Shown here: piece after piece, positions 1 to 64,000 of the stretch
Layout: each line of letters opens with the position of its first letter
Numbering within the stretch: position 1 is the first letter of the stretch
From: Indolivaga alginatilytica
Lineage (GTDB): Bacteria; Bacteroidota; Bacteroidia; Bacteroidales; Dysgonomonadaceae
DNA length: 64,000 nt
Direction: 5' to 3'
Assembly (NCBI RefSeq): GCF_003201355.1
Contig: NZ_QICL01000019.1
Coordinates: forward strand, 1-64,000
Notes under the pieces: generated by a model
The model's database searches: none
What the model saw: only the letters and a program-made list of their open reading frames with translations
What the model was told of the DNA's origin: nothing
Translations under genes and position numbers: made by a program

Positions 1-120
1 TTTTGTCTGAGACCTTGGTTTGCATATCTTGAAAAACTCCCCAGTTTTTCTTTCTAAGATACGAAAAATCAAGGTCTTTTCAAAATATTAAAAAACTTAT
101 ATTCAAATAATTATATCAAT

Positions 121-220
121 TTAGTGCCTCTTTTTGTCATGTACTATGGACAAAAGTAACAAAAGTGACACTTTTTTCAATGTCTTATTTTCCTTATTCA
201 TTCGTGTTACTTTTGTAATC
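121..220. repeat. TTTTGTnAC-type repeat, copy A
   Basis: Left part of the 443-base gene-free stretch before fhs. It holds TTAGTGCCT at 121, two direct units of CAAAAGTnAC around 150-171, and GTGTTACTTTTGTAATC at 204-220. Read in reverse complement, the 150-171 block matches 44370-44391 at 20 of 22 positions, and TTAGTGCCT recurs at the same side there. The two regions are therefore diverged copies of one element. Function unknown. An AGGTC half-palindrome lies just after it at about 225. Confidence 0.6.
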
Positions 221-345
221 GCATCAAGGTCTCATATATACTCCCTCTCAGCAGAAAAGAGTTGAAGTGAGGTCTTAACACATCCTTACATGGATAGATA
301 AAACCATACAACTCTACTGATCTTCATGCACCCAAAACAATAAAA

Positions 346-358
346 AGGTCTGTGACCT
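346..358. repeat. AGGTCnnnGACCT palindrome
   Basis: AGGTC-TGT-GACCT, preceded by CAAAACAATAAAA, which is the reverse complement of the T-rich flank seen in the full dispersed repeat. It is a short solo copy of the palindromic head of the family. Another partial copy lies at 6-15. Confidence 0.55.
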
Positions 359-401
359 CAAACAGCAAATGAATAACAATAAAACATCCTAAAAGTTTAC
401 T

Positions 402-409
402 TATCTTTG
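402..409 (+). promoter_or_regulatory. Probable -7 promoter box of fhs
   Basis: TATCTTTG fits the Bacteroidota -7 consensus TAnnTTTG and lies 35 bases before the fhs start codon. I see no clear TTTG -33 box at the expected distance. Confidence 0.5.
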
Positions 410-443
410 TAGAAACCATGATAAAGATACCTATTGTTATTTT

Positions 444-2111
444 ATGAAAACAGATATTGAAATTGCCAGAAGCATCAAACTTGAGCCGATCAGTAAAATA
501 GCTCAACAGATAAACATAGCTGATGAACACATCCATAACTATGGAAAGTACATGGCTAAAGTGCCTGTATCACTTATTGACAATGAAAAGGTAAACCAAA
601 GTAATCTCATACTCGTAACTGCTATAACACCAACCAAAGCAGGTATCGGTAAAACAACAGTTTCTATAGGTTTGACTTTAGGACTAAACAAAATAGGAAA
701 GAAAGCAGTAGTAGCCTTACGCGAACCCTCTCTGGGACCTTGCTTCGGTATGAAAGGGGGAGCAGCAGGAGGCGGATATGCACAGGTTCTACCGATGGAA
801 GATATAAACCTGCACTTCACAGGAGATTTTCATGCAATCACCTCAGCACACAATATGATATCGGCTTTGCTTGATAATTATTTGTATCAAAATCGCGCGG
901 CAGGAAAAGGACTGAAAGAAATTCTTTGGAAAAGAGTATTGGATATTAATGACAGAAGCTTACGTTATATAGTTTCAGGATTACACGGGTCGGCTAACGG
1001 TATTCCTACCGAATCGGGTTTCGATATAACTCCTGCATCTGAAATAATGGCAATACTTTGTTTATCGAAAGACATCGCCGATTTAAGAAGACGTATCGAA
1101 AAAATCATATTAGGATACAATTACGACAATACACCTTTCACGGTGAAAGACCTGGGTATTGCAGGAGCGATAGTTGTATTACTTAAAGACGCCATCAACC
1201 CTAATCTGGTACAAACTACCGAACACAACGCTGCCATAGTACATGGAGGACCCTTTGCAAATATTGCTCATGGGTGTAATTCAGTCATTGCTACTAAAGT
1301 AGCCATGAGCCATGCCGATTATGTAGTAACGGAAGCCGGATTCGGAGCAGATTTAGGAGCCGAAAAATTCTTCAATATCAAATGCCGTAAAGCAGGGCTA
1401 AATCCCAAGCTGACCGTTATTGTAGCAACAGCCCAAGGCTTGAAAATGCACGGCGGCGTTGCCATAGAAGACATAAAGAAAGAAAACACAGAAGGCTTAA
1501 AAAACGGATTAGCCAATATCGAAAAACATATCGTTAATATGCAATCGTTTGGTCAGACTGTAGTTGTAGCTTTCAACAAATATGCACAGGACACTCAGGC
1601 TGAACTGGATATTATCACCCGATTCTGCCAAGAAAAAAACATAGGATTTGCCATCAACAACGCTTTCACCGAAGGAGGCGAAGGAGCTGTGGAATTAGCG
1701 AATCTGGTTGTGGATACTATTGAGAAGAATCCATCAAAAGCGCTTTCATTTACATACGAAGACAGTGATTCTATACAACAAAAAGTAGAAAAAGTAGCAA
1801 AAAAAATATATGGTGCCGAATCGGTTGAATTCAGCGGCAAGGCTCAAAAAATACTGCAATTAATAAAGGGTACCGACATAGAAAAATATCCGATATGTAT
1901 TGCAAAGACTCAATATTCGTTTTCGGAAGACCCGAAAGCTTACGGAGTCGCAAAAGGCTTTACTCTGACTATTAATGATATGGTAATTAATAACGGAGCA
2001 GAATTTATCGTAGCCATAGCAGGTACTATTATGAGGATGCCCGGATTACCAAAAAAACCACAAGCAAATCATATTGATATTGTAGACGGTTTAATTGACG
2101 GCTTAAGTTAA
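444..2111 (+). CDS. fhs: Formate--tetrahydrofolate ligase
   Basis: 555 residues, the usual length for this family. The enzyme joins formate to tetrahydrofolate using ATP, giving 10-formyl-THF for purine, fMet-tRNA and one-carbon metabolism in the cytoplasm. A P-loop-like stretch, [11 protein letters not shown], is at residues 62-72, followed by the [22 protein letters not shown]-type folate/formyl-phosphate region near 93-115. The C-terminal part is conserved through GLPKKPQA. The start ATG lies about 35 bases after a TAnnTTTG box. It is monocistronic in appearance, because its stop codon runs directly into an AGGTCnnnGACCT hairpin. No other folate gene is adjacent. Confidence 0.97.
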
Positions 2112-2186
2112 GGTCGAAGACCTTTTGATTGTTTTGGCAAGTTTAAAAAGCACAGTCAGTTATAATTTTAGAATATACCATTTCTC
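2110..2186 (+). repeat. Dispersed intergenic repeat, degenerate copy
   Basis: AGGTCGAAGACCT (2111-2123) overlaps the last base of the fhs stop codon. It is followed by TTTGATTGTTTTGGCAAG and CAGTCAGTTATAATT, clearly related to the full copy at 3048. The head can fold as a short hairpin followed by T-rich sequence, so it probably ends fhs transcription. The tail runs into the start of the next gene. Confidence 0.6.
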
Positions 2187-3035
2187 ATGAAAAAAATGTT
2201 GATCCTGTTTTCGTTCCTTACTGTAGCATTTATTACTAATGCAACAGTAATGTATACAATACAAGATTCGCTTATTTACGAAAGGTATATCAGCCGGTTA
2301 AAAGCGGATGCAAGTTTACCGATAAGTGAATTGATAGTAAAAACAGCGTTATTTTTTCGGGAGGCTCCCTATGTAGCATCAACACTCGATAATAATCAAT
2401 CGGAACAGCTGGTAATCAATCTCCGTCAATTCGATTGTACTACATTCGTAGAAAGTTGTATTGCCCTTAGCAGAACACTTAAAACGGGAGATCATACATT
2501 TTCTAATTTCGCCAATCAGTTACAGATTATCCGATATAGAAATGGTAAGATCGAGGATTATGCCTCCCGGTTACATTATGTAACAGACTGGATATACGAC
2601 AATACAAAAAAAGGTATTCTAAAGAATGAAAGTTCGGCTTTAGGGGGAACATTAAACAACAAAACAATAGATTTCATGTCAACCCATACGGATGCTTACA
2701 AGCCTCTCCGCAATAATCCAAAGCTGCAACAAAAAATCACAGACACAGAGCATCAGATAAATAGCAGAGGCGGGTATTACTTTGTAAAAAAGGAGAACAT
2801 AGGCAAGATTAACAATCAAATCGAAAATGGTGATATACTGGCATTTGCAACCACTATCAACGGTTTAGACTATACGCATATAGGCATCGCTTATCATAAC
2901 GGAACAAAGCTTACCTTTATCCATGCATCCAGTAAAGCAATGAAAGTAATTATGGAACCTCAGCCCTTGTCTGATTATTGCCTGAAATCAGCGAAATGTA
3001 CAGGCGTAAGTATTTTACGCATAATAGAACAATAA
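2187..3035 (+). CDS. DUF1460 family secreted amidase-like protein
   Basis: 282 residues with an N-terminal signal peptide (MKKMLILFSFLTVAFITNA). The pattern matches the DUF1460 family, an NlpC/P60-like papain fold found in Bacteroidales and thought to act on peptidoglycan peptides or amide bonds. The likely catalytic Cys is C84 in RQFDCTTFVES and the His is H231 in DYTHIGIA. A GDILAF strand precedes the His, as expected in this fold. It lies between two intergenic repeats and downstream of fhs. A cell-wall hydrolase in the periplasm is the best call; the substrate cannot be read from sequence. Confidence 0.85.
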   Translation: MKKMLILFSFLTVAFITNATVMYTIQDSLIYERYISRLKADASLPISELIVKTALFFREAPYVASTLDNNQSEQLVINLRQFDCTTFVESCIALSRTLKTGDHTFSNFANQLQIIRYRNGKIEDYASRLHYVTDWIYDNTKKGILKNESSALGGTLNNKTIDFMSTHTDAYKPLRNNPKLQQKITDTEHQINSRGGYYFVKKENIGKINNQIENGDILAFATTINGLDYTHIGIAYHNGTKLTFIHASSKAMKVIMEPQPLSDYCLKSAKCTGVSILRIIEQ

Positions 3036-3047
3036 GTATTTTACATT

Positions 3048-3140
3048 AAGGTCTTAGACCTTTTTATTGCTTTGGTAAGCATAACAGCAATAGTCTGTTA
3101 TAATTCGAAAATACATCATTAAATATTTTTATTTACATTA
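3048..3140 (+). repeat. Dispersed intergenic repeat, full copy
   Basis: The clearest copy. Blocks in order are AAGGTCTTAGACCTTTTTAT, TGCTTTGGTAAGCATAACAG, CAATAGTCTGTTATAATTCG and CATCATTAAATATTTTTATT. The palindromic head plus T5 looks like a terminator for the preceding gene, and the tail ends 14 bases before the next start codon. Near-identical copies are at 7615 and 60366. Confidence 0.85.
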
Positions 3141-3153
3141 CTAAATATAAACG

Positions 3154-4044
3154 ATGAATAAAGAAATATTTTTAAGGATGAGCAGTTGGTCACAACTCTT
3201 TTTCCTTTGCCTTTTTAGCTTTGGCGGTTTAATCATAGCTTCCATTCTTACTCTTGCAATAGGAGCAGGTATGAACTCGCTTCAATCATTGGATTTTATG
3301 AAGGCTATGCAAGTGGTTCAGGTAATATTCATTTTCCTGATCCCGGCTTTACTGTGCGCTCATTTATTTCACAAGTCAGCTCCCCGCTTTCTGAAAATAA
3401 ATAAACCGATTGATGTAAAATTTCTGTTACTTTCTATTCTTCTTATATTCGCAATTCAGCCGTTAATAGCCTTTACGGGTTATTACAATGGCTTGATGAC
3501 TCTTCCCGAATCTCTGGCAGGATTAGAACGGATTATGAAAATGATGGAAGAACAAACACAGGAGCTGGTAGAGAGAATGCTTACTACCAATTCTATTATT
3601 ATTCTATTAATCAACCTGTTTGTAATAGCTATCACTGCAGGCGTTACCGAAGAGTTTTTCTTTAGAGGATCCATGCAGCAAACCATCAAGAAAATCTGTA
3701 AAAACAGGCATGTAGCTGTATGGATTACCGCATTTATATTCAGTTTCATCCATTTCCAATTCTATGGATTTGTACCGCGCTTGCTTCTTGGGGCTTTACT
3801 GGGATATATCTTCCTGTGGTCGGGTAACCTGTGGATACCGGTAATTGTTCACGCAATTAATAACACCATAGGCGTTCTGACCTTTCATTTCTTCCACAAT
3901 ACTCCTATATACGAGAAACTCGAAACTTTCGGGGTAGGCAATACCCTATGGGCTACAGTGGTAAGCGTTGTTTTGTCAGGAACTATTCTGGCTATTCTTT
4001 CACGGGAATATCAGAAGAATAATCCGCAGGACTTCACGATATAA
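3154..4044 (+). CDS. CPBP family intramembrane metalloprotease
   Basis: 296 residues with about seven to eight hydrophobic segments. The family signature is complete: EEFFFR (E166, E167, R171), then FSFIHFQFYGF with a His near 201, then HAINN near the end. These are the conserved motifs of Abi/CPBP (Rce1-like) membrane proteases. The substrate is unknown; Bacteroidota encode many such paralogues, some near peptide or toxin loci. Here the neighbours are a cell-wall amidase and a sugar transferase. The ATG start is preceded by the dispersed repeat. Confidence 0.88.
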   Translation: MNKEIFLRMSSWSQLFFLCLFSFGGLIIASILTLAIGAGMNSLQSLDFMKAMQVVQVIFIFLIPALLCAHLFHKSAPRFLKINKPIDVKFLLLSILLIFAIQPLIAFTGYYNGLMTLPESLAGLERIMKMMEEQTQELVERMLTTNSIIILLINLFVIAITAGVTEEFFFRGSMQQTIKKICKNRHVAVWITAFIFSFIHFQFYGFVPRLLLGALLGYIFLWSGNLWIPVIVHAINNTIGVLTFHFFHNTPIYEKLETFGVGNTLWATVVSVVLSGTILAILSREYQKNNPQDFTI

Positions 4045-4142
4045 AGATTCGACCGTTATTTTGGCAGGATATAATAACGTGACATAACTATAAGGAATGG
4101 TAAATATTTATTGTTACATTCTTAATATTAGATTTACTCTTA

Positions 4143-5555
4143 ATGGAGCTTACAAAAAGAAAAGATGGTTTTGGACATCTGATAAAATGGATTATCAGAC
4201 TAGGGGATCTTATTCTTATCAATCTCTGTCTGATTCTCTTATCGAATCTTCTTTTTTCGGATAATACATTCACACTCTTTATAAATAATGTCAGTTTGGG
4301 AGAGATATTCCTCCTTATCAATCTGATCTATTTTGTAGTTGTGAGTATTATTCCCATAAACTTATCATCAAATATTATTTTCTTTGACAAAGTCGTCCAT
4401 CGGAGTTTCTTATTTATATCTCTTTATTTTATATTACTTACGGCAGGGATGCTATTATTGGGAGTCGGCAAAATCAGCTTCGACGATTGGTTAATCTTTT
4501 TCTGCGGATTGGCATTCTCTTATATTCTATGGCATATCGCAGTACGCATGGGTTTGAAACTATACCGCAGTAAAGGTTATAACTATAAGCGGATTGTAAT
4601 TATCGGAAGCGGCAACAATGCTTTGAATGTTTACAACGAACTGAAATCAAGCGACTACGGATACAAAGTATTAGGGCTATTTGACGACAATCCCGATTTT
4701 CAGAACTCAACTCTTAACTATCTGGGAACATTATCTCAGGTTGACAAATTCTGTATCGAAAATAAGGTAGACGAAATCTATTGCACTCTCCCAAACAATG
4801 AAGAGTCTGCTATTTTACGTCTGGTGAACTTTTCCGAGAAAAACATGATACGCTTCTTTCTTATACCCGAATTTTACGGCTATATCAGAAGAAAATTAGT
4901 GTTAAACTCACTTCAATCGATACCACTGATCGGTATCAGACCCGAACCCCTGCAATTAGTATATAATAGAATACTGAAAAGAACATTCGATATCGTATTC
5001 TCATTTATTGTATTAATCACTGTCTATCCCATTATTTATATTGTATTCGGAATCATTATCAAACTTACATCACACGGCCCTGTTGTTTTCAGGCAACGAA
5101 GAACCGGATTGCAGGGAAAAGAGTTTACATGTTATAAATTCCGAACCATGCATCTCAATGACAAATCGGATTCCCTCACAACGCAGCATACCGATCCGCG
5201 AATTACACCCATAGGAAGATTCATGAGGCGAACAAGCATGGATGAACTCCCTCAATTTTTCAATGTTTTAATAGGGAATATGTCGGTTGTAGGACCTCGC
5301 CCCCATATGACTAAACAGACTAATTTATACAATGGACTTATAGATAAGTTTATGATACGCCACATGATAAAACCGGGAATCACGGGTTGGGCTCAGATAT
5401 CGGGCTATAGAGGGGAAACAAAAACAATCGAACAAATGGAAGGCCGGTTCAAGCGTGATGTGTGGTATATCGAGAACTGGTCTTTTATGCTTGATATCAA
5501 GATAATCGTTGTAACTACCCTCCAATTACTGAAGGGTGATGAAAATGTTTATTAA
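4143..5555 (+). CDS. Undecaprenyl-phosphate glucose phosphotransferase, WcaJ-like
   Basis: 470 residues. Four N-terminal membrane segments (about 17-140) are followed by a Rossmann-like domain (IVIIGSGNNALNVYNEL near 152). A fifth membrane helix and a C-terminal bacterial sugar transferase domain follow, with the KRTFDIVFS start, FRQRRTG, YKFRTM, DELPQF and VVGPRPHM motifs. This is the polyisoprenyl-phosphate hexose-1-phosphate transferase family. It loads the first sugar onto undecaprenyl phosphate at the inner membrane for capsule, exopolysaccharide or O-antigen synthesis. The exact sugar is uncertain. It lies 45 kb from the other polysaccharide genes of the window. Confidence 0.9.
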   Translation: MELTKRKDGFGHLIKWIIRLGDLILINLCLILLSNLLFSDNTFTLFINNVSLGEIFLLINLIYFVVVSIIPINLSSNIIFFDKVVHRSFLFISLYFILLTAGMLLLGVGKISFDDWLIFFCGLAFSYILWHIAVRMGLKLYRSKGYNYKRIVIIGSGNNALNVYNELKSSDYGYKVLGLFDDNPDFQNSTLNYLGTLSQVDKFCIENKVDEIYCTLPNNEESAILRLVNFSEKNMIRFFLIPEFYGYIRRKLVLNSLQSIPLIGIRPEPLQLVYNRILKRTFDIVFSFIVLITVYPIIYIVFGIIIKLTSHGPVVFRQRRTGLQGKEFTCYKFRTMHLNDKSDSLTTQHTDPRITPIGRFMRRTSMDELPQFFNVLIGNMSVVGPRPHMTKQTNLYNGLIDKFMIRHMIKPGITGWAQISGYRGETKTIEQMEGRFKRDVWYIENWSFMLDIKIIVVTTLQLLKGDENVY

Positions 5556-5556
5556 T

Positions 5557-5606
5557 AAAGAGAAGAGAGTTGTAACTGAAAATTCAGTTACAACTCTCTT
5601 CTCTTT
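5557..5606. terminator. Bidirectional terminator, 24-bp perfect stem
   Basis: Arms 5557-5580 and 5583-5606 are perfectly complementary over 24 bases with an AA loop. The sequence lies between the convergent sugar transferase and lipoprotein genes and can serve both. The stem is unusually long for an intrinsic terminator. Confidence 0.85.
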
Positions 5607-5638
5607 CAAAGAATATCCAAGATAAAATTACTTATCTC

Positions 5639-6400
5639 TTAGTTTATCTTCTTATAAGTTTCTGCCATTTCACTTCCCGGGTTTATTGTCAGTTTATCCC
5701 CTTCAATAAGGTAATACACTTTATTCGCAGGACCGCCAAAAGAAGAAGCCTGTAAGAAATAAGATGCTCCGTCTACATACGTATAAGCCTGATTAAATTG
5801 ATAAGCAATTTTATCCTTTACGAAAATACCATTCTCGTATACCCCTGTTATCTGTTCAATACATTGGGTATTGGTAAATTCCACATAGTCACACTTAGTA
5901 TTTCCTTGTTCATCAACATCTTCCTTAAGCCATTTACCCATAAGAGGATTAGAAACAACTCTGGTGTAGGTCTCAGCTATTTCGGTTCCGGGATTTATGG
6001 TCAGTTTATCCCCTTCAATAAGATAGTACACTTTATTACCAGGACCGCCAAAAGAAGAAGCCTGTAAAAAATAAGATGCTCCGTCTACATATGTATAACC
6101 CAGATTAAATTGATAAGCAACCTTTTCATTGTCAAAAGGACTGTCACCGTTTGATTCATAACCTCCAACCACAGACCCGATATATCTGTCTGCTGTAAAC
6201 TCGGCATACTCATAGCTGGTATTTCCCTGATTGTCGGTATACGACTTCGACCATTTACCCATAAGAGGATTAGATGCAGCAGCAGATCTCAATTCCTGAT
6301 TTTGGTTATCGCCTTCAAACTCATCATTCGAACATGAGGTAAAAAGCAGCATACCAAGACCAACTACAAACGTCGATTTAAGAAAATAAGATAGTTTCAT
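5639..6400 (-). CDS. Lipoprotein with two tandem internal repeats
   Basis: 253 residues with a lipoprotein signal (lipobox LLFTSC, then SNDEFEGD). The mature part consists of two copies of a roughly 100-residue unit, each starting SNPLMGKW and ending with KVYYLIEGDKLTINPG and AETY. The second half of each unit (YTYVDGASYFLQASSFGGP) is almost identical, while the first half has diverged. This points to a fairly recent in-frame duplication. The unit resembles lipocalin-like or DUF-type Bacteroidota lipoproteins, but I cannot name a family. The acidic residues just after the Cys suggest surface export. Confidence 0.75.
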   Translation of the reverse strand: MKLSYFLKSTFVVGLGMLLFTSCSNDEFEGDNQNQELRSAAASNPLMGKWSKSYTDNQGNTSYEYAEFTADRYIGSVVGGYESNGDSPFDNEKVAYQFNLGYTYVDGASYFLQASSFGGPGNKVYYLIEGDKLTINPGTEIAETYTRVVSNPLMGKWLKEDVDEQGNTKCDYVEFTNTQCIEQITGVYENGIFVKDKIAYQFNQAYTYVDGASYFLQASSFGGPANKVYYLIEGDKLTINPGSEMAETYKKIN

Positions 6401-6503
6401 TATTGTGTGTTTAATTATTAATATTACCCCCTTAGGGGCGATGATTCAGATCATTCTAAAATTAACAGATAAAGTTTGTGTAATATGATTTGTTCCTATT
6501 CCG

Positions 6504-7535
6504 TTAAAATATTTTCCGTTGATTAAGAGCGGTTCTGTAGCGATTTGCGTTTCTTACGTGCTCAGCATGAGTCACGGCAAAATTATGCCTACCCGAAAAG
6601 TCTTCTTTAGCACACATATAAAGGTAATCATGTTTTTGTGAATTCAATACAGAATCTATTCCTTTTATTGAAGCAACCCTGATCGGACCCGGAGGCAATC
6701 CCGGATGTTTGTAAGTATTGTATGGTGATTCTACTTGTAAATGTTCGAAAAGTATTCGTTTTAACGAAAAGTCTCCGACCGCAAACTTCACCGTTGGGTC
6801 AGCCTGTAATAATTGCCCGATCCTCAATCTATTTAAATACAACCCTGCTACGACCGGGTACTCGTCCGGAAAATAACATTCTTCCTCCACGATAGATGCC
6901 AGAATAGATACTTCGACTGGAGTCAACCCCTGAGCCTTTGCTTTTTCAAGACGATCGCTTGTCCAGAATTTCGAGTATTCCTCCTTCATTCTTTTCAGAA
7001 AGCTATCCAAAGTTACATCCCAATAGACTTCATAAGTATTAGGAACAAACATGCACGTGATTGTTTCGGGCGTAAAACCTAATTTAGAGCAGATTTCCGC
7101 ATCATTGAATGCATCCATAAACTCTTGCTCTGTCAACATCAGTTGAGACGCAAGGCGCTTCGCTAAGTCTTCCTTGGTGCGGATATTATTAAATTTCAGT
7201 TTCACAGGAGCTTGATGTCCTCCTTTTAATTCGCTTACAGCCTCCTGTATACTCATATCCGGAGTAATTGCATAACGTCCCGTCTTCATATTCGCGGGAT
7301 ACTTCATATAATTAGCCAGACGCTTAAATGCATTTAAGTCCGAAACATGAGCAGTAGTATCCATTTGGATAAGTACCGCATCGAAACTCTTTTGCTTATC
7401 GACATAAATATAAACAGTCTCTTTTATTCTGAATTCTGCATCCAGAAAACTCTTGATATATACAAAAACACCTCCTGCGGCAAGAATTAACACGGCAAGG
7501 ATTATGAACAGAACATTACGTTTAGTTTTAGCCAT
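6504..7535 (-). CDS. mltG: Endolytic transglycosylase MltG
   Basis: 343 residues with one N-terminal membrane helix (about 8-28), then a LysM-like segment and the YceG domain. The catalytic Glu sits in the ASIVEEEC motif (E217), matching ASIVEKE in characterised MltG proteins. The motifs VPNTYEVYWD, YLNRLRIGQLLQADPTVKFA and SPYNTYKHPGLPPGPI are all present. The enzyme cuts nascent glycan strands at the inner membrane and sets their length. Length and domain order are normal. An AGGTCnnnGACCT palindrome lies just upstream of the start at 7547. Confidence 0.95.
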   Translation of the reverse strand: MAKTKRNVLFIILAVLILAAGGVFVYIKSFLDAEFRIKETVYIYVDKQKSFDAVLIQMDTTAHVSDLNAFKRLANYMKYPANMKTGRYAITPDMSIQEAVSELKGGHQAPVKLKFNNIRTKEDLAKRLASQLMLTEQEFMDAFNDAEICSKLGFTPETITCMFVPNTYEVYWDVTLDSFLKRMKEEYSKFWTSDRLEKAKAQGLTPVEVSILASIVEEECYFPDEYPVVAGLYLNRLRIGQLLQADPTVKFAVGDFSLKRILFEHLQVESPYNTYKHPGLPPGPIRVASIKGIDSVLNSQKHDYLYMCAKEDFSGRHNFAVTHAEHVRNANRYRTALNQRKIF

Positions 7536-7546
7536 CTTTTTAATGA

Positions 7547-7559
7547 AGGTCTCAGACCT
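7547..7559. repeat. AGGTCnnnGACCT palindrome
   Basis: AGGTCTCAGACCT, 11 bases upstream of the mltG start codon. It is a solo head of the dispersed repeat, and a full copy follows 56 bases further on. Confidence 0.6.
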
Positions 7560-7614
7560 GTTTTATTATTTTTTGTAAATATCGTAAATCAGTTTTGCAA
7601 TACCCAAACAAGGT

Positions 7615-7705
7615 AAGGTCTTAAACCTTTTTGTTGCTTTGGTAAGCACAACAGCAATAGCCTGTTATAATTGGAAAGCATATCATTAAATACTTTCATT
7701 TACTT
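7615..7705 (+). repeat. Dispersed intergenic repeat, full copy
   Basis: Nearly identical to the copy at 3048. It has AAGGTCTTAAACCTTTTTGT, then TGCTTTGGTAAGCACAACAG, CAATAGCCTGTTATAATT and CATTAAATACTTTCATTTAC. It lies between divergent mltG and tRNA-Ser. Confidence 0.85.
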
Positions 7706-7809
7706 AGTTATAACTATTTTACGATATTCGGTTATCTAATCTCCGCCAAAATTAAACATATTATTTAGAAAAAATGAGGGTCTGATCTTGATAAATCAAA
7801 ACAAACAGC

Positions 7810-7817
7810 TATATTTG
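7810..7817 (+). promoter_or_regulatory. Probable -7 box of tRNA-Ser
   Basis: TATATTTG matches TAnnTTTG and lies 38 bases upstream of the tRNA. Confidence 0.5.
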
Positions 7818-7855
7818 CATCGCAATTCGGTTTTGCCTACGGAAAACCGTTGTTT

Positions 7856-7942
7856 GGAAGTGTGGGTGAGTGGCTGAAACCACCAGTTTGCTAAACTGAC
7901 GTACGGGTAACTGTACCGGGGGTTCGAATCCCCCCGCTTCCG
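7856..7942 (+). tRNA. tRNA-Ser(GCU)
   Basis: 87 bases with a 7-bp acceptor stem (GGAAGTG with CGCTTCC, one G-T pair), a long variable arm typical of serine tRNAs, and T-loop GGTTCGAATCC. The anticodon is GCT at 7890-7892. The 3' CCA is not encoded. No duplicated 3' fragment was seen downstream, so there is no sign that it marks an integrated element. Confidence 0.95.
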
Positions 7943-7947
7943 CAAAC

Positions 7948-8021
7948 AACACTGAATTTCAGTGTTTTATAAGAACAAAGACTAAATCAGAGGCTACTCT
8001 TTAGATTTAGTCTTTATTTTT
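7948..8021 (+). terminator. Two consecutive hairpins after tRNA-Ser
   Basis: The first hairpin is AACACTG/CAGTGTT (7948-7966). The second is AAAGACTAAATC/GATTTAGTCTTT (7977-7988 with 8004-8015), followed by ATTTTTT. The second has the form of an intrinsic terminator. From here to 8301 I see no gene. Confidence 0.7.
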
Positions 8022-8301
8022 TAATAGTAAAAGAAAAACTTTAGAAACTACAAATAAGTTTTCCGGAATAAAATAATAAAACAACTTCGCTTTTAAAGTA
8101 GATACCCTCAAAGAACACTCTAAATCAGCAGGAGTCGCATGACAGACGCCCACTCTTTCTAAATAGAACTATATTCTGAAAAGATACTTAATTATCATAA
8201 TGATAGGAGTACTGCCATTAGGAATATCCAATCATAAAATTATCTTGAAAAAATAATCGAAATTTGATATAGAGGTTGAGAACTATTAATCGACCTCTAG
8301 T

Positions 8302-8793
8302 TTAATCATCACTTAAATTATCTTGAACGTACACTATCAAAGTTTCGTTATCATGCCTTAGAAACAAGTGTCCATTTTCAATATAATAATTATTAGCATT
8401 CTTCAGCGCATCAAAAATTATAGTTTCTATGCTTGGGTTTCCCGGGCATCCTTTTGATGTGCTTAAAAACTCAGTAAACTGAATGAAATTATGTTTGATA
8501 TTTATATGCCCCGTAAAGCCATTACATCCAGAATAACCGCCATAACGATTATTGGCCCATATTTTCAGAGTTATATAATTCTTCTCAGGGATATTTATGT
8601 ATTCCCTTCCATCTACCTTCACTGTGTATAATTTCCATTTAGAAAGAGGTTTTTCTCCTTCCTGCTTTTCAGATGAAGAATAATCTCGATCATACAACGA
8701 ATATTCATTATATCCTGAAATTGATCCACATCCCGAAAAGATGAAAACGAGAACAGAATAAATAAATAATTTAAGAGCGATATTGATTTGCAT
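8302..8793 (-). CDS. META domain lipoprotein
   Basis: 163 residues with a lipoprotein signal (lipobox IFSGC, then GSISGY). The C-terminal half fits the META/HslJ family: GGYSGCNGFTGHINI, FTEFLSTSKGCPGN with the paired Cys of this fold, and a terminal LIVYVQ strand. These domains occur in envelope proteins of unclear function, sometimes linked to stress or antibiotic tolerance. It is a single gene; its 5' end faces the hairpin that ends the next gene. Confidence 0.7.
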   Translation of the reverse strand: MQINIALKLFIYSVLVFIFSGCGSISGYNEYSLYDRDYSSSEKQEGEKPLSKWKLYTVKVDGREYINIPEKNYITLKIWANNRYGGYSGCNGFTGHINIKHNFIQFTEFLSTSKGCPGNPSIETIIFDALKNANNYYIENGHLFLRHDNETLIVYVQDNLSDD

Positions 8794-8866
8794 AAAACTA
8801 TAGTATCTTAAGAATTTTATACTAAAATAAGGAAATAAACGAATAAAAGCATCATTAAATATAAAA

Positions 8867-8900
8867 CCGCCCTAAAGCTATATTTTAGACTTTAGGACGG
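8867..8900 (-). terminator. Terminator hairpin
   Basis: Arms CCGCCCTAAAG and CTTTAGGACGG pair with one mismatch, just past the stop codon of the minus-strand gene at 8908. Confidence 0.65.
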
Positions 8901-8907
8901 AAGTAAT

Positions 8908-9282
8908 TTAGCAATAAAAAGCAAATACGATCCCTTCTTTGCTTTTCTTAATTTTCACACTGCAATTGGATAATAACCAATGACTTTTTAAATAATTATA
9001 ATTAAATCTATCGTTCAGATATATAATTATTTGATCTATATCGCCAATTTTATCAGGAAATAAAAGCACAAGGTTGCAAATATTGTCATTGTCGAATGTT
9101 GTCGCTAATGTTACTTCCTGTTCATCAAACCTTATTTCAATTATATCCTCACATACACCCTTTTCAATATGCTTCATAATGCAGATCGGGTAATTGACAT
9201 ATTTATTTTCTATATCGCCATGAGAAAGCCATAGTATAGAGCCTGCGTGTTTAATCAGTTCGGAGAAATGTTGTATATCCAT
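8908..9282 (-). CDS. Hypothetical protein, 124 residues
   Basis: Short soluble protein without signal peptide or membrane segment. It alternates predicted strands (DIIEIRFDEQEVTLATTF, CNLVLLFPD) with acidic stretches and ends with a lysine-rich SVKIKKSKEGIVFAFYC. I recognise no family. The reading frame is intact and is followed by a good terminator hairpin, which supports a real gene. It sits in the accessory-looking stretch after tRNA-Ser. Confidence 0.55.
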   Translation of the reverse strand: MDIQHFSELIKHAGSILWLSHGDIENKYVNYPICIMKHIEKGVCEDIIEIRFDEQEVTLATTFDNDNICNLVLLFPDKIGDIDQIIIYLNDRFNYNYLKSHWLLSNCSVKIKKSKEGIVFAFYC

Positions 9283-9464
9283 AGATGTCCGCTTTTAAGC
9301 CTGATTGAATAAATCAAGCCGATATAAATATTATTAATCAATAGTTTATATCCCTGTGTTTCCTTTTGTTCAAGTCAAACGGACTGATAACACGAACAAT
9401 TACAGGCAGCAATACAAATATACAATTTTGCACCAAAAGTTAATATCGGTTTTTCTTTTTTACT

Positions 9465-9472
9465 TATCTTTA
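9465..9472 (+). promoter_or_regulatory. Possible -7 box of the ASCH-like gene
   Basis: TATCTTTA, one base off TAnnTTTG, 22 bases before the start codon. Confidence 0.35.
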
Positions 9473-9494
9473 AAATCAAAAAGAATTATATTGT

Positions 9495-9950
9495 ATGGTA
9501 CATCTAGTTTATTGTGATGATAAGGCAAAGGTCTTAGAAAAGATATTAAATGGAGAGAAAACAATGATTGTACGGGGTGCTGCAGGTCGAAAAATACCTC
9601 ATAGTCGGGTATTTGAGGGCGAAACCCTTTATTTTATGAAAAAGGGGTCTAAGAAAATCACAGCAAAAGCCATAGTATTGAATGTTGAAAATTTGGTAAA
9701 ACTAACAGATGCGGAAATAATTTCCACACTTGAAACGAATCAAGCAAAACTAAGGCTTACAGATAATCAAAAAGAACGATGGCATAAAAAATGTCTTTGC
9801 TTAATTGAATTTAAAGATGTTGAAGAAATTACCCCGTTCGACTTTGACCATCAAGGCAATATGGATGATTGGTTGATTATCGAAAAAATAGAAGATGTAG
9901 TTGTAGGTACAAGCAAACCATATAATTATGACAATAGTCGATTTAAATGA
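9495..9950 (+). CDS. ASCH/PUA-like domain protein
   Basis: 151 residues, soluble. An early LEKILNGEKTMIVRGA stretch, EGETLYFMKKGSKKITAKAIV and a late CLCLIEFKDVEEI strand fit the ASCH fold, a PUA-related beta-barrel that binds RNA or modified nucleotides. Such proteins are common in accessory gene sets. It precedes the nucleotidyltransferase-HEPN gene on the same strand, but that gene has its own promoter-like box. Family assignment is by pattern only. Confidence 0.55.
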   Translation: MVHLVYCDDKAKVLEKILNGEKTMIVRGAAGRKIPHSRVFEGETLYFMKKGSKKITAKAIVLNVENLVKLTDAEIISTLETNQAKLRLTDNQKERWHKKCLCLIEFKDVEEITPFDFDHQGNMDDWLIIEKIEDVVVGTSKPYNYDNSRFK

Positions 9951-9971
9951 AAACCATTAAAAATATCTCTT

Positions 9972-9979
9972 TACCTTTG
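9972..9979 (+). promoter_or_regulatory. Probable -7 box of the NT-HEPN gene
   Basis: TACCTTTG fits TAnnTTTG. Its position implies a transcript start near 9985, which lies after the upstream in-frame GTG at 9981 and so favours the ATG at 9999. Confidence 0.5.
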
Positions 9980-9998
9980 TGTGTATAATTCAATCAGA

Positions 9999-10874
9999 AT
10001 GAAGAGAAGCATTGCATATTTGCCGAAAAATAAACAACAAGATTTATATTTCATTATCAATGAGATAAAAAAGCGGTTGCCCCAAACTGAAATGATAATT
10101 CTATATGGCAGCTATGCAAGGGATCAATTTGTGGACTTTGACGAAAGGGAAGAATTTGGCATCATAACATCTTTTCGCAGTGATTATGATGTGTTGGTGG
10201 TAACAAGTGGAATATCTGATAAGAGTGCAGGGCAAAAACTCGACAATGTAGAAAATATCTATTACAAAGACCCCGAAGGTCAAACCCCTCTGCAATTTAT
10301 CAATGAGGATATTAAAACCCTGAATAAACTGATTGAAGAAGGTCGTTATTTCTATACGCAGATAAAACAGGAAGGTGTTATTCTGTATGATAGCGGAAAA
10401 CATAAACTTGCCCGTCGTCGTAAGCTAAACTTTGACGAAATAAGACAACAAGCTCAGGAATATTTTAATCAGAAATTTAGAAAAGCAAATGGCTTTTTTG
10501 ATGGAGTAGAGTTTTATTCGAGTAAAAAAGATTATCAACTTGCATCTTTTAATCTGCATCAAGCAGCAGAAAACTATTATCATGCTATCCATTTGGTTTT
10601 TACGTTAAAAGATACTAAGCAACACAATCTTTTCAAATTATCTTCATCCGTTAAGCACTATTCAACAGATTTGACAAAAGTATTTCCCCAAAATACAGCA
10701 GAAGAAAAACGTTTGTTCAATTTGCTCAAAGATGCGTATGTCGAAGCGAGATATAATGCTGATTTTCTGGTAACAAAAGAGGATATTGACGCTCTTATTC
10801 CGAAAGTGGAATTACTAAGGGATATTACAAAACAGATATGTGAAAAGAAGATTGCCGAGTATACACAAATGTAA
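9999..10874 (+). CDS. Nucleotidyltransferase-HEPN fusion protein
   Basis: 291 residues from the ATG chosen here. The N-terminal half is a minimal nucleotidyltransferase: LYGSYARDQ followed by SDYDVLVV gives the G-S and D-x-D metal-binding motif, with about 24 residues between them. The C-terminal half (from about 150) is a HEPN-type four-helix domain, with ASFNLHQAAENYYHAIHLVF and DAYVEARYNADF. In split form these domains make MNT/HEPN toxin-antitoxin pairs; the single-chain form is common in Bacteroidota and has no settled role. I see no perfect R-x4-6-H RNase motif, so toxicity is doubtful. The longer start (GTG at 9981) is disfavoured by promoter position. Confidence 0.8.
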   Translation: MKRSIAYLPKNKQQDLYFIINEIKKRLPQTEMIILYGSYARDQFVDFDEREEFGIITSFRSDYDVLVVTSGISDKSAGQKLDNVENIYYKDPEGQTPLQFINEDIKTLNKLIEEGRYFYTQIKQEGVILYDSGKHKLARRRKLNFDEIRQQAQEYFNQKFRKANGFFDGVEFYSSKKDYQLASFNLHQAAENYYHAIHLVFTLKDTKQHNLFKLSSSVKHYSTDLTKVFPQNTAEEKRLFNLLKDAYVEARYNADFLVTKEDIDALIPKVELLRDITKQICEKKIAEYTQM

Positions 10875-10901
10875 CAATCGACTCATTAAAAAAGCGGCAT
10901 A

Positions 10902-11663
10902 GTGGAATACTTAGATCAACTACTTATAATCTGCCCACTTATATTCATCAGTGGATTTATTGACAGTATCGCAGGCGGAGGAGGACTTGTATCACTACCT
11001 ACCTACAACATCGCAGGCTTATCGCCCCATTTTGCATTGGGGACTAATAAGTTCAGCAGTTGCATAGGAACGTTTTTCAGCACTATGCGTTTTGTGAAGA
11101 ACAAAAGCTACAATCTCACCAGTGCCATTCCCTCCATTATATTTGCGTTTATAGGATCGGCTATCGGATCAAAAATTGCGGTATGTCTGGATGCTAAAAT
11201 ATTACAGTATGTTCTAGTTGGCGGAATACCTGTAATTGCAGTCGTGATCTTCAAAAAGAAGGATTTATCGAATATCAAACCTCGAAAGCAGTCAAAAGCC
11301 AAAGTGATTATCTTATCATCCGTTATAGGCTTTGTGATAGGCGGATATGACGGTTTCTTCGGACCCGGAACGGGCACTTTCCTTATATTAGCTTATACTT
11401 CTATTTTAGGTTTCGACCTTTTAACGAGTATGGGTAATGCAAAACTAGTGAATCTCACATCCAACATTGCCTCTTTTATTGTATTTGCAATAGAGGGTAA
11501 AATTCTCCTCGCAATAGGAATCCCTGCCGCTTTGTGTGCCATTGCAGGGCATTATATAGGCAGTGGACTTGCCATCAAAAACGGGCAAAAGGTTATTCGC
11601 CCGATGCTGATATTCGTTCTCTCGTTACTTCTGATAAAACTGGTTTGGGATCTGTTCTTTTAA
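10902..11663 (+). CDS. TauE/SafE family membrane permease
   Basis: 253 residues with about seven to eight membrane helices. The family halves are visible: GFIDSIAGGGGLVSLP near residue 20, and GFVIGGYDGFFGPGTGTFL near 150. Both are the paired glycine-rich motifs of the TSUP (sulfite exporter TauE/SafE) family, which moves sulfur-containing or small organic anions. The start is GTG. It lies 27 bases after the NT-HEPN gene, but a functional link is not obvious. Confidence 0.88.
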   Translation: MEYLDQLLIICPLIFISGFIDSIAGGGGLVSLPTYNIAGLSPHFALGTNKFSSCIGTFFSTMRFVKNKSYNLTSAIPSIIFAFIGSAIGSKIAVCLDAKILQYVLVGGIPVIAVVIFKKKDLSNIKPRKQSKAKVIILSSVIGFVIGGYDGFFGPGTGTFLILAYTSILGFDLLTSMGNAKLVNLTSNIASFIVFAIEGKILLAIGIPAALCAIAGHYIGSGLAIKNGQKVIRPMLIFVLSLLLIKLVWDLFF

Positions 11664-11665
11664 AC

Positions 11666-12334
11666 TCAATATTTAAAAGATATATAGCTATAAAAAGCAT
11701 CTTTAATTACATCGTTTGCTTCGTCATGAAACGGTACGCACGATTCCAGTATATCACATAATTTCGGATCTTTCGATCTTATGAATGGAAAAGGATTGCT
11801 ATCAATTTCTTTTGTATTTATCTTATCAGCACATTCTTTCAAAAAAAACATGGTAGTAATTAGCTTTATCGTCCTGTACAAGATTTCTTTTCGCTCTATG
11901 GTATCAGATGCATTAACTTCCAGCAATCGATAAATCTCACCTTTTAAATCTCTTATCAGGCTCTTTCGGCTAATGCCCCTTCTCATCAACAGATTTATGA
12001 TTCTTTCCTTCAAATCTAAAATTAAATTTGAAGGGTCATAAATTATTTCCGACCTGTAAATAATCGAAATTGGAACAACGTCGTAATTATGCAAAAATAC
12101 CGAGTCGTTCTGTTGAAGAAATTGTCGCTGAAAAATAAAAATACTGATCCTTATACCTTTATAGATATATCCTATGTTATAGGAATTATGTATTGTTTTA
12201 CTCGAAAAAAGTATATCTATATCACTTTCTTTTTTGAATGTTCCATGAGCTACCGACCCCGATAAAGCAATAGAGGCGTCCGGAAAAGAATTGTGCAGGC
12301 ATTCCATTAATTCAGTTGCTATTTTCAGATGCAT
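11666..12334 (-). CDS. Minimal nucleotidyltransferase, RiPP-locus copy 2
   Basis: 222 residues. The N-terminal half carries the polymerase-beta-type motif LSGSVAHGTFKKESDIDIL (G-S-x10-D-x-D), and the C-terminal half is helical. It is homologous over its full length to the gene at 14534 (also 222 residues; shared GSVA, SDIDIL, EIIYD and DLK stretches). The third carboxylate expected on the strand IRISIFIF is not evident, so activity is not certain. Its start overlaps the stop of the small helical gene upstream by one base (TAATG), implying translational coupling. It is the last gene of the RiPP-like group. Its role could be peptide nucleotidylation, control of its partner, or immunity. Confidence 0.75.
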   Translation of the reverse strand: MHLKIATELMECLHNSFPDASIALSGSVAHGTFKKESDIDILFSSKTIHNSYNIGYIYKGIRISIFIFQRQFLQQNDSVFLHNYDVVPISIIYRSEIIYDPSNLILDLKERIINLLMRRGISRKSLIRDLKGEIYRLLEVNASDTIERKEILYRTIKLITTMFFLKECADKINTKEIDSNPFPFIRSKDPKLCDILESCVPFHDEANDVIKDAFYSYISFKY

Positions 12335-12681
12335 TATCGTAAAAATTTAATCGTTATTTCAGGATCTTGAAGGGAAAAGTATTCCTGTTGCATTTCTTCC
12401 AGCATTTTTTTCAACGGTTGTATGGCACTTTCCGATATTGGAACTTCCAGAATTTTTCTGAGTTCTTCCACATAAGCAGTATACTCCTGAGTTGCCCGTA
12501 TTTTTTTATAAAGATATAAAACGCCAACTTCCAGATAATACAGGAAATAACGAGACTCCATAGAGGATTGCTTTTCAAACAGTTCTAATATATTTTGGAC
12601 TATGAAAATTTCTCCATATCCATCTATACCTTCCGAAAGCAGTAACTGTTCATTTGATAGTAAGGCTATTATTCTCTCCAT
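12334..12681 (-). CDS. Small helical partner protein, copy 2
   Basis: 115 residues, almost entirely predicted helix, no signal peptide. Homologous to the 118-residue protein at 15202: both have LLSN near the start, then a Y-K-x-I segment, YxxYxEELRxxLE, and end with LR. It contains no His at all, which excludes the R-x4-6-H active site of HEPN RNase toxins. Coupled by a TAATG overlap to the nucleotidyltransferase downstream. I do not recognise a named family. The fixed pairing suggests that the two products form a complex. Confidence 0.65.
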   Translation of the reverse strand: MERIIALLSNEQLLLSEGIDGYGEIFIVQNILELFEKQSSMESRYFLYYLEVGVLYLYKKIRATQEYTAYVEELRKILEVPISESAIQPLKKMLEEMQQEYFSLQDPEITIKFLR

Positions 12682-12717
12682 AACTTTTAAATAAAAATAA
12701 TACCCTAAATGGTATTT

Positions 12718-12843
12718 AAGGTCTCAGACCTTTTTATTGCTTTGGTGTAGGGGTGAATCTATGTGTTCACCCATCTGTATCGGGCTGACACATAGGTCTG
12801 CCCCTACGACTAAAAATATAGCATTAAATATTTTGTATTACTT
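12718..12843 (+). repeat. Dispersed intergenic repeat with nested insertion
   Basis: The head AAGGTCTCAGACCTTTTTAT and TGCTTTGG are present, and the tail GCATTAAATATTTTGTATTA is present. The middle, normally TAAGCATAACAG to TTATAAT, is replaced by the 61-bp hairpin element at 12747-12807. It lies between the Kelch gene and the second small-protein gene of the RiPP-like group. Confidence 0.8.
12747..12807. mobile_element. 61-bp inverted-repeat element (MITE/REP-like)
   Basis: Starts GTAGGGG and ends CCCCTAC. Inner complementary blocks are CTATGTGT with ACACATAG and ACCC with GGG(C), so the whole element folds into one long imperfect hairpin with a loop near ATCTGTATC. A smaller hairpin, GGGTGAA/TTCACCC, lies inside. 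No coding capacity. A diverged relic with the same junction (TTTTGGTGTAGGGTTGAATC on the minus strand) is at about 19023-19121. Confidence 0.65.
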
Positions 12844-12844
12844 A

Positions 12845-14122
12845 TTATTGAAAATCGGGCACAAAATAAGATTTTGTTTTTTGCAGTTCATCGACATCTA
12901 TACTATAAAGATTGTCTGATGGCATCCTTAGATTTTCAACATATTCAAGTCCGCCGATAATATATAAAATACCATCTTTACAGACCATTTCACTATACAT
13001 CAAGTCCAGATTAATTCGATAGGCATACATTTTACCGGATTCTACCTCATAGGTGAAGAGTAAATCGTGCTCGTATATATATATGACTCCCTCATTATAT
13101 GCCAAGGCGGGTCTCTCCAGTCCATGGGGTAGCTTTCTTACCATTTTATATTCTCCCGTGGATATATTGTAAGTATTAATATACCTTATAGGAGCTTTTG
13201 AAAAACCTCCTATTTGATATAGAATACTATCGACAACAATACTCTTTGTCTCTTTGAAATAAGCCATGTCATCCAATTCATACCAATAACCTGTTTCCAG
13301 ATTAAATAGATGAACCTTGTTTGTTAATTTTTTGCCATTATTGTTTTTCTTTATCGAGCCTCCCATTACAATAAGATTGTCTTGGAACACAGAAGATGCA
13401 AAATTGACAGCAGGATGTGGATTTGTCTTACTCGAAGAGATAGTATTATGCTCTATATCATACACTTCAACTTCGTCATTCAAATATTCAAGTTTTGGAT
13501 TTTTTGCAAGTTTTTTCCCTCCAAGTATATAAATTTTCCCCTCATAATAATGAATATTATGATATGCTCTTTTTGAAAATTGCAAGTCCGAAGAATACCA
13601 TGTATCACTGTTTATATCATATATTTGCAGTTTATTACTGCTATATTCCCATCTGTAGTAATCAAAAAGTTCGTTTCTCACAGAGCTGTCACCCCCTATA
13701 AGATATATTTTATTACCTACAAGTGCAGCACCAAATGCAAAGACTCCATTTTTAAGCGGTGCCAATTTTTCAAATTGAATACTCTCCTGCAAATACGTTC
13801 TATCGCCAACAACGGTTACTTCAGCAAGCGATTCCGATTTAGGGAGCATGTATACAATCTTACTTTTTCTTAACTCGGACAAGGATACTATTTTGGTATT
13901 ATAACCCAGAAAAGAGAATGTCAAAGAGTCTTGTTCCGATAATGAGGAGAACTCTTGTTCCGAAAAAAATCCGTCATTGTCGGTTGTTACCCCTATCTTA
14001 TTAAATGACACACTTACCCCTGCCATAGGTGTTCTGAATACGCCGTCTACGACCTGCATTTTCTCTTGAGCTGTAATAGTGCAAATTGAGTATATAAGTA
14101 GTAAAGTTAGAAGGACTCTCAT
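12845..14122 (-). CDS. Secreted carboxypeptidase-regulatory/Kelch protein
   Basis: 425 residues. A signal peptide (MRVLLTLLLIYSICTITAQ) is followed by a CarboxypepD_reg-like domain (about 25-110; PMAGVSVSFNKIGVTTDNDG, SFLGYNTKIV), and then Kelch-type beta-propeller repeats. The repeats show the GGxx/IYxIGG pattern: NKIYLIGGDSS, GKIYILGGKKL, DNLIVMGGSI, DSILYQIGGFS, DGILYIIGGLE. About six blades are likely. It acts outside the cytoplasm. It sits in the RiPP-like group, right after the precursor and its terminator. Beta-propeller proteins near Bacteroidota peptide loci could be sensors or immunity/receptor factors, but this is inference. Confidence 0.75.
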   Translation of the reverse strand: MRVLLTLLLIYSICTITAQEKMQVVDGVFRTPMAGVSVSFNKIGVTTDNDGFFSEQEFSSLSEQDSLTFSFLGYNTKIVSLSELRKSKIVYMLPKSESLAEVTVVGDRTYLQESIQFEKLAPLKNGVFAFGAALVGNKIYLIGGDSSVRNELFDYYRWEYSSNKLQIYDINSDTWYSSDLQFSKRAYHNIHYYEGKIYILGGKKLAKNPKLEYLNDEVEVYDIEHNTISSSKTNPHPAVNFASSVFQDNLIVMGGSIKKNNNGKKLTNKVHLFNLETGYWYELDDMAYFKETKSIVVDSILYQIGGFSKAPIRYINTYNISTGEYKMVRKLPHGLERPALAYNEGVIYIYEHDLLFTYEVESGKMYAYRINLDLMYSEMVCKDGILYIIGGLEYVENLRMPSDNLYSIDVDELQKTKSYFVPDFQ

Positions 14123-14154
14123 AAGAATACAACTCTTATAAATTTTTATTCAGG

Positions 14155-14185
14155 AGAAAAAAAGGGTGAAACTTAATCCACCCTT
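14155..14185 (-). terminator. Terminator after the peptide precursor
   Basis: On the minus strand AAGGGTG pairs with CACCCTT, followed by a run of T (14155-14161). It lies 12 bases past the precursor stop codon and before the Kelch gene. This would let the precursor message end early and be more abundant than the downstream genes, as is common in peptide loci. Confidence 0.75.
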
Positions 14186-14196
14186 AGATTAATACA

Positions 14197-14523
14197 TTAA
14201 GTTCCCATTCTGGGGCACCAGTCATTTTCAGGACACCAACCGCTGAAATCCTGCATCCCTGTTCCAATGCTAACACAACTACCATTACCAGAGGGACCGG
14301 GAAGACCATTAGCTCCAACACAGTTACAACCATCGATTCCGCCACGATTTTCCTCGTAAGGACATATGGGATCTTCTGAACTTGAATCATACAAGGTTGT
14401 ACCACCCTTTATTTCCTGTAAGTCAGACTTACTCAAAACCTGCAGCCTCTCTTCAAGACCCATTTCACTACTAAACTCAGCTTTTGCTAAATTTAGAGAG
14501 ATCATCTCTTTTTTTTGTTTCAT
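14197..14523 (-). CDS. Gly-Gly leader RiPP precursor peptide
   Basis: 108 residues. Residues 1-41 are a leader rich in Lys/Glu and Leu, ending LSKSDLQEIKGG. That matches the Gly-Gly leaders of Bacteroidales natural-product precursors (TIGR04149-like) cleaved by bacteriocin-type peptidases. The predicted core (42-108) is Gly-, Asp/Glu- and Cys-rich, with six Cys at 54, 66, 68, 83, 97 and 103. It contains GxCxC and a near-tandem WCPENDWCPR end. The gene lies 10 bases after the nucleotidyltransferase gene and is followed by its own terminator. It is the presumed substrate of the radical SAM/SPASM enzyme encoded upstream. Confidence 0.8.
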   Translation of the reverse strand: MKQKKEMISLNLAKAEFSSEMGLEERLQVLSKSDLQEIKGGTTLYDSSSEDPICPYEENRGGIDGCNCVGANGLPGPSGNGSCVSIGTGMQDFSGWCPENDWCPRMGT

Positions 14524-14533
14524 AGTTTTCTGT

Positions 14534-15202
14534 TTAATAGTTTATAAAAATGTAGCTATCGATAGCTTTTTGTATCAGTTTAAATGAATTTTGATGACAG
14601 GGATAGCACGCTCGCAATATATTGTATAGTTCTATGTCTTTTTCTTTTATAATAGAATAAGGGTCTATAGCTTCCTTTTTTGTAAGAATTTTGCTACTGT
14701 ATTCTTTCAGAAAGAAAATCGAGATTATATTATTCAAGATAGCATATAACGATTCTTTGTGTTCTATACAGTCCGATTTTCTATTGCTTAACAGTTCCTT
14801 AATTTCACTTTTTAAATCACTGATAAGAGTTTTCTTTAAGAGTTTTTTTCTCAATAAAAGATCGTCGATCCGATCCTTTAAATCGATGATCAATTTGTCA
14901 GAATCATAAATTATCTGAGAATAATAGATGTATCCGATTCGCAAATTTTGATAGTAGTAAAGCAAATCCAAGCTCTTCTGCCAAAATATTTTTTTATGAT
15001 ATGAGAATATACCTATCTTAATATCCTTATAATAGCCGTATACATAATACGAGTTCGTAAAGTCTTTATGCGAAACCAGAATATCTATGTCGCTATTTTC
15101 GTTATAAGACCCGTTTGCGACTGATCCGGTCAAAGCAATCGAGAGATCAGGGCAGGCAGAATGAAGATAGTCGATAATTTCCGTAGCTACTTGTTTGTGC
15201 AT
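14534..15202 (-). CDS. Minimal nucleotidyltransferase, RiPP-locus copy 1
   Basis: 222 residues, paralogue of the gene at 11666. The motif LTGSVANGSYNENSDIDIL contains the G-S-x10-D-x-D metal site; the rest is helical (LLLRKKLLKKTLISDLKSEI). As in the paralogue, the strand expected to carry a third acidic ligand (IKIGIFSYH) lacks it. Its ATG overlaps the stop of the upstream small gene (TAATG). It sits directly before the precursor gene, between maturase and substrate. A role in peptide modification, or in regulating its small partner, is plausible. No such role is established for this family. Confidence 0.75.
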   Translation of the reverse strand: MHKQVATEIIDYLHSACPDLSIALTGSVANGSYNENSDIDILVSHKDFTNSYYVYGYYKDIKIGIFSYHKKIFWQKSLDLLYYYQNLRIGYIYYSQIIYDSDKLIIDLKDRIDDLLLRKKLLKKTLISDLKSEIKELLSNRKSDCIEHKESLYAILNNIISIFFLKEYSSKILTKKEAIDPYSIIKEKDIELYNILRACYPCHQNSFKLIQKAIDSYIFINY

Positions 15203-15558
15203 TATCTCAAATTTTTTATAACTATACCAACAGTATCCGTATTGATAAAAAAATCAGTTTGCATTCTTTTTAAGAGTGCTTCCAGCAATAATATTACATT
15301 ATCCGACATCTGCTGCTCCAAAAGACATCTCAATTCTTCAGCATATAATTGATATTTAGGCATGCTCTTTATTTGTTTATAAAAAGCGATCACCGCAGTC
15401 TCAATCTGGCAGAAAGAGAAGTTGGTATCTAAAGATTCTCTCCTTCCGATTAGTCGTAGAATACTCCTGATTTCAAAATTCTCATTATAGCCTGTAGCAT
15501 TATTGATCAATAAATCATCGTTCGATAATAATCGAGCCAATATTGATAATTCTTCCAT
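15202..15558 (-). CDS. Small helical partner protein, copy 1
   Basis: 118 residues, all helical in appearance, no signal peptide, no His residue. Homologue of the protein at 12334. The start codon is three bases after the radical SAM stop codon, and the end overlaps the nucleotidyltransferase start, so three genes are tightly coupled. The absence of His rules out a canonical HEPN RNase. It could be an adaptor that brings the leader peptide to an enzyme, but it does not resemble the PqqD-type recognition element. Function unknown. Confidence 0.65.
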   Translation of the reverse strand: MEELSILARLLSNDDLLINNATGYNENFEIRSILRLIGRRESLDTNFSFCQIETAVIAFYKQIKSMPKYQLYAEELRCLLEQQMSDNVILLLEALLKRMQTDFFINTDTVGIVIKNLR

Positions 15559-15561
15559 CGG

Positions 15562-16917
15562 TCATATCTGGTTATAATTTTCCTTAATGGTTTCCTGATA
15601 CAGGTTTTTTACGAGGGAGTTAAACACCTGAGGGTATTGATTACAATTACCGGGGCGAATTCTTTTTTTACTTTTTAGTGATCTGATAACACATCCGCCT
15701 CCACAAAAAAGAACATATTTACATTTAATACACTTGTATCCGCTGATCTTATCATCAAACCACTTCTGATATCCTTCTTCTGATATTTCCAGATCAGGAA
15801 TATAGCTTCCAACCTTATGCTCAGGTTGTCCCACCACATCCCAACAGGAGTACAAATCACCCACCGGGTCAAAAATCAAACTACTAACCTGTGCACCACA
15901 GAAATAACCTTTATATTTCACATCCTTACCCAGTATCATGTTGTTTAGAATGGAAGATATCCCATAATCCTGACATGAAAGCTTAGAAGAAAGGTTTCCA
16001 GTTGCTTTTTGCTCCTGAAAAGAACTCATTAGATCCAATTGATTTATTTGAGGTTTCTCGCCCTCAGCCGGTGCTGCTCCCGAGTCTATGTCATCTCTCA
16101 AAAGAGCCCAGTACGCACTGAAATTTTCATAACCATACCAGCCTTTAGCTTCGAAAAGGCTCATTAATTCATTCATCTTGGTTAAAGAGTATTCACTTGT
16201 ATTTATTCTTAAACGTATAGTGATTCCCAACTTTAACAGATGGTCAATATTATTGGTAATTTTCTCAAAAGAGTCTTTATTCTTAAAGTGCGGCCTGTTT
16301 CGGTTTTGTATCTCTTCAACACCATCTAATGTGATTTGAAAGTGAAATAAATTACTATTCTCTTTTAAAAGATCAAAATAAGCGTCAATATCATATCCGT
16401 TTGTGGGAGCATAAAATGTGAAATTACATTTTTTACCTTTCTCTATAATATAAGATACAAGATCATAATTTTCAGCAAGAAACGGCTCGCCTCCATATAA
16501 CCCGATTACCTGTGTACATTGCTTATTTTCATATTTCTCATAGATAATATCAAAAGCTCTGTCAATTTTGTCTTTTGTTATTTTGTCTTTTGATGGACAT
16601 TTTGATGTATTTAACACTTCTTTTTCAAAACAATAAACACATCTGAGGTTACAGTCATACGACATGATAAACTGGAAGTTATATTTTTGGAATCTTCTGC
16701 TGTCATGAACTCCATCAGTTATACGTTTGATCAGTTCTAATTCCTGATCTTCTGTCAAGGAAGTCAGATACCCTCTCTTCACTAATTTACTCAAAGTGTT
16801 ATCAGAAACATTCTCTGTGCTTTTCCTTTTGAGGTAATCGTAAACATCCTTATTTATGATATCAAATGCATGTGTATAGCCATTCATTATAGCATACGTA
16901 TCTTTATCTACATTCAC
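15562..16917 (-). CDS. Radical SAM/SPASM peptide maturase
   Basis: 451 residues. The radical SAM cluster motif C-x3-C-x2-C is at C89, C93 and C96 (YDCNLRCVYCFE), and GLYGGEP is the SAM-binding glycine motif. The C-terminal SPASM domain is complete: FCGAQVSSLIFDPVGDLYSC, then KCIKCKYVLFCGGGC and a last Cys in GNCNQ, enough for two further 4Fe-4S clusters. The N-terminus (YAIMNGYTHAFDIINKDVYDYL) resembles peptide maturases of the Bacteroidales Gly-Gly precursor systems. The start is GTG, because an in-frame stop lies three codons upstream; ATG at residue 11 is an alternative. It heads the operon and probably makes thioether or C-C crosslinks in the precursor. Confidence 0.88.
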   Translation of the reverse strand: MNVDKDTYAIMNGYTHAFDIINKDVYDYLKRKSTENVSDNTLSKLVKRGYLTSLTEDQELELIKRITDGVHDSRRFQKYNFQFIMSYDCNLRCVYCFEKEVLNTSKCPSKDKITKDKIDRAFDIIYEKYENKQCTQVIGLYGGEPFLAENYDLVSYIIEKGKKCNFTFYAPTNGYDIDAYFDLLKENSNLFHFQITLDGVEEIQNRNRPHFKNKDSFEKITNNIDHLLKLGITIRLRINTSEYSLTKMNELMSLFEAKGWYGYENFSAYWALLRDDIDSGAAPAEGEKPQINQLDLMSSFQEQKATGNLSSKLSCQDYGISSILNNMILGKDVKYKGYFCGAQVSSLIFDPVGDLYSCWDVVGQPEHKVGSYIPDLEISEEGYQKWFDDKISGYKCIKCKYVLFCGGGCVIRSLKSKKRIRPGNCNQYPQVFNSLVKNLYQETIKENYNQI

Positions 16918-17114
16918 GATATATTATACGAGGAAGTTCTCATTGTGCTAAATTTAAGTTTTGTAAAACGTGTTAAATCATGCCTTCCGGAAAAGGCCAT
17001 TAGATTACAATAATATTAAAAAAAGAAATGGAAGACAACTCTCGATAAGAAAAACAGCATTTATTTTTCTTTTTTTTGCATTATCAGGACAAATAATACA
17101 TTCTTTTAGTTACC
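16918..17114. other. Intergenic region upstream of the RiPP-like operon
   Basis: About 200 bases without a gene. TAAATTTA at 16949-16956 could serve as a weak -7 element for the maturase gene on the minus strand. I see no clear -33 box. Confidence 0.3.
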
Positions 17115-17645
17115 TCAATATTTTCTTTCGACATATCCCATCATAGCTTCCAACCTCTTTATATAAACGTGGAGAATATACAATGGAATAATACCAAATA
17201 CACCAAAAGAACAATCGATAACTCTCCAGAAAAAAGGAATCTGTCTGATCTCACCGCAAATCAAAGCCAAAGGGATAACAGCTATGCAGGCAATCATTGC
17301 AAAATGAACAATCCATATATTCTGAACAGGCTTCCTGTAAAGACCAATAAACGCTATTGCAATAATAACATGAGCAAATGCCAGCCAATCATAACCATAA
17401 GCCAGGAAAGGATAATCACGATTTGTATTCACCAAAGCATTATATACCTTAGCTATCCAATACTGTAATCCCGTATAGTTATCTATAGGAGCGTCGTGCG
17501 ATATCCCCAATAGACTACAGGCAATTCTCATCTCAGTTTCTAAAGGGAAAGCCGTTATTCCTGAAACAACAAGCGCGAAAATAAAAAAGATTATAAGCAG
17601 CCGTATTCTTTTAAGAAGTAGTTTCTCTTCTGTGTTTGTATCCAT
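17115..17645 (-). CDS. Hypothetical membrane protein, 176 residues
   Basis: Five hydrophobic segments: IIFFIFALVVSGITAF near 15-32, a less hydrophobic central one, and three towards the C-terminus, including VIIAIAFIGLY and FAMIACIAVIPLALICG. A charged N-terminus (EEKLLLKRIR) and a basic C-terminal tail. I do not recognise a named family. It ends 200 bases upstream of the maturase and is on the same strand, so it may or may not belong to that group. The start ATG is clear. Confidence 0.6.
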   Translation of the reverse strand: MDTNTEEKLLLKRIRLLIIFFIFALVVSGITAFPLETEMRIACSLLGISHDAPIDNYTGLQYWIAKVYNALVNTNRDYPFLAYGYDWLAFAHVIIAIAFIGLYRKPVQNIWIVHFAMIACIAVIPLALICGEIRQIPFFWRVIDCSFGVFGIIPLYILHVYIKRLEAMMGYVERKY

Positions 17646-17748
17646 AATAAAAAATATTAGTCAGGTAAATCAAGAACTAAAGATAAGAAAAAACTACCTA
17701 TCCTCGGCATATCTAAAGAAATACAGATTCTTTATCTAGAGAAAAAAA

Positions 17749-17778
17749 ATCGCCATCTAACTTCTAGATGACGACTTT
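17749..17778 (-). terminator. Terminator-like hairpin
   Basis: TCGcCATCTA pairs with TAGATGaCGA with one mismatch, flanked by A-run and T-run, between two minus-strand genes. It would end transcription from the lipoprotein gene upstream. Confidence 0.55.
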
Positions 17779-17858
17779 TCATTATATTTCCTTCTAAATC
17801 TTCTTTTCTTACTCTAATAAGAATTTACATCGGCTATAACAATCTCACTCTCGCTAGC

Positions 17859-18812
17859 TTATTTTCGAGGTTCCGCTACAACTAAACAAATCCCTTTCTG
17901 GTTTACTCCCCCCATACTGTTATTAGCTCTGATCAAACAAATATTACTGGAAGGCGTATTCCAGATTTCAACTGGGTAGTAACCCCCTTCGAGCTTATAA
18001 GCAAATCGCTTGCCATACTCATCCGTTAAAGTAGTTTTGGTAACATCATCGCCATTATAAACCAAACTTGGATTACCGTATAATTCTATTAAATAATTAT
18101 GGTGGAATGTATATTCCATATCATATCGTGCAGGAGAGTCACCTCTATCTGTTTCCTCATGCCAATCAAAATCATTAATATCAGGTATACTCCTCAATTT
18201 CACATTTCTAAAATTAGCCTCAGACGTCCAGGGCATAAACCGGAAAGTCGCATATTCCGTATCCTTCTCACTTACAATATGGTTTAAGTTAAGACTTACT
18301 CCGCCAATCTTAGTCCAGCCTTCGTGTGTACTCATATATTGATTTGGAGTAATGCCCGTCACATAAGATAAATACTGATCTCTTGTACTTTGTCCCCAGT
18401 TAATGCTTATAAAATCCGCATTAGGTTTATTCACTTTATATTCAATAGAATCTTTACTGATTACAATTCCATCTTTATACCCTAAAACATATACTTTATA
18501 TTTACCGAATCTATAATCGGTAATTCTTAGATCCCTTTCATCGTCTACTTGTGACCATTGATTTCCAAAAAAACCATAATCACTTGCAGCACCATTAGCA
18601 TTCCATGTTATACTATCATAGGTATTATAGAGTAATTCTAAGTCAACATCAACACTCACTTTTATATCTTCAAAGGGAACTATCTCCGATTTAGAAGATA
18701 TTAATTTAAGCTTTGCATCTTTAACAGTGATATTTTCATCATCATCCGAACAAGCACTAAAGCCAAATACAACAACCAAAGCGGTTGTAAAAAGGAGGTT
18801 CTTAATTTGCAT
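17859..18812 (-). CDS. Hypothetical lipoprotein, 317 residues
   Basis: Lipoprotein signal with lipobox GFSAC, followed by SDDDENIT; the acidic run after the Cys is the usual surface-export signal of Bacteroidota lipoproteins. Residues about 30-130 look like a PKD/Ig-type beta-sandwich (SSKSEIVPFEDIKVSVDV, FGKYKVYVLGYKDG). The C-terminal part is beta-rich and ends in a GYYPVEIWN segment. I do not recognise a family and no partner gene is adjacent. Confidence 0.65.
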   Translation of the reverse strand: MQIKNLLFTTALVVVFGFSACSDDDENITVKDAKLKLISSKSEIVPFEDIKVSVDVDLELLYNTYDSITWNANGAASDYGFFGNQWSQVDDERDLRITDYRFGKYKVYVLGYKDGIVISKDSIEYKVNKPNADFISINWGQSTRDQYLSYVTGITPNQYMSTHEGWTKIGGVSLNLNHIVSEKDTEYATFRFMPWTSEANFRNVKLRSIPDINDFDWHEETDRGDSPARYDMEYTFHHNYLIELYGNPSLVYNGDDVTKTTLTDEYGKRFAYKLEGGYYPVEIWNTPSSNICLIRANNSMGGVNQKGICLVVAEPRK

Positions 18813-18949
18813 AATTCATCGTTGTTTGGTTATATATCATAAAGGTAATAAATATTTCATACCTATGAGATAAATAAACAGACACCCCCAACAATTTGAT
18901 ATATAATTCTAGAGAACATAAGTGCTTGTTTTCTTTTTATTTTATGAAA

Positions 18950-18981
18950 AAGGTCGCTATCCAAACTTGGATAACGACCTT
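18950..18981 (-). terminator. Terminator-like hairpin
   Basis: AAGGTCGcTATCC with GGATAaCGACCTT, 13-bp stem with one mismatch and a 6-base loop, between the lipoprotein start and the DUF5606 gene. Confidence 0.55.
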
Positions 18982-19022
18982 CTATATATTAATATTAAAT
19001 TAGATAAAACACTTAATACTTA

Positions 19023-19121
19023 TTTCTGTCTGCAGGAGCAGAGTTTTTGGTCTGTCCTCTTTTGAGTTAATACATAGATTCAACCCTACACCAAAACAAA
19101 ATAAATAGGTCTGCGACCTTA
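19023..19121 (-). repeat. Relic of dispersed repeat with nested element
   Basis: On the minus strand it begins AGGTCGCAGACCT, touching the DUF5606 stop codon. It runs through ATTTTGTTTTGGTGTAGGG and TTGAATCTATGT, the same junction as the copy at 12718, then degenerates. This shows that the insertion in the repeat is not unique to one site. Confidence 0.55.
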
Positions 19122-19625
19122 TTTATCTTCTTTCTTAGCTCTTGGCTTACGTTTTGGCTTTTCTTCCTGAGCAGCCTCTTCTTTAACCTCAACTGTTGCA
19201 GGCACTTCTTCTGCAACCTCAGGAGTAGCAACCTCTTCTTCACTAAGAAAAGCAATTCCTGCCGCCGACAGTAAGTTATACCAACTGATTAATTTCTTGA
19301 TATCAGTATCGTAAACTCTTTCCCTGTCATAAGTAGGAAGAATCTCTGCGAAATATTTCTTTAATACATCAGGTTTTGAGTTTGTGGCTACCGAAGCCTG
19401 TGCTCCGTTTTCTTTTACTTGAATTTTAGTCAGCACCTCACTCAAAGGAACTTCACCCTCATCTGTATACATTGCAATATCACCCAAAGAAACAACCTTA
19501 TCTCTTGCATAGATAGGAAGTCTTCTTTTATCTGTTAATGACTCAACAATGACCATATTCTTAGCATTTGACACGAGTCTGAATAACCCCGGTTTACCGG
19601 ATACAGATAAAATAGTTTTCAACAT
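19119..19625 (-). CDS. DUF5606 family protein
   Basis: 168 residues. The N-terminal MLKTILSVSGKPGLFRLVSN and ESLTDKRRLPIYARDKVVSL stretches are typical of the DUF5606 family of Bacteroidota, cytoplasmic proteins of unknown role. The middle has a WYNLLSAAGI segment. The tail (about 130-168) is a low-complexity Glu/Val/Ala/Lys stretch ending KPKRKPRAKKEDK, which may bind nucleic acid or membrane lipids. The stop codon abuts an AGGTCnnnGACCT palindrome. Monocistronic in appearance. Confidence 0.85.
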   Translation of the reverse strand: MLKTILSVSGKPGLFRLVSNAKNMVIVESLTDKRRLPIYARDKVVSLGDIAMYTDEGEVPLSEVLTKIQVKENGAQASVATNSKPDVLKKYFAEILPTYDRERVYDTDIKKLISWYNLLSAAGIAFLSEEEVATPEVAEEVPATVEVKEEAAQEEKPKRKPRAKKEDK

Positions 19626-19754
19626 AATCTTTATTTTTAGTTTTATCGTTCGACCGATTATACATTTAACGAATCACAAAAATAATGGGATTGTTGTAAT
19701 ATAAAAACACCAAGTTCGAACAAAAAAGTTAACAAGTTAATTATTAATTAATTA

Positions 19755-20735
19755 TTAAAATATTTTTTTATAAATATGACAATAGGGTGTTGTTCCTTTA
19801 TGTTCATAATATTGTTGATGGTAATCCTCCGCTTTCCAGAAAGTAGAGGCAGGCTTCAACATTGTAGCGACCTTAAATCCTTTACTTTCAAGAATAGTAA
19901 TGTATTTCTGAGCAATTTGTTTCTCTTCTTCGTTGTTATAAAATATACATGACAGATATTGAGAACCTATATCGGGACCCTGCCCGTTAGTTTGAGTAAA
20001 GTCATGTGTCTCGAAGAACAATTTCACCAGTTCGTCATAATTGGTCTGTTTTGTATCGTACTCCACCTCTGTCGTTTCAAGATGTCCTGTTTTTCCAGTA
20101 CAAACCTGCTCATAAGTAGGATGATCGACATGTCCGCCCATATATCCAACCGTAGTATGTGTTACACCTTTGGCTTTCATAAAGTAGTATTCGGTACCCC
20201 AGAAACAACCCGATGCAAAATAAGCCTTACGGATATTCTTATTTACGTCCGGAATAAATTTCAATGAAATAGAATTCACACAATGACGAGTTTCCTTATT
20301 GGTAAAACCCTCACCCAGGAATACATGACCCAGATGTGCTCCACAATTAGCACAGATAATCTCTGTACGCAAACCGTCTGCATCAGGAACCCGTTTTACT
20401 GCTCCGGGTATTTCATCATCAAAAGATGGCCAGCCGCAATGCGAATCAAATTTATCGGCCGATTTATACAATGGGGCATCACATCTTTTGCAAACATAAG
20501 TTCCCGGTTGTTTATTATTCACATATTCTCCTGTATAAGGTGCTTCGGTACCCTTATATACAATCACCCGTTCTTCTTCGGGAGTAAGCTTGTTATATTT
20601 CATTTCTTTTTGTTTTAAATTTTCTGCTTTCTGCGCACACGAAACCTGAACACTCAAAAAGCAAGACAATACAATGATGTATTTTATAGTATTGCCAAGT
20701 AAAGTAAAATATTTATTCCTTGATTTCATAATCAT
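19755..20735 (-). CDS. Bifunctional methionine sulfoxide reductase MsrB-MsrA
   Basis: 326 residues with an N-terminal export signal ending at VSCAQK (residue 33; possible lipobox). The MsrB domain comes first (about 46-162), with zinc ligands C82, C85, C128 and C131 and catalytic Cys152 in RHCVNS. MsrA follows (about 168-326), with catalytic Cys177 in GCFWGTEYYF. Together they reduce both R and S forms of oxidised methionine in envelope proteins. The B-then-A order is common in Bacteroidota, opposite to PilB-like fusions. ATG at residue 3 is an alternative start. No dedicated electron donor gene is adjacent. Confidence 0.95.
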   Translation of the reverse strand: MIMKSRNKYFTLLGNTIKYIIVLSCFLSVQVSCAQKAENLKQKEMKYNKLTPEEERVIVYKGTEAPYTGEYVNNKQPGTYVCKRCDAPLYKSADKFDSHCGWPSFDDEIPGAVKRVPDADGLRTEIICANCGAHLGHVFLGEGFTNKETRHCVNSISLKFIPDVNKNIRKAYFASGCFWGTEYYFMKAKGVTHTTVGYMGGHVDHPTYEQVCTGKTGHLETTEVEYDTKQTNYDELVKLFFETHDFTQTNGQGPDIGSQYLSCIFYNNEEEKQIAQKYITILESKGFKVATMLKPASTFWKAEDYHQQYYEHKGTTPYCHIYKKIF

Positions 20736-21258
20736 ATGATGATTTTATGTTCAGAAGCTATCATTGCTTTTTACTTTAACCATAAAGAACTCAAAGTGTT
20801 CACTAAACCAGCTGATATTTCATTAATAAACTATTTATTAATGTTTCTTGTGGTGGTGGGATTTACTTCCATCCGTTTTTAACGAATTAGGGCAACCGCA
20901 AAAATTATCCTCACTCTGGTTCAGAAAAAAAATCACACAGCTATACATTACATACAACTGTGTGATAGATGATAATTTCTATCGGCAAAACTATTATGAT
21001 TGGTTATATGGGGGGAATATACTGAACGGCAATAACATGCGTAGAAATTACGCAATTTAAAAAAAACGAATAGTTCCGCCTGAAAATTTTATAAAGTAGG
21101 GGAAGAATAAATAGGTGTTGTTAGTCTCTCTCTTATATATATTTTGACAGAAATAGCCAAATCTAAATAGTAAACTTTAGATTATTGCCGGTCGATATAT
21201 CTGTTAATTTTACGCTCGTCATTTACTATCAGTGTTACCTTTTGGTACTATTTATAAA
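20736..21258. other. 523-base region without a credible gene
   Basis: AT-rich. The only notable structure is ATCACACAG (20932-20940) pairing with CTGTGTGAT (20958-20966). A 70-codon plus-strand frame at 20848 has poor composition and no family likeness, and was not called. Otherwise I see nothing. Confidence 0.5.
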
Positions 21259-21597
21259 TCAGTCATGCCAGATATAATTTATAAAAGAATACCAATTCCT
21301 GTTTTTCAGGTAATTCAGATTTTTGTCATTACTATAAGCTTCTCTCTCAAAAGAAATATTATAATAGGCGGCAAGGCTATCCCGGTACTGAGCCAAGCGA
21401 ATAAGCCATTCTACGAAGTAAAGCAAGTAAAAAAACACCCATAACATCTCAACGATCTGCCTCGAATGGATTTTTTCATGATTCAATTCGTATTTCGATA
21501 AATTCCCATATTCTTTGCGACCAATTATAATACCAAACAGATTAATTGCTGCAAAACCTTTAGGAGGAAAATGCTTACTATAATATATCTTCATCAA
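21259..21597 (-). CDS. Small membrane protein with HExxH motif
   Basis: 112 residues. NHEKIHSRQ contains HExxH, the zinc site of many metallopeptidases. A hydrophobic segment (MLWVFFYLLYFVEWLI) follows, and then FEREAYSND, where the second Glu could be the third zinc ligand. The layout resembles a much reduced M56/BlaR1-type or M48-type peptidase core. Similar short proteins occur in Bacteroidota, but I cannot name the family with certainty. The frame is intact and ends just after an aromatic WYSFINYIWHD tail. Activity is inferred only. Confidence 0.6.
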   Translation of the reverse strand: MMKIYYSKHFPPKGFAAINLFGIIIGRKEYGNLSKYELNHEKIHSRQIVEMLWVFFYLLYFVEWLIRLAQYRDSLAAYYNISFEREAYSNDKNLNYLKNRNWYSFINYIWHD

Positions 21598-21747
21598 CAG
21601 CTATTTTGAAACAAAAATAGTCACAATAAAGTAATAAATACAGCAGACATTAATAATTAAATAATGTCGTATTAAACACTAATTGCTACTTACTTATTAC
21701 TTTTACATATAATTTTCAATATTATACATTAGAACAGAAAAGGTGCT

Positions 21748-23010
21748 ATGGAGTTTATTTATATCGCAATAATTTTAGTTTTTTCTATTTTCATTATCTG
21801 GTGGATATACTCCTCCGGGAAACAAGAATCTGAAGAGTTGAAGAAAGAAAACCAACGCCTCAAATCGGAGATTGGCAACCTGCAAACCAAACAACTTGAG
21901 GCGGTACATGAGTCGGCAAGCCTAAAAGCAGGTCTTCAAGCCAAAGAGGAACAATTAAGACACCAACAAACTGAACTTTTAAATACAAGGGAGCAGCTTA
22001 ACAAAGATTTTCAGATATTGGCAAATAAGATTCTCGAAGAAAAATCGAGTCGCTTTACCGATATCAACAGACTCAATATGGAATCTATTTTAAAACCTTT
22101 AGGCGAAAAATTATCTGAATTCAAAACGAAAGTCGAAGAAACATACGACAAAGAATCCAAGCAACGGTTTTCGCTTGAGGAACGTATTCGCGAACTCGTA
22201 GTACTTAATCACCAGATAAGCGAAGATGCCAACAATCTCACCAAAGCTCTTAAAGGAAACAACAAGATACAAGGAAACTGGGGCGAAATGATATTAGAGT
22301 CTATCCTCGAAAAATCAGGATTAAAGAAAGGCGAAGAATATTTCTCTCAGGATATGCTTACTGACGAGAATGGACAAAAAATACTGAATAGTGAAAACAA
22401 AGCTCTTCAACCTGATATTGTTATCCTATATCCGGGAGGACGTAAGATCGTTATTGACTCGAAAGTATCACTCAATGGTTATATCAGATATGTAGAAGCC
22501 GATACCGACGAAGCTAGAATAATATCGGAAAAGGAGCATATTCTCTCCATAAAAAAGCATATCGACGAACTTAGCAGCAAAGCCTATCAGGATTATATAG
22601 AGTCGTTAGATTTCGTAATGATGTTTATTCCCAACGAACCGGCTTATATTTTAGCCATGCAATTAGATTCAGGACTGTGGGATTATGCATACCGCAAACG
22701 TATCTTGTTAATCAGTCCTACCAATCTTATTGCGTCTCTTAAAGTGGTAGCTGACTTATGGAAGAGAGAGGCTCAAAGCCGTAATGCTCAGGAGATAGCC
22801 AAGCGTGGTGCTATTCTTTATGATAAATTTGCAGGGTTTGTAGAAACTCTACAAGAAGTTGGAAAAAACATAGACCGTACTCAAAAAAGTTACGATAAAG
22901 CCTTCATTCAACTAAAAGATGGTAACGGAAACTTAATAAGACAAGCAGAAATGTTAAAAGAACTGGGTATAAAACCCCAAAAAGAGCTTCCAAACACCCA
23001 AAATCGTTAA
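21748..23010 (+). CDS. rmuC: DNA recombination protein RmuC
   Basis: 420 residues. One N-terminal membrane helix (about 3-24), a long coiled coil (about 28-90), then the RmuC domain. This includes NNKIQGNWGEMILESILEKSGL, PDIVILYPGGRKIVIDSKVSL (the PD-(D/E)XK-like nuclease core) and EPAYILAMQLD. RmuC limits DNA inversion and rearrangement, probably as a membrane-tethered nuclease. Length is typical. The gene stands alone, between divergent and unrelated genes. Confidence 0.93.
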   Translation: MEFIYIAIILVFSIFIIWWIYSSGKQESEELKKENQRLKSEIGNLQTKQLEAVHESASLKAGLQAKEEQLRHQQTELLNTREQLNKDFQILANKILEEKSSRFTDINRLNMESILKPLGEKLSEFKTKVEETYDKESKQRFSLEERIRELVVLNHQISEDANNLTKALKGNNKIQGNWGEMILESILEKSGLKKGEEYFSQDMLTDENGQKILNSENKALQPDIVILYPGGRKIVIDSKVSLNGYIRYVEADTDEARIISEKEHILSIKKHIDELSSKAYQDYIESLDFVMMFIPNEPAYILAMQLDSGLWDYAYRKRILLISPTNLIASLKVVADLWKREAQSRNAQEIAKRGAILYDKFAGFVETLQEVGKNIDRTQKSYDKAFIQLKDGNGNLIRQAEMLKELGIKPQKELPNTQNR

Positions 23011-23069
23011 ATAACATTAATCACGAGAAAATAATGATCTTTAGGTATGTTTTATAACATAAAACCACT

Positions 23070-23150
23070 TATATTTGTACTGTGTTTTTCATGGTATTAG
23101 ATTTAAGGTTAACAATGAAGATTGGTTGTCGGGATGACAACCTTTTTTTT
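23070..23150 (+). ncRNA. Probable small RNA with promoter and terminator
   Basis: TATATTTG at 23070-23077 fits the TAnnTTTG -7 box. The predicted transcript starts near 23083 and ends at a strong intrinsic terminator: GGTTGTC (23124-23130), loop GGGAT, GACAACC (23136-23142), then eight T. The product would be about 67 nt. It contains no convincing ORF and the next gene starts 360 bases later, so a leader for that gene is less likely. I cannot name a family. Confidence 0.5.
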
Positions 23151-23509
23151 GCTCTATAGTAAGAAACTCCGATAATTACTCTTTATTAAAATCTGCTATT
23201 CTATATTTTTCGACTAATAAACATTGCTTCACTAAACACGCTGTTCTCTATTTATACAAAACATGTACAATACTTTTAAATGCATTTATAGCTCTTTCAA
23301 TCCGAAAAAGATGAATACGATTAATGCTAAAAAAGGCTATAAACATAACAGTCACAACAAAAAAAAATCAAACTCAAAACTTCATTAAATAAAGAAATTT
23401 AGCCGTATTTCTCCTCAAATAAGGTAAGCATTATCAAATATTTATATATTTTTGATTCTTAAAATAGTCACCAAAACTTTTTTTAGTATCCATCTTATAA
23501 AACTAATTT
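23151..23509. other. Gene-free region before the outer-membrane barrel gene
   Basis: About 360 bases, AT-rich. I see no ORF, and only a weak promoter candidate near the 3' end. No repeat of the dispersed family is present. Confidence 0.4.
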
Positions 23510-24184
23510 ATGAAAAAAGCATTCCTATTGATATTTATTCTATTATTTGGAATTTATAATGCCTCGGCACAAGATTCTCCTTTCAGATTTGGTGTAGAAG
23601 CAGGTGTAAACATGTCTAATGCTACAATTGATAATAAAGATGCCGACCCCAATTTTAAAACGGGTTATCAAGTGGGACTAACAGTAGACTATACTTTTAT
23701 GCAGAATTGGTTGATTCAGTCCGGTCTGTCTTTCACAACTAAAGGCTCAAAAATAGATGATTTTTCAGCAGGAAGAACTATTGGCGGTAATGGTCGAGGC
23801 GAAACTCATACATTCAACCAACTTTATATACAATTGCCAATATATGCAGCTTATAGAATAGATGTGTCTGATAATCTGGGTGTCGTTATAGGTGCCGGAC
23901 CTTATGCTGCATACGGAGTAGGCGGAAAAACAAAACGAAAATTACACAATGGAGTATTTGGTGATGGCAGCACCGAGGTAAAATTCGATACTTTTGGCAA
24001 TGGAGATGATGCTTTTGAACAATTAAAGAAATTTGACTTTGGACTGGGACTAAATATTAGTGCCGAGTTTAGTAAAATAGTTGTAGGGTTGGGATATGAA
24101 CACGGATTACTTAATATCGCTGCTTACGATAATCTAAAATATCACAATCGTAACGTTGCTTTAACGTTAGGGTATAAATTCTAA
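23510..24184 (+). CDS. PorT-type outer-membrane beta-barrel protein
   Basis: 224 residues. A signal peptide ends at ASAQDSP, then a series of amphipathic strands with aromatic girdles (FRFGVEAGVNMSNATI, YQVGLTVDYTFMQNWLIQSG). The C-terminal strand NVALTLGYKF ends in Phe, the usual outer-membrane insertion signal. It fits the PorT/OMP_b-brl family, with about eight strands. Function is not readable from sequence. A convergent terminator follows at 24211. Confidence 0.85.
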   Translation: MKKAFLLIFILLFGIYNASAQDSPFRFGVEAGVNMSNATIDNKDADPNFKTGYQVGLTVDYTFMQNWLIQSGLSFTTKGSKIDDFSAGRTIGGNGRGETHTFNQLYIQLPIYAAYRIDVSDNLGVVIGAGPYAAYGVGGKTKRKLHNGVFGDGSTEVKFDTFGNGDDAFEQLKKFDFGLGLNISAEFSKIVVGLGYEHGLLNIAAYDNLKYHNRNVALTLGYKF

Positions 24185-24210
24185 GAAACGCTGGTTACAA
24201 AAAATAAGTA

Positions 24211-24236
24211 AGGGGAAAAATTACTTTCCCCTTTTA
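24211..24236. terminator. Bidirectional terminator
   Basis: AGGGGAAA pairs with TTTCCCCT over a 6-base loop, with T-run after it, between convergent genes. Confidence 0.75.
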
Positions 24237-24260
24237 TTCTAAAAATTCTATAATTTAAGC

Positions 24261-25232
24261 TTATTTAGCCAGCTCTGCAATCAATTCATCCCATTTAGCA
24301 TCATCCATCTTTGGACCTACTATTTGTATTACATTTCCGGCAAGTAATGTACCTATCTTTCCGCTTTCGGCTAATGTTTGATTTTTAATCAAACCATATA
24401 AAAATCCGGCTGCATATAAATCTCCTGCGCCTGTAGTATCAATACAATTTACTTTAAGGGCAGGTACAAATACTTTTTCGTCACCTCTCTTTATCCATGA
24501 ACCTTTCTCTCCTACTTTCACAATAGCTATCTCTACATCTTTGGCAAGCATATCCAATGCTGCCTCAGCATCAACATTCAATAATGCTTTTGCTTCATCT
24601 TCGTTGGCAAAAATAATATCAATATAATCAGGGATAATCTCAAGTAAAAAATCACGACTAGCTTCTACTACATTATAACTCGCCATATCAAGCACCACCG
24701 TTAAGCCTGCTTTTTTAGCTAATGTAATGGCTTTACGGATCAAATCCAGATTTTGCACTAAATATCCTTCGATGTAAAAATAGTCATAACCTACAAAATC
24801 CGATTCATTAAGATCTTCTGCTGTTAATCCCGCTGCTGCACCCAAGAATGTTCCAAATGTACGTTGCCCGTCTTTCGAAACAAAAGTTGTTGCAATACCC
24901 GAAGCCTCATCATCAGTTATAATTAAATGCGATGTTACTTTACATTTATCAAGATCGTGTTTATAATAAGTTCCATAAAAATCTTTACCCACTCGTCCGA
25001 TAAAACCCGTAGCAATATCTAAACGTGCAAGACCATTAATTGTATTGGAAGCAGAACCTCCCGAAGCCACAAATTTCTCTCTGTCTGCTATCGCAAGGTG
25101 CAAAGATTCCTTTTTCACTTCGTCAATTAACTGCATACTCCCTTTTGGAAGCTCTAACTCTTCAAGTAGAATATCGTTGTCTTTCAAGGCCAAAACGTCC
25201 ACTAGGGCGTTTCCCATTCCTAATACTTTCAT
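24261..25232 (-). CDS. PfkB family sugar/adenosine kinase
   Basis: 323 residues from the ATG chosen here (MKVLGMGNALVDVLA). PfkB/ribokinase motifs: GGSASNTINGLARL near 58, GRVGKDFYGTYY near 82, and the C-terminal DTTGAGDLYAAGFLYG with the catalytic Asp. It most resembles the adenosine-kinase-like branch found in Bacteroidota, though the phosphate acceptor is uncertain. The longer start at 25253 is rejected because its ATG lies inside the probable promoter box (25251-25258). Stands alone, ending at a shared terminator. Confidence 0.88.
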   Translation of the reverse strand: MKVLGMGNALVDVLALKDNDILLEELELPKGSMQLIDEVKKESLHLAIADREKFVASGGSASNTINGLARLDIATGFIGRVGKDFYGTYYKHDLDKCKVTSHLIITDDEASGIATTFVSKDGQRTFGTFLGAAAGLTAEDLNESDFVGYDYFYIEGYLVQNLDLIRKAITLAKKAGLTVVLDMASYNVVEASRDFLLEIIPDYIDIIFANEDEAKALLNVDAEAALDMLAKDVEIAIVKVGEKGSWIKRGDEKVFVPALKVNCIDTTGAGDLYAAGFLYGLIKNQTLAESGKIGTLLAGNVIQIVGPKMDDAKWDELIAELAK

Positions 25233-25250
25233 TTTTATTAAATTTTCATG

Positions 25251-25258
25251 CAAAGATA
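25251..25258 (-). promoter_or_regulatory. -7 box of the PfkB kinase gene
   Basis: CAAAGATA on the plus strand reads TATCTTTG on the minus strand, 18 bases before the ATG at 25232. It overlaps the more distal in-frame ATG and so decides the start. Confidence 0.55.
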
Positions 25259-25322
25259 TTGCATAATTCGGAAATAAGCTCTACTTTTGCTACGCTTTTG
25301 GAGAAAAGTACTAAAAAAATAT

Positions 25323-25396
25323 TCTTCCTTAGCTCAGTTGGTTAGAGCATCTGACTGTTAATCAGAGGGTCCTTGGTTCAAGTCCAAGAGGGAGAG
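25323..25396 (+). tRNA. tRNA-Asn(GUU), first copy
   Basis: 74 bases. Acceptor stem TCTTCCT/AGGGAGA, D-arm GCTCAGTTGGTTAGAGC, anticodon GTT at 25357-25359, T-loop GGTTCAAGTCC. CCA is not encoded. The mature sequence is identical to the copy 107 bases downstream. Confidence 0.96.
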
Positions 25397-25429
25397 CTTT
25401 TTTTGTTAGAATTATCCGAGAGTTTATAC

Positions 25430-25503
25430 TCTTCCTTAGCTCAGTTGGTTAGAGCATCTGACTGTTAATCAGAGGGTCCTTGGTTCAAGTCCAAGAGGGA
25501 GAG
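25430..25503 (+). tRNA. tRNA-Asn(GUU), second copy
   Basis: Identical to the copy at 25323; anticodon GTT at 25464-25466. The 33-base spacer shows no separate promoter, so the pair is probably one transcript. Confidence 0.96.
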
Positions 25504-25504
25504 C

Positions 25505-25536
25505 AAAAAAAGCCTAAAGATTTCTTCAGGCTTTTT
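25505..25536. terminator. Bidirectional terminator
   Basis: AAAAAGCCT pairs with AGGCTTTTT, and AAGA with TCTT inside it after one mismatch. It serves the tRNA-Asn transcript and the convergent GH3 gene. Confidence 0.75.
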
Positions 25537-25550
25537 CCTTTATATAGAAG

Positions 25551-27785
25551 TTAAAGCAACTCAAATTCAGATTTCAATCTGATATCTTCCGCCGAAGAAC
25601 CGATCATAAGATCAAATTCACCCGCTTCAGAGTCAAATTCTAATTTTTGATTGTAAAAAGACAGCTTTTCATTATCAATAACAAAAGTAACTACTTTACT
25701 TTCGCCCGCGTTCAGTTTTATTTTCTCAAAACCTTTAAGTTCTTTTACAGGTCTTACAACTGAGCCTACTTTATCTCTCAAATACAATTGAACTACCTCT
25801 TCGCCTGCATACTTTCCTGTATTAGTTATGCGTGCAGTAACCTCAATAGTTTCACCTTTACTGATTTGTTTCTTCGAAAGTTTCAAATCCGAATATCCGA
25901 ATGTAGTATAACTCAAACCATATCCAAATGGAAACTTAGGACTATTAGGCAAGTCAATATAAGCAGAAACGTAATTCAAATCATTTTCATTTTTAGCAGG
26001 TCTGCCTGTATTGAAATAGCTGTGATAAATCGGAATTTGTCCAACTGATCTAGGAAAGGTCACAGGTAATTTTGCTGAAGGGTTTACATCACCAAATAAT
26101 ACATCAGCAATAGAGTTTCCGGCTTCCGATCCCAACCACCATGTATAAAGAATAGCAGGAACGTTATCAGCAGTCCAATTAAACACTAATGGACGACCTG
26201 CATTGATTAGAACAACAACGGGTTTGCCTGTTGCCTGAATAGCTTTTACCAATTCCTCCTGAACACCGGGTAAACTTATATCACTACGGCTTTTCGCTTC
26301 GCCGCTCATATCGCGTCTTTCTCCGATACTCAATATTACCACATCTGCTTGGTTAGCTATGGAAACAGCCTCAGCAAATCCGCTTTTGTCTTCTCCTTCT
26401 ATTTCACACCCCTTAGCGTAAAGCAATTTAGACGTTTTGCCAACTTTATTTTGTAGGCCGTCCCATTGTGATACAATAAATTTATCATAATCTACCTCAT
26501 CCAGTTCTACTGACCAGAAACCAAGATTTTGCCTGTATTCTTTTACCAAAGGTCCTATAAAAGCAATTGTTTTGGTTTCTTTAGATAGTGGTAAAACATT
26601 ATTTTCGTTTTTCAACAATACAATACTTTTAGCTCCTATCTCGCGTGCAGCTTTAGTATGCTCGGGGTTATTCATAGCAGCCTCTTGTCTCTTGACATCG
26701 CTATATTTATAAGGATCTTCAAATAATCCCATTTCGAATTTCTTATACAGAATACGTCTTACAGCATCATCAACCAAAGCAATATCTACTTTCTTTTCTT
26801 TAACTAAATCTGCCAGATTATTTTTATAACATCTACTCTCCATATCCATATCGCTTCCTGCAACAATAGCAGCCAAAGCAGCATCTTTTCCATCTTTCAC
26901 AAAACCATGCTGCTTCATCTCTCCAATCGATCCCCAATCAGACACCACGAAGCCTTTAAAACCCCATAGTCCTTTTAGAATATCACGTTGCAGGAATACA
27001 CTCCCGGTTGCGGGAATACCATTCAGGTCATTAAACGAATTCATAAAAGTGGCAGCACCTGCATCTAAAGCAGCCTTGAAAGGAGGCAGATATACTTCCC
27101 AAAGCATACGTTCACTCATATCTACCGAATTATAATCACGTCCGCCAACGGCAGCACCATAAGCAGCAAAGTGTTTAGCACAAGCCATTACACTTGTTAT
27201 ATCGCCTAATTTTTCTCCCTGAAAACCTTTTACTCTGGCTTTTGCAATTAAAGAACCCAGATAAGGATCTTCTCCTGCACCTTCCATCACACGCCCCCAA
27301 CGAGGGTCACGGCCGATATCTACCATCGGAGCAAATGTCCAGTGAATACCGCTCGCAGCAGCTTCTACAGCAGCAATACGTGCTCCTAATTCAATAGCAT
27401 CTAAATCCCAGCTGGCAGCTTCAGCCAATGGAATAGGAAAAGTAGTTTTATAACCATGTATCACATCTTGTCCGAAAAGCAAAGGAATTTTCAATCTCGA
27501 TTGCATTGCCATTTCCTGACATTGACGAGTATGAGCCACACCTTTTACATTTAGCATAGAGCCTATCTGACCCGTACGAATCTGATTTTGTTTATCTCCA
27601 TCTTTCGTTATCGGTCCGGTAGCCGAAGACCACTCTCCCGTGTATTGATTCAATTGCCCGACTTTTTCTTCGAGGGTCATTTGTTTAAGCAAATCATCTA
27701 CTCGTTTATCTATCGCCGGATTTTGGGCTGTCAGACTTAAAACAGCCGACGCCGTAATAAAAGCGGTTAGGAATGTTTTTTTCAT
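25551..27785 (-). CDS. bglX: Beta-glucosidase, glycoside hydrolase family 3
   Basis: 744 residues from MKKTFLTAFITASAVLSLTAQ, a clear signal peptide; an upstream ATG at 27809 would add eight residues before it. The GH3 N-terminal barrel has GQDVIHGYKTTFPIPLAEAAS, and the nucleophile Asp is in GFVVSDWGS (about D283). The GH3 C-terminal domain follows (KSIVLLKNENNVLPL), and then a fibronectin-III-like domain (about 640-740; VTARITNTGKYAGEEVVQLY). This is the BglX type, a periplasmic enzyme that removes terminal beta-glucose from oligosaccharides. Not in a SusCD locus here. A TAnnTTTG box lies upstream at 27828-27835. Confidence 0.93.
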   Translation of the reverse strand: MKKTFLTAFITASAVLSLTAQNPAIDKRVDDLLKQMTLEEKVGQLNQYTGEWSSATGPITKDGDKQNQIRTGQIGSMLNVKGVAHTRQCQEMAMQSRLKIPLLFGQDVIHGYKTTFPIPLAEAASWDLDAIELGARIAAVEAAASGIHWTFAPMVDIGRDPRWGRVMEGAGEDPYLGSLIAKARVKGFQGEKLGDITSVMACAKHFAAYGAAVGGRDYNSVDMSERMLWEVYLPPFKAALDAGAATFMNSFNDLNGIPATGSVFLQRDILKGLWGFKGFVVSDWGSIGEMKQHGFVKDGKDAALAAIVAGSDMDMESRCYKNNLADLVKEKKVDIALVDDAVRRILYKKFEMGLFEDPYKYSDVKRQEAAMNNPEHTKAAREIGAKSIVLLKNENNVLPLSKETKTIAFIGPLVKEYRQNLGFWSVELDEVDYDKFIVSQWDGLQNKVGKTSKLLYAKGCEIEGEDKSGFAEAVSIANQADVVILSIGERRDMSGEAKSRSDISLPGVQEELVKAIQATGKPVVVLINAGRPLVFNWTADNVPAILYTWWLGSEAGNSIADVLFGDVNPSAKLPVTFPRSVGQIPIYHSYFNTGRPAKNENDLNYVSAYIDLPNSPKFPFGYGLSYTTFGYSDLKLSKKQISKGETIEVTARITNTGKYAGEEVVQLYLRDKVGSVVRPVKELKGFEKIKLNAGESKVVTFVIDNEKLSFYNQKLEFDSEAGEFDLMIGSSAEDIRLKSEFELL

Positions 27786-27827
27786 TGATATTAATATTTT
27801 ATGTAACATTATTGGTTATTCAATCTT

Positions 27828-27835
27828 CAAATATA
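27828..27835 (-). promoter_or_regulatory. -7 box of the GH3 gene
   Basis: Plus-strand CAAATATA reads TATATTTG on the minus strand, about 40 bases before the chosen start codon. Confidence 0.5.
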
Positions 27836-28046
27836 TTGATTATTTGTCATAATAACACTAACCCCAAATAAGTAATAGAAAAGATTTAATATACATTCCT
27901 CAATTATAACTATCAGTTATAATTATGCTTATCGAAACCATAAAAAAATCTAAGATCTAAAATCAAAACCTATTTCTTAATTTAACACACCATATTATCT
28001 AAAAATTGTATATTTACATACTCATTCTATAAACCAACTATAAACC

Positions 28047-30332
28047 ATGAAAAAGCTCTTTGTACTTTTATTCCTTCTTTGTGCGATCTTTCTTTGTGCA
28101 CAAAATTCGAAAGCACAGGAATTACCCCTTATCCCCTATCCTTCCAATATTCAAACCGGAAGTGGAAGTTTTGCGATTAACGGAAATACAAAAATCGTTG
28201 TAGCAGACATGTCCAAATTCAACAATGAAGCAACCTACCTGCAATCATTGCTGAAATCGGCTATCGGTAAAGACGTATTTATTGCTAAAAGTGGAACCAA
28301 AAATGTAATTGAAATAAAATACAATTCTCAGTTAGAAAAAGCAGAGGCTTATACCCTTGAAGTTACACCCGATAAAATTACTATATCGGCAAGTAACGGG
28401 CACGGAGCATTCAATGCATTACAAACTATCAGACAATTACTACCTCCGACTATCGAAACTGTTGGAAATAATACTCTGACATCTGTTTCAATACCAAGTC
28501 TGAAAATTGAAGACAGCCCCGCATTTAGCTGGAGAGGAATGCATCTTGATGTATCTCGTCACTTTTTCACTCTTGATTATCTGAAAAAACATATTGACAG
28601 ACTTGCTCTCTATAAATTCAATAAATTCCATTTACACTTAACTGACGACCAAGGATGGCGCCTTGAGATTAAGAAATACCCAAAGCTGACCAACGAAGGT
28701 GCATGGCGTACATTCAACAACCAAGATTCTGCTTGTATGAAAAAAGCGGTAGAGAATCCGAATTTCAAGATTGACCCTCGTTTTATCCATGAAAAAGATG
28801 GAAAAACGGTGTATGGTGGATTCTATACTCAGGAAGAAATGAAAGATCTTATCGCATATGCTCAATCGAAACATATTGAAATTATCCCCGAAATAGATGT
28901 TCCCGGACATATGATGGCTGCCATCAATTCGTATCCTTATCTTATTGAAGGACAAAAATCAGAATGGGGAGAGCTTTTCTCAACTCCTGTTTGTCCATGT
29001 AAAGAAGAAGCATACACTTTTACAAAAGATGTACTACAAGAAGTAATTGACCTTTTCCCTTCGAAATACATTCATATTGGAGCAGACGAAGTAGACAAAA
29101 AATCGTGGAGCAATTCAGAACTGTGTAAAGAATTTATGAAAGCCAATGGACTCGAAGATGTGGATAAACTACAGAGCCACTTTGTACACGAAATGCAAGA
29201 ATTTGTAGAATCCCACGGTAAAAAAATTATTGCTTGGGACGAAATACTCGAAGGAGGTACAAATCCAAATGTAACCATTATGTATTGGAGAGGCTGGGTA
29301 AAAGATGCTCCTAAAAAAGCTGTATTAGGAAATAGCGAAGTGATAATGACTCCTACAAATCCTCTTTACTTCGACTATGTTAACAATAATATCAGTGTAA
29401 ATAATGTATACCACATGGAAGTGATTCCGGCGGATGTACCTGCGGACAAAGCACATCTGATACAAGGAGCACAAGCTAATCTTTGGACGGAAATGATTCC
29501 GACTGAACAACAAGCCGAATTCCAGATGTATCCTCGTATGATTGCATTGGCAGAACGCACATGGACAAATAACACCGGTAGGTTTGACGAATTTTCTCAA
29601 CGTCTTCTAAAACAATATCCAAGACTTGATGCTCTGGGAATAAATTACAGATTGCCCGATATTGAAGGATTTGCCCAAGAGAATGTTTTTATAGGATCAA
29701 CCGATTTTATGGTAAACAGCCCACTTCCCGATATGACTATACACTACACGCTTGATGGAGACATTCCGACTGTTGATTCGCCCAAACTATCGCAACCCAT
29801 CTCAATATCTCAACCAACGCTTCTAAAAATGGCTCTATTCAGTTCAGGAGGAGTGAGAGGTGAGATATACAGTCTAAATTTTAGACCTACAACTTTAAGT
29901 AAAGCTGTAATAGTAGAAAACACGAATGCAGGGCTTCGTTGCGATTTCTTCAATAAGTTTTACAAAAACACTAAAGAAATAGTAGGTACTCCCGATGAAA
30001 CATTCGTAGTGCCAAACATTCAAGCCCCAAAAGAAACTAATTCGTTCGGATTGAAATTCAACGGATATATCAATGTTCCCGAAACAGGTATTTATAGTTT
30101 CTTCTTCAATTGCGACGATGGCGGAGTGCTTTATATAGCCGGAGAAACTGTTGTGGATAACGACGGACAACATTCTGCCATAATGAAAAGCGGACAGGTA
30201 GCCTTAGAAAAAGGCTTGCAACCCTTTCAATTAGATTTCCTTGAAGGAGGTGGTGGTTACACACTAAAACTTCAATACAGTTTCAATGGAGGTGCAGTAC
30301 AAGAAATTCCTGATAGTTGGTTTAAACATTAA
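28047..30332 (+). CDS. Beta-N-acetylhexosaminidase, glycoside hydrolase family 20
   Basis: 761 residues with a signal peptide ending near NSKAQE. An N-terminal GH20b alpha/beta domain (about 25-150) is followed by the catalytic barrel. Markers are FSWRGMHLDVSRHFF, HLHLTDDQGWRLEIKKYP and the catalytic pair D347-E348 in HIGADEVDK. The C-terminus holds a chitobiase-type beta domain (MTIHYTLDGDIPTVDSPKLS) and a PA14-like sugar-binding domain (about 630-755; GYINVPETGIYSFFFNCDDG). It releases terminal GlcNAc or GalNAc from glycans in the periplasm or at the surface. It diverges from the GH3 gene and may act on the same substrates. Confidence 0.95.
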   Translation: MKKLFVLLFLLCAIFLCAQNSKAQELPLIPYPSNIQTGSGSFAINGNTKIVVADMSKFNNEATYLQSLLKSAIGKDVFIAKSGTKNVIEIKYNSQLEKAEAYTLEVTPDKITISASNGHGAFNALQTIRQLLPPTIETVGNNTLTSVSIPSLKIEDSPAFSWRGMHLDVSRHFFTLDYLKKHIDRLALYKFNKFHLHLTDDQGWRLEIKKYPKLTNEGAWRTFNNQDSACMKKAVENPNFKIDPRFIHEKDGKTVYGGFYTQEEMKDLIAYAQSKHIEIIPEIDVPGHMMAAINSYPYLIEGQKSEWGELFSTPVCPCKEEAYTFTKDVLQEVIDLFPSKYIHIGADEVDKKSWSNSELCKEFMKANGLEDVDKLQSHFVHEMQEFVESHGKKIIAWDEILEGGTNPNVTIMYWRGWVKDAPKKAVLGNSEVIMTPTNPLYFDYVNNNISVNNVYHMEVIPADVPADKAHLIQGAQANLWTEMIPTEQQAEFQMYPRMIALAERTWTNNTGRFDEFSQRLLKQYPRLDALGINYRLPDIEGFAQENVFIGSTDFMVNSPLPDMTIHYTLDGDIPTVDSPKLSQPISISQPTLLKMALFSSGGVRGEIYSLNFRPTTLSKAVIVENTNAGLRCDFFNKFYKNTKEIVGTPDETFVVPNIQAPKETNSFGLKFNGYINVPETGIYSFFFNCDDGGVLYIAGETVVDNDGQHSAIMKSGQVALEKGLQPFQLDFLEGGGGYTLKLQYSFNGGAVQEIPDSWFKH

Positions 30333-30353
30333 GACCAATAGATATACCATAAT

Positions 30354-30385
30354 AAAAAAGAGCTCAACTATTTGAGCTCTTTTTT
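30354..30385. terminator. Bidirectional terminator
   Basis: A 14-bp perfect stem, AAAAAAGAGCTCAA with its complement, and a 4-base loop, between convergent genes. Confidence 0.85.
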
Positions 30386-30411
30386 ATTTCCTACAAAACA
30401 TGAAAGCTAAA

Positions 30412-30909
30412 CTAGCGCTTTTTTGATTTCCAAGGTTTAAAGACAGAAATTACAATCATAAACAATAACAAACCCGATTGAAAGAATCCACTGATTTCCA
30501 TAAACCTATTATTTGCAATAAACTCAGCATTATAAACAACTTCCTCTTTCAATTCGCTTATAAGACTCAGATTCTGAGTAAGCGCAGGATGATAAGCAAA
30601 TGTACCGAACAGTATCTGAGCCACAGTGATTATCCATTTAACAATAATCCATCGATGTTTGAAAAAGCCCCAGTTAGTAAATATTCCATACACAATGCCA
30701 ATAACTAAACTGGTCATAGCACCCGTAATTATTAGCCAATTATCTACCACAAGCAGTATGCTGTATTTCATATGTAGCTCATCTACCGATTGTGCCTTTG
30801 ACAAAAATGTAATAAGCACCATAGCTATGGCTCCACTAGTCCATATCATGGCAAATATTAAGTGGAGTATTTTAAGAACTTTGATACCTTTTGATCCTAA
30901 TTTTTTCAT
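30412..30909 (-). CDS. DUF2269-like membrane protein
   Basis: 165 residues with four membrane helices: LKILHLIFAMIWTSGAIAMVL near 10-35, LIITGAMTSLVIGIVYGIF near 58-77, IIVKWIITVAQILFG near 88-103, and a C-terminal one. The His in the first helix and WTSG pattern resemble DUF2269 and related predicted integral membrane proteins. Function unknown. It lies 45 bases downstream of the MarR gene on the same strand and may be cotranscribed with it. Confidence 0.6.
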   Translation of the reverse strand: MKKLGSKGIKVLKILHLIFAMIWTSGAIAMVLITFLSKAQSVDELHMKYSILLVVDNWLIITGAMTSLVIGIVYGIFTNWGFFKHRWIIVKWIITVAQILFGTFAYHPALTQNLSLISELKEEVVYNAEFIANNRFMEISGFFQSGLLLFMIVISVFKPWKSKKR

Positions 30910-30953
30910 ATTGTTAGTTTAATAGTTGATAGTCAATATTTAAAAGAAAAAAA

Positions 30954-31382
30954 TTATTTTGACTCTTCTACATTCGAATAGATACGTTGCAAAAGCTGCT
31001 TCAGCAATTCGTATTCAGCCGAATTTATATCTTTGAGTACCTTTTCGAGAGCCAAATCGCCACACTTAAGAGCCAAAGGCATCAAGTTCTTGCCCTCTTC
31101 TGTTATTTGAATAGCGTTTTCACGTTGTGAAACATGAATACGACATACCAAACCTCTGTCTTCAAGGTTATCAATGGTACGCTTTATAGCCGCCGCATCC
31201 TTGCAAAGCAAAGTAGCTATTTCCTGTTGACTCAATCCATCTTTATAGTACAAGCACCTGAGGACTATAAACTGCGAGTGTGGCAGCTCAATATTGTTTC
31301 GCTTAAGCTCTATCCTCAACATTTTATCCAATGAAAAAGAGGCTCTGTTTAATAGGAATCCCAGCGAATATAAATTGTTCAT
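30954..31382 (-). CDS. MarR family transcriptional regulator
   Basis: 142 residues. The winged-helix core is clear: LSQQEIATLLCKDAAAIKRTIDNLEDRGLVCR (about 50-82), followed by the wing VSQRENAIQITEEGKNL. Dimerisation helices are at both ends. MarR proteins often repress nearby efflux genes, and the TolC/HlyD/permease operon lies just upstream on the same strand. That operon ends in a terminator (31444-31475), so marR has its own promoter. Control of the efflux operon is inference. Confidence 0.9.
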   Translation of the reverse strand: MNNLYSLGFLLNRASFSLDKMLRIELKRNNIELPHSQFIVLRCLYYKDGLSQQEIATLLCKDAAAIKRTIDNLEDRGLVCRIHVSQRENAIQITEEGKNLMPLALKCGDLALEKVLKDINSAEYELLKQLLQRIYSNVEESK

Positions 31383-31443
31383 AATAATCTGTTTTTACAA
31401 ATATATAAAAAACTATTGATTAGTCAATAATTCTATTAAGCAT

Positions 31444-31475
31444 AAAAGAAGAGCACACAATGCGGCTCTTCTTTT
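31444..31475 (-). terminator. Terminator of the efflux operon
   Basis: AAAAGAAGAGC pairs with GCTCTTCTTTT (11 bp, 10-base loop), past the second permease gene and before marR. Confidence 0.7.
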
Positions 31476-31511
31476 ACAATAAGGACAAATATTAGAAATA
31501 GTTATGTGACC

Positions 31512-32720
31512 TTAAAATTTACTCATTGAAGGATGTTTTCCTTTATATTTTGGATCGTAATTATCTATCCACCAATAATACATCATAGTGGCAAGTGCCC
31601 AATAAACAACCACCTGAACCCACAGAACTACATACTCAAACCAAACATCGGAGAGAGTTGCACCCATCGTATTGATGCTTACAAAACCATGAATGCCCGG
31701 AGTGGATGGCAGAAGATATGCAATAGCCTTCAAGACGGGAGGTATAGACACCCAAGGCCATGAAATTCCTGACATAAACAAAAACGGCACACTAGTAAAT
31801 ACAACTAATAACATTACAAACTCTCGTTGAGAACAGAAGTAAGATAAAGTCATAGCAAAAAAGGTAGCCGCCAGAATATAAGGAAAAAGAAACACTGCAA
31901 TAGTCAAAGGATCTCCAATCTGAGGGAGATTAAACAAATAGGGAACAACTCGCAACACCCATGCAGATGTGATTATATACAGAGTACTATAACAGAAACC
32001 CTTACCAATAGTCAATTTCAAGGGATGAATATTTTTCCCTTCCGACATATGGGATGCAACAGTAAATCGCTTTTTATCATTATGAGTACCTACAATAGTA
32101 CCTATACCCAACAGCAATGTTTGCTGAATAACGAGGATAAGAATTGCAGGAACCAAAAAGCTGGCAAAACCATTGGAGACATTATAGAAGGACACCCATT
32201 CATAATCTACCGCTTCCATTGTAGAAGCATCTTGCGCACGTGTGCCATGCCCCATATCGTTCACCCTGATATCAGCTCCCATTTCCAGAGACACTTCCAT
32301 ACAAGTAAGCAGCATTGCCTTATAAAAAAGCATACTACTCATATCAGAATATACTAAAACGGCAGTTTGCTGTGCAGTATTCAGATCAATACTGAATGAT
32401 GCAGGAATATATATAATTCCGTATGCTTCTTTACGGCGAACGGCTTCGCGAGCTTCTTCCATATCGGCAACATGCGCAACTACATTTACATCGGCGGCTC
32501 CATCTACTTTACGCGTAAACTCTCGTGACAAAGCTGAGTTAGACTCATCTACCACGATAACCTTTACTTCATGAACTGCCTCATTATTGTATAAAAAAGC
32601 ATACAATACCGGATAGGCAAGTGGAACTATTAAGAACAATAGTACTACTGCCGGATCCCGAAAGACAACTTTCAGCTCATGTAACCATACGTAATATATA
32701 TCAAGCAATAATTTTTTCAT
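31512..32720 (-). CDS. ABC-2 type transporter permease, second copy
   Basis: 402 residues. A first membrane helix near 22-42 (VVLLFLIVPLAYPVLYAFL) is followed by a large extracytoplasmic domain (about 50-190) and five C-terminal helices, typical of ABC-2 (YbhS/YbhR-like) permeases. The start overlaps the stop of the preceding permease by four bases (ATGA), so the pair is translationally coupled. It probably forms the inner-membrane part of an efflux complex with the HlyD and TolC proteins. No ATP-binding subunit gene is present in the operon. Confidence 0.88.
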   Translation of the reverse strand: MKKLLLDIYYVWLHELKVVFRDPAVVLLFLIVPLAYPVLYAFLYNNEAVHEVKVIVVDESNSALSREFTRKVDGAADVNVVAHVADMEEAREAVRRKEAYGIIYIPASFSIDLNTAQQTAVLVYSDMSSMLFYKAMLLTCMEVSLEMGADIRVNDMGHGTRAQDASTMEAVDYEWVSFYNVSNGFASFLVPAILILVIQQTLLLGIGTIVGTHNDKKRFTVASHMSEGKNIHPLKLTIGKGFCYSTLYIITSAWVLRVVPYLFNLPQIGDPLTIAVFLFPYILAATFFAMTLSYFCSQREFVMLLVVFTSVPFLFMSGISWPWVSIPPVLKAIAYLLPSTPGIHGFVSINTMGATLSDVWFEYVVLWVQVVVYWALATMMYYWWIDNYDPKYKGKHPSMSKF

Positions 32721-33886
32721 TCTTCGTATACATTTTCGTACATAAAGTTTCTAACCCTACCCATACAGATCAATCCCAGAAAGAAAAATCCTAACAGAGT
32801 AGCATAGTGATAAGCCGAATATTGCCATGCAATACCATTAAGAGCCTGATCGACATAAATCAAGAAGAAATGCCGAAGAGGAAACAAGAAGCTTAATGCA
32901 TAAAGGACAGGGCTCATAGCTATTGACGGAAACGAAAAGCCGGTTATAGAAAAGGAAATCATCCCTAATAAACTTGCCGCACTCAACGATAATCTATAAT
33001 TTCCAAAAACTGCAAGCAACATCAGTCCAAACCCTTGAGCCGATAGTATCAAACACAAGTAAGCAAAGCAAATAGGAAAGAAACCTGAGTTTAACGGGAA
33101 ATTATTATAATAGTACAATACTGACATAAAGAATAACGACAGTACAAAAAAGAGAATCGTATAGGGTAAAATCTTACCGAATATTGCCTTTACAGTAGAA
33201 CCACCAGCCAAATCGAGGAACTTACGCCCTGTTCCCATCTTTACCTCAGAACCAAAGCTAGATATAGTAAACATAGCCAGAATCAAAAATATGATACCCG
33301 GAGTAAGCACATTATTCAGATATACGGAATAATTAAGCATCGGATTTCCGATAGGATGTGCCTCAATGGATATAGGTTGCAAAATAGGCATTAATTGCCC
33401 TTGTGTATAACCTTTTGCCTCCCCCATTCGAAGACCGACAGATGCAGAAGCCAATACACTAATAGTCTTCATATCCTGAAACAATAACGAACCGGATATA
33501 AGAAAAGCATTATTAGTATAGAAAACTATCTTGGGACGATTGCCCGAAATAGCATCTTTAGCAAAATTACGGGGAATAGTAAAAACTCCGTATACCTTCC
33601 CACGCTCCATTTCTACACGTGCTTCTTTGAATGAAAGACTCTTAAATTTGATATCAGTCTTCGCAAAAGCATCTAACTGACGAACCAAAGATCGTGAAGT
33701 CAACGAATTATCGAGATCAACCACAGCAATGGGTATCTTAGTCGGTAAACCTGCACTCATCATATACATGAGCAAACCAAATGTAAGTAATGGAGCAACA
33801 ATCATCCCCCAGATACAAATCTTGGAAGATAATATACGTTTCCATTCCCTTATGAAGACTACCCACATACCTTTTTCTGAAGCCAT
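32717..33886 (-). CDS. ABC-2 type transporter permease, first copy
   Basis: 389 residues with the same architecture as the following permease: an N-terminal helix (about 22-45), a periplasmic domain (about 48-190), then five helices. FPICFAYLCLILSAQGFGLMLL and FSITGFSFPSIAMSPVLYAL are characteristic of the C-terminal ABC-2 region. It lies 90 bases after the HlyD-like gene. Together the two permeases probably make a heterodimer. The substrate is unknown; drugs, sterols or lipids are exported by relatives. Confidence 0.88.
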   Translation of the reverse strand: MASEKGMWVVFIREWKRILSSKICIWGMIVAPLLTFGLLMYMMSAGLPTKIPIAVVDLDNSLTSRSLVRQLDAFAKTDIKFKSLSFKEARVEMERGKVYGVFTIPRNFAKDAISGNRPKIVFYTNNAFLISGSLLFQDMKTISVLASASVGLRMGEAKGYTQGQLMPILQPISIEAHPIGNPMLNYSVYLNNVLTPGIIFLILAMFTISSFGSEVKMGTGRKFLDLAGGSTVKAIFGKILPYTILFFVLSLFFMSVLYYYNNFPLNSGFFPICFAYLCLILSAQGFGLMLLAVFGNYRLSLSAASLLGMISFSITGFSFPSIAMSPVLYALSFLFPLRHFFLIYVDQALNGIAWQYSAYHYATLLGFFFLGLICMGRVRNFMYENVYEE

Positions 33887-33899
33887 TCTTTATTTAAGT

Positions 33900-33977
33900 A
33901 ATGTTTATTATTTACTGCTATAATATAGCTACCCCTACTTATTATAATTGCCGAAGCAATAAAAGGTCTGTAACCTT
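33900..33977 (-). repeat. Dispersed intergenic repeat, degenerate copy
   Basis: On the minus strand it starts AGGTTACAGACCTTTTATTG (33964-33976 is the palindrome), then CTTCGGCAATTATAATAAG, and ends in AT-rich sequence before the permease gene. The head touches the stop codon of the HlyD-like gene and can fold with it as a terminator. Confidence 0.5.
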
Positions 33978-34966
33978 TATTCTTTTATGACAAGCGACAT
34001 TCCGGGCAAAATATCAGGCTGATTTTCTACAAAATGCCCTCTTACCTCAAAGGTTTTACGGTCATAACCACCTGTAGTTTTAGTTGCTTTCCAAGCAGCA
34101 TAAGAACCAAGGTCTTTCATATAATATATTTTCAACTGTACGTCTTTATTCAGAGCAGGCACAAAAGCAGTAACTGTTTGCCCTATCTTGAAGTTTTGCA
34201 AACGATCTTCTCTCACATTGAAAGTTCCCCATTTGTCCGAAAGATCCATTACATTCATAATCGGAGCACCTGTACCAACCAACTCTCCTACATTAGGGAA
34301 ACGGTCAGATACACGTCCGTCAACAGGAGAAATAAGATAAGTTTCTGTTATATAAGAATCAACCTCAGCAACAGCACCTTTTGCTCTGTTCAACATAGCC
34401 AATGCAGCTTCTTTATCTTCACGTTCAGCTCCGTTTTGTGCCATATCATATTGAGATTTGGCAGCTTTTTCGGTAGCTACGGCAGCATTATAATTTGCCT
34501 CAGCCTCATCTCTCTTCTGAGCCGTTGTTACACCTTTATTGTACAAATTTTGAACACGTGTAAAAGACTTCTGAGCGATATCAACTCCTACTTTTGCTTT
34601 TTGCCACATTTCGTAAGCAGCATTAATCTGTTCAACCCGCGCTCCTTTTTGAGCTTTGTTACTTTGTGCAGCAGCACCCTGCTCCGCAGCAGTAGCTTGC
34701 GAAAGCTTAGCATAAACATCGGGGGCACTAAGTATAGCCAAAGTATCGCCTCTACGAACAGAGTCTCCTTCTTGCACAAAGAATTTCTCGATACGTCCGG
34801 GAACTTTGCTCGAAATACGCACTTCGGTTATTTCGGCTTCTCCCTGCAACGTATTATCTTCTTGATTTAGAAAAAAGAATCCATAAATTGCAACAGCAAT
34901 GATAACTGCGGCAAAACCGAGAATCGGAATAAGTTTTGATCCTGATTTATTATCTTCTCTACTCAT
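33977..34966 (-). CDS. HlyD family efflux adaptor protein
   Basis: 329 residues from MSREDNKSGSK; an ATG seven codons upstream is less likely. One membrane helix (about 13-33) is followed by a lipoyl half (EVRISSKVPGRIEKFFVQEGDSVRRGDTL), a helical hairpin (about 75-190), the second lipoyl half (ETYLISPVDGRVSDRFPNVGELV), and a beta-barrel. This is the periplasmic adaptor that links inner-membrane permeases to TolC. It lies between tolC-like and permease genes in one operon. An AGGTCACAGACCT palindrome lies just upstream of the gene. Confidence 0.92.
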   Translation of the reverse strand: MSREDNKSGSKLIPILGFAAVIIAVAIYGFFFLNQEDNTLQGEAEITEVRISSKVPGRIEKFFVQEGDSVRRGDTLAILSAPDVYAKLSQATAAEQGAAAQSNKAQKGARVEQINAAYEMWQKAKVGVDIAQKSFTRVQNLYNKGVTTAQKRDEAEANYNAAVATEKAAKSQYDMAQNGAEREDKEAALAMLNRAKGAVAEVDSYITETYLISPVDGRVSDRFPNVGELVGTGAPIMNVMDLSDKWGTFNVREDRLQNFKIGQTVTAFVPALNKDVQLKIYYMKDLGSYAAWKATKTTGGYDRKTFEVRGHFVENQPDILPGMSLVIKE

Positions 34967-34997
34967 ATCTGTATTTATTAAGGTCACAGACCTATTT

Positions 34998-36419
34998 TTA
35001 TTGTTTTACATTAGTTAAACTTCTACCTAGTGCTTTATTCAAATATACATTGCATAGTTTTACATCAATCTGAGAATCGATCATCTCCGAGTGAGCCGAT
35101 AACCATGCCGTATGAGCAGCCAAAACATCCGAAGCAGGAATAACCCCTTCTTCGAAACCCAGCGTAGCATATCTCAAGTTTTCATTCGCTTTTTCCATAT
35201 TTTGCTCCGAAGAAATATACCTTTTGTGAGCTTCATTCAGTTTAAAAGCCGATTGGTTGATTTGTAGTTCTATTTTTTCTTTTGCATCCTCTAACTGATA
35301 TTCCTGAATACGAGTCTGAGCCTTTGCAGCACTCAGTTTAGCTGAACTGGTCATAAAATTAAGAGGAACACTCAATTTCAGCCCTACATTCCACATTCCA
35401 CCGAATGTATTCTGAAAACCATCAAAAGCATTGGGGTTTGTCCATGTATAAGCAGCCATTAATCCCAGTTCGGGTAAAAACTCGGCTCTCTCTATTTTTT
35501 CTTTGCCTTTATATATTTTAGTCGCTAATTCCAGACTCTTTATTTCGGGTCTGTTGAGCAGAGCTTCTTCAATCGAAGGAGTAATAGGTGCTTCTGTTGA
35601 AATCAGCATTTCGCGTTTTTCATCTGCTAAAGCTACTTTTTCTTCAATTTCTAACCCGCATAATTGATTGAAAAGCATTCGGGCTAAACTCAAACCATTA
35701 TCAACCTTAGTTAAAGTCATATCTGCTTCATTTTCTTTTACCATTACCGACAAAACATCCGCTTTGGTTGCAACACCTTCGGATTCCATTGAACCGACAT
35801 CTGCATGCATCTTTTGTAGCAATCTGAGGTATGATTCGGCAAGATCTTTTTTATACGCCAATGAAACAATTTGCCAGTAAGAAGCATCCAACTCTGCAAT
35901 AACATCTTGCAGCTCGGTATCTTTCTTTGACTTTGCCAGCTCCTGAGCATTTTTCATTATATCATTATAAGCCACAATACGACCACCCATAAACAACGGC
36001 TGAGTCATAGATATAGAACCTACCCAGATATTTTTTATATCGAGTTCTCCAATAGATCGTATTTTATCCGATAATTCCTGAGGAATTGGTATCTGGGTTC
36101 CGGGAGGAATAGGTATTCCTATACCCGACAAATCGGGAATGGTAATGGATCCCGGAATAGCAGAAGAACCTATAAGGTTCAGATTTTTTTCGTTGCGGAT
36201 ATACATTCCGGACGCAGAAAACTTAGGGAAATACTTTAAGTAAGCTTCCTTTTTTTCATAGTAGGCAACCTTTTCTTCCTCGGAGGCCATCTTCAGATGC
36301 TTATTATTCTGGATAGCCAGATTTCGGGCATCCTCGAGGCTTAATGTTCTTTGTGCTGATATAGTACCGCTTAAGGCGCCAAAGCAAAACAAAATCCAGA
36401 GAAAATTTCTTTTACTCAT
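34998..36419 (-). CDS. TolC family outer-membrane efflux protein
   Basis: 473 residues with a signal peptide ending at TISAQRT. Two repeats of the outer-membrane efflux protein domain are visible. The first begins LSLEDARNLAIQNNKHLKMA; the second covers about 270-460, with RPEIKSLELATKIYKGKEKIERAEFLPELGL. It forms the trimeric exit duct of the efflux complex. It is the first gene of the operon and starts 18 bases downstream of an AGGTCnnnGACCT palindrome (36437-36449). Confidence 0.92.
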   Translation of the reverse strand: MSKRNFLWILFCFGALSGTISAQRTLSLEDARNLAIQNNKHLKMASEEEKVAYYEKKEAYLKYFPKFSASGMYIRNEKNLNLIGSSAIPGSITIPDLSGIGIPIPPGTQIPIPQELSDKIRSIGELDIKNIWVGSISMTQPLFMGGRIVAYNDIMKNAQELAKSKKDTELQDVIAELDASYWQIVSLAYKKDLAESYLRLLQKMHADVGSMESEGVATKADVLSVMVKENEADMTLTKVDNGLSLARMLFNQLCGLEIEEKVALADEKREMLISTEAPITPSIEEALLNRPEIKSLELATKIYKGKEKIERAEFLPELGLMAAYTWTNPNAFDGFQNTFGGMWNVGLKLSVPLNFMTSSAKLSAAKAQTRIQEYQLEDAKEKIELQINQSAFKLNEAHKRYISSEQNMEKANENLRYATLGFEEGVIPASDVLAAHTAWLSAHSEMIDSQIDVKLCNVYLNKALGRSLTNVKQ

Positions 36420-36436
36420 GTGTTGTGTTCATTTTA

Positions 36437-36449
36437 AGGTCTCAGACCT
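36437..36449. repeat. AGGTCnnnGACCT palindrome
   Basis: AGGTCTCAGACCT, directly upstream of the TolC-like start codon. Another, AGGTCACAGACCT at 34981-34993, lies at the next gene junction of the same operon. Confidence 0.6.
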
Positions 36450-36641
36450 ATTTAATATATAATACCGTGCATAATCCAATAAATAAGATATATCACCTGA
36501 TTTAGTTGTTCAAACAACAAATTTACGTAAAAGTACACTCTTTACATTATATAAACAACACCTCAATATCTCTTTTGGTTCGGAATATTTAAATTCGGTG
36601 AAAAAATATATTCATGTCGTGCTTTTAATATAAAAAACATA

Positions 36642-37154
36642 TTAACGCCCACCCACCCATAAAGAAGAATTTAGAAATTTAGCCTGAATGTCGGCAACTG
36701 CTGTTGTGCCGTCGGTCAGAGTAATTTCAAAGGAAACCTGAAATTTGCATTTGTTTTCTTTGTCGTTATTACCAAGTTGTTTAATTCTAACCCGACCTTC
36801 GGAGATATTATTCATATTTGTTCCATCGCCTACATAAAAATTACGCAATATCACACTCCAGTTAGGATTATCCTGCGTAAGTGTAAACCAATTTCCGGTA
36901 AGAGTTGTAGGCATCTTTATCTCTATATGCGATTGATTGTAGGTAGCCTCAGAATCTTCAATGATGAACTGAATGCACGTGATGTCGTTTTCAGGCCATG
37001 TAGTATATCCTGCCTCTACTATTTTGTGATCGTTTCCACCTACTCGGATTGTTCCCATCGGTTCTTGTGTGTCGTCATCCTTAGAACAAGAATTCAATGA
37101 AAAACAGATCATGATAGTTATGATAGAGATAAGTAGAAAGTTAATATTTTTCAT
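36642..37154 (-). CDS. Hypothetical lipoprotein, 170 residues
   Basis: The ATG chosen (MKNINFLLISIITIMICFSL) gives a lipoprotein signal with lipobox LNSC followed by SKDDDTQEP, an acidic surface-export signal. An upstream in-frame extension of 40 codons is rejected since it would bury the signal. The mature part is a beta-rich domain (MGTIRVGGNDHKIVEAGYTTW, WFTLTQDNPNWSVILRNFY) without a family I can name. It stands alone next to the MurF-Alr gene. Confidence 0.7.
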   Translation of the reverse strand: MKNINFLLISIITIMICFSLNSCSKDDDTQEPMGTIRVGGNDHKIVEAGYTTWPENDITCIQFIIEDSEATYNQSHIEIKMPTTLTGNWFTLTQDNPNWSVILRNFYVGDGTNMNNISEGRVRIKQLGNNDKENKCKFQVSFEITLTDGTTAVADIQAKFLNSSLWVGGR

Positions 37155-37315
37155 AGCGTTGAATTTTAACATCTTATTACAAACAAAAATAGTAAAAAAA
37201 TAATAAGATAAGTTGTTAACCGGAAAGAAAAGGACGGGAAGTCGCAAAAAATAGTCGGAAGATTTTTCTTCCAACCATTTCTAATTTTTCTACCCTATCA
37301 AATATATAGTAAAGA

Positions 37316-39787
37316 TTATTCTCTGAAATAAATTCTCCTAACCCTCGATGATACAGAGGTTAATACCTCATAAGGAATAGTATTGATCTTCTTAGCCTGA
37401 TCTATAACAGATAATTCATCTCCAAAAAGAATTACCTCATCGCCCTCTTTAATATCGAGTCCAGTGATTTCGATCATAGACAAGTCCATACAGATATTGC
37501 CGATAATAGGAACCAAATGACCATTGACCAACACATGCCCGTTTCTATTTCCAAATTGACGGCTCAAACCATCTGCATATCCTATACGGATAGTTGCAAT
37601 AGAAGCATCATGATCAAGGTCACCCCTTCTGCCATACCCAACAGTTTCTCCTTTTTTGAGATGTTTTATTTGCAGGATCGTCGTTTTAAGCGTACAAACA
37701 TTACGCAAACCGTCTAAGCCACTGGCACTAATGCCATACAAGCTGATACCTAAGCGCACCATATCCATTTGCTCTTCGGGGAAACGTTCGATACCTGCCG
37801 AATTAAGAATATGTCGCCAAATGGGATAGTCCAATCCATCTTGTAATGCCGATGCAAGCTTTTTAAATAACGAAATCTGCTGTGTTGTAAAATCGTCAAA
37901 CGCCCAACTTTCGCTCGCTGCTAAATGTGAGAATGTCGATTTCACCTTAAGAGCTTGTTGCGATCTTAAACGCTCTAACAATAAAGGTATATCTTCTTCG
38001 GCAAAGCCAAGACGATGCATACCCGTATCCATCTTTATATGAATAGGAAAATCGGAGATTCCCCTGCGTTGTGCTTCTTTTATAAAGGCATCGAGAATTC
38101 TGAAATTATAAACTTCGGGTTCGAGATACGATTCAAATAACTGATTAAAACCCGATACTTCAGGATTAAGCACAATTATAGGAGTCTTTATTCCTGCTTT
38201 TCGCAATACAACCCCTTCTTCGGCAATTGCCACAGCAAAATAATCGCATTTATGATATTGAAGTATCTTAGCAACCTCTTCGGAACCCGACCCGTAAGCA
38301 TCTGCCTTAACCATACAGATAATCTTTGTGTCAGGATTCATTCTCGAGCGGTGGAATTTAAAATTATGAAGTATAGCATCGAGATTTATATCCAACACCG
38401 TCTCATGATTCTTTTGCTCTATAAGCTCGCTGATACGTTCAAATTCAAAATGACGTGATCCTTTTAATAAGATCGTTTCTTCATGAAATTCGTTCCATAT
38501 TCCGGAAGAGATAAAGTCCTCAGTAGAATCAAAGAAGATATGGGGAATATTCGCAAACAACTTTTGCTGATCCGAGATATGATGACCTATACCAATAATC
38601 CGACCAATGCTAGCAGAATCTGCCAGATCTGAAACCGATTTATATAGAGCCTCATCCGAAAATCCCGATTGCAATATATCCGAGAGAATAAGAGTTCGTT
38701 TCGGAGAATCCTCAGCAGATTGTTGTCCCAAGAAAGACAGTGCAATCTTCAACGAGTTGATATCCGAATTATATGTATCGTTTACAATTATATTATTATT
38801 CTTACCTCTACGCACATCCAGACGCATAGCTACCGGTTCAAGCTGTTTTACCTTTTCCTGTATAGTTTTGATAGATGTAGTCAGATATAACGCTGCCGCT
38901 ATACTGCTAGTGACATTTTCGACAGAAGCATCATCCGTAAAGGGTAATTCTACCGTAAATGGTAAGCCGAGAAAAGAGTAGGTAATAAACGATTTAGCTT
39001 CGAGCTTCTCAACTTTCAGTATAAGTAAGGGACTGTTAGACCGATTGTTATAAGACCATGTAAAACTTTTTTGAGACAGACAAGTAGCCTCCATACATTC
39101 ATCAAGAAGTTTATTACCCTCTTCACAAATTATAACATCGCAATTGACAAATAACTCTAATTTTTCGAGACATTTTTGCTTCAAATTCTTGAAGTTCTCT
39201 TGGTGAGCATCTCCAATATTTGTAAACACTCCGATAGTTGGCTGTATTATTTTTTGCAGACGGGTCATTTCGTTAGGCATAGAAATACCAGCCTCGAAGA
39301 GCCCTAGTTCTGTATTTTCATTCAATTGCCATACCGACAAAGGAACTCCCAATTGAGAGTTATAACTACGTGGCGATCGGGTTATATTCTTCTCTGAACC
39401 TAACATCTGATATATCCATTCCTTCACAATGGTTTTACCGTTACTTCCCGTTATAGCTATAACAGGGATATCAAAGTGTTCGCGATGAAAAGTCGCCACC
39501 TTTTGCAAGGCCAGCAAAGAGTCTTTGACATGTAAAAGATTTATGTCTTTAAGATTCTTCCATTCGGGATGAATAGTTTGTACAACAAAATGTCGTACAC
39601 CCAGATTGTACAATTCATCAACATACTTATGCCCGTCGTTATTTGCCGTCTTCAACGCAAAAAACAATGTCTCTCCGGGATTAAAAACTTCACGACTGTC
39701 GCTCAACAAATGACTTATGGGCGATTCGGGATTGTTTACCTCTTTTATTTTTAATGTCTTGGCAATTTCAGAGATAGTATATGTCAT
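37316..39787 (-). CDS. MurF-alanine racemase fusion
   Basis: 823 residues. The N-terminal half (1-455) is UDP-MurNAc-tripeptide:D-Ala-D-Ala ligase, with Mur ligase P-loop AITGSNGKTIVKEW near 110-123, FEAGISMPNEM and NDTYNSDINSLKIAL. The C-terminal half (about 460-823) is a PLP-dependent alanine racemase, with the PLP lysine in ICMVKADAYGSGSEEV and the RLGISLYGIS and GNICMDLSMIEI motifs. The fusion couples D-Ala supply to peptidoglycan precursor synthesis and is widespread in Bacteroidota. Both active sites look complete. Confidence 0.96.
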   Translation of the reverse strand: MTYTISEIAKTLKIKEVNNPESPISHLLSDSREVFNPGETLFFALKTANNDGHKYVDELYNLGVRHFVVQTIHPEWKNLKDINLLHVKDSLLALQKVATFHREHFDIPVIAITGSNGKTIVKEWIYQMLGSEKNITRSPRSYNSQLGVPLSVWQLNENTELGLFEAGISMPNEMTRLQKIIQPTIGVFTNIGDAHQENFKNLKQKCLEKLELFVNCDVIICEEGNKLLDECMEATCLSQKSFTWSYNNRSNSPLLILKVEKLEAKSFITYSFLGLPFTVELPFTDDASVENVTSSIAAALYLTTSIKTIQEKVKQLEPVAMRLDVRRGKNNNIIVNDTYNSDINSLKIALSFLGQQSAEDSPKRTLILSDILQSGFSDEALYKSVSDLADSASIGRIIGIGHHISDQQKLFANIPHIFFDSTEDFISSGIWNEFHEETILLKGSRHFEFERISELIEQKNHETVLDINLDAILHNFKFHRSRMNPDTKIICMVKADAYGSGSEEVAKILQYHKCDYFAVAIAEEGVVLRKAGIKTPIIVLNPEVSGFNQLFESYLEPEVYNFRILDAFIKEAQRRGISDFPIHIKMDTGMHRLGFAEEDIPLLLERLRSQQALKVKSTFSHLAASESWAFDDFTTQQISLFKKLASALQDGLDYPIWRHILNSAGIERFPEEQMDMVRLGISLYGISASGLDGLRNVCTLKTTILQIKHLKKGETVGYGRRGDLDHDASIATIRIGYADGLSRQFGNRNGHVLVNGHLVPIIGNICMDLSMIEITGLDIKEGDEVILFGDELSVIDQAKKINTIPYEVLTSVSSRVRRIYFRE

Positions 39788-39892
39788 TTCTATATTTAGT
39801 TTTTAGAACTCTCAGTTTACTTCAATAAGTAACTAATTAAAGTCTTTTTTGTTGAATAATAAAGCAGCAAATATTTACTCGGTTTATACTCT

Positions 39893-40876
39893 TTAGGAGA
39901 GTTTTTTCTCAAGTAACAAAAGCTCCTTTTCACAATCAGAGTAAGGATATTTATTTCGTAAAGATTTGACCTTTAACAAAGTTTGTTTTAAAAATTGTTT
40001 ATGCTCCTCTGTCTCTTCATTAAAAGGTCGATGACCAATTGCTCTACTAATATTCTGCCATTCGACACATAATTTTCGGGTCTCTTCATCTAAATAAGTA
40101 GCAGTAAAAACATCCCAGATATATTGTATAGCTACATCATTGGGGTGGATCATATCTTCGGCATAAAACCGATAATCTCTCAACTCATCCAAAACGATTT
40201 CATAAGACGGAAAATAATACAGGTTGGAGAACTTATTCATTAACTCGTCAATAGCAAGAAGTAAAACAGCTTTACTCAATTGATTATTGTGTGCCCCGTC
40301 TTTCCAATGGCGAATAGGACTTACGGTGAACATAATCTTCAAATCGGGATTAATTCTTAGAGACTCTTCTATAAGCTTACTCCATGAAAAAACAATTTCC
40401 GATACAGAAAGTTTTTCTCTATTAAAGATATTTAAAGGCTGTTTATGACAATTAGCAACTACTTGTTCTGTTTCTTTGAGATTAAAAGCATAGGCAGTGC
40501 CAAAAGTAATGAGCAGAACTTCGGCTTCTTTCAAGTCGGCAGAAGCTTTTTCTCTGGTTTCATTTATAGTTTTAAGAAAGCTATCTTTATCAGAACTTGA
40601 AAATACACTGTGATGAAAATAAGTTCGGTAAATTCCCTGATGATGAAAAATGTCATCTTCTGTAAAAACTCTATTTTGCTGTAACATCTCTATTGCCTGG
40701 GCGATAGAAGCGGGATTATAAAGTACGCCGAAAGGATTTACATTGACCGAAAATTTATTTTCGAGAAGTTTTTTCCCTATATTTTCGGCAAAGCAAGACC
40801 CAAACAAAACTATTTTTGTTTGATGATTAATTCTTAGTTCTGATTTTGGGACTTCAACCTTTTTCCTGAATTCCAT
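39893..40876 (-). CDS. GSCFA domain protein
   Basis: 327 residues. The N-terminal VLFGSCFAENIGKKL gives the family its name (GSCFA, related to SGNH/GDSL hydrolases). Further blocks are NPFGVLYNPASIAQAI, LLITFGTAYAF, TVSPIRHWKDGAHNNQLSKA and a late DMIHPND carrying the Asp-x-x-His of SGNH enzymes. It is probably a cytoplasmic acyl- or carbohydrate-esterase; the substrate is unknown. It lies between the MurF-Alr and M28 peptidase genes on one strand. Confidence 0.9.
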   Translation of the reverse strand: MEFRKKVEVPKSELRINHQTKIVLFGSCFAENIGKKLLENKFSVNVNPFGVLYNPASIAQAIEMLQQNRVFTEDDIFHHQGIYRTYFHHSVFSSSDKDSFLKTINETREKASADLKEAEVLLITFGTAYAFNLKETEQVVANCHKQPLNIFNREKLSVSEIVFSWSKLIEESLRINPDLKIMFTVSPIRHWKDGAHNNQLSKAVLLLAIDELMNKFSNLYYFPSYEIVLDELRDYRFYAEDMIHPNDVAIQYIWDVFTATYLDEETRKLCVEWQNISRAIGHRPFNEETEEHKQFLKQTLLKVKSLRNKYPYSDCEKELLLLEKKLS

Positions 40877-40961
40877 TCAAATAAAATTCTAAAATAAGTA
40901 ACATTCAATATAACTAAGTTTGGTTATTCTACCTACAAAAAAAGTAGAAAGGCTTATCTCC

Positions 40962-41960
40962 TTAATATTCTTTTTCGTTAGCCAAGTTCCATGCATTCAA
41001 ATAAGATGCTTTAGTTATCTCAACTAATTTTCCCCAATTAATTTTCGAGAACTCATCACTTGGTTTGTGATAATCGGGATGCCCATCAGTATGATACCAA
41101 ATAATCGGAACACCTGCCTTTGCAAAAGACCCATTATCACTTCCTCCCACAGGCTTATCCCAAGGTGTGTAATTAGGAGTCAATTGCAAATCATATTTTT
41201 TGATATCATCTTTCAGCCATTTACCAAAAGCAGGATTAGCTTCGGTATAGAAATAAACTACATAAGAAGGATTTGCTTCATCATTATTACGCCCTATCAT
41301 ATCGAAGTTTAGATAGCCTTTCACTTGATTGATAAATGTACAGTTTTGTGTAAAATATTTAGAACCCAATAAGCCATCTTCTTCGCCATCCCAAAATGCA
41401 AAAATTACATTACGCTGAGGCTGAACCCCACTTTCAACAAATGCTTTTGCGATCTGCATTACGGCCGATACACCAGATGCATTATCGTCAGCTCCGTTAT
41501 ATATTTGATCGCCCACCAAATTTGTATCCATTCCCAGATGGTCGAAGTGAGCTCCCACTATCACATATTCATTTTTGTTGACTCCGGGAATCATTCCCAG
41601 AACATTTCGCAGATTCAAAACACGATGAACTCCTTGTTTATATTTAGCGATTGAATCGGGATTTACCTGATATCTTTTCTTTTGTTTAAAATCTTCACTA
41701 TATGCTTCAAAAGGTTGAAAATAGGTTTCACTTAAAGACTGAATACCCAAAGCCGTAAGATATGAAGCTAAATATTCTGAGGCTACTTGTCCTCCTAAAG
41801 CTCCGGCTCCACGCCCTTGAAGAGCATCACTTGCCAAAAAGCCAACTGCCGCTTTCGCCCCTCTTTCCGAGATCGAATTTAGTCCTTTTTCGATAGGCTT
41901 CTGAGCAAAAGCACTTAACAACGAAACACTTAATAATAAAACAGACAAATAAATTTTCAT
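40962..41960 (-). CDS. M28 family zinc aminopeptidase
   Basis: 332 residues with a signal peptide ending at SAFAQKP. The zinc ligands of the M28 family appear in order: VGAHFDHLG (His), NGADDNASG (Asp), DGEEDGLLGS (Glu-Glu), NFDMIGRN (Asp) and WYHTDGHPDYHKPSDEF (His). It is a secreted exopeptidase releasing N-terminal residues from peptides. Length and motif spacing are normal. No partner gene is evident. Confidence 0.94.
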   Translation of the reverse strand: MKIYLSVLLLSVSLLSAFAQKPIEKGLNSISERGAKAAVGFLASDALQGRGAGALGGQVASEYLASYLTALGIQSLSETYFQPFEAYSEDFKQKKRYQVNPDSIAKYKQGVHRVLNLRNVLGMIPGVNKNEYVIVGAHFDHLGMDTNLVGDQIYNGADDNASGVSAVMQIAKAFVESGVQPQRNVIFAFWDGEEDGLLGSKYFTQNCTFINQVKGYLNFDMIGRNNDEANPSYVVYFYTEANPAFGKWLKDDIKKYDLQLTPNYTPWDKPVGGSDNGSFAKAGVPIIWYHTDGHPDYHKPSDEFSKINWGKLVEITKASYLNAWNLANEKEY

Positions 41961-42014
41961 GATAATAGATTTTCGGGATAAAGTTGCTTTATCCTTACAT
42001 ACAACAAATCTGGT

Positions 42015-43409
42015 CTATGACTTCGATTTTACTTCAATAGATTTAAACTTATCACGGTTAGATGTAACCTGTTTTACATACTGAACCACTTCCGACCCTC
42101 TAAGGTAACCGTTTTTGCAGACAGAATCATTATAATATTCGGGTTTACTTTTTAGCTCTATATATTTTTCAACATGCCCATCCCATATATATGGATTATC
42201 ATTGTACTTTCGAGCCAAAGCCTGAGCATCTGTAACGTGTCCATTTCCACCATTATACGCTGCTAACACAAACTTAAGTCGTTGTTCCTTATCCTCTATC
42301 TTAGCAAACATCCCATCTAATTTATTTATCAGCTCAGCCCCCACTTTTATACTTAGTTCAGGATTTTTAAGATCATCTCCGGAGATCCCAAATATTTTAG
42401 CCGTACGAGGCATCAATCCCATCAACCCCACTGCACCTGCCCACGATGCAACCTCAGGCTTAAAGCGTGATTCCTGATATGCTACTGATGCCAACAGATG
42501 CCAATCATATCCGGATATAGCAGCATATTTCTTGAAAATCTCATCATAAAGTGAAACATGCCCTTTAGGAACATTGGCTAAAACATTCAAATCAAAATCG
42601 GGCTGCTTGCTTAACTCGAAGTATTTTTTCAGAATAGATTTGTATTCTCGGGTCTTACTATTTTCAGCAAACCACTCGTTCAAAATCTTTCCCAGTTCGG
42701 GTGTATCTTTACGAACAGCCCATGAAGAACGCTGTTCGAAACTTAGAGGTAGAGAGACATCAATATTACGATAGTATGTTTTATTCAATTTAGCAATATA
42801 TTCGTCCGCCACTGTATAGTCGATCTGTTTTTGGGCAACCATTTGGATAAGGTCTTCCACCGTTACCGTATCTTTCTCTACATCTTTAATGATAATACCA
42901 TTGCCTAACTCAGCATCCAGATTGAGTAATCGTTTATGATATTTTGTGTTGTGCTTTATATAGACCTCTTTTCCTATCAATTGAGTAACATCAGTCACCA
43001 TCGAATCTCTCTTGTTTGTTCTTTGGACTAATACCTGATGAGAAACCTGCTCCAATCCACAATAGAGAATGGAATCCTTCAATTCATTTTGCACAGAAAT
43101 CGGGCTGGTTATTAGATCACCTTCGCCATTTTGAAGCATCTCGATGAGACGTGTAGAATTTTCGGCAACCTTTACATTGAGTTTCAATCCGTAATAATCG
43201 CAAAATTCTTTTGCCAGATCATAGTCATAACCCATCGGTTCGTCCTTGTATATAAAATAAGACGTAGAGCTGCTCAATGTGATAATAGTCAGTTCACCCG
43301 ATTCTTTTATTTGTTCAAAATCACGGGTTTGAGGCTTCTTTCCTCCACAGCCGCAAAGCATTATCATAATACCCATTAAGGAAACAAGACAGTTAATCTT
43401 CAACGCCAT
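42015..43409 (-). CDS. mltF: MltF-type lytic transglycosylase
   Basis: 464 residues from MALKINCLVSLMGIMIMLCG, which gives a lipoprotein signal with LCGC; an upstream ATG at 43451 would add 14 residues before it. The N-terminal SBP_bac_3 domain (about 30-270; GELTIITLSSSTSYFIYKDE) is the regulatory module. The C-terminal SLT domain has the catalytic Glu in ASVAYQESRFKPEVAS, followed by GAVGLMGLMPRTA and FVLAAYNGGNGHV. It cuts peptidoglycan glycan strands at the membrane. Confidence 0.93.
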   Translation of the reverse strand: MALKINCLVSLMGIMIMLCGCGGKKPQTRDFEQIKESGELTIITLSSSTSYFIYKDEPMGYDYDLAKEFCDYYGLKLNVKVAENSTRLIEMLQNGEGDLITSPISVQNELKDSILYCGLEQVSHQVLVQRTNKRDSMVTDVTQLIGKEVYIKHNTKYHKRLLNLDAELGNGIIIKDVEKDTVTVEDLIQMVAQKQIDYTVADEYIAKLNKTYYRNIDVSLPLSFEQRSSWAVRKDTPELGKILNEWFAENSKTREYKSILKKYFELSKQPDFDLNVLANVPKGHVSLYDEIFKKYAAISGYDWHLLASVAYQESRFKPEVASWAGAVGLMGLMPRTAKIFGISGDDLKNPELSIKVGAELINKLDGMFAKIEDKEQRLKFVLAAYNGGNGHVTDAQALARKYNDNPYIWDGHVEKYIELKSKPEYYNDSVCKNGYLRGSEVVQYVKQVTSNRDKFKSIEVKSKS

Positions 43410-43541
43410 ATTCTGCTTATATTGAATAAAAACATGCATATATCGCAACAAATATACTATTTTTTAGATCACAGTCTCAAGTTTAAGCAATCAACATAAC
43501 TTAAAATCCCTCATTAAGTTATAACCTTGCTAAATATTATT

Positions 43542-43549
43542 TATCTTTA
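43542..43549 (+). promoter_or_regulatory. Possible -7 box
   Basis: TATCTTTA, about 100 bases upstream of the 43649 gene; near the TAnnTTTG consensus. Confidence 0.3.
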
Positions 43550-43648
43550 GAATCAATAAAGTAGAGACCTGTTTTTCAGCTATTCTGATTTTAAGAATGT
43601 GATAGTAAAAGTATAATAGCTGTTTGAATAATTTAAATAAACTAAAAT

Positions 43649-44170
43649 ATGTCAATGACTCAAATAGCTTTGTTAAAAAAAGCAGAAATACCAACAAACA
43701 AACAAATTCAAGAAGCTATCCAAAACATGGGATATGACTTCAAGATTTTCGAAAATCTTGAAAAAAAAATTGATCAGAATGGACTTAATTGTAATATTAA
43801 CGGACAACAAACTTATTTTGAGACTTATCTTGTAAATGCAGATGAAGTTGACGAAAGTTGGATTAAAACAGACTTAACCAACGAAGATTCTGCAATCTTA
43901 TTTGTTTGGGGTGCAGATTTTGCAGCAGCAGTTTGTATTGGACTCATATCGGTTGTGCTGATAGATCAAAGCAAAGCATTGATTTATTACATGGACGACC
44001 AAATGAGATATACAAAAGAAATGTTGATAGCAGACACCTCACAAATTCTTGAAGAATTAAAAAAGCAAGACAATAGCAGCAAAACAGATAAAGAAATTGC
44101 TAATTCCAATTCGGCAAATTTCCAGATAAAACAGAATTTCTGGAATCGACTCAAAGGTGTTTTCAAGTAG
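43649..44170 (+). CDS. Hypothetical protein, 173 residues
   Basis: A soluble N-terminal part (IQEAIQNMGYDFKIFENLEKK) and a central moderately hydrophobic segment (AILFVWGADFAAAVCIGLISVVLID). The Lys/Gln/Ser-rich C-terminus ends FWNRLKGVFK, possibly an amphipathic helix. The pattern is like small stress or immunity-type proteins, but I recognise no family. ATG at residue 3 is an alternative start. It stands alone, followed by a repeat-rich spacer. Confidence 0.55.
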   Translation: MSMTQIALLKKAEIPTNKQIQEAIQNMGYDFKIFENLEKKIDQNGLNCNINGQQTYFETYLVNADEVDESWIKTDLTNEDSAILFVWGADFAAAVCIGLISVVLIDQSKALIYYMDDQMRYTKEMLIADTSQILEELKKQDNSSKTDKEIANSNSANFQIKQNFWNRLKGVFK

Positions 44171-44182
44171 AACGACAAATAG

Positions 44183-44206
44183 TGAAATACATCATTAAAT
44201 ACTCTT
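44183..44206 (+). repeat. Tail fragment of the dispersed repeat
   Basis: AAATACATCATTAAATACTC matches the 3' block of the full copies; head and middle are missing. Confidence 0.4.
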
Positions 44207-44269
44207 AGGAAAACATTAGTTTATCTATACTATGAAGCGATCTTTGAAGCAGGTGACAAAGTACTAACT

Positions 44270-44295
44270 AAAGGTGACACAAAAATGTCACCTTT
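44270..44295. repeat. Perfect 10-bp inverted repeat
   Basis: AAAGGTGACA and TGTCACCTTT separated by six bases. It lies in the 325-base gene-free spacer between two convergent genes, next to the TTTTGTnAC arrays. It could be a terminator stem or a protein-binding site. Confidence 0.6.
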
Positions 44296-44369
44296 GGGAT
44301 TCTTAAACTATTCAATGTATTTATAATCAGCAAACTGGCAAAAACAAAATCAACAAACTGTGTTTTGAG

Positions 44370-44490
44370 TGTTACTTTTGTAACTTTTGTAACCTTTTAG
44401 GCACTAATTTATTACAAATAAGCGATTTACTAAAACACAAAAGTATACAAAGAGTGTTACTTTTGTCACCTTTTTGTCACCTTTTGTTAC
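44370..44490. repeat. TTTTGTnAC direct-repeat arrays, copies B and C
   Basis: Array B (44370-44394) has GTTACTTTTGTAACTTTTGT and further units. Array C (44454-44490) has GTGTTACTTTTGTCACC, then TTTTTGTCACC and TTTTGTTAC, units spaced 10-11 bases, close to one DNA turn. TTAGTGCCT (reverse complement) follows array B, as it does in the region at 121-220. Together they look like iteron- or operator-like sites, or remains of a mobile element. Array C ends just past the trhO stop codon. Confidence 0.6.
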
Positions 44491-44495
44491 GCTGT

Positions 44496-45536
44496 TTATC
44501 TACGTATAAATAAGCTTTGGGATTTACCTTTTCTGAAAATCATAGCATCATTACGTTTACCTTTACGAAGTTCTTTTTGTTCCTCTTCAGGCAGCATAAC
44601 TACACTTCTACACTCATCGCAACAACATCCTTTCATAGCCTCGGCACACTCGGGACATTGGATAAACAGAAGGTGACAACCTTCGTTCGCACAATTGGTA
44701 TGTGTATCACAAGCTTTACCACACTGATGACAATGTGCAATAATATCTTCGGTTATACGCTCACCCAAGCGATTGTCGAAAACAAAATTTTTACCAATAA
44801 ACTTACTGTCTAATCCTTCGGCTTTTACTTGTCTTGTATATTCAATAATACCACCTTCCAATTGATAGACATTCTTAAAACCCTGATGCTTGAAGTAAGC
44901 ACTGGCTTTCTCGCAACGAATACCTCCTGTACAATACATCAACAGGTTTTTGTTTTCTTTATGCTCTTCCAGCATTTTATCTATAATAGGAAGAGATTCT
45001 CTAAATGTTGTAACATCAGGAGTTACAGCTCCTTCGAAATGCCCCACTTCGCTTTCATAATGATTACGCATATCCAACACCACGGTATCAGGATCAGCCA
45101 TCATCTCATGAAATTCTTTTGCTCTAAGATGTACACCAATATCGGTAACATCAAAAGTTTCGTCATTAAGCCCGTCTGCCACAATCTTCTCGCGAACTTT
45201 AATCGTAAGTTTTAGAAAAGATTTGTTATCATGCTCAACTGCTACATTCAATCGAATATCTTTCATAAACGGATAAGTATCCAGATAATCTTTAAAAGCT
45301 GAAATATTAGCGGCTGGCAACGAAAGCTGCGCATTGATACCTTCGGTAGCTACATAAATACGTCCAAGCACATCTAGTTTTGACCACTCCGGAAAAAGAG
45401 CATCTCTAAAAGCCTGAGGATCGGCTATATGAGCATAAGCATAAAAAGAAAGTGTGAGACGTTGAACTCCTGCTTCATCTATCAGTTTGGCTCTTTCATC
45501 AGCGCTCATCAAATTGTACAGTTGCATATTATACAA
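44496..45536 (-). CDS. trhO: tRNA uridine(34) hydroxylase TrhO (rhodanese family)
   Basis: 346 residues. An N-terminal acylphosphatase-like domain (about 20-115; RIYVATEGINAQLSLP) is followed by a rhodanese domain with VLDMRNHYESEVGHFEGAV. The catalytic Cys is in LLMYCTGGIRCEKASAY. A C-terminal zinc-like Cys cluster (CHQCGKACDTHTNCANEGC, and CPEC and CCCDEC) follows. TrhO/YceA makes 5-hydroxyuridine at position 34 of certain tRNAs. ATG at codon 4 or 10 are alternative starts. The gene stands alone behind a minus-strand repeat copy. Confidence 0.93.
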   Translation of the reverse strand: MYNMQLYNLMSADERAKLIDEAGVQRLTLSFYAYAHIADPQAFRDALFPEWSKLDVLGRIYVATEGINAQLSLPAANISAFKDYLDTYPFMKDIRLNVAVEHDNKSFLKLTIKVREKIVADGLNDETFDVTDIGVHLRAKEFHEMMADPDTVVLDMRNHYESEVGHFEGAVTPDVTTFRESLPIIDKMLEEHKENKNLLMYCTGGIRCEKASAYFKHQGFKNVYQLEGGIIEYTRQVKAEGLDSKFIGKNFVFDNRLGERITEDIIAHCHQCGKACDTHTNCANEGCHLLFIQCPECAEAMKGCCCDECRSVVMLPEEEQKELRKGKRNDAMIFRKGKSQSLFIRR

Positions 45537-45544
45537 TATTTTAA

Positions 45545-45633
45545 GTTAAGTAAATATTTATCACTACATCTTATAGGCATAACAAACTATTGCTGTTCCA
45601 CTTACTTAAGAAACAGAAAGGTCCGAGACCTTA
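45545..45633 (-). repeat. Dispersed intergenic repeat, minus orientation
   Basis: On the minus strand: AAGGTCTCGGACCTTTCTGT, then TTCTTAAGTAAGTGGAACAG, CAATAGTTTGTTATGCC and TAAATATTTACTTAAC. The palindrome is at 45619-45631. The tail ends near the trhO start, as for the copies before 2187 and 3154. Confidence 0.7.
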
Positions 45634-45664
45634 AATAAAGAGACAAAAGTAAGTGCAAAAAACA

Positions 45665-45693
45665 AGAACCGATGACTATGAGTCATCGGTTCT
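45665..45693 (-). terminator. Terminator of the ABC exporter gene
   Basis: AGAACCGATGACT pairs perfectly with AGTCATCGGTTCT over an ATG loop; on the minus strand TGTTTTTTG follows. Confidence 0.85.
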
Positions 45694-45724
45694 ATCTATA
45701 TCTAAACCTAAACAGGTTGTAACC

Positions 45725-47578
45725 TTAGAATTGTTGCATGTCACACAATTTACGATAGTATCCGTTAAGATCATACAACTCATTGTGATGACCCCTTTCT
45801 ACAATACGGCCTTCGTGCATTACGCATATCTCATCGGCAGTTTTTATTGTAGACAGTCGGTGAGCAATTACGATAGTCGTACGATTACGCATCAAGTTTT
45901 CAAGAGCCTCCTGAACCAGTCGTTCCGATTCGGTATCAAGAGCAGAGGTTGCCTCATCCAGAATAAGTATCTGAGGATTTTTAAGTATCGCACGAGCAAT
46001 GCTTACACGCTGACGTTGTCCTCCCGAAAGCTTTCCTCCACGATCACCAATGTTAGTATCATAGCCGTTTTCTGTTCCAACAATAAAATCATGTGCATTA
46101 GCTATTTTTGCAGCCTCTACAACATCATCCATCGTTGCACTATCTACTCCAAAAGTGATGTTATTAAAGAATGTATCATTAAATAGAATTGCTTCCTGAT
46201 TCACGTTCCCCATCAAAGAACGTAAGTCAACTATCTTTGCATCTCTAACATTAACGCCATCTATTAAGATTTCGCCCTTATCCACATCATAGAAACGAGG
46301 AAGCAAATCGACCATTGTAGATTTACCTGAACCCGATTGTCCTACGAGAGCAATAGTCTTACCTTTAGGTATTATGAGGTTTATATCCTGCAACACCCAA
46401 TTATTTTGATACTTAAACCAAACTCCTTTATATTCTATCTTGTCATTGAAAGGTATTTGCACAGGGTTCTCAGGATCAGTTATATTACTTTCTGCTGCTA
46501 GTATTTTATCTATACGAACCATGGACGCCAAACCTTTCTGAATAGCATAGGCGGATTTAGAAAATTCCTTAGCCGGATTTATAATACTGTAAAACATCAC
46601 CAAATAAAACATGAAGCTCGATGCAGTTATAGAAGCATCGTGTCCAAGAATAAGATTACCACCATACCAAAGCACAATAGCGATAGTCAGCGTTCCCAAG
46701 AATTCACTCATAGGATGAGCCAATTGTTGACGACGATTTATTTTATTAGACATTCTGCGCAAGTCATCGCCACCTTTGTGAAATCTACCAGCTACTTTCT
46801 TTTCAGCATTAAAAGCTTTTATAATACGCAATCCACCTAAAGTCTCTTCGATTTGAGCCATTAACTCTCCCCATTTCTCTTGGGCTTCCGTAGACTGACG
46901 TTTTAAAGTCTTCCCGACCCGACCCATTATAAAACCTGATACAGGAAGTAGCACCAACACAAAAATCGTTAGTTGCCAACTGATAACCAACATCGTTGTG
47001 AAGTATACTAAAATCAAAATAGGATTTTTGAAAAGCATATCTAAGGAACTCATAATTGAGTTTTCTACCTCACCAACATCACCGGTCATTCTACCAATGA
47101 TATCACCTTTTCGTTCTTCCGAAAAGAAAGACAATGGAAGTGAGAGTATTTTATCATTTATCTGATTACGAATATCTCGCACTACACCTGTACGTATCGG
47201 AATAAGGAAAAAAGAACTTAGATAAGTAACGCCAACCTTCACTAAAGTCATTCCAACCAAAGCCAATGCCAGAATAAACAAAATAGAGGAAGCTCCATAT
47301 TGCTCAATATAATTAGCACTCAGATAATAAAAATTATTCTGAGCAACTTCCATTACAGATTCTACTTTCTGAAAAATAGTTGTTGCATCCGGGCTGATCC
47401 AAGGCAAAAATTCATATGTATCCTCATTTATTTTAAAAAGGATATTAAGAATTGGCACTATCAAAGCAAAGGATAGTACATTCATTAACGCCGACAGGAT
47501 ATTAAAAGCAAAACTAAAAATAAGCTCCCTTTTGTAAGGAGGCATAAATCGGCGAAGAATACGTAAAAAATCTTTCAT
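45725..47578 (-). CDS. MsbA-like ABC exporter (fused permease-ATPase)
   Basis: 617 residues. A six-helix membrane domain (about 15-330) is followed by an ATPase with Walker A GQSGSGKST, signature LSGGQRQR, Walker B ILILDEATSALD and the H-loop in IVIAHRLSTI. It is a half-transporter that works as a homodimer. The lipid A/lipid-linked exporter branch (MsbA) is most likely given length and sequence, though peptide or drug export cannot be excluded. The gene stands alone with its own terminator. It has no N-terminal peptidase domain, so it is not an obvious exporter for the peptide at 14197. Confidence 0.9.
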   Translation of the reverse strand: MKDFLRILRRFMPPYKRELIFSFAFNILSALMNVLSFALIVPILNILFKINEDTYEFLPWISPDATTIFQKVESVMEVAQNNFYYLSANYIEQYGASSILFILALALVGMTLVKVGVTYLSSFFLIPIRTGVVRDIRNQINDKILSLPLSFFSEERKGDIIGRMTGDVGEVENSIMSSLDMLFKNPILILVYFTTMLVISWQLTIFVLVLLPVSGFIMGRVGKTLKRQSTEAQEKWGELMAQIEETLGGLRIIKAFNAEKKVAGRFHKGGDDLRRMSNKINRRQQLAHPMSEFLGTLTIAIVLWYGGNLILGHDASITASSFMFYLVMFYSIINPAKEFSKSAYAIQKGLASMVRIDKILAAESNITDPENPVQIPFNDKIEYKGVWFKYQNNWVLQDINLIIPKGKTIALVGQSGSGKSTMVDLLPRFYDVDKGEILIDGVNVRDAKIVDLRSLMGNVNQEAILFNDTFFNNITFGVDSATMDDVVEAAKIANAHDFIVGTENGYDTNIGDRGGKLSGGQRQRVSIARAILKNPQILILDEATSALDTESERLVQEALENLMRNRTTIVIAHRLSTIKTADEICVMHEGRIVERGHHNELYDLNGYYRKLCDMQQF

Positions 47579-47720
47579 ATAGGAGTCTAAGTGAATAAAA
47601 GGATCTGATCGTACATTGATAAAGATAACCCATCTTTATTTTATAAGACATTAGATCTGTTCTGTGACCTTAAAACAAGCCCGCAAGTTAGTCATAATTA
47701 TTTTCATCCAAAACACAATG

Positions 47721-47752
47721 TTTGGCGATCTTATGAATCATCCATATATTTG
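47721..47752 (+). promoter_or_regulatory. Canonical Bacteroidota promoter of the subtilase gene
   Basis: TTTG (47721-47724), a 20-base spacer, then TATATTTG (47745-47752), fitting TTTG-N(17-23)-TAnnTTTG. Transcription would start near 47759, 13 bases before the ATG. Confidence 0.7.
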
Positions 47753-47771
47753 CTTATAAAAAGACAAAAGA

Positions 47772-49391
47772 ATGATTAGATATATCCTCCTTTCCCTTTG
47801 TGTATTATACAACCTGACGATATTCTCTTCCGAAGGATATATGTTCAGAATACAACTCAAAGACAAAGGACAAACAACCTACTCCATAGACAAACCCGAA
47901 AAGTTTCTTTCGAAGCGTGCAATAGAACGTCGACAAAGACAACACATCGGCATAGATGAAACGGATATACCGATTTCATCGACATATATTAATATTATCG
48001 AGAATTTAGGATGCAAGGTAGTTGCAAGGAGTAAATGGTTAAGTACTGTTAGCATTTATTGTATAGACAGCTCATTTGTTGATAAAATAAAAGAGCTTGA
48101 CTTTGTAAGCAATGCAACTTTTGCCTGGAAAGGGGACACAACCAATACAGAAACAAAAGATATTGCAAGAAGCAAACGCACCGTTATTAAATCTGAAAGT
48201 GAATACGGATATGGAGAAGATCAGATACGAACAGTAAATGGTCAGTTTCTACACAAAGAAGGATATAGAGGCAAAGGCCTTGAAATCGCGGTTATTGATG
48301 CAGGATTCAGAAATTTGAACGAGCTCTTACTTCTTGATAATGTATCTATAAAAGGGTCTAAGGATTTTGTATTTAATGGTGACGACATCTTTAAAAGTAG
48401 CGATCATGGATTGAAAGTATTATCAGTTCTGGCAGCAAACCGCCCCAATATATTTATAGGAACCGCTCCTGAGGCAAAATATTGGTTGCTACGATCAGAA
48501 GACAATCGATCTGAATTCCCAATTGAGGAAGATTATTGGGCAACGGCAGCCGAGTATGCCGACAGTATAGGGGTAGACATAATAAACGCTTCGCTTGGCT
48601 ATCACACATTTCATGCTCCTGCACAAAGTTATACCCACGAACAACTCGACGGAAAGACCGCTTATATCACTCAAGCTGCCGAAATAGCCGCATCCAAGGG
48701 AATCTTTGTTGAGATAAGCGCAGGAAATGAAGGTTCAAACTCATGGAAAAAAATCGCATTTCCGGCAGATGCTGAGAATGTACTTACTGTTGGAGCTATA
48801 GCCAGAGATTCAACTATCGCCTATTTCAGTTCAATAGGTCCCACAGCAGATGGAAGGATAAAACCCGATGTTGTAGCTGTAGGAGTTAATACTGCCGTTG
48901 TAGCTAGTTCGGGAGAGGTAGAGCCGGCACAAGGCACATCATTCTCCGGTCCCATCATGGCAGGATTGGCTGCCTGCTTATGGCAATCAGCACCTAATCT
49001 AACTAGTTTAGAATTACTCGATATTATCAGAAAATCCGGAGACAGATACAACAATCCCGATAATTACTACGGATATGGTATCCCTAATATGAAAACTGCA
49101 TTTCTTTTGGCAGGAAACACGCCAACAGGAATAGAAGAGGAAGCGATCAATAGCGAGCCTCTATTTGAGATAAAGTCCGATAGTATCGGTCATTTTAGAG
49201 TTTTCAGAAATAGAGAAACTAATGATAACACATACACGATTAGAGTTCACAATCTGGATGGAAAAACAATTCTCACAGATACTCTAAGCGAACAGGAACA
49301 AGATTTCCGATTACATGATTCTTCTAAACAAGTAAGAATTATAACCATTACAGGGACAGGAATAAAGGAATCGTATAAAATTATATTTTAA
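47772..49391 (+). CDS. S8 family subtilisin-like serine protease
   Basis: 539 residues with a signal peptide (MIRYILLSLCVLYNLTIFSS). A Bacteroidota-type prodomain (RIQLKDKGQTTYSIDKPEKF, LSKRAIERRQRQ) precedes the catalytic domain. The triad is D176 (AVIDAGF), H212 (SSDHGLKV) and S390 (GTSFSGP), with the oxyanion Asn in EISAGNEGSN. The last 80 residues (VHNLDGKTILTDTL) are beta-rich and resemble a reduced type IX secretion C-terminal domain, but a typical ending is not clear. It is a secreted protease. It lies 12 bases upstream of xseA, so the two are probably cotranscribed. Confidence 0.92.
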   Translation: MIRYILLSLCVLYNLTIFSSEGYMFRIQLKDKGQTTYSIDKPEKFLSKRAIERRQRQHIGIDETDIPISSTYINIIENLGCKVVARSKWLSTVSIYCIDSSFVDKIKELDFVSNATFAWKGDTTNTETKDIARSKRTVIKSESEYGYGEDQIRTVNGQFLHKEGYRGKGLEIAVIDAGFRNLNELLLLDNVSIKGSKDFVFNGDDIFKSSDHGLKVLSVLAANRPNIFIGTAPEAKYWLLRSEDNRSEFPIEEDYWATAAEYADSIGVDIINASLGYHTFHAPAQSYTHEQLDGKTAYITQAAEIAASKGIFVEISAGNEGSNSWKKIAFPADAENVLTVGAIARDSTIAYFSSIGPTADGRIKPDVVAVGVNTAVVASSGEVEPAQGTSFSGPIMAGLAACLWQSAPNLTSLELLDIIRKSGDRYNNPDNYYGYGIPNMKTAFLLAGNTPTGIEEEAINSEPLFEIKSDSIGHFRVFRNRETNDNTYTIRVHNLDGKTILTDTLSEQEQDFRLHDSSKQVRIITITGTGIKESYKIIF

Positions 49392-49403
49392 GCTCACACA
49401 TCA

Positions 49404-50639
49404 ATGGAACAAGCAATAATCTCATTATACGAACTAAATAATTTAGTGAGGGGTGTTATAGCAAATACATTCTCCCAATCTTTTTGGATACGTGCCGAGA
49501 TGAGCGATGTGAGAGTCAATCAAAATGGTCACTGTTATCTCGAATTCATCGAGAAAGACAGCCAAAACCGAAATATTATAGCTAAAGCACGTGGGAGCAT
49601 CTGGTCTAATGTTTTCAGGCTTATAAAAGCCTATTTCGAATCAGAAACAGGGCAAGCTTTCGGTACAGGATTAAAAGTTCTTGTTCAGGTCAGTGTAGAG
49701 TTTCATGAACTGTATGGTTATAGCCTCAATGTTCACAATATCGACCCGACCTATACCCTAGGCGATCAGGCTCGTACCAGAGCTTTAATAATAAAGCAAC
49801 TGGAAGAGGAAGGAGTGCTAACCCTCAATAAAGAATTGGAACTACCTGATATTGCAAATCGGATTGCCGTTATATCATCTCCAACTGCCGCGGGATACGA
49901 GGATTTTTGCAATCAATTGGAGAATAATGCGGATCAATTTGCATTTTATACTCATTTATTCCCTGCAGTTATGCAAGGAGAAAGAACAGAAGCATCTATC
50001 ATATCGGCACTTGAACGAATTTACGAGCATATCGACAAGTTTGATGCTGTGGTCATCATTCGTGGAGGAGGAGCAACATCCGAATTGAGTAGCTTCGACT
50101 CGTATCTGCTGGCTGCAAACTGTGCTCAATTTCCTCTACCTATCATAACAGGAATTGGTCACGAACGAGATGATAGCGTATTAGACATAGTAGCTCATAC
50201 AAGAGCGAAAACACCTACTGCTGTTGCTGAATTCCTGATAAAGAGAATACAATCGACAGCCACCATCATGTATGATCTGCAAGAATCGATTGTGACATCA
50301 ACAAATAGAAAAATAACGGAAGAAACAGTATTTCTGAACACATTAGCCACTCATTTCTCATATATAACGAAAGACAGGACAAAAGATCAGCTCAACAAGC
50401 TTAATAGTTTTGCAGACAGATTGAGAAATGCAGCGAAAAGGGTAATTCAAGAAGAAACACATAAGTTAGTAAACAGAGAACAACTACTCAATCTAATTTC
50501 ACCGGAAAATATCCTAAAAAAAGGCTATACACTTACAATAAGGGATAATAAAATTGTAAAAAGTTCAGCCGAGCTAAAGTCTGGTGATAAGATTACCAAT
50601 CGATTTTATGATGGAGAAGTAGTATCCGAGGTTAAATAA
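49404..50639 (+). CDS. xseA: Exodeoxyribonuclease VII large subunit
   Basis: 411 residues. An N-terminal OB-fold (about 5-105; FWIRAEMSDVRVNQNGHCYLEF) is followed by the nuclease core, with IAVISSPTAAGYEDFCNQL, VVIIRGGGATSELSSFD and GIGHERDDSVLD. A coiled-coil region and the C-terminal LKKGYTLTIRD motif complete it. ExoVII degrades single-stranded DNA from both ends in mismatch repair and recombination. The small subunit gene xseB, often adjacent, is not found here. The start lies 12 bases after the subtilase stop. Confidence 0.94.
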   Translation: MEQAIISLYELNNLVRGVIANTFSQSFWIRAEMSDVRVNQNGHCYLEFIEKDSQNRNIIAKARGSIWSNVFRLIKAYFESETGQAFGTGLKVLVQVSVEFHELYGYSLNVHNIDPTYTLGDQARTRALIIKQLEEEGVLTLNKELELPDIANRIAVISSPTAAGYEDFCNQLENNADQFAFYTHLFPAVMQGERTEASIISALERIYEHIDKFDAVVIIRGGGATSELSSFDSYLLAANCAQFPLPIITGIGHERDDSVLDIVAHTRAKTPTAVAEFLIKRIQSTATIMYDLQESIVTSTNRKITEETVFLNTLATHFSYITKDRTKDQLNKLNSFADRLRNAAKRVIQEETHKLVNREQLLNLISPENILKKGYTLTIRDNKIVKSSAELKSGDKITNRFYDGEVVSEVK

Positions 50640-50662
50640 AACACTCTACTCTAGGCAGTTCA

Positions 50663-51526
50663 TTATATCAATTTCAAGTCTTTTTTTGTCAGAATATCAT
50701 CTATGGCATCACTATAATCCGAAGCATCCTTCCACAAAGAAGCATTCATACTGTGAAACCAACTATCGTCGATGAATTCGACCGTCTCAGGGTAATCATA
50801 CCCCAATTTATCTAGAGTTATTCGTAATTCAGCGGCAAAAGTAAAATCAGAATCATTCAACTTAGAATAAAGTGAATACCACAATGCTCCACCTGTATCT
50901 AAATAAGTATCCTTAATCTTAGATGGCGAAAAGTCAACTTTAATATCAGCTAAAAAGTCAAATTCAAAGAAAGAAAATCCCGGCCAAAGATACCAATACG
51001 AGTCTCTCGTCTCTTTTTTACCATAAAAAATCTGATTGTCAAATGTTTTTACTATTGATACAGGACGAATAGGATATATATCGTGATCCAAAAAACCAAA
51101 CCAGCGAGGTTTACGTTTCATCACAACTTGATAAAAAACCCAGTTAAGAGATACTCCATGAGATTTTGACCCTATAATAAACGAATTGTTTTCTAATTGA
51201 GGAATACCAACATACATTACTCCCTCATTCTCACAGATTAATCGTATTTCTTCCCTTTTTTCCGGCATATTAGAGTTATCCGCAACTATATGGGTGTAAT
51301 TATCATCTCTTACATTTTCTTTTATTTTACGTATCTGATGTTTAAGCACATGAACATTATTAAAGGCAATTGTAATAAGATCAAGGCTTGTTTCGCTGTC
51401 TTGTGGTTTAACCATATCAGAACATTCCGCAGGCACTTTCAGCAACTTATTCAACTGCGAATAATACTTATATAAATTGACTCGTCTCAAAAAGGATTGC
51501 TTTTTCTCAGGGCTTCTTAACTTCAT
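50663..51526 (-). CDS. Putative glycosyltransferase, GT-A fold
   Basis: 287 residues, soluble. An early strand LDLITIAFNNVHVLKHQI resembles the GT2-like nucleotide-binding start. IVADNSNMPEKREEI follows, and FGFLDHDIYPI supplies a DxD metal site. The C-terminal part is aromatic-rich (YWYLWPGFSFFEFDF). It is diverged from standard GT2 enzymes, and the sugar donor cannot be read. It sits next to the flippase gene, consistent with surface polysaccharide assembly. Confidence 0.65.
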   Translation of the reverse strand: MKLRSPEKKQSFLRRVNLYKYYSQLNKLLKVPAECSDMVKPQDSETSLDLITIAFNNVHVLKHQIRKIKENVRDDNYTHIVADNSNMPEKREEIRLICENEGVMYVGIPQLENNSFIIGSKSHGVSLNWVFYQVVMKRKPRWFGFLDHDIYPIRPVSIVKTFDNQIFYGKKETRDSYWYLWPGFSFFEFDFLADIKVDFSPSKIKDTYLDTGGALWYSLYSKLNDSDFTFAAELRITLDKLGYDYPETVEFIDDSWFHSMNASLWKDASDYSDAIDDILTKKDLKLI

Positions 51527-51534
51527 ATACTTAA

Positions 51535-51622
51535 GTAATTTCGACTATTTAACACTAACTTTTAGTTATAACTAACTGTACTTATTCTACTTGCCAAAGC
51601 TATAAAAAGGTGCGAGACCTTA
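51535..51622 (-). repeat. Dispersed intergenic repeat, minus orientation
   Basis: On the minus strand it starts AAGGTCTCGCACCTTTTTAT (palindrome 51608-51620), touching the flippase stop codon, then AGCTTTGGCAAG and AGTTATAACTAA. It lies between flippase and glycosyltransferase genes on the same strand. Confidence 0.65.
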
Positions 51623-53086
51623 TTTTGTTTTGAGAATTGTCTTTGTCAAAACTCCGATAGCGTCCCTGACAATGACCGACCCGAAGAAATAGAGTATTGA
51701 TATATATATTAACGCAACCAAAATTATTTGAAAAATGGTAAGCAGCAAGAAATTACCAATCAGATACTGAAGCATATAACCACAAACCACCGCTAACAGT
51801 GTAGTGGCAAAGTAAGGAGACAAATCTTTGAGTAATTCAACCATTTTGTAATCGATATCCTTATTGCAAATGTAAGAACTTACAACGTATTTAATAAAGT
51901 AAGTAAGTGACAAGCCTCCCACCAAGTACAAATAATCGAGCTTGAAACTCAAAGATATTACAATAACAAATAAAATGAGTACATTCCGAAAAATCTCCAG
52001 CGAAAGTATCTTACCCGATTTTCCTTTAACCCTCAGAAGATCGGTGTTAGAGGAGTCTAAAGAAGCAAAAAGCCCACCTAGACATAATAGTTGAAGGATA
52101 GGAACAGTATCAGCCCATCCGACTCTCAATAGCGATATAATAAATGGTTTAGAAACCAGTATCATCCCGATAAAAAGGGGAAAAACAATAAAAGCTTTCG
52201 CACGTATAAATTTTCGGACAGCTTTTTTTAATCTGACATTATCGTCAATATTAGACAGAACGGTAAAAGGTACACTTTGGATTGTTCCTGCCAAAAAATC
52301 AAAAACCGTATTATGCAATTTGGTTGCCTGATTGTATAGCCCCGTAATCCCTAATGAATACTGCTTAGCTATTATATTTTGCGGAATATTGGTAGAAAAA
52401 GAGTTCAACACCCCTCCTATTACCAACTTTGAGCCGAAAGCAAAGAACTCTTTGAATGATTCGCCCGAAAAATGTCCTGCCGGCTTCCATTTGCCAAAAA
52501 TCCATAAGCAAGCCGATCTTATCAATGAAATAACCACTATTTGCGAAGCTAACGCCCAAACTCCATACCCGAAATAGGCAAGAAGTAAAGCAATAGAGTA
52601 TGAAATCAGCACAGAAAAGAAGTTGATCTTTGTAATCAGCTTATAATTAATCTCTTTAAGTAGTTTTGCATTCTGAATGATAGCGAAAGAATTAAACAGG
52701 AATGAAAGGAACAGGAATCGCGCAAGTGGAGCCAATATTGGTTGATTATAATAACTACTGATTATTGGTGCTAAAAAAAACAAGACTATATATAAAGTAA
52801 ATCCGATAAATATATTTGTATAAAACACTGTAATATAATCAGATTGGGTTGGATTTTTCTTTCTGATTAAAGCTGTTGTAAAGCCACTTTCCTGTAATAA
52901 ATTAGCCATTCCTGTAAAAATAGCCAATACACCGATTAATCCGTAGTTTTCTTTATCAAGCATCCTTGCAAGTAAAACTCCGGAGACAAAAACAAATAAT
53001 TGTTGAAAAAGCTTATCGGCAGCACTCCAACTGAGTCCGGAAACTGTTTTCTCTTTTAATGTTTTCTCTTTCATCGAATAATCCAA
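51620..53086 (-). CDS. Wzx-type polysaccharide flippase
   Basis: 488 residues with about 12-14 membrane helices, of the MOP/MVF superfamily (TuaB/WzxC type). The N-terminus ASVSGLSWSAADKLFQQLFVF-like segment and NYGLIGVLAIFTGMANLLQESGF are typical of oligosaccharide flippases. It moves undecaprenyl-linked repeat units across the inner membrane. ATG at residue 5 is a plausible alternative start. It fits with the flanking glycosyltransferases; I saw no polymerase (Wzy) gene in the window. Confidence 0.88.
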   Translation of the reverse strand: MDYSMKEKTLKEKTVSGLSWSAADKLFQQLFVFVSGVLLARMLDKENYGLIGVLAIFTGMANLLQESGFTTALIRKKNPTQSDYITVFYTNIFIGFTLYIVLFFLAPIISSYYNQPILAPLARFLFLSFLFNSFAIIQNAKLLKEINYKLITKINFFSVLISYSIALLLAYFGYGVWALASQIVVISLIRSACLWIFGKWKPAGHFSGESFKEFFAFGSKLVIGGVLNSFSTNIPQNIIAKQYSLGITGLYNQATKLHNTVFDFLAGTIQSVPFTVLSNIDDNVRLKKAVRKFIRAKAFIVFPLFIGMILVSKPFIISLLRVGWADTVPILQLLCLGGLFASLDSSNTDLLRVKGKSGKILSLEIFRNVLILFVIVISLSFKLDYLYLVGGLSLTYFIKYVVSSYICNKDIDYKMVELLKDLSPYFATTLLAVVCGYMLQYLIGNFLLLTIFQIILVALIYISILYFFGSVIVRDAIGVLTKTILKTK

Positions 53087-54178
53087 GATCTGAGACCTCT
53101 TATATTACTTTTATAAATAATAAATATGACTTCCAGCTATACCTAAAAAAATAATGCATTGTGTATTAGTCGATAGTGTAACCCCTTTTGTTGCTTTAGC
53201 AGGTAAATAACACTAAATCGTTATAATTATAAAGCGATGTCTATAAATATTTAATACTATTTAGATATTAAAGGCAAAGGTAAAAAAACGAATCAAACCT
53301 CGAGCCTAATTAATCTTTTCTTTTAGAAGACTAAAATTGAAAGAAGATCGTAACCCTTTTTAGTATTTCTGTAAGTATAATACCTGAGAAATAGATAATC
53401 CAAAAACATATAATCAGATACTTTTATCTTACAAAAATAATGCAAAACACTTACAATAATTCAAGTAAAAAGACAACAGATATTACTAAATCTAAGAAAA
53501 TAATTGATATTAATTTTATTAATAAGTTTTCCAATTGGTTATTTTAAAAAAATTCAATAGAAACTAATAAATAAATACATTAAAAATAAATATATAATTA
53601 GTGATATATATCATCAGAATTATATCTATATTTTAACTTTATAACTAAATAAATAATATCATAATATTTTCATTACAAATAGAATAAATACACCTCTATT
53701 ATAGATTATAATAATAATAAAATTATTTTAACTTAATTATATAAAATATCTTTTAGAAAAATATCTATAAACTAAAATAAAAATAGCATACTAAATAGTT
53801 TATTTTGAAATATTAATTGATTAAAATTCATAAATAAATTTAGAAAAAGAAAATATTCTACTGAAAATATGAATTTAAGAGCAAAAAATAAAATAGCATA
53901 CATCGATAAGATAGTAAATAAATTCGATACGATCTATAATGAAAGAAGTAAGTAAAAAGCATCAAAAATGAGTTATTCTAATTCAAAAATATTTAGAATT
54001 ATCAGCAATAATCACACTAACAAAATTACAGCTATTTTTATGCTAAATTCTTTTTATCTTTGATAAGTAACAGCAACGGACTAAAGCCCTGTCCTCAAGA
54101 CATAACTTACTGTTTTTGTTACACTTATAAGACATCAAAAAAAAGTCTACGACTTTAAATAAAGAAAAGAACTATTTA
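53087..54178. other. Very AT-rich gene-free region of 1.1 kb
   Basis: No ORF above 60 codons. The left part (53181-53270) holds a degenerate plus-strand copy of the dispersed repeat (CCCTTTTGTTGCTTTAGCAG, GTTATAAT, AATATTTAATAC). From about 53400 to 54050 the sequence is almost pure A/T and shows only short direct repeats. TATCTTTG at 54055-54062 is a probable -7 box for the fucosyltransferase gene, giving a leader of over 100 bases. An AAGTCTACGACTTT palindrome related to AGGTCnnnGACCT lies at about 54143. Confidence 0.6.
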
Positions 54179-55051
54179 ATGATCACACTCATTATTTCCG
54201 GTGGATTAGGTAATCAGATGTTTGAATATGCTGCGGGCAGGGCTTTATCGCTTCGTCACCGAACAAATTTAAGCATTGATTTATATATACTTAACAAGAA
54301 AACAAAAGCAACTATAAGAAATTATGAGCTTATTGTTTTCAACATCGAAACACCTATAACCAGCTCAATCTTCAACAAAATAGCAGTAAAAGGATTTGGC
54401 CTGTTAAAATCAAGTAATACGAGGCGTATACTTCTCAGCAATACGGGGATATTTCGTGATGAAAAGGCTCAATGTTATGATTCACGATTTAAAAAGCTAT
54501 CGGAGAAAATGACACTTTTCGGTTATTTCCAGAATGAGAACTACTTTAGAGATATATCTGAGCAACTAAGAACAGATTTCACGTTCCAAGCACCATTAAT
54601 CGGAAGAAACGATGAAATTCGAAGCCTAATAGAGCTGAATACGTCCGTATCCATCCATATAAGACGTGGTGATTACTCAAATACAAACTCAAATCTTCCT
54701 ATCCTCGATATATCACATTACAAAAAAGCGATCGAGTATATATCTTCTCAAATAAGTAATCCTTATTTTTTCATTTTCTCAGATGACATTGACTGGGTAA
54801 AAAATAACTTAGACCTATCAGACTCAAATCATCAATTTATCGACTGGAATAAAAATAAGAATAGTTATATAGATATGCAGTTGATGAGCTTATGCAAACA
54901 CAATATTATTGCCAACAGTTCTTTCAGCTGGTGGGGAGCATGGTTAAATACTAACCCTGATAAATTGGTAATAGCTCCCGACAAATGGTATAAAGGAGAT
55001 AACGGAATCTACCCTGATGGATTTTTACCTAAAGAATGGATCGTTTTATAA
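54179..55051 (+). CDS. Alpha-1,2-fucosyltransferase, GT11 family
   Basis: 290 residues. The GT11 pattern is complete: GGLGNQMFEYAAGRALSLRH at the N-terminus, SIHIRRGDYSN near 157 (the donor-binding HxRRGD motif), and NSSFSWWGAWL near 247. It transfers fucose or a related sugar from GDP-sugar in polysaccharide synthesis. It is the first gene of a plus-strand pair with the following GT2. The AT-rich desert upstream and the polysaccharide setting suggest gene turnover here. Confidence 0.92.
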   Translation: MITLIISGGLGNQMFEYAAGRALSLRHRTNLSIDLYILNKKTKATIRNYELIVFNIETPITSSIFNKIAVKGFGLLKSSNTRRILLSNTGIFRDEKAQCYDSRFKKLSEKMTLFGYFQNENYFRDISEQLRTDFTFQAPLIGRNDEIRSLIELNTSVSIHIRRGDYSNTNSNLPILDISHYKKAIEYISSQISNPYFFIFSDDIDWVKNNLDLSDSNHQFIDWNKNKNSYIDMQLMSLCKHNIIANSSFSWWGAWLNTNPDKLVIAPDKWYKGDNGIYPDGFLPKEWIVL

Positions 55052-55070
55052 AGTACGGTAAACCTTTTTG

Positions 55071-55078
55071 TACATTTG
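55071..55078 (+). promoter_or_regulatory. Possible -7 box of the GT2 gene
   Basis: TACATTTG fits TAnnTTTG, about 70 bases before the start codon. Confidence 0.4.
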
Positions 55079-55144
55079 TAATTATCCGAATAACTAAAAC
55101 GAGGTTAAGAGTAAAAGGAAAATAAACTTACTTAGCAATAACAG

Positions 55145-56152
55145 ATGATGAAATTATCAGTCATAATGCCCGTTTTTAACGCAGAAAGATATCTGCGCGA
55201 GGCTATTGACAGCATAATCAATCAGAGCTATACTGATTGGGAATTAATCATAATTAACGACGGCTCAATAGACTGTAGCGAAAATATTATTAAATCTTAT
55301 ACAGATACGCGACTCAGATACTACAAAAACGAACAAAATATAGGCTTAATCCAAACCTTGAACAAGGGGATAGATCTTTGTAAAGGAGCATATATCGCCC
55401 GAATGGATGCGGATGATATCGCAGAAAAGGATCGATTTGGAATCCAAATAGCATTTTTAGAGAACAACAAAGAATATGCACTCTGTGGTTCCGATGCCAA
55501 AGTCATTGATGAAAATAATATTGAGACAGGAAAAATACTAAACCTTCAAAGTAATGAGTATCTACAAATAAATTTACTTTTTTCTGTACCCTTCATACAT
55601 CCTACTATACTAATTCGGAGTGAGGTATTAAAAGATAATTATTTCGATACAGAATATAAACATGCCGAGGATTACGAATTATGGTGTAGAATTGCCAATA
55701 GCCATAAGGTTGCTAACATTGGTAACTTCTTATTACGATATCGCTGGCACAGCAGTAATGTATCAGTAACTAATTCCGAAAAGCAGGAAGAAATCAAAAA
55801 CAGGATAATTTGCAGGGAACTCAAGAATATTGATTTGCAACCTTCGGAAAAAGAATTATATCTGCATAAAGTAACATTCCAACAATTCGATTCAAAATTT
55901 TCAATAAAGAAAGAAACTTTTGATGATTACAGCGAACTTGATTCTTGGTTTCAAAAAATAATAAATGCGAATCGAAATCTACAAAAATACAATGAAGCCG
56001 CACTGATTTCTTTTTTATGGAGTAGATGGATTGTACTTTGCATTTCACAGAAAAGATACAGGAAAATTCTCAAACCTCAATTTTCATCCTACAAACTTCC
56101 AATTCTTTCCAGAACTTTTAAGCTTCTCTTATTTTTAAGAAAGAAAGCGTAA
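55145..56152 (+). CDS. Glycosyltransferase family 2
   Basis: 335 residues. N-terminal GT2 domain: LSVIMPVFNAERYLREAIDS, WELIIINDGSIDCSENI, and the metal site MDADD in IARMDADDIAEKDRF. The acceptor side has AEDYELWCRI near 180. The C-terminal 120 residues are helical and lysine-rich, possibly membrane-associated. It adds a sugar to the repeat unit at the cytoplasmic face. The second Met is an alternative start. A convergent terminator follows. Confidence 0.92.
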   Translation: MMKLSVIMPVFNAERYLREAIDSIINQSYTDWELIIINDGSIDCSENIIKSYTDTRLRYYKNEQNIGLIQTLNKGIDLCKGAYIARMDADDIAEKDRFGIQIAFLENNKEYALCGSDAKVIDENNIETGKILNLQSNEYLQINLLFSVPFIHPTILIRSEVLKDNYFDTEYKHAEDYELWCRIANSHKVANIGNFLLRYRWHSSNVSVTNSEKQEEIKNRIICRELKNIDLQPSEKELYLHKVTFQQFDSKFSIKKETFDDYSELDSWFQKIINANRNLQKYNEAALISFLWSRWIVLCISQKRYRKILKPQFSSYKLPILSRTFKLLLFLRKKA

Positions 56153-56206
56153 AAGAGATGATCTGCCAGCACTTCATTTTGCACTCCGATTAATGCAATA
56201 AAAAAA

Positions 56207-56233
56207 GTGTGCAATATTATTTATATTACACAC
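56207..56233. terminator. Bidirectional terminator
   Basis: GTGTGCAATAT pairs with ATATTACACAC with one mismatch and a 5-base loop, between convergent genes, after an A-run. Confidence 0.65.
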
Positions 56234-56258
56234 CCTATTTATTTTAGAAAAATGTCGC

Positions 56259-57341
56259 TTAATTGAATTCTTTCAGAAGAGCAAGCATTTCATCATCAAC
56301 CTGCCCGAAAATGGAAACACCGGCAGCTCCATTATCTAAAGCATACCTGATGCCATCACGTAAATCGTCTTTATCCTTGAAATCGGGAACATATAATCCG
56401 GCATAAAGAGGGAAACGACCATTAAGCCCTTTCAATCCTTCCTTCACGGCAGTACCGATCCACGATGTTTTTTCTCTATAGAAACCATGATAAATCATCG
56501 GATAAATCGCTGTTAAATTCCAATTTGTCCAATCTTGTCTTACCAATCTTTTAGCAACATCGGGTGTTGGAAATACTGCTGCAGTTATTGCTTTATTATG
56601 GCTTTTAGCCACATTAGTTAATTCATTCACTACATTGGTAACAGCATCATATCTAAATTTCTTCCAAGATAAACTTTGAGTAGGATACTCGATAGAATCG
56701 AGGTTTTCGCCATATTGCTCCTCGAATTTCTTCTTACAAACATCACAATAGCAATAATCGTACTGAGGTAGCTCCTCTTTTTGTACAATACCGTATACTT
56801 GCCACAAATTCACGGCCAGTATTACATCACTGTAACGAATGTAATCCAAGTGAATACCATCCACATAATCTTTAGAAAGTGCCTTCTCAACGTCTTTTTT
56901 CAGATAGTCAATAACTTCGGGACGAGAAGGGCAAAGCCATCTGTAATAATCAACATAAGGTGGTTGATCGAAACACGATTCTCCTTTAGCATTGATCGCA
57001 TACCAATCAGGATGGTTATCTTTCAAATATTGCTCACCTCTGTTCATAATCCACATCCATCGATGAGTCTCTAAACCCTGAGCTTTTGCTATTTTAAAAT
57101 GACGCTCATTATCTGCTTCAAAAAAGATACCTTTTATACCGGCATCGTAGTATTTCTTATATCTGACAGTGAGCTCACCATCGGTATCTTTGTCATTAGG
57201 ATTTAGCCAAACCCAAAATTTATGAGTTTTTTGTGCTTCAGACTTTTCTTCTTTGATATCTTTTCCAAACATTTGAGTGGGAAAAGTAAATAGTAATGCC
57301 ACAAGGCAAACTAAGAAAAACTTATAATCTCTGTGTTTCAT
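56259..57341 (-). CDS. GHL10-like putative glycoside hydrolase
   Basis: 360 residues with a signal peptide ending near FPTQMFG. A predicted TIM barrel. KFWVWLNPNDKDTDGELTVR, AGIKGIFFEADNE, CPSRPEVIDYLKKDVEKAL and VDGIHLDYIRYSD are the typical blocks of the GHL10 (DUF187-like) family. A CYCDVCKKKFEEQYG loop with paired Cys is included. HLDYIRY is the usual strand with a conserved Asp. It is probably a periplasmic glycosidase; the substrate is unknown. It is downstream of a CBM9-like gene on the same strand, so the two may act together. Confidence 0.78.
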   Translation of the reverse strand: MKHRDYKFFLVCLVALLFTFPTQMFGKDIKEEKSEAQKTHKFWVWLNPNDKDTDGELTVRYKKYYDAGIKGIFFEADNERHFKIAKAQGLETHRWMWIMNRGEQYLKDNHPDWYAINAKGESCFDQPPYVDYYRWLCPSRPEVIDYLKKDVEKALSKDYVDGIHLDYIRYSDVILAVNLWQVYGIVQKEELPQYDYCYCDVCKKKFEEQYGENLDSIEYPTQSLSWKKFRYDAVTNVVNELTNVAKSHNKAITAAVFPTPDVAKRLVRQDWTNWNLTAIYPMIYHGFYREKTSWIGTAVKEGLKGLNGRFPLYAGLYVPDFKDKDDLRDGIRYALDNGAAGVSIFGQVDDEMLALLKEFN

Positions 57342-57364
57342 GATAAATAATATTGTTTCTTTAA

Positions 57365-57456
57365 ATAAATAAAAGTATTTAATAGTATACTCTCAGATTG
57401 TAATAATCTATTGCTTTGCCTCTTACCAAAGCAATAGAAAGTTCTGAGACCTTAGT
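57365..57456 (-). repeat. Dispersed intergenic repeat, minus orientation
   Basis: On the minus strand: AAGGTCTCAGAACTTTCTAT, TGCTTTGGTAAGAGGC, AAAGCAATAGATTATTACAA and CTATTAAATACTTTTATT. It spans the junction between the CBM9-like and GHL10-like genes. Confidence 0.75.
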
Positions 57457-57458
57457 TC

Positions 57459-58556
57459 TTAGTTGATAAGCCCTTCATTATTAATTCTTATTTCTTTTGA
57501 ATCTGCACTCGATATAGTTGCAGAAAACTGATAAGAGGTCGATTCCATCGATAATTTATTTTGTTTCCCTTCAATCGAAACAACTTCAGGAATACCCAGT
57601 TCTTGTAGATTCCTGGAAAATTTGCCCTTAGCATTTCTATACTCACGCTGTTTGTAATAAACGAGCCATAAATATTGTCTTTGCAACTCGGTGTAAGGCA
57701 AAACAAATTCGGGCAATTTTGTTCCTGCTTTATTTGTCGAGAACTGAAGATATCCCCATCTTTCGGGAGCATGCATATCAATAATACCCTGTGGAGACCA
57801 TACCCAATTATTTTCAGGAAGTGTTTTATTGTTTACATCACGTTTCTTCACATACTTATTACCCGAAACTTCGGTTTCCCATTGAACACGCGAAAAGTTT
57901 AATCGCCAAATATCCCCATTTTTCGGGATATTAGTTATATTAGCAACTGTAATATCAGCAAAAGGGATTGCTAATTCAACCGTCCAGCCTTTGTCTTTAT
58001 CGCTCGGATCATTTAGAGAGCCATATATATGAACCCCATGTTTCAATCGGTTACTATCCCATGAGATAAGCGCACCCGATCCACTGCGATATGGCTTCGG
58101 CAAAAACAGATCAAATACCGTATTCAACGCATTAATCTCATATTCGAAATACTGGTGAGAAGTATTTACGGGATTAATAAAAACCTCGAAATCATTATCG
58201 AAAAACACGACCTGATCTCTTTCAGTCAGATATGCCCAGACATGTTCGTCAACCATATCTGCTGCAATATAGAGGTAAGTACTATCCCAAAGCATTTTTA
58301 CTTTTGTATCGTAATATGGTTTTGGCTTAAGATCACCCTCGATATCTCGAAAAGAACCTGTCCATTGAGCACTCTTCCAAACCTGATCGTTGATATTACC
58401 ATCAATAACGGGAGCCGTGGCGGTATACCCTACTACATAACTTTCCGGTAGTGTAAAAAGATGTTCCAAACCCTTAAAATCTTTTGTTTGTGCAAAAAGA
58501 GTTGGAATACACCCAACTGCCCCGAGTATCAGGGCGGCAAAATAGTGTTTCTTCAT
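57459..58556 (-). CDS. CBM9-like carbohydrate-binding protein
   Basis: 365 residues with a signal peptide ending at TLFAQTK. The central domain (about 40-235) fits the family 9 carbohydrate-binding module-like group: APVIDGNINDQVWKSAQWTG, KVKMLWDSTYLYIAADMVDEH, DNDFEVFINP and WTVELAIPFADI. The C-terminal part (about 260-365) is an extra domain beginning MHAPERWGYLQFS. Such proteins are secreted and often found beside glycosidases. Here it precedes the GHL10-like gene, separated by a repeat copy. Confidence 0.85.
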   Translation of the reverse strand: MKKHYFAALILGAVGCIPTLFAQTKDFKGLEHLFTLPESYVVGYTATAPVIDGNINDQVWKSAQWTGSFRDIEGDLKPKPYYDTKVKMLWDSTYLYIAADMVDEHVWAYLTERDQVVFFDNDFEVFINPVNTSHQYFEYEINALNTVFDLFLPKPYRSGSGALISWDSNRLKHGVHIYGSLNDPSDKDKGWTVELAIPFADITVANITNIPKNGDIWRLNFSRVQWETEVSGNKYVKKRDVNNKTLPENNWVWSPQGIIDMHAPERWGYLQFSTNKAGTKLPEFVLPYTELQRQYLWLVYYKQREYRNAKGKFSRNLQELGIPEVVSIEGKQNKLSMESTSYQFSATISSADSKEIRINNEGLIN

Positions 58557-58708
58557 GGCGAAAAATTTTAATTAGCTATAAGACCTTTCTAGTCACAAGC
58601 CTATTTATTTGCTAAGATAAGCATAAATAAGACAGTCGAACAAAACCGACATACCCTATAAATACGTATTATTCAATTAATTATAAGACGAAAGCAATAA
58701 GCTCTCAA

Positions 58709-59650
58709 TTATTTCTTATGGTATATTTCTGACAATTTCTTAATTAACTTTTGACCAAGAATTAAATAAGCAATCTTGTATAATGTATCCTTCTTGAAAG
58801 TATTAATATCAAAGCCCAGCCTTTTTATCTCTATGGCTGCACGCTCATTATAATAATCACTATGAAATCGGGTAATGTATTGCATGTAGAAATTCACACA
58901 AGCAGCTCTGACCCTTTTGCTATTTTCAAGGCGGATTACGACCTGAGTCATAACCTGAGTTGCCAATAACTGCGATTCGATCGCTTTCTGAGAAACTTGT
59001 TTACTTAAGCTCTGAGGGGTATTTCTATAGAAAACAGCTCCTTCTGAACAAAAATAAACACCAGACGACTGCCCGACTACCCGAAAGAAATATTCGCCAT
59101 CATCATTCAAAGTGAGTTGCTCATTCCACCCTCCTACTTTAGTAAGTAGATCTCTATGCATCAGCCAGATACTGGACTGTACAATATATTTCTCGCGACA
59201 AATATCAATTAACAGGTCAACAGGCTTATTATAACTGTTGGTAGACATTTGCCGATGGGGAATGCAAATAGTTTCCATCACATCACCATCAAACAAAAGT
59301 ATACCGGATGCAATAATTGCGTTTTTATCATTAATTTTAGTATAAAGTTTTACCTGCGCTTCAATTTTATTGAAAGACAAAAGATCATCGGCATCAAGAT
59401 ACTGAATCAGCTCGCCTGTAGATTTTTCAAGAGCAAGGTTTCGGGCAGCACTTGCCCCTTTATTATCCTGACGGTAAATATGAACGTTTTCCGACTCATA
59501 TTTCTTAGCTAAAGCATAGCTATTGTCGGTGGAACCGTCATCTACAATAATAACTTCCAAATCAGACCATGTCTGCTTCAATACATTCTCAATAGTTGCC
59601 GAAATGTATATCTCGGCATTGTACATGGGAATCAAAACAGATACTTTCAT
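58709..59650 (-). CDS. Glycosyltransferase family 2
   Basis: 313 residues. VSVLIPMYNAEIYISATIEN, LEVIIVDDGSTDNSYALAKK, GASAARNLALEKSTGELI and the YLDADDLL metal site define a GT2 domain. Two-thirds through, GGWNEQLTLNDDGEYFFRV is the typical acceptor-side D-E-x-x motif. The C-terminal stretch is helical and basic. It lies 31 bases after the SIS isomerase gene, so the two probably form one operon. Confidence 0.92.
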   Translation of the reverse strand: MKVSVLIPMYNAEIYISATIENVLKQTWSDLEVIIVDDGSTDNSYALAKKYESENVHIYRQDNKGASAARNLALEKSTGELIQYLDADDLLSFNKIEAQVKLYTKINDKNAIIASGILLFDGDVMETICIPHRQMSTNSYNKPVDLLIDICREKYIVQSSIWLMHRDLLTKVGGWNEQLTLNDDGEYFFRVVGQSSGVYFCSEGAVFYRNTPQSLSKQVSQKAIESQLLATQVMTQVVIRLENSKRVRAACVNFYMQYITRFHSDYYNERAAIEIKRLGFDINTFKKDTLYKIAYLILGQKLIKKLSEIYHKK

Positions 59651-59681
59651 CGGGTATTTATTAAAATAATAGAAAACGAAA

Positions 59682-60287
59682 TCACTTACTCAGGCTACGT
59701 GACTTATCGCCAAGATATCCTCCATGATGTCGCTTTGCATAATCAGCTGCATTAAACCCAATCTTGTCCATTGTATCAACCACTAAAATATCACCTATTA
59801 CAGTCATCATTGTAGTAGAAGTAGTAGGAGTAAGACCCAACTTACAAACCTCTGCAGGATTGCCGGTCAATAAACAAACATCAGCCTCTTGTGCCAAGAC
59901 ACTTTCGGGATCGCTCGTTATAACAATAAACTGAATATTCGGGTTTAAGTGCCTGGCCAAACTTATAAGTTCGATAATCTCACGGGTTTTGCCGGAATTG
60001 GAGATCATTAAAATAATATCATCTTCCTGAAGCACTCCCAAATCTCCATGCTGAGCTTCGCTAGGATGCAAAAAAATAGCAGGTGTTCCCGTAGAACAAA
60101 AAGTGGTTGCAATATTCTGAGCTATTTGCCCCGCTTTACCCATACCACTAGTTACTAATTTCCCTTTTTTCCGATGAACATGCTCCACAATAAGATCAGT
60201 CGCTTTATTATAAGCATCTGTTACGGGAATGTTCAATATGGCATCAGCTTCCTTTTTTAAAATAGCTTTTACGTCGTCTATACTCAT
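59682..60287 (-). CDS. SIS domain sugar-phosphate isomerase, KdsD-like
   Basis: 201 residues. VTSGMGKAGQIAQNIATTF, FLHPSEAQHGDLG, ISNSGKTREI, LTPTTSTTMMTVIGD and a final AKRHHGGYLG match the KpsF/GutQ type arabinose-5-phosphate isomerase core. That enzyme makes Ara5P from ribulose-5-P for Kdo synthesis. The tandem CBS domains of the full-length enzyme are absent (about 320 residues is usual), so regulation must differ, or the enzyme is another SIS sugar isomerase. It precedes a GT2 gene. Confidence 0.85.
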   Translation of the reverse strand: MSIDDVKAILKKEADAILNIPVTDAYNKATDLIVEHVHRKKGKLVTSGMGKAGQIAQNIATTFCSTGTPAIFLHPSEAQHGDLGVLQEDDIILMISNSGKTREIIELISLARHLNPNIQFIVITSDPESVLAQEADVCLLTGNPAEVCKLGLTPTTSTTMMTVIGDILVVDTMDKIGFNAADYAKRHHGGYLGDKSRSLSK

Positions 60288-60365
60288 AGTTCAACCCTAA
60301 TAGTCCTAAGTCTATTATTAAGTAAATATTCTATATTGCCCTAAATATAACAAACAATGGTTGCT

Positions 60366-60458
60366 AAGGTCTTAAACCTTTTTATTGCTTTGGTAAGCAT
60401 AACAGCAATAGTCTGTTATAATCCGAAAGTATATCATTAAATACTTTCATTTACTTAT
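60366..60458 (+). repeat. Dispersed intergenic repeat, full copy
   Basis: Nearly identical to the copies at 3048 and 7615: AAGGTCTTAAACCTTTTTAT, TGCTTTGGTAAGCATAACAG, CAATAGTCTGTTATAATCCG, CATTAAATACTTTCATTTAC. It is oriented against both flanking genes. Confidence 0.85.
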
Positions 60459-60470
60459 ATTTACAAAAAC

Positions 60471-60498
60471 AAACTAAAGTCCGAGACCTTAGTTTGTT
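60471..60498 (-). terminator. Terminator overlapping the purE stop codon
   Basis: On the minus strand CAAACTAAGGTC pairs with GACTTTAGTTTG over TCG. The TAA stop of purE lies inside the left arm, and the core is a variant of the AGGTCnnnGACCT palindrome. Confidence 0.65.
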
Positions 60499-60995
60499 TT
60501 GAATTTGTATTTTATTGCAGACAATTCTTCGTTGGCTTGTACAATCTTACTTTTCAGGTTCTCTTTATAACCTGTCAGTTTTTTTTGCAGATCAACATTA
60601 TCTGTTGACATAATTTGCAAAGCTAATATTGCAGCATTCAAGGATCCGTTTATCCCTACAGTAGCAACAGGTATTCCCGGAGGCATTTGCACGATAGCCA
60701 ACAGTGCATCCAAACCATCTAAGGAAGAATTGATTGGCACACCAATAACCGGCAATGTGGTCATCGATGCTATCACACCCGGTAGATGAGCAGCCATACC
60801 GGCAGCAGCAATTATCACTTTGATTCCTTTTTCTCTTGCATTCTTCGCAAATAATTCAACTTCCTGAGGTGTACGATGAGCTGACAAAGCATTTATTTCA
60901 AATGGAATTTCCATTTCATCGAAAAATTTCGCAGCTTTTTCCATTACCGGAAGATCCGAAGTACTTCCCATAATAATTGCAACAAGTGGTTTCAT
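60489..60995 (-). CDS. purE: N5-carboxyaminoimidazole ribonucleotide mutase
   Basis: 168 residues, class I PurE. The motifs [46 protein letters not shown] and [13 protein letters not shown] are all present. It converts N5-CAIR to CAIR in purine synthesis. PurK is not adjacent. The stop codon is embedded in a hairpin. Single gene. Confidence 0.96.
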
Positions 60996-61023
60996 ATACT
61001 AAGCTATTATATATATTAAAATT

Positions 61024-61036
61024 AAGGTCTCAGACC
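61024..61036. repeat. AGGTCnnnGACCT palindrome
   Basis: AGGTCTCAGACCT followed by T5, 28 bases upstream of the purE start codon, between purE and the membrane protein gene. Confidence 0.6.
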
Positions 61037-61125
61037 TTTTTATTTTTTTTGATAAATAGAACGTTACAAGACTATTATAATCATATAATGTGAAAAATAG
61101 TTGTACATTATTTACTAAAAGAATC

Positions 61126-61770
61126 TTACTTCAAATAAGAAAGCATCAGCAATAATCCTCCGAAAACAGAGGCATACGCCAAGACAAATCCAATAATAAA
61201 ACCGACATAAACCTGAGCTGCAGAATTAGCTCGAAGATATAATCGGCAAACGCCTAATATTCCTGCTAAAATAAATAAGATGGCAAATAACACCATTGGA
61301 TTGGAGCCTTTCACATTAAAGCAAACCGAAAGTATACCACCGATTAGCCCTCCCATACCTAACATGTGGGCACTTATTTTCCAGAAAAAATTAATAAGCA
61401 TACCTGTAAAAGCAATAAAAACAGGAGCGGCGATCAAGCCCAACACCCAATAAAATACATGTGAATTATAAAAGAATAATGTCAGACTGATATTCGAGAT
61501 AATAAATATCATATACGGCAAAGTACGATCGGGTGCATATTCGAGACTGTAGTCTCTTATGTATCTCATTTTCTTAAGGACAAAAATAAAAAGAGCCGGT
61601 ATAAAAAGGGTAAAAAGTAAAGTTGGGATCAAAAACCGTAGAATCTGTCCGGCATACATATGATAAAAATTTGTATACACAGCCAGTAAAGCCAAGCTAT
61701 AAAACGGCATCAGTAACGGTTGAAAAATCGCTGAAAAGCATTTTGCTATATTTTGTCCTATTCTCCACAT
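61126..61770 (-). CDS. PAP2-like membrane protein
   Basis: 214 residues with six or seven membrane helices. The organisation resembles PAP2-type phosphatases of Bacteroidota. The segments ISAHMLGMGGLIGG and CRLYLRANSAAQVYVGFIIGFVLAY stand where the SxxH and Rx6H-type motifs would be, but the catalytic residues are weak. It may be a diverged or inactive member. It lies in the purE-rpoN stretch with no obvious partner. Confidence 0.6.
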   Translation of the reverse strand: MWRIGQNIAKCFSAIFQPLLMPFYSLALLAVYTNFYHMYAGQILRFLIPTLLFTLFIPALFIFVLKKMRYIRDYSLEYAPDRTLPYMIFIISNISLTLFFYNSHVFYWVLGLIAAPVFIAFTGMLINFFWKISAHMLGMGGLIGGILSVCFNVKGSNPMVLFAILFILAGILGVCRLYLRANSAAQVYVGFIIGFVLAYASVFGGLLLMLSYLK

Positions 61771-61813
61771 AATTTAAGTAATTTCAACTATTGATTATCA
61801 CACTTCTCAGTAT

Positions 61814-61952
61814 TAAGCTCTCAGAACTATTTATTGCTTTGTCAAGTATAACAACGAAAGTTAGTTACGGTTCTGAAATATCGCATTAAATGTTTTCTTT
61901 AACTTATTACTGAATATAATTCTCTCCAAAGCAATAAAAGGTTCGAGACCTC
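61814..61952. repeat. Inverted pair of dispersed repeat units
   Basis: A plus-orientation copy (61814-61912: AAGCTCTCAGAACTATTTAT, TGCTTTGTCAAG, CATTAAATGTTTTCTTTAAC) is followed by a minus-orientation head (61925-61952: CCAAAGCAATAAAAGGTTCG). The latter abuts the end of rpoN and probably terminates it. Confidence 0.6.
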
Positions 61953-63410
61953 TTATATGCTTTTCCGAAGTCTTGCCACGGGAATATTCATTTGTTCGCG
62001 ATACTTCGCTACTGTTCGTCTTGCTATCACATACCCTTTTTCCTTTAGAATTTCTGTCAGTTTATCGTCAGTCAAAGGTTTTTTGGTATCTTCATTTTCG
62101 ATGCATTCTCTTAGAATTGCCTTTACCTCTCTTGATGAAATTTCTTCTCCTGCATCATTCTGCATCGATTCGGAGAAAAAGTATTTCAACGGGTAAATTC
62201 CAAAATTAGTCTGCACATATTTACTATTACTCACTCTCGATATGGTAGAAATATCATACCCTGCTAATTCTGCTATATCTTTCAGGATCATGGGTCTTAA
62301 ACTCGACTCATCTCCGGTAAGAAAAAAATCGTATTGAAGATCTACAATAGCCTGCATAGTACGTTGCAGGGTTTCTTGTCTTTGCTTAATCGCATCAATA
62401 AACCATCGGGCAGAATCTAACTTTTGTTTTACAAATAAAGCTGCATTCTTCGCTTCGGCAGTCATACCTTTCTTATTTTCGGTATAACCTCTCAGCATTT
62501 CCGAATAGTCTCTGTTTACTTTAAGCTCAGGTATATTACGATTATTGAGACTCAGAAAAAGTTCTCCATTATAAGTTTCAACAATAAAATCAGGAATGAT
62601 CGTATTCATCGTCAACGAAAGAGCATCCCCCCAGTTATTACCCGGTTTTGGATTTAAAGTCACTATAAGATGAATGATTTGTTTTAAAACTTCTTCATCC
62701 ACATTTAATGCCTTTTCGATCTTATCAAAGTGTCTTTTCGAAAAATCATCAAAATATTTTTCGATCACAAGCATTGCCTGTTTAACCAGATCCGATTCAT
62801 TCATGCGCTTTAATTGCAGCAATAAGCATTCTTGCAAATCGGCAGCTCCAATCCCCGCAGGCTCGAATCCCTGGATAATATTCAATATCTTCTTAATGTG
62901 ATCAGATGGTATATCTAAATTCTGCTGAAATAGCAAATCATCCGATATTGCACTCAATGGTCTGTCAAGATAACCATTTTCATCGATATTACCGATTATA
63001 TATTCTGCAACCTTTGTCGACTGGTCATCCAGTTCTGTCAGACGCAATTGCTCTATCAAAGACTCATGTAATGATTCCGCTGATGAAAAGGGAATATCTT
63101 CCCGTGCAGTTACCTCTGAACTATAATTATTTAAACGGTAATCGGGAATATCATCTTCTGTCAAATAATCGCCTAAAGCAATATCTTCCTGAGTTATATT
63201 ATCAGATTCGTCATAATTCAGATCATCTGCTATATCCTGAGGGTCATCCGAATCCTCACGCCCTTCGTCCAGAGCCGGATTATCAACTAATTCTTGCTTA
63301 ATTCTCTCCTCCAATTCTACATTTGGCAATTCGGTTAGCTTTATCACCTGCATTTGAAGAGGAGATAAACGCTGTTGTTGCTTTTGTTGTAACTGCTGTT
63401 TGAGAGCCAT
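61953..63410 (-). CDS. rpoN: RNA polymerase sigma-54 factor
   Basis: 485 residues. A Gln/Leu-rich region I (MALKQQLQQKQQQRLSPLQMQVIKL) is followed by an acidic region II (EGREDSDDPQDIADDLNYDE). The core-binding region III runs about 115-320. The DNA-binding C-terminus ends with the RpoN box ARRTVAKYREQMNIP. Sigma-54 directs transcription from -24/-12 promoters with AAA+ activators. No activator gene or HPF-type gene is next to it in the window. Confidence 0.95.
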   Translation of the reverse strand: MALKQQLQQKQQQRLSPLQMQVIKLTELPNVELEERIKQELVDNPALDEGREDSDDPQDIADDLNYDESDNITQEDIALGDYLTEDDIPDYRLNNYSSEVTAREDIPFSSAESLHESLIEQLRLTELDDQSTKVAEYIIGNIDENGYLDRPLSAISDDLLFQQNLDIPSDHIKKILNIIQGFEPAGIGAADLQECLLLQLKRMNESDLVKQAMLVIEKYFDDFSKRHFDKIEKALNVDEEVLKQIIHLIVTLNPKPGNNWGDALSLTMNTIIPDFIVETYNGELFLSLNNRNIPELKVNRDYSEMLRGYTENKKGMTAEAKNAALFVKQKLDSARWFIDAIKQRQETLQRTMQAIVDLQYDFFLTGDESSLRPMILKDIAELAGYDISTISRVSNSKYVQTNFGIYPLKYFFSESMQNDAGEEISSREVKAILRECIENEDTKKPLTDDKLTEILKEKGYVIARRTVAKYREQMNIPVARLRKSI

Positions 63411-64000
63411 ATTATTTTTTAATTATACACAAAAATAATAAATACTTTTGTATCCTCTCATAATTAACTAAACAACTCCATTTTATTTATCAATAGAAGA
63501 ATTTCGAGCCAGCTCTTTCCCGATGGAATATACAATAAGGAAAGTGCTTTTCAAGAAAAAAAATAACCGTTTACAGATAATAATTATATCAAAAATTTCT
63601 CCTTAGAAAGATACAATTTTTATAAAAATAAGAGATTAATTCTAGCATCTACGAAAATAAGGACGCTATTATATAAGGGAATACTATCATACAAATATTA
63701 ACTTTTAAATAAATATTAATTAGATCTCAAATACTATATTATCAATTATTTAAATTTCACAGAAATATAGATTACAATAATTATAAACAATAATTAACTT
63801 TAAAACAATAATAAATCATAAATAAATAAGAGGCAAACAAGAGGATTTATCAAGGGAAATTAAAGATGTAAATTACGAATAAAAGGCAGGTATAAGATAA
63901 AAAACAAGAGAAAACGAGTCTAGAAAAACAGTCCTAAGAAAGAAAGGAAATAGTCATAAAAAAATCACTATTTAATAATAAACAGTGATCGTTCTTTCAA
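63411..64000. other. 590-base AT-rich region without a gene
   Basis: Upstream of rpoN to the end of the window. No ORF and no copy of the dispersed repeat. Only A/T-rich low-complexity sequence is seen after about 63660. Confidence 0.5.

Follow-up and report, generated by a model that had tools for sequence, protein, structure and literature searches.

A four-gene unit on the minus strand of the 64,000-nucleotide stretch of DNA analysed here (the window) is very probably a RiPP cassette. It comprises a radical SAM/SPASM peptide maturase (15562–16917; 451 aa from a GTG), a predicted all-helical protein (helical-1; 15202–15558; 118 aa), a nucleotidyltransferase-fold protein (NTase-1; 14534–15202; 222 aa) and a precursor with a Gly-Gly leader (14197–14523; 108 aa). 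The intergenic gaps, from maturase through helical protein and NTase to precursor, are 3, −1 and 10 nt, the helical-1 stop and the NTase-1 start overlapping by one base. This set of SPASM maturase, Cys-rich GG-leader precursor and co-transcribable helical–NTase pair is kept in a second, independent IMG/VR locus (L072), which has the same four genes in the same order; the linkage that the initial annotation read as a RiPP-type locus is therefore repeated. We assign a probability of roughly 0.5 to the favoured account as a whole, in which a RiPP biosynthetic cassette of a new subfamily works by the mechanism proposed below.

The cassette had originally been described as part of a single row of seven minus-strand genes. 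All seven open reading frames are present, the other three encoding a Kelch beta-propeller protein (12845–14122; 425 aa) and a second pair, helical-2 (12334–12681; 115 aa) and NTase-2 (11666–12334; 222 aa). The row is split, however, by a terminator-like hairpin and T-run 3′ of the precursor (14185–14162) and by a genome-wide repeat hairpin (12747–12807) between the Kelch gene and the second pair; counting both strands, 11500–17200 has four terminator-like sites, compared with a mean of 2.4 (sd 1.8) in shuffles. Nor did the seven genes hold up as one conserved system: the stretches fetched around Kelch homologues (five places in four relatives) contain no maturase, NTase or helical match, and the second pair, which has no adjoining precursor, was found only at this locus. 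The Kelch protein, with its signal-like N-terminus and CarboxypepD_reg-like domain, is probably the product of a bystander gene. The proposed duplication of the NTase modules is borne out by identities of 45.0% over 222 codons for the NTases and 38.6% over 114 for the helical proteins. Coding constraint acts on both pairs, and in all eight gene pairs compared, differences are less frequent at codon positions 1 and 2 than at position 3. A foreign base composition was considered for the cassette and rejected, as its GC content (0.345, against a mean of 0.359 for 266 slices) is equalled or undercut in 58 slices.

Searches of Pfam and NCBIfam returned radical SAM, SPASM, NTP_transf_2 and Kelch matches, and nothing above cut-off for the precursor or either helical protein. 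The maturase matches radical SAM at 4.1e-15 and the SPASM family TIGR04085 at 51.1 bits (cut-off 27). Its CX3CX2C motif (residues 89–96) and its SPASM motifs CX(9-15)GX4C and CX2CX5CX3C lie within one protein, as radical SAM/SPASM RiPP clusters require. It is 56% identical to the L072 maturase, with which it pairs in the tree (support 100/100); the loci of the sister maturases (L015, Muribaculaceae plasmid) contain no NTase or helical proteins. The start called at 16917 omits about nine N-terminal residues of the L072 homologue. That homologue begins MRSSSYNIAV, and similar codons (MRTSSYNIS; 16914–16943, minus strand) lie just 5′ of the called start in another frame; translation may begin at an internal GTG, or the frame may be broken at this point.

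The precursor fits the earlier description of a six-Cys Gly-Gly peptide, with GG at residues 40–41 closing a 41-residue leader (14401–14523) and six Cys in a core of 67 residues (14197–14400, including the stop). Compared with L072, the leader is conserved (24/41 identical) and the core variable (39 residues in L072), although both cores have a C-terminal GW..D.CP.M.T motif. LanB and LanC, which define the pinensin family, are absent from the ten open reading frames scanned around the cassette. The cassette itself lacks a transporter gene; the genome has C39 matches on its contigs 1, 3 and 37 and none on contig 19, which carries the cassette. Two C39-ABC transporters are encoded at other sites of the genome, in each case with a radical SAM gene and small GG peptides nearby.

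Between the cassette and L072, the NTases are 48% and the helical proteins 35% identical. When 28 fetched loci were scanned in six frames with cassette-protein profiles, the helical profile matched L072 only, and the NTase profile exceeded 70 bits only in L072 and in L028 and L078, two class I, pinensin-type lanthipeptide clusters with LanB, LanC, ABC, HlyD and S8 genes. Apart from L072, these two clusters alone yielded full-length NTase relatives (72 and 81 bits across about 195 of the 222 positions), and their NTase genes lie 15 and 125 nt before a precursor. In all three full-length relatives the NTase gene and a RiPP precursor are no more than 125 nt apart. Given these relatives, NTase-1 belongs, judging by sequence, to a rare RiPP-associated family that spans two RiPP classes. 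The initial annotation had named an outcome that would count against it, homologues of the NTase pair lying mostly apart from radical SAM genes; this did not occur, as the sole other helical–NTase pair found is flanked by a maturase and a precursor. No match to the helical partner was found in L028 or L078, and the idea that the helical protein corresponds to the tail of their LanC-like proteins was rejected (profile comparison probabilities of 0.1 and 0.3%; BLASTP E 0.65).

Wider searches found no further independent cassette locus beyond L072. NTase-1 had no relatives among 84 stretches of genome_contigs and none in plasmids. Among 199 relatives two genomes matched (the genome itself and one weak MNT), and among 395 genomes of the phylum the genome itself and G582; 196 relatives of G582 gave two, and the 117 genomes of the G219 family none. 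Matches at E up to 1e-3 occurred in 24 of 395 class genomes, and just one of the 26 places outside the own genome covered more than 100 profile positions. The helical profile, run against 393 genomes of the order, matched the own genome and four sequences at E 0.005–0.008, all with internal stop codons. Another query (A3) gave at least seven loci, all weak, among at least 582 stretches of genome_contigs, and the neighbours of three (L065, L069 and L071) were examined. Two C39-linked NTases, those of L055 and of Mucilaginibacter L071 (532 and 554 aa; their genes stand in a row with C39-ABC and HlyD-like genes), were set aside as family members and kept only as a lead, since with the cassette profile they score 20.8–24.4 bits, compared with 22–36 for generic minimal NTases; a five-row profile missed the L055 protein at 1e-6. 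The L071 protein has two weak plasmid relatives in Bacillota whose annotated neighbours include no RiPP genes, which counts against NTases in general being strictly tied to RiPP genes. Four kinds of query against viral_contigs returned only the contig of L072, in which phage-like genes start about 1 kb past the precursor. The cassette may be prophage cargo; the NTase matched no phage records, and no tRNA edge marker was found.

Both NTases of the window match NTP_transf_2 (8e-10 and 1.9e-8), and the hGS and DxD motifs in a palm fold, characteristic of this superfamily, are present. The GS and DxD motifs (residues 26–27 and 38–40 in NTase-1) are kept in 5/5 sequences of the family, which suggests that nucleotide and metal binding are still selected. 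Active NTP_transf_2 enzymes have a third metal-binding acid on the following strand. In the sequence alignment the three cassette copies have K, R or P at this position (Lys62 in NTase-1, Arg62 in NTase-2) and the two lanthipeptide-linked copies have E or D. The cassette copies thus appear to lack the acid typical of active enzymes, which makes catalysis doubtful and leaves nucleotidylation unproven. The modelled fold of NTase-1 resembles ANT(4′): its AlphaFold model is matched best by the ANT(4′) enzymes 6p06 (E 1.5e-7, TM 0.55) and 1kny (7.1e-7, 0.54), at 11–12% identity and an rmsd of about 7, with the missing third acid of the cassette copies as a further difference. The helical-1 model is all-helical without strands, but pLDDT is below 50 for 36 of its 118 residues. 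It has no fold match and no HEPN motif; RRE-type leader-binding proteins, by comparison, are winged helices with beta strands.

A mechanism is proposed in which the maturase, bound to the leader, cross-links the core cysteines or modifies them in another way, and the helical and NTase-fold proteins act on the peptide as a complex. The complex would either transfer a nucleotidyl (or related) group to the peptide or hold it in a nucleotide-dependent manner. Removal of the GG leader would follow, with export of the product in trans through one or other of the C39-ABC transporters, and the second helical–NTase pair could be a diverged second copy, possibly serving self-protection or a second site. 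That the pair acts on the peptide and not on another target has about an even chance; that it performs true nucleotidyl transfer is rather doubtful. Against the best explanation as a whole stand the replaced third acid, the single independent cassette locus, the lack of a transporter gene in the cassette, the sister maturases that do without the partner proteins, and the possible frameshift at the maturase N-terminus.

The helical–NTase pair could instead confer immunity or detoxification by modifying or sequestering the mature peptide inside the producer, much as aminoglycoside nucleotidyltransferases inactivate their drugs. The ANT(4′) folds are the closest solved structures, ANT(4′)-I gives weak matches, well short of its cut-off, to the lanthipeptide-linked relatives (E 8.6e-5 and 6.6e-5), and the precursor-less second pair would suit such a role. 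However, the place of NTase-1 in each of the two cassette loci is between the maturase and the precursor, and the lanthipeptide-cluster NTases adjoin precursors, positions equally usual for tailoring genes; the third acid is also missing from the cassette NTases. We consider immunity unlikely. The replacement of this acid in 3/3 cassette copies and its retention in 2/2 lanthipeptide-linked ones would also fit an NTase that has lost catalysis and, together with the helical protein, carries the peptide or helps to assemble the maturase; with GS and DxD invariant, this too seems unlikely, and to a similar degree.

That a toxin–antitoxin or defence pair (type VII MNT/HEPN, or Hailong-like) sits in a RiPP locus by accident is improbable. 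A small helical gene overlapping an NTase gene is consistent with such a pair, as are weak matches to MntA (19.3 bits, cut-off 60), PADLOC PDC-S09 (24.3 bits) and HalB structures, but these matches are limited to the generic GS/DxD region, so that a defence system was rejected. The helical partner in type VII systems carries an RX4-6H motif; this is missing from all three helical proteins, on which ground a HEPN/MNT pair was rejected, and two loci place the helical–NTase pair between maturase and precursor. A chance neighbourhood, with the NTase pair unrelated to the peptide, is the least probable reading: the family is rare and the numbers small (one independent cassette and two lanthipeptide clusters), yet order and tight spacing persist at 56, 35 and 48% identity of maturase, helical protein and NTase, and RiPP precursors adjoin every full-length relative.

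If the cassette is read as proposed, it suggests a route, as yet unexplored, by which such peptides are decorated, handled or neutralised. NTase genes next to RiPP genes are on record for several classes, in most cases with no role assigned; the NTase family described here joins two chemically unrelated classes and brings its own helical partner. It is conceivable, if speculative, that a portable helical–NTase module common to unrelated RiPP classes yields nucleotide-decorated or nucleotide-derived radical SAM peptides, the cassette branch with its replaced third acid performing unusual chemistry. The four-gene set is small enough to be rebuilt in a laboratory strain, which would put directly to the test whether peptides are nucleotidylated or an NTase fold has been adapted to carry or neutralise a peptide.

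The initial annotation knew of no described system with this combination, and our literature search likewise found no paper on the maturase–helical–NTase–precursor set, but NTases beside RiPP genes are already published, contrary to a claim that no such pairing was known. Lasso clusters include the nucleotidyltransferase PsmN, whose knock-out alters the product, the reported effect being hexose addition on phosphorylated Ser (PMC9266682), and daptide clusters contain a nucleotidyltransferase-annotated gene (PMC10036551); both are other RiPP classes, likened to the cassette by annotation. Kordia precursors with a nearby LanC and nucleotidyltransferase are likewise published (PMC11118758), likened to L028 and L078 by their description. 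Ranked by E-value, the top NCBIfam hit for the maturase is the PapB-type NF047865, and these ranthipeptide maturases share the radical SAM and SPASM domains and a Cys-rich core with the cassette, although the hit scores 105.3 bits, far below the curated cut-off of 340. The Bacteroidales radical SAM/GG-precursor/C39 clusters (PMC10352776) resemble the cassette in their radical SAM/SPASM maturase and GG-leader precursor; the cassette differs in its helical–NTase pair and in having C39 transporters elsewhere in the genome instead of its own C39 gene, and the word 'nucleotidyl' does not occur in the main text of that paper. The pinensin-type clusters L028 and L078 share the NTase family and its position just before the precursor, but combine LanB/LanC instead of radical SAM chemistry with an NTase that keeps the third acid and has no matching helical partner.

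The seven minus-strand ORFs that the initial annotation had put forward as a candidate new RiPP locus (window 11666–16917) are all present at the coordinates assigned to them. The maturase contains a radical SAM domain (Pfam, 4.1e-15) and a SPASM domain (TIGR04085, 51.1 bits, cut-off 27), with CX3CX2C, CX(9-15)GX4C and CX2CX5CX3C motifs, and among the 25 curated maturase families shown it exceeds the cut-off of none, the best being PapB (105.3 of 340). The precursor divides into a 41-residue leader that ends in GG and a core of 67 residues, six of them Cys; a search of the host genome found no second copy. Codons for MRTSSYNIS lie in another frame immediately upstream of the GTG start called for the maturase (16914–16943, minus strand), and may reflect an internal start, a sequencing error or a broken frame; the maturase of L072, an independent cassette locus on an IMG/VR contig, begins MRSSSYNIAV.

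Gene spacing separates these ORFs. The four genes from maturase through helical protein and nucleotidyltransferase (NTase) to precursor (14197–16917) are spaced by 3, −1 and 10 nt, with a terminator-like hairpin downstream of the last, and the gaps beyond are wider (74 nt to the Kelch gene at 12845–14122, then 163 nt to the second helical–NTase pair at 12334–12681 and 11666–12334); the first four genes are therefore taken as the unit. An imperfect repeat hairpin (12747–12807) lies between the Kelch gene and the second pair; allowing up to 2 mismatches, the host genome contains its half-site 48 times in forward and 51 times in reverse orientation, against 0 for a reversed-pattern control. Of the 100 relatives searched, the host genome excluded, 4 have homologues of the Kelch protein (E up to 1e-30), at five places, and profiles of the cassette NTase, helical protein and maturase matched nothing in the stretches fetched around them. 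The Kelch protein is probably a bystander.

An IMG/VR profile scan picked up a full-length NTase (48% identity) on a single contig, that of L072, and the helical, maturase, precursor and NTase profiles found no other contig there. The L072 genes follow the window order at similar spacing: a maturase of 468 aa (56% identity), a helical protein of 117 aa (35%), the NTase and a GG precursor of 80 aa. The two leaders are identical at 24 of 41 residues, while the cores (67 versus 39 residues) have a C-terminal GW..D.CP.M.T pattern in common. Phage-like genes, including a DNA methyltransferase, start about 1 kb past the L072 precursor (9332 onward), which would place this cassette at or near a prophage edge. 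In an eight-row tree the two maturases pair at 100/100; their next relatives (support 91/94, not starred) are that of locus L015 and that of a Muribaculaceae plasmid, both adjoined by small Cys-containing peptides. Neither the whole L015 contig nor the whole plasmid has an NTase or helical match, which indicates that the pair is a feature of the cassette branch rather than of the wider maturase group. On the plasmid (CP061010.1, 18.8 kb, mobilizable) the maturase is accompanied by an M50-like protein and a Cys-containing peptide of 47 aa. The window cassette is probably a RiPP cassette of a new subfamily; no description of the four-gene set was recognised in the literature searched, which leaves out most subscription journals.

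The helical–NTase pair may serve in tailoring, as a carrier or in immunity. Both window NTases (222 aa, 45% identical) match NTP_transf_2 (8e-10 and 1.9e-8), and the helical proteins (118 and 115 aa, 37–39% identical) matched no family over a cut-off. Synonymous sites are near saturation with protein identity retained, and both pairs are therefore under coding constraint. The structure predicted for the NTase (mean pLDDT 87.1, pTM 0.81; of the five models, two exceed 84 and the other three lie near 68) best matches ANT(4′) structures (6p06, E 1.5e-7, TM 0.55, rmsd 7.2; 1kny, 7.1e-7), followed by HalB. GS and DxD are invariant in all five NTase sequences. On the following strand, assigned by alignment and strand prediction (61–68) rather than from coordinates, the cassette NTases have Lys, Arg and Pro where lanthipeptide-linked relatives have Glu and Asp, a difference that weakens the argument for straightforward nucleotidyl transfer. 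For the helical protein the predicted structure is of poor quality (mean 70.6), and nothing in the PDB matched it with E ≤ 0.001; the HEPN motif RX4-6H is missing from all three helical proteins. An NTase–HEPN fusion (HEPN E 2.3e-12) is encoded on the opposite strand at 9981–10874, outside the cassette NTase family.

C39 peptidase matches fall on three other contigs of the host genome. Two of these matches lie in reading frames of 738 and 736 residues, with radical SAM genes and small GG-leader peptides nearby, and we infer that the cassette peptide is exported in trans. Besides the cassette, the host genome has two GG-peptide loci, on contigs 1 and 37, that include C39-ABC and radical SAM genes; the one on contig 37 has a row of four small peptides.

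In a six-frame scan of 28 fetched loci, a profile built from the three cassette NTases exceeded 70 bits in three: L072 (397.8, by construction) and two class I, pinensin-type lanthipeptide loci, L078 (81.1) and L028 (72.1); eight further loci scored 20.8–36.0 bits, within the generic minimal NTase range of the comparison set. These two lanthipeptide loci belong to different genera of a single family within the host's phylum, and each encodes LanB (in two parts), LanC, ABC, HlyD and S8 proteins, with the NTase directly downstream of LanC and 15 or 125 nt upstream of a precursor. The L028 precursor and two of the three in L078 score above the pinensin-leader cut-off, the L078 precursor directly downstream of the NTase having no such score; the helical profile matched neither locus. 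The L078 cluster (3759–12758) has a methyltransferase between two of its three precursor-like genes, and the LanC-like proteins (L028 5424–7754; L078 8135–10426) carry about 340 additional C-terminal residues without a Pfam match. At two other loci, L055 (9381–14425) and L071 (9947–15108), an NTase domain forms the N-terminal part of a 532- or 554-aa protein, and a C39-ABC and an HlyD-like gene come next. Divergent from these are larger proteins that combine a short leader with a Gly-rich stretch; DUF6973 is present in L055, and L071 has two such proteins whose leaders are almost identical.

The cassette's NTase family spans two RiPP classes. Earlier reports describe radical SAM enzymes, GG-motif precursors and C39 transporters together in Bacteroidales (PMC10352776), LanC and a nucleotidyltransferase around precursors in Kordia (PMC11118758), and daptide accessory genes that include nucleotidyltransferases as well as radical SAM enzymes (PMC10036551). 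Lasso clusters are reported to contain a gene of the nucleotidyltransferase family (PMC13289728), and PsmN, from a lasso cluster, is reported to be tied to hexose addition (PMC9266682).
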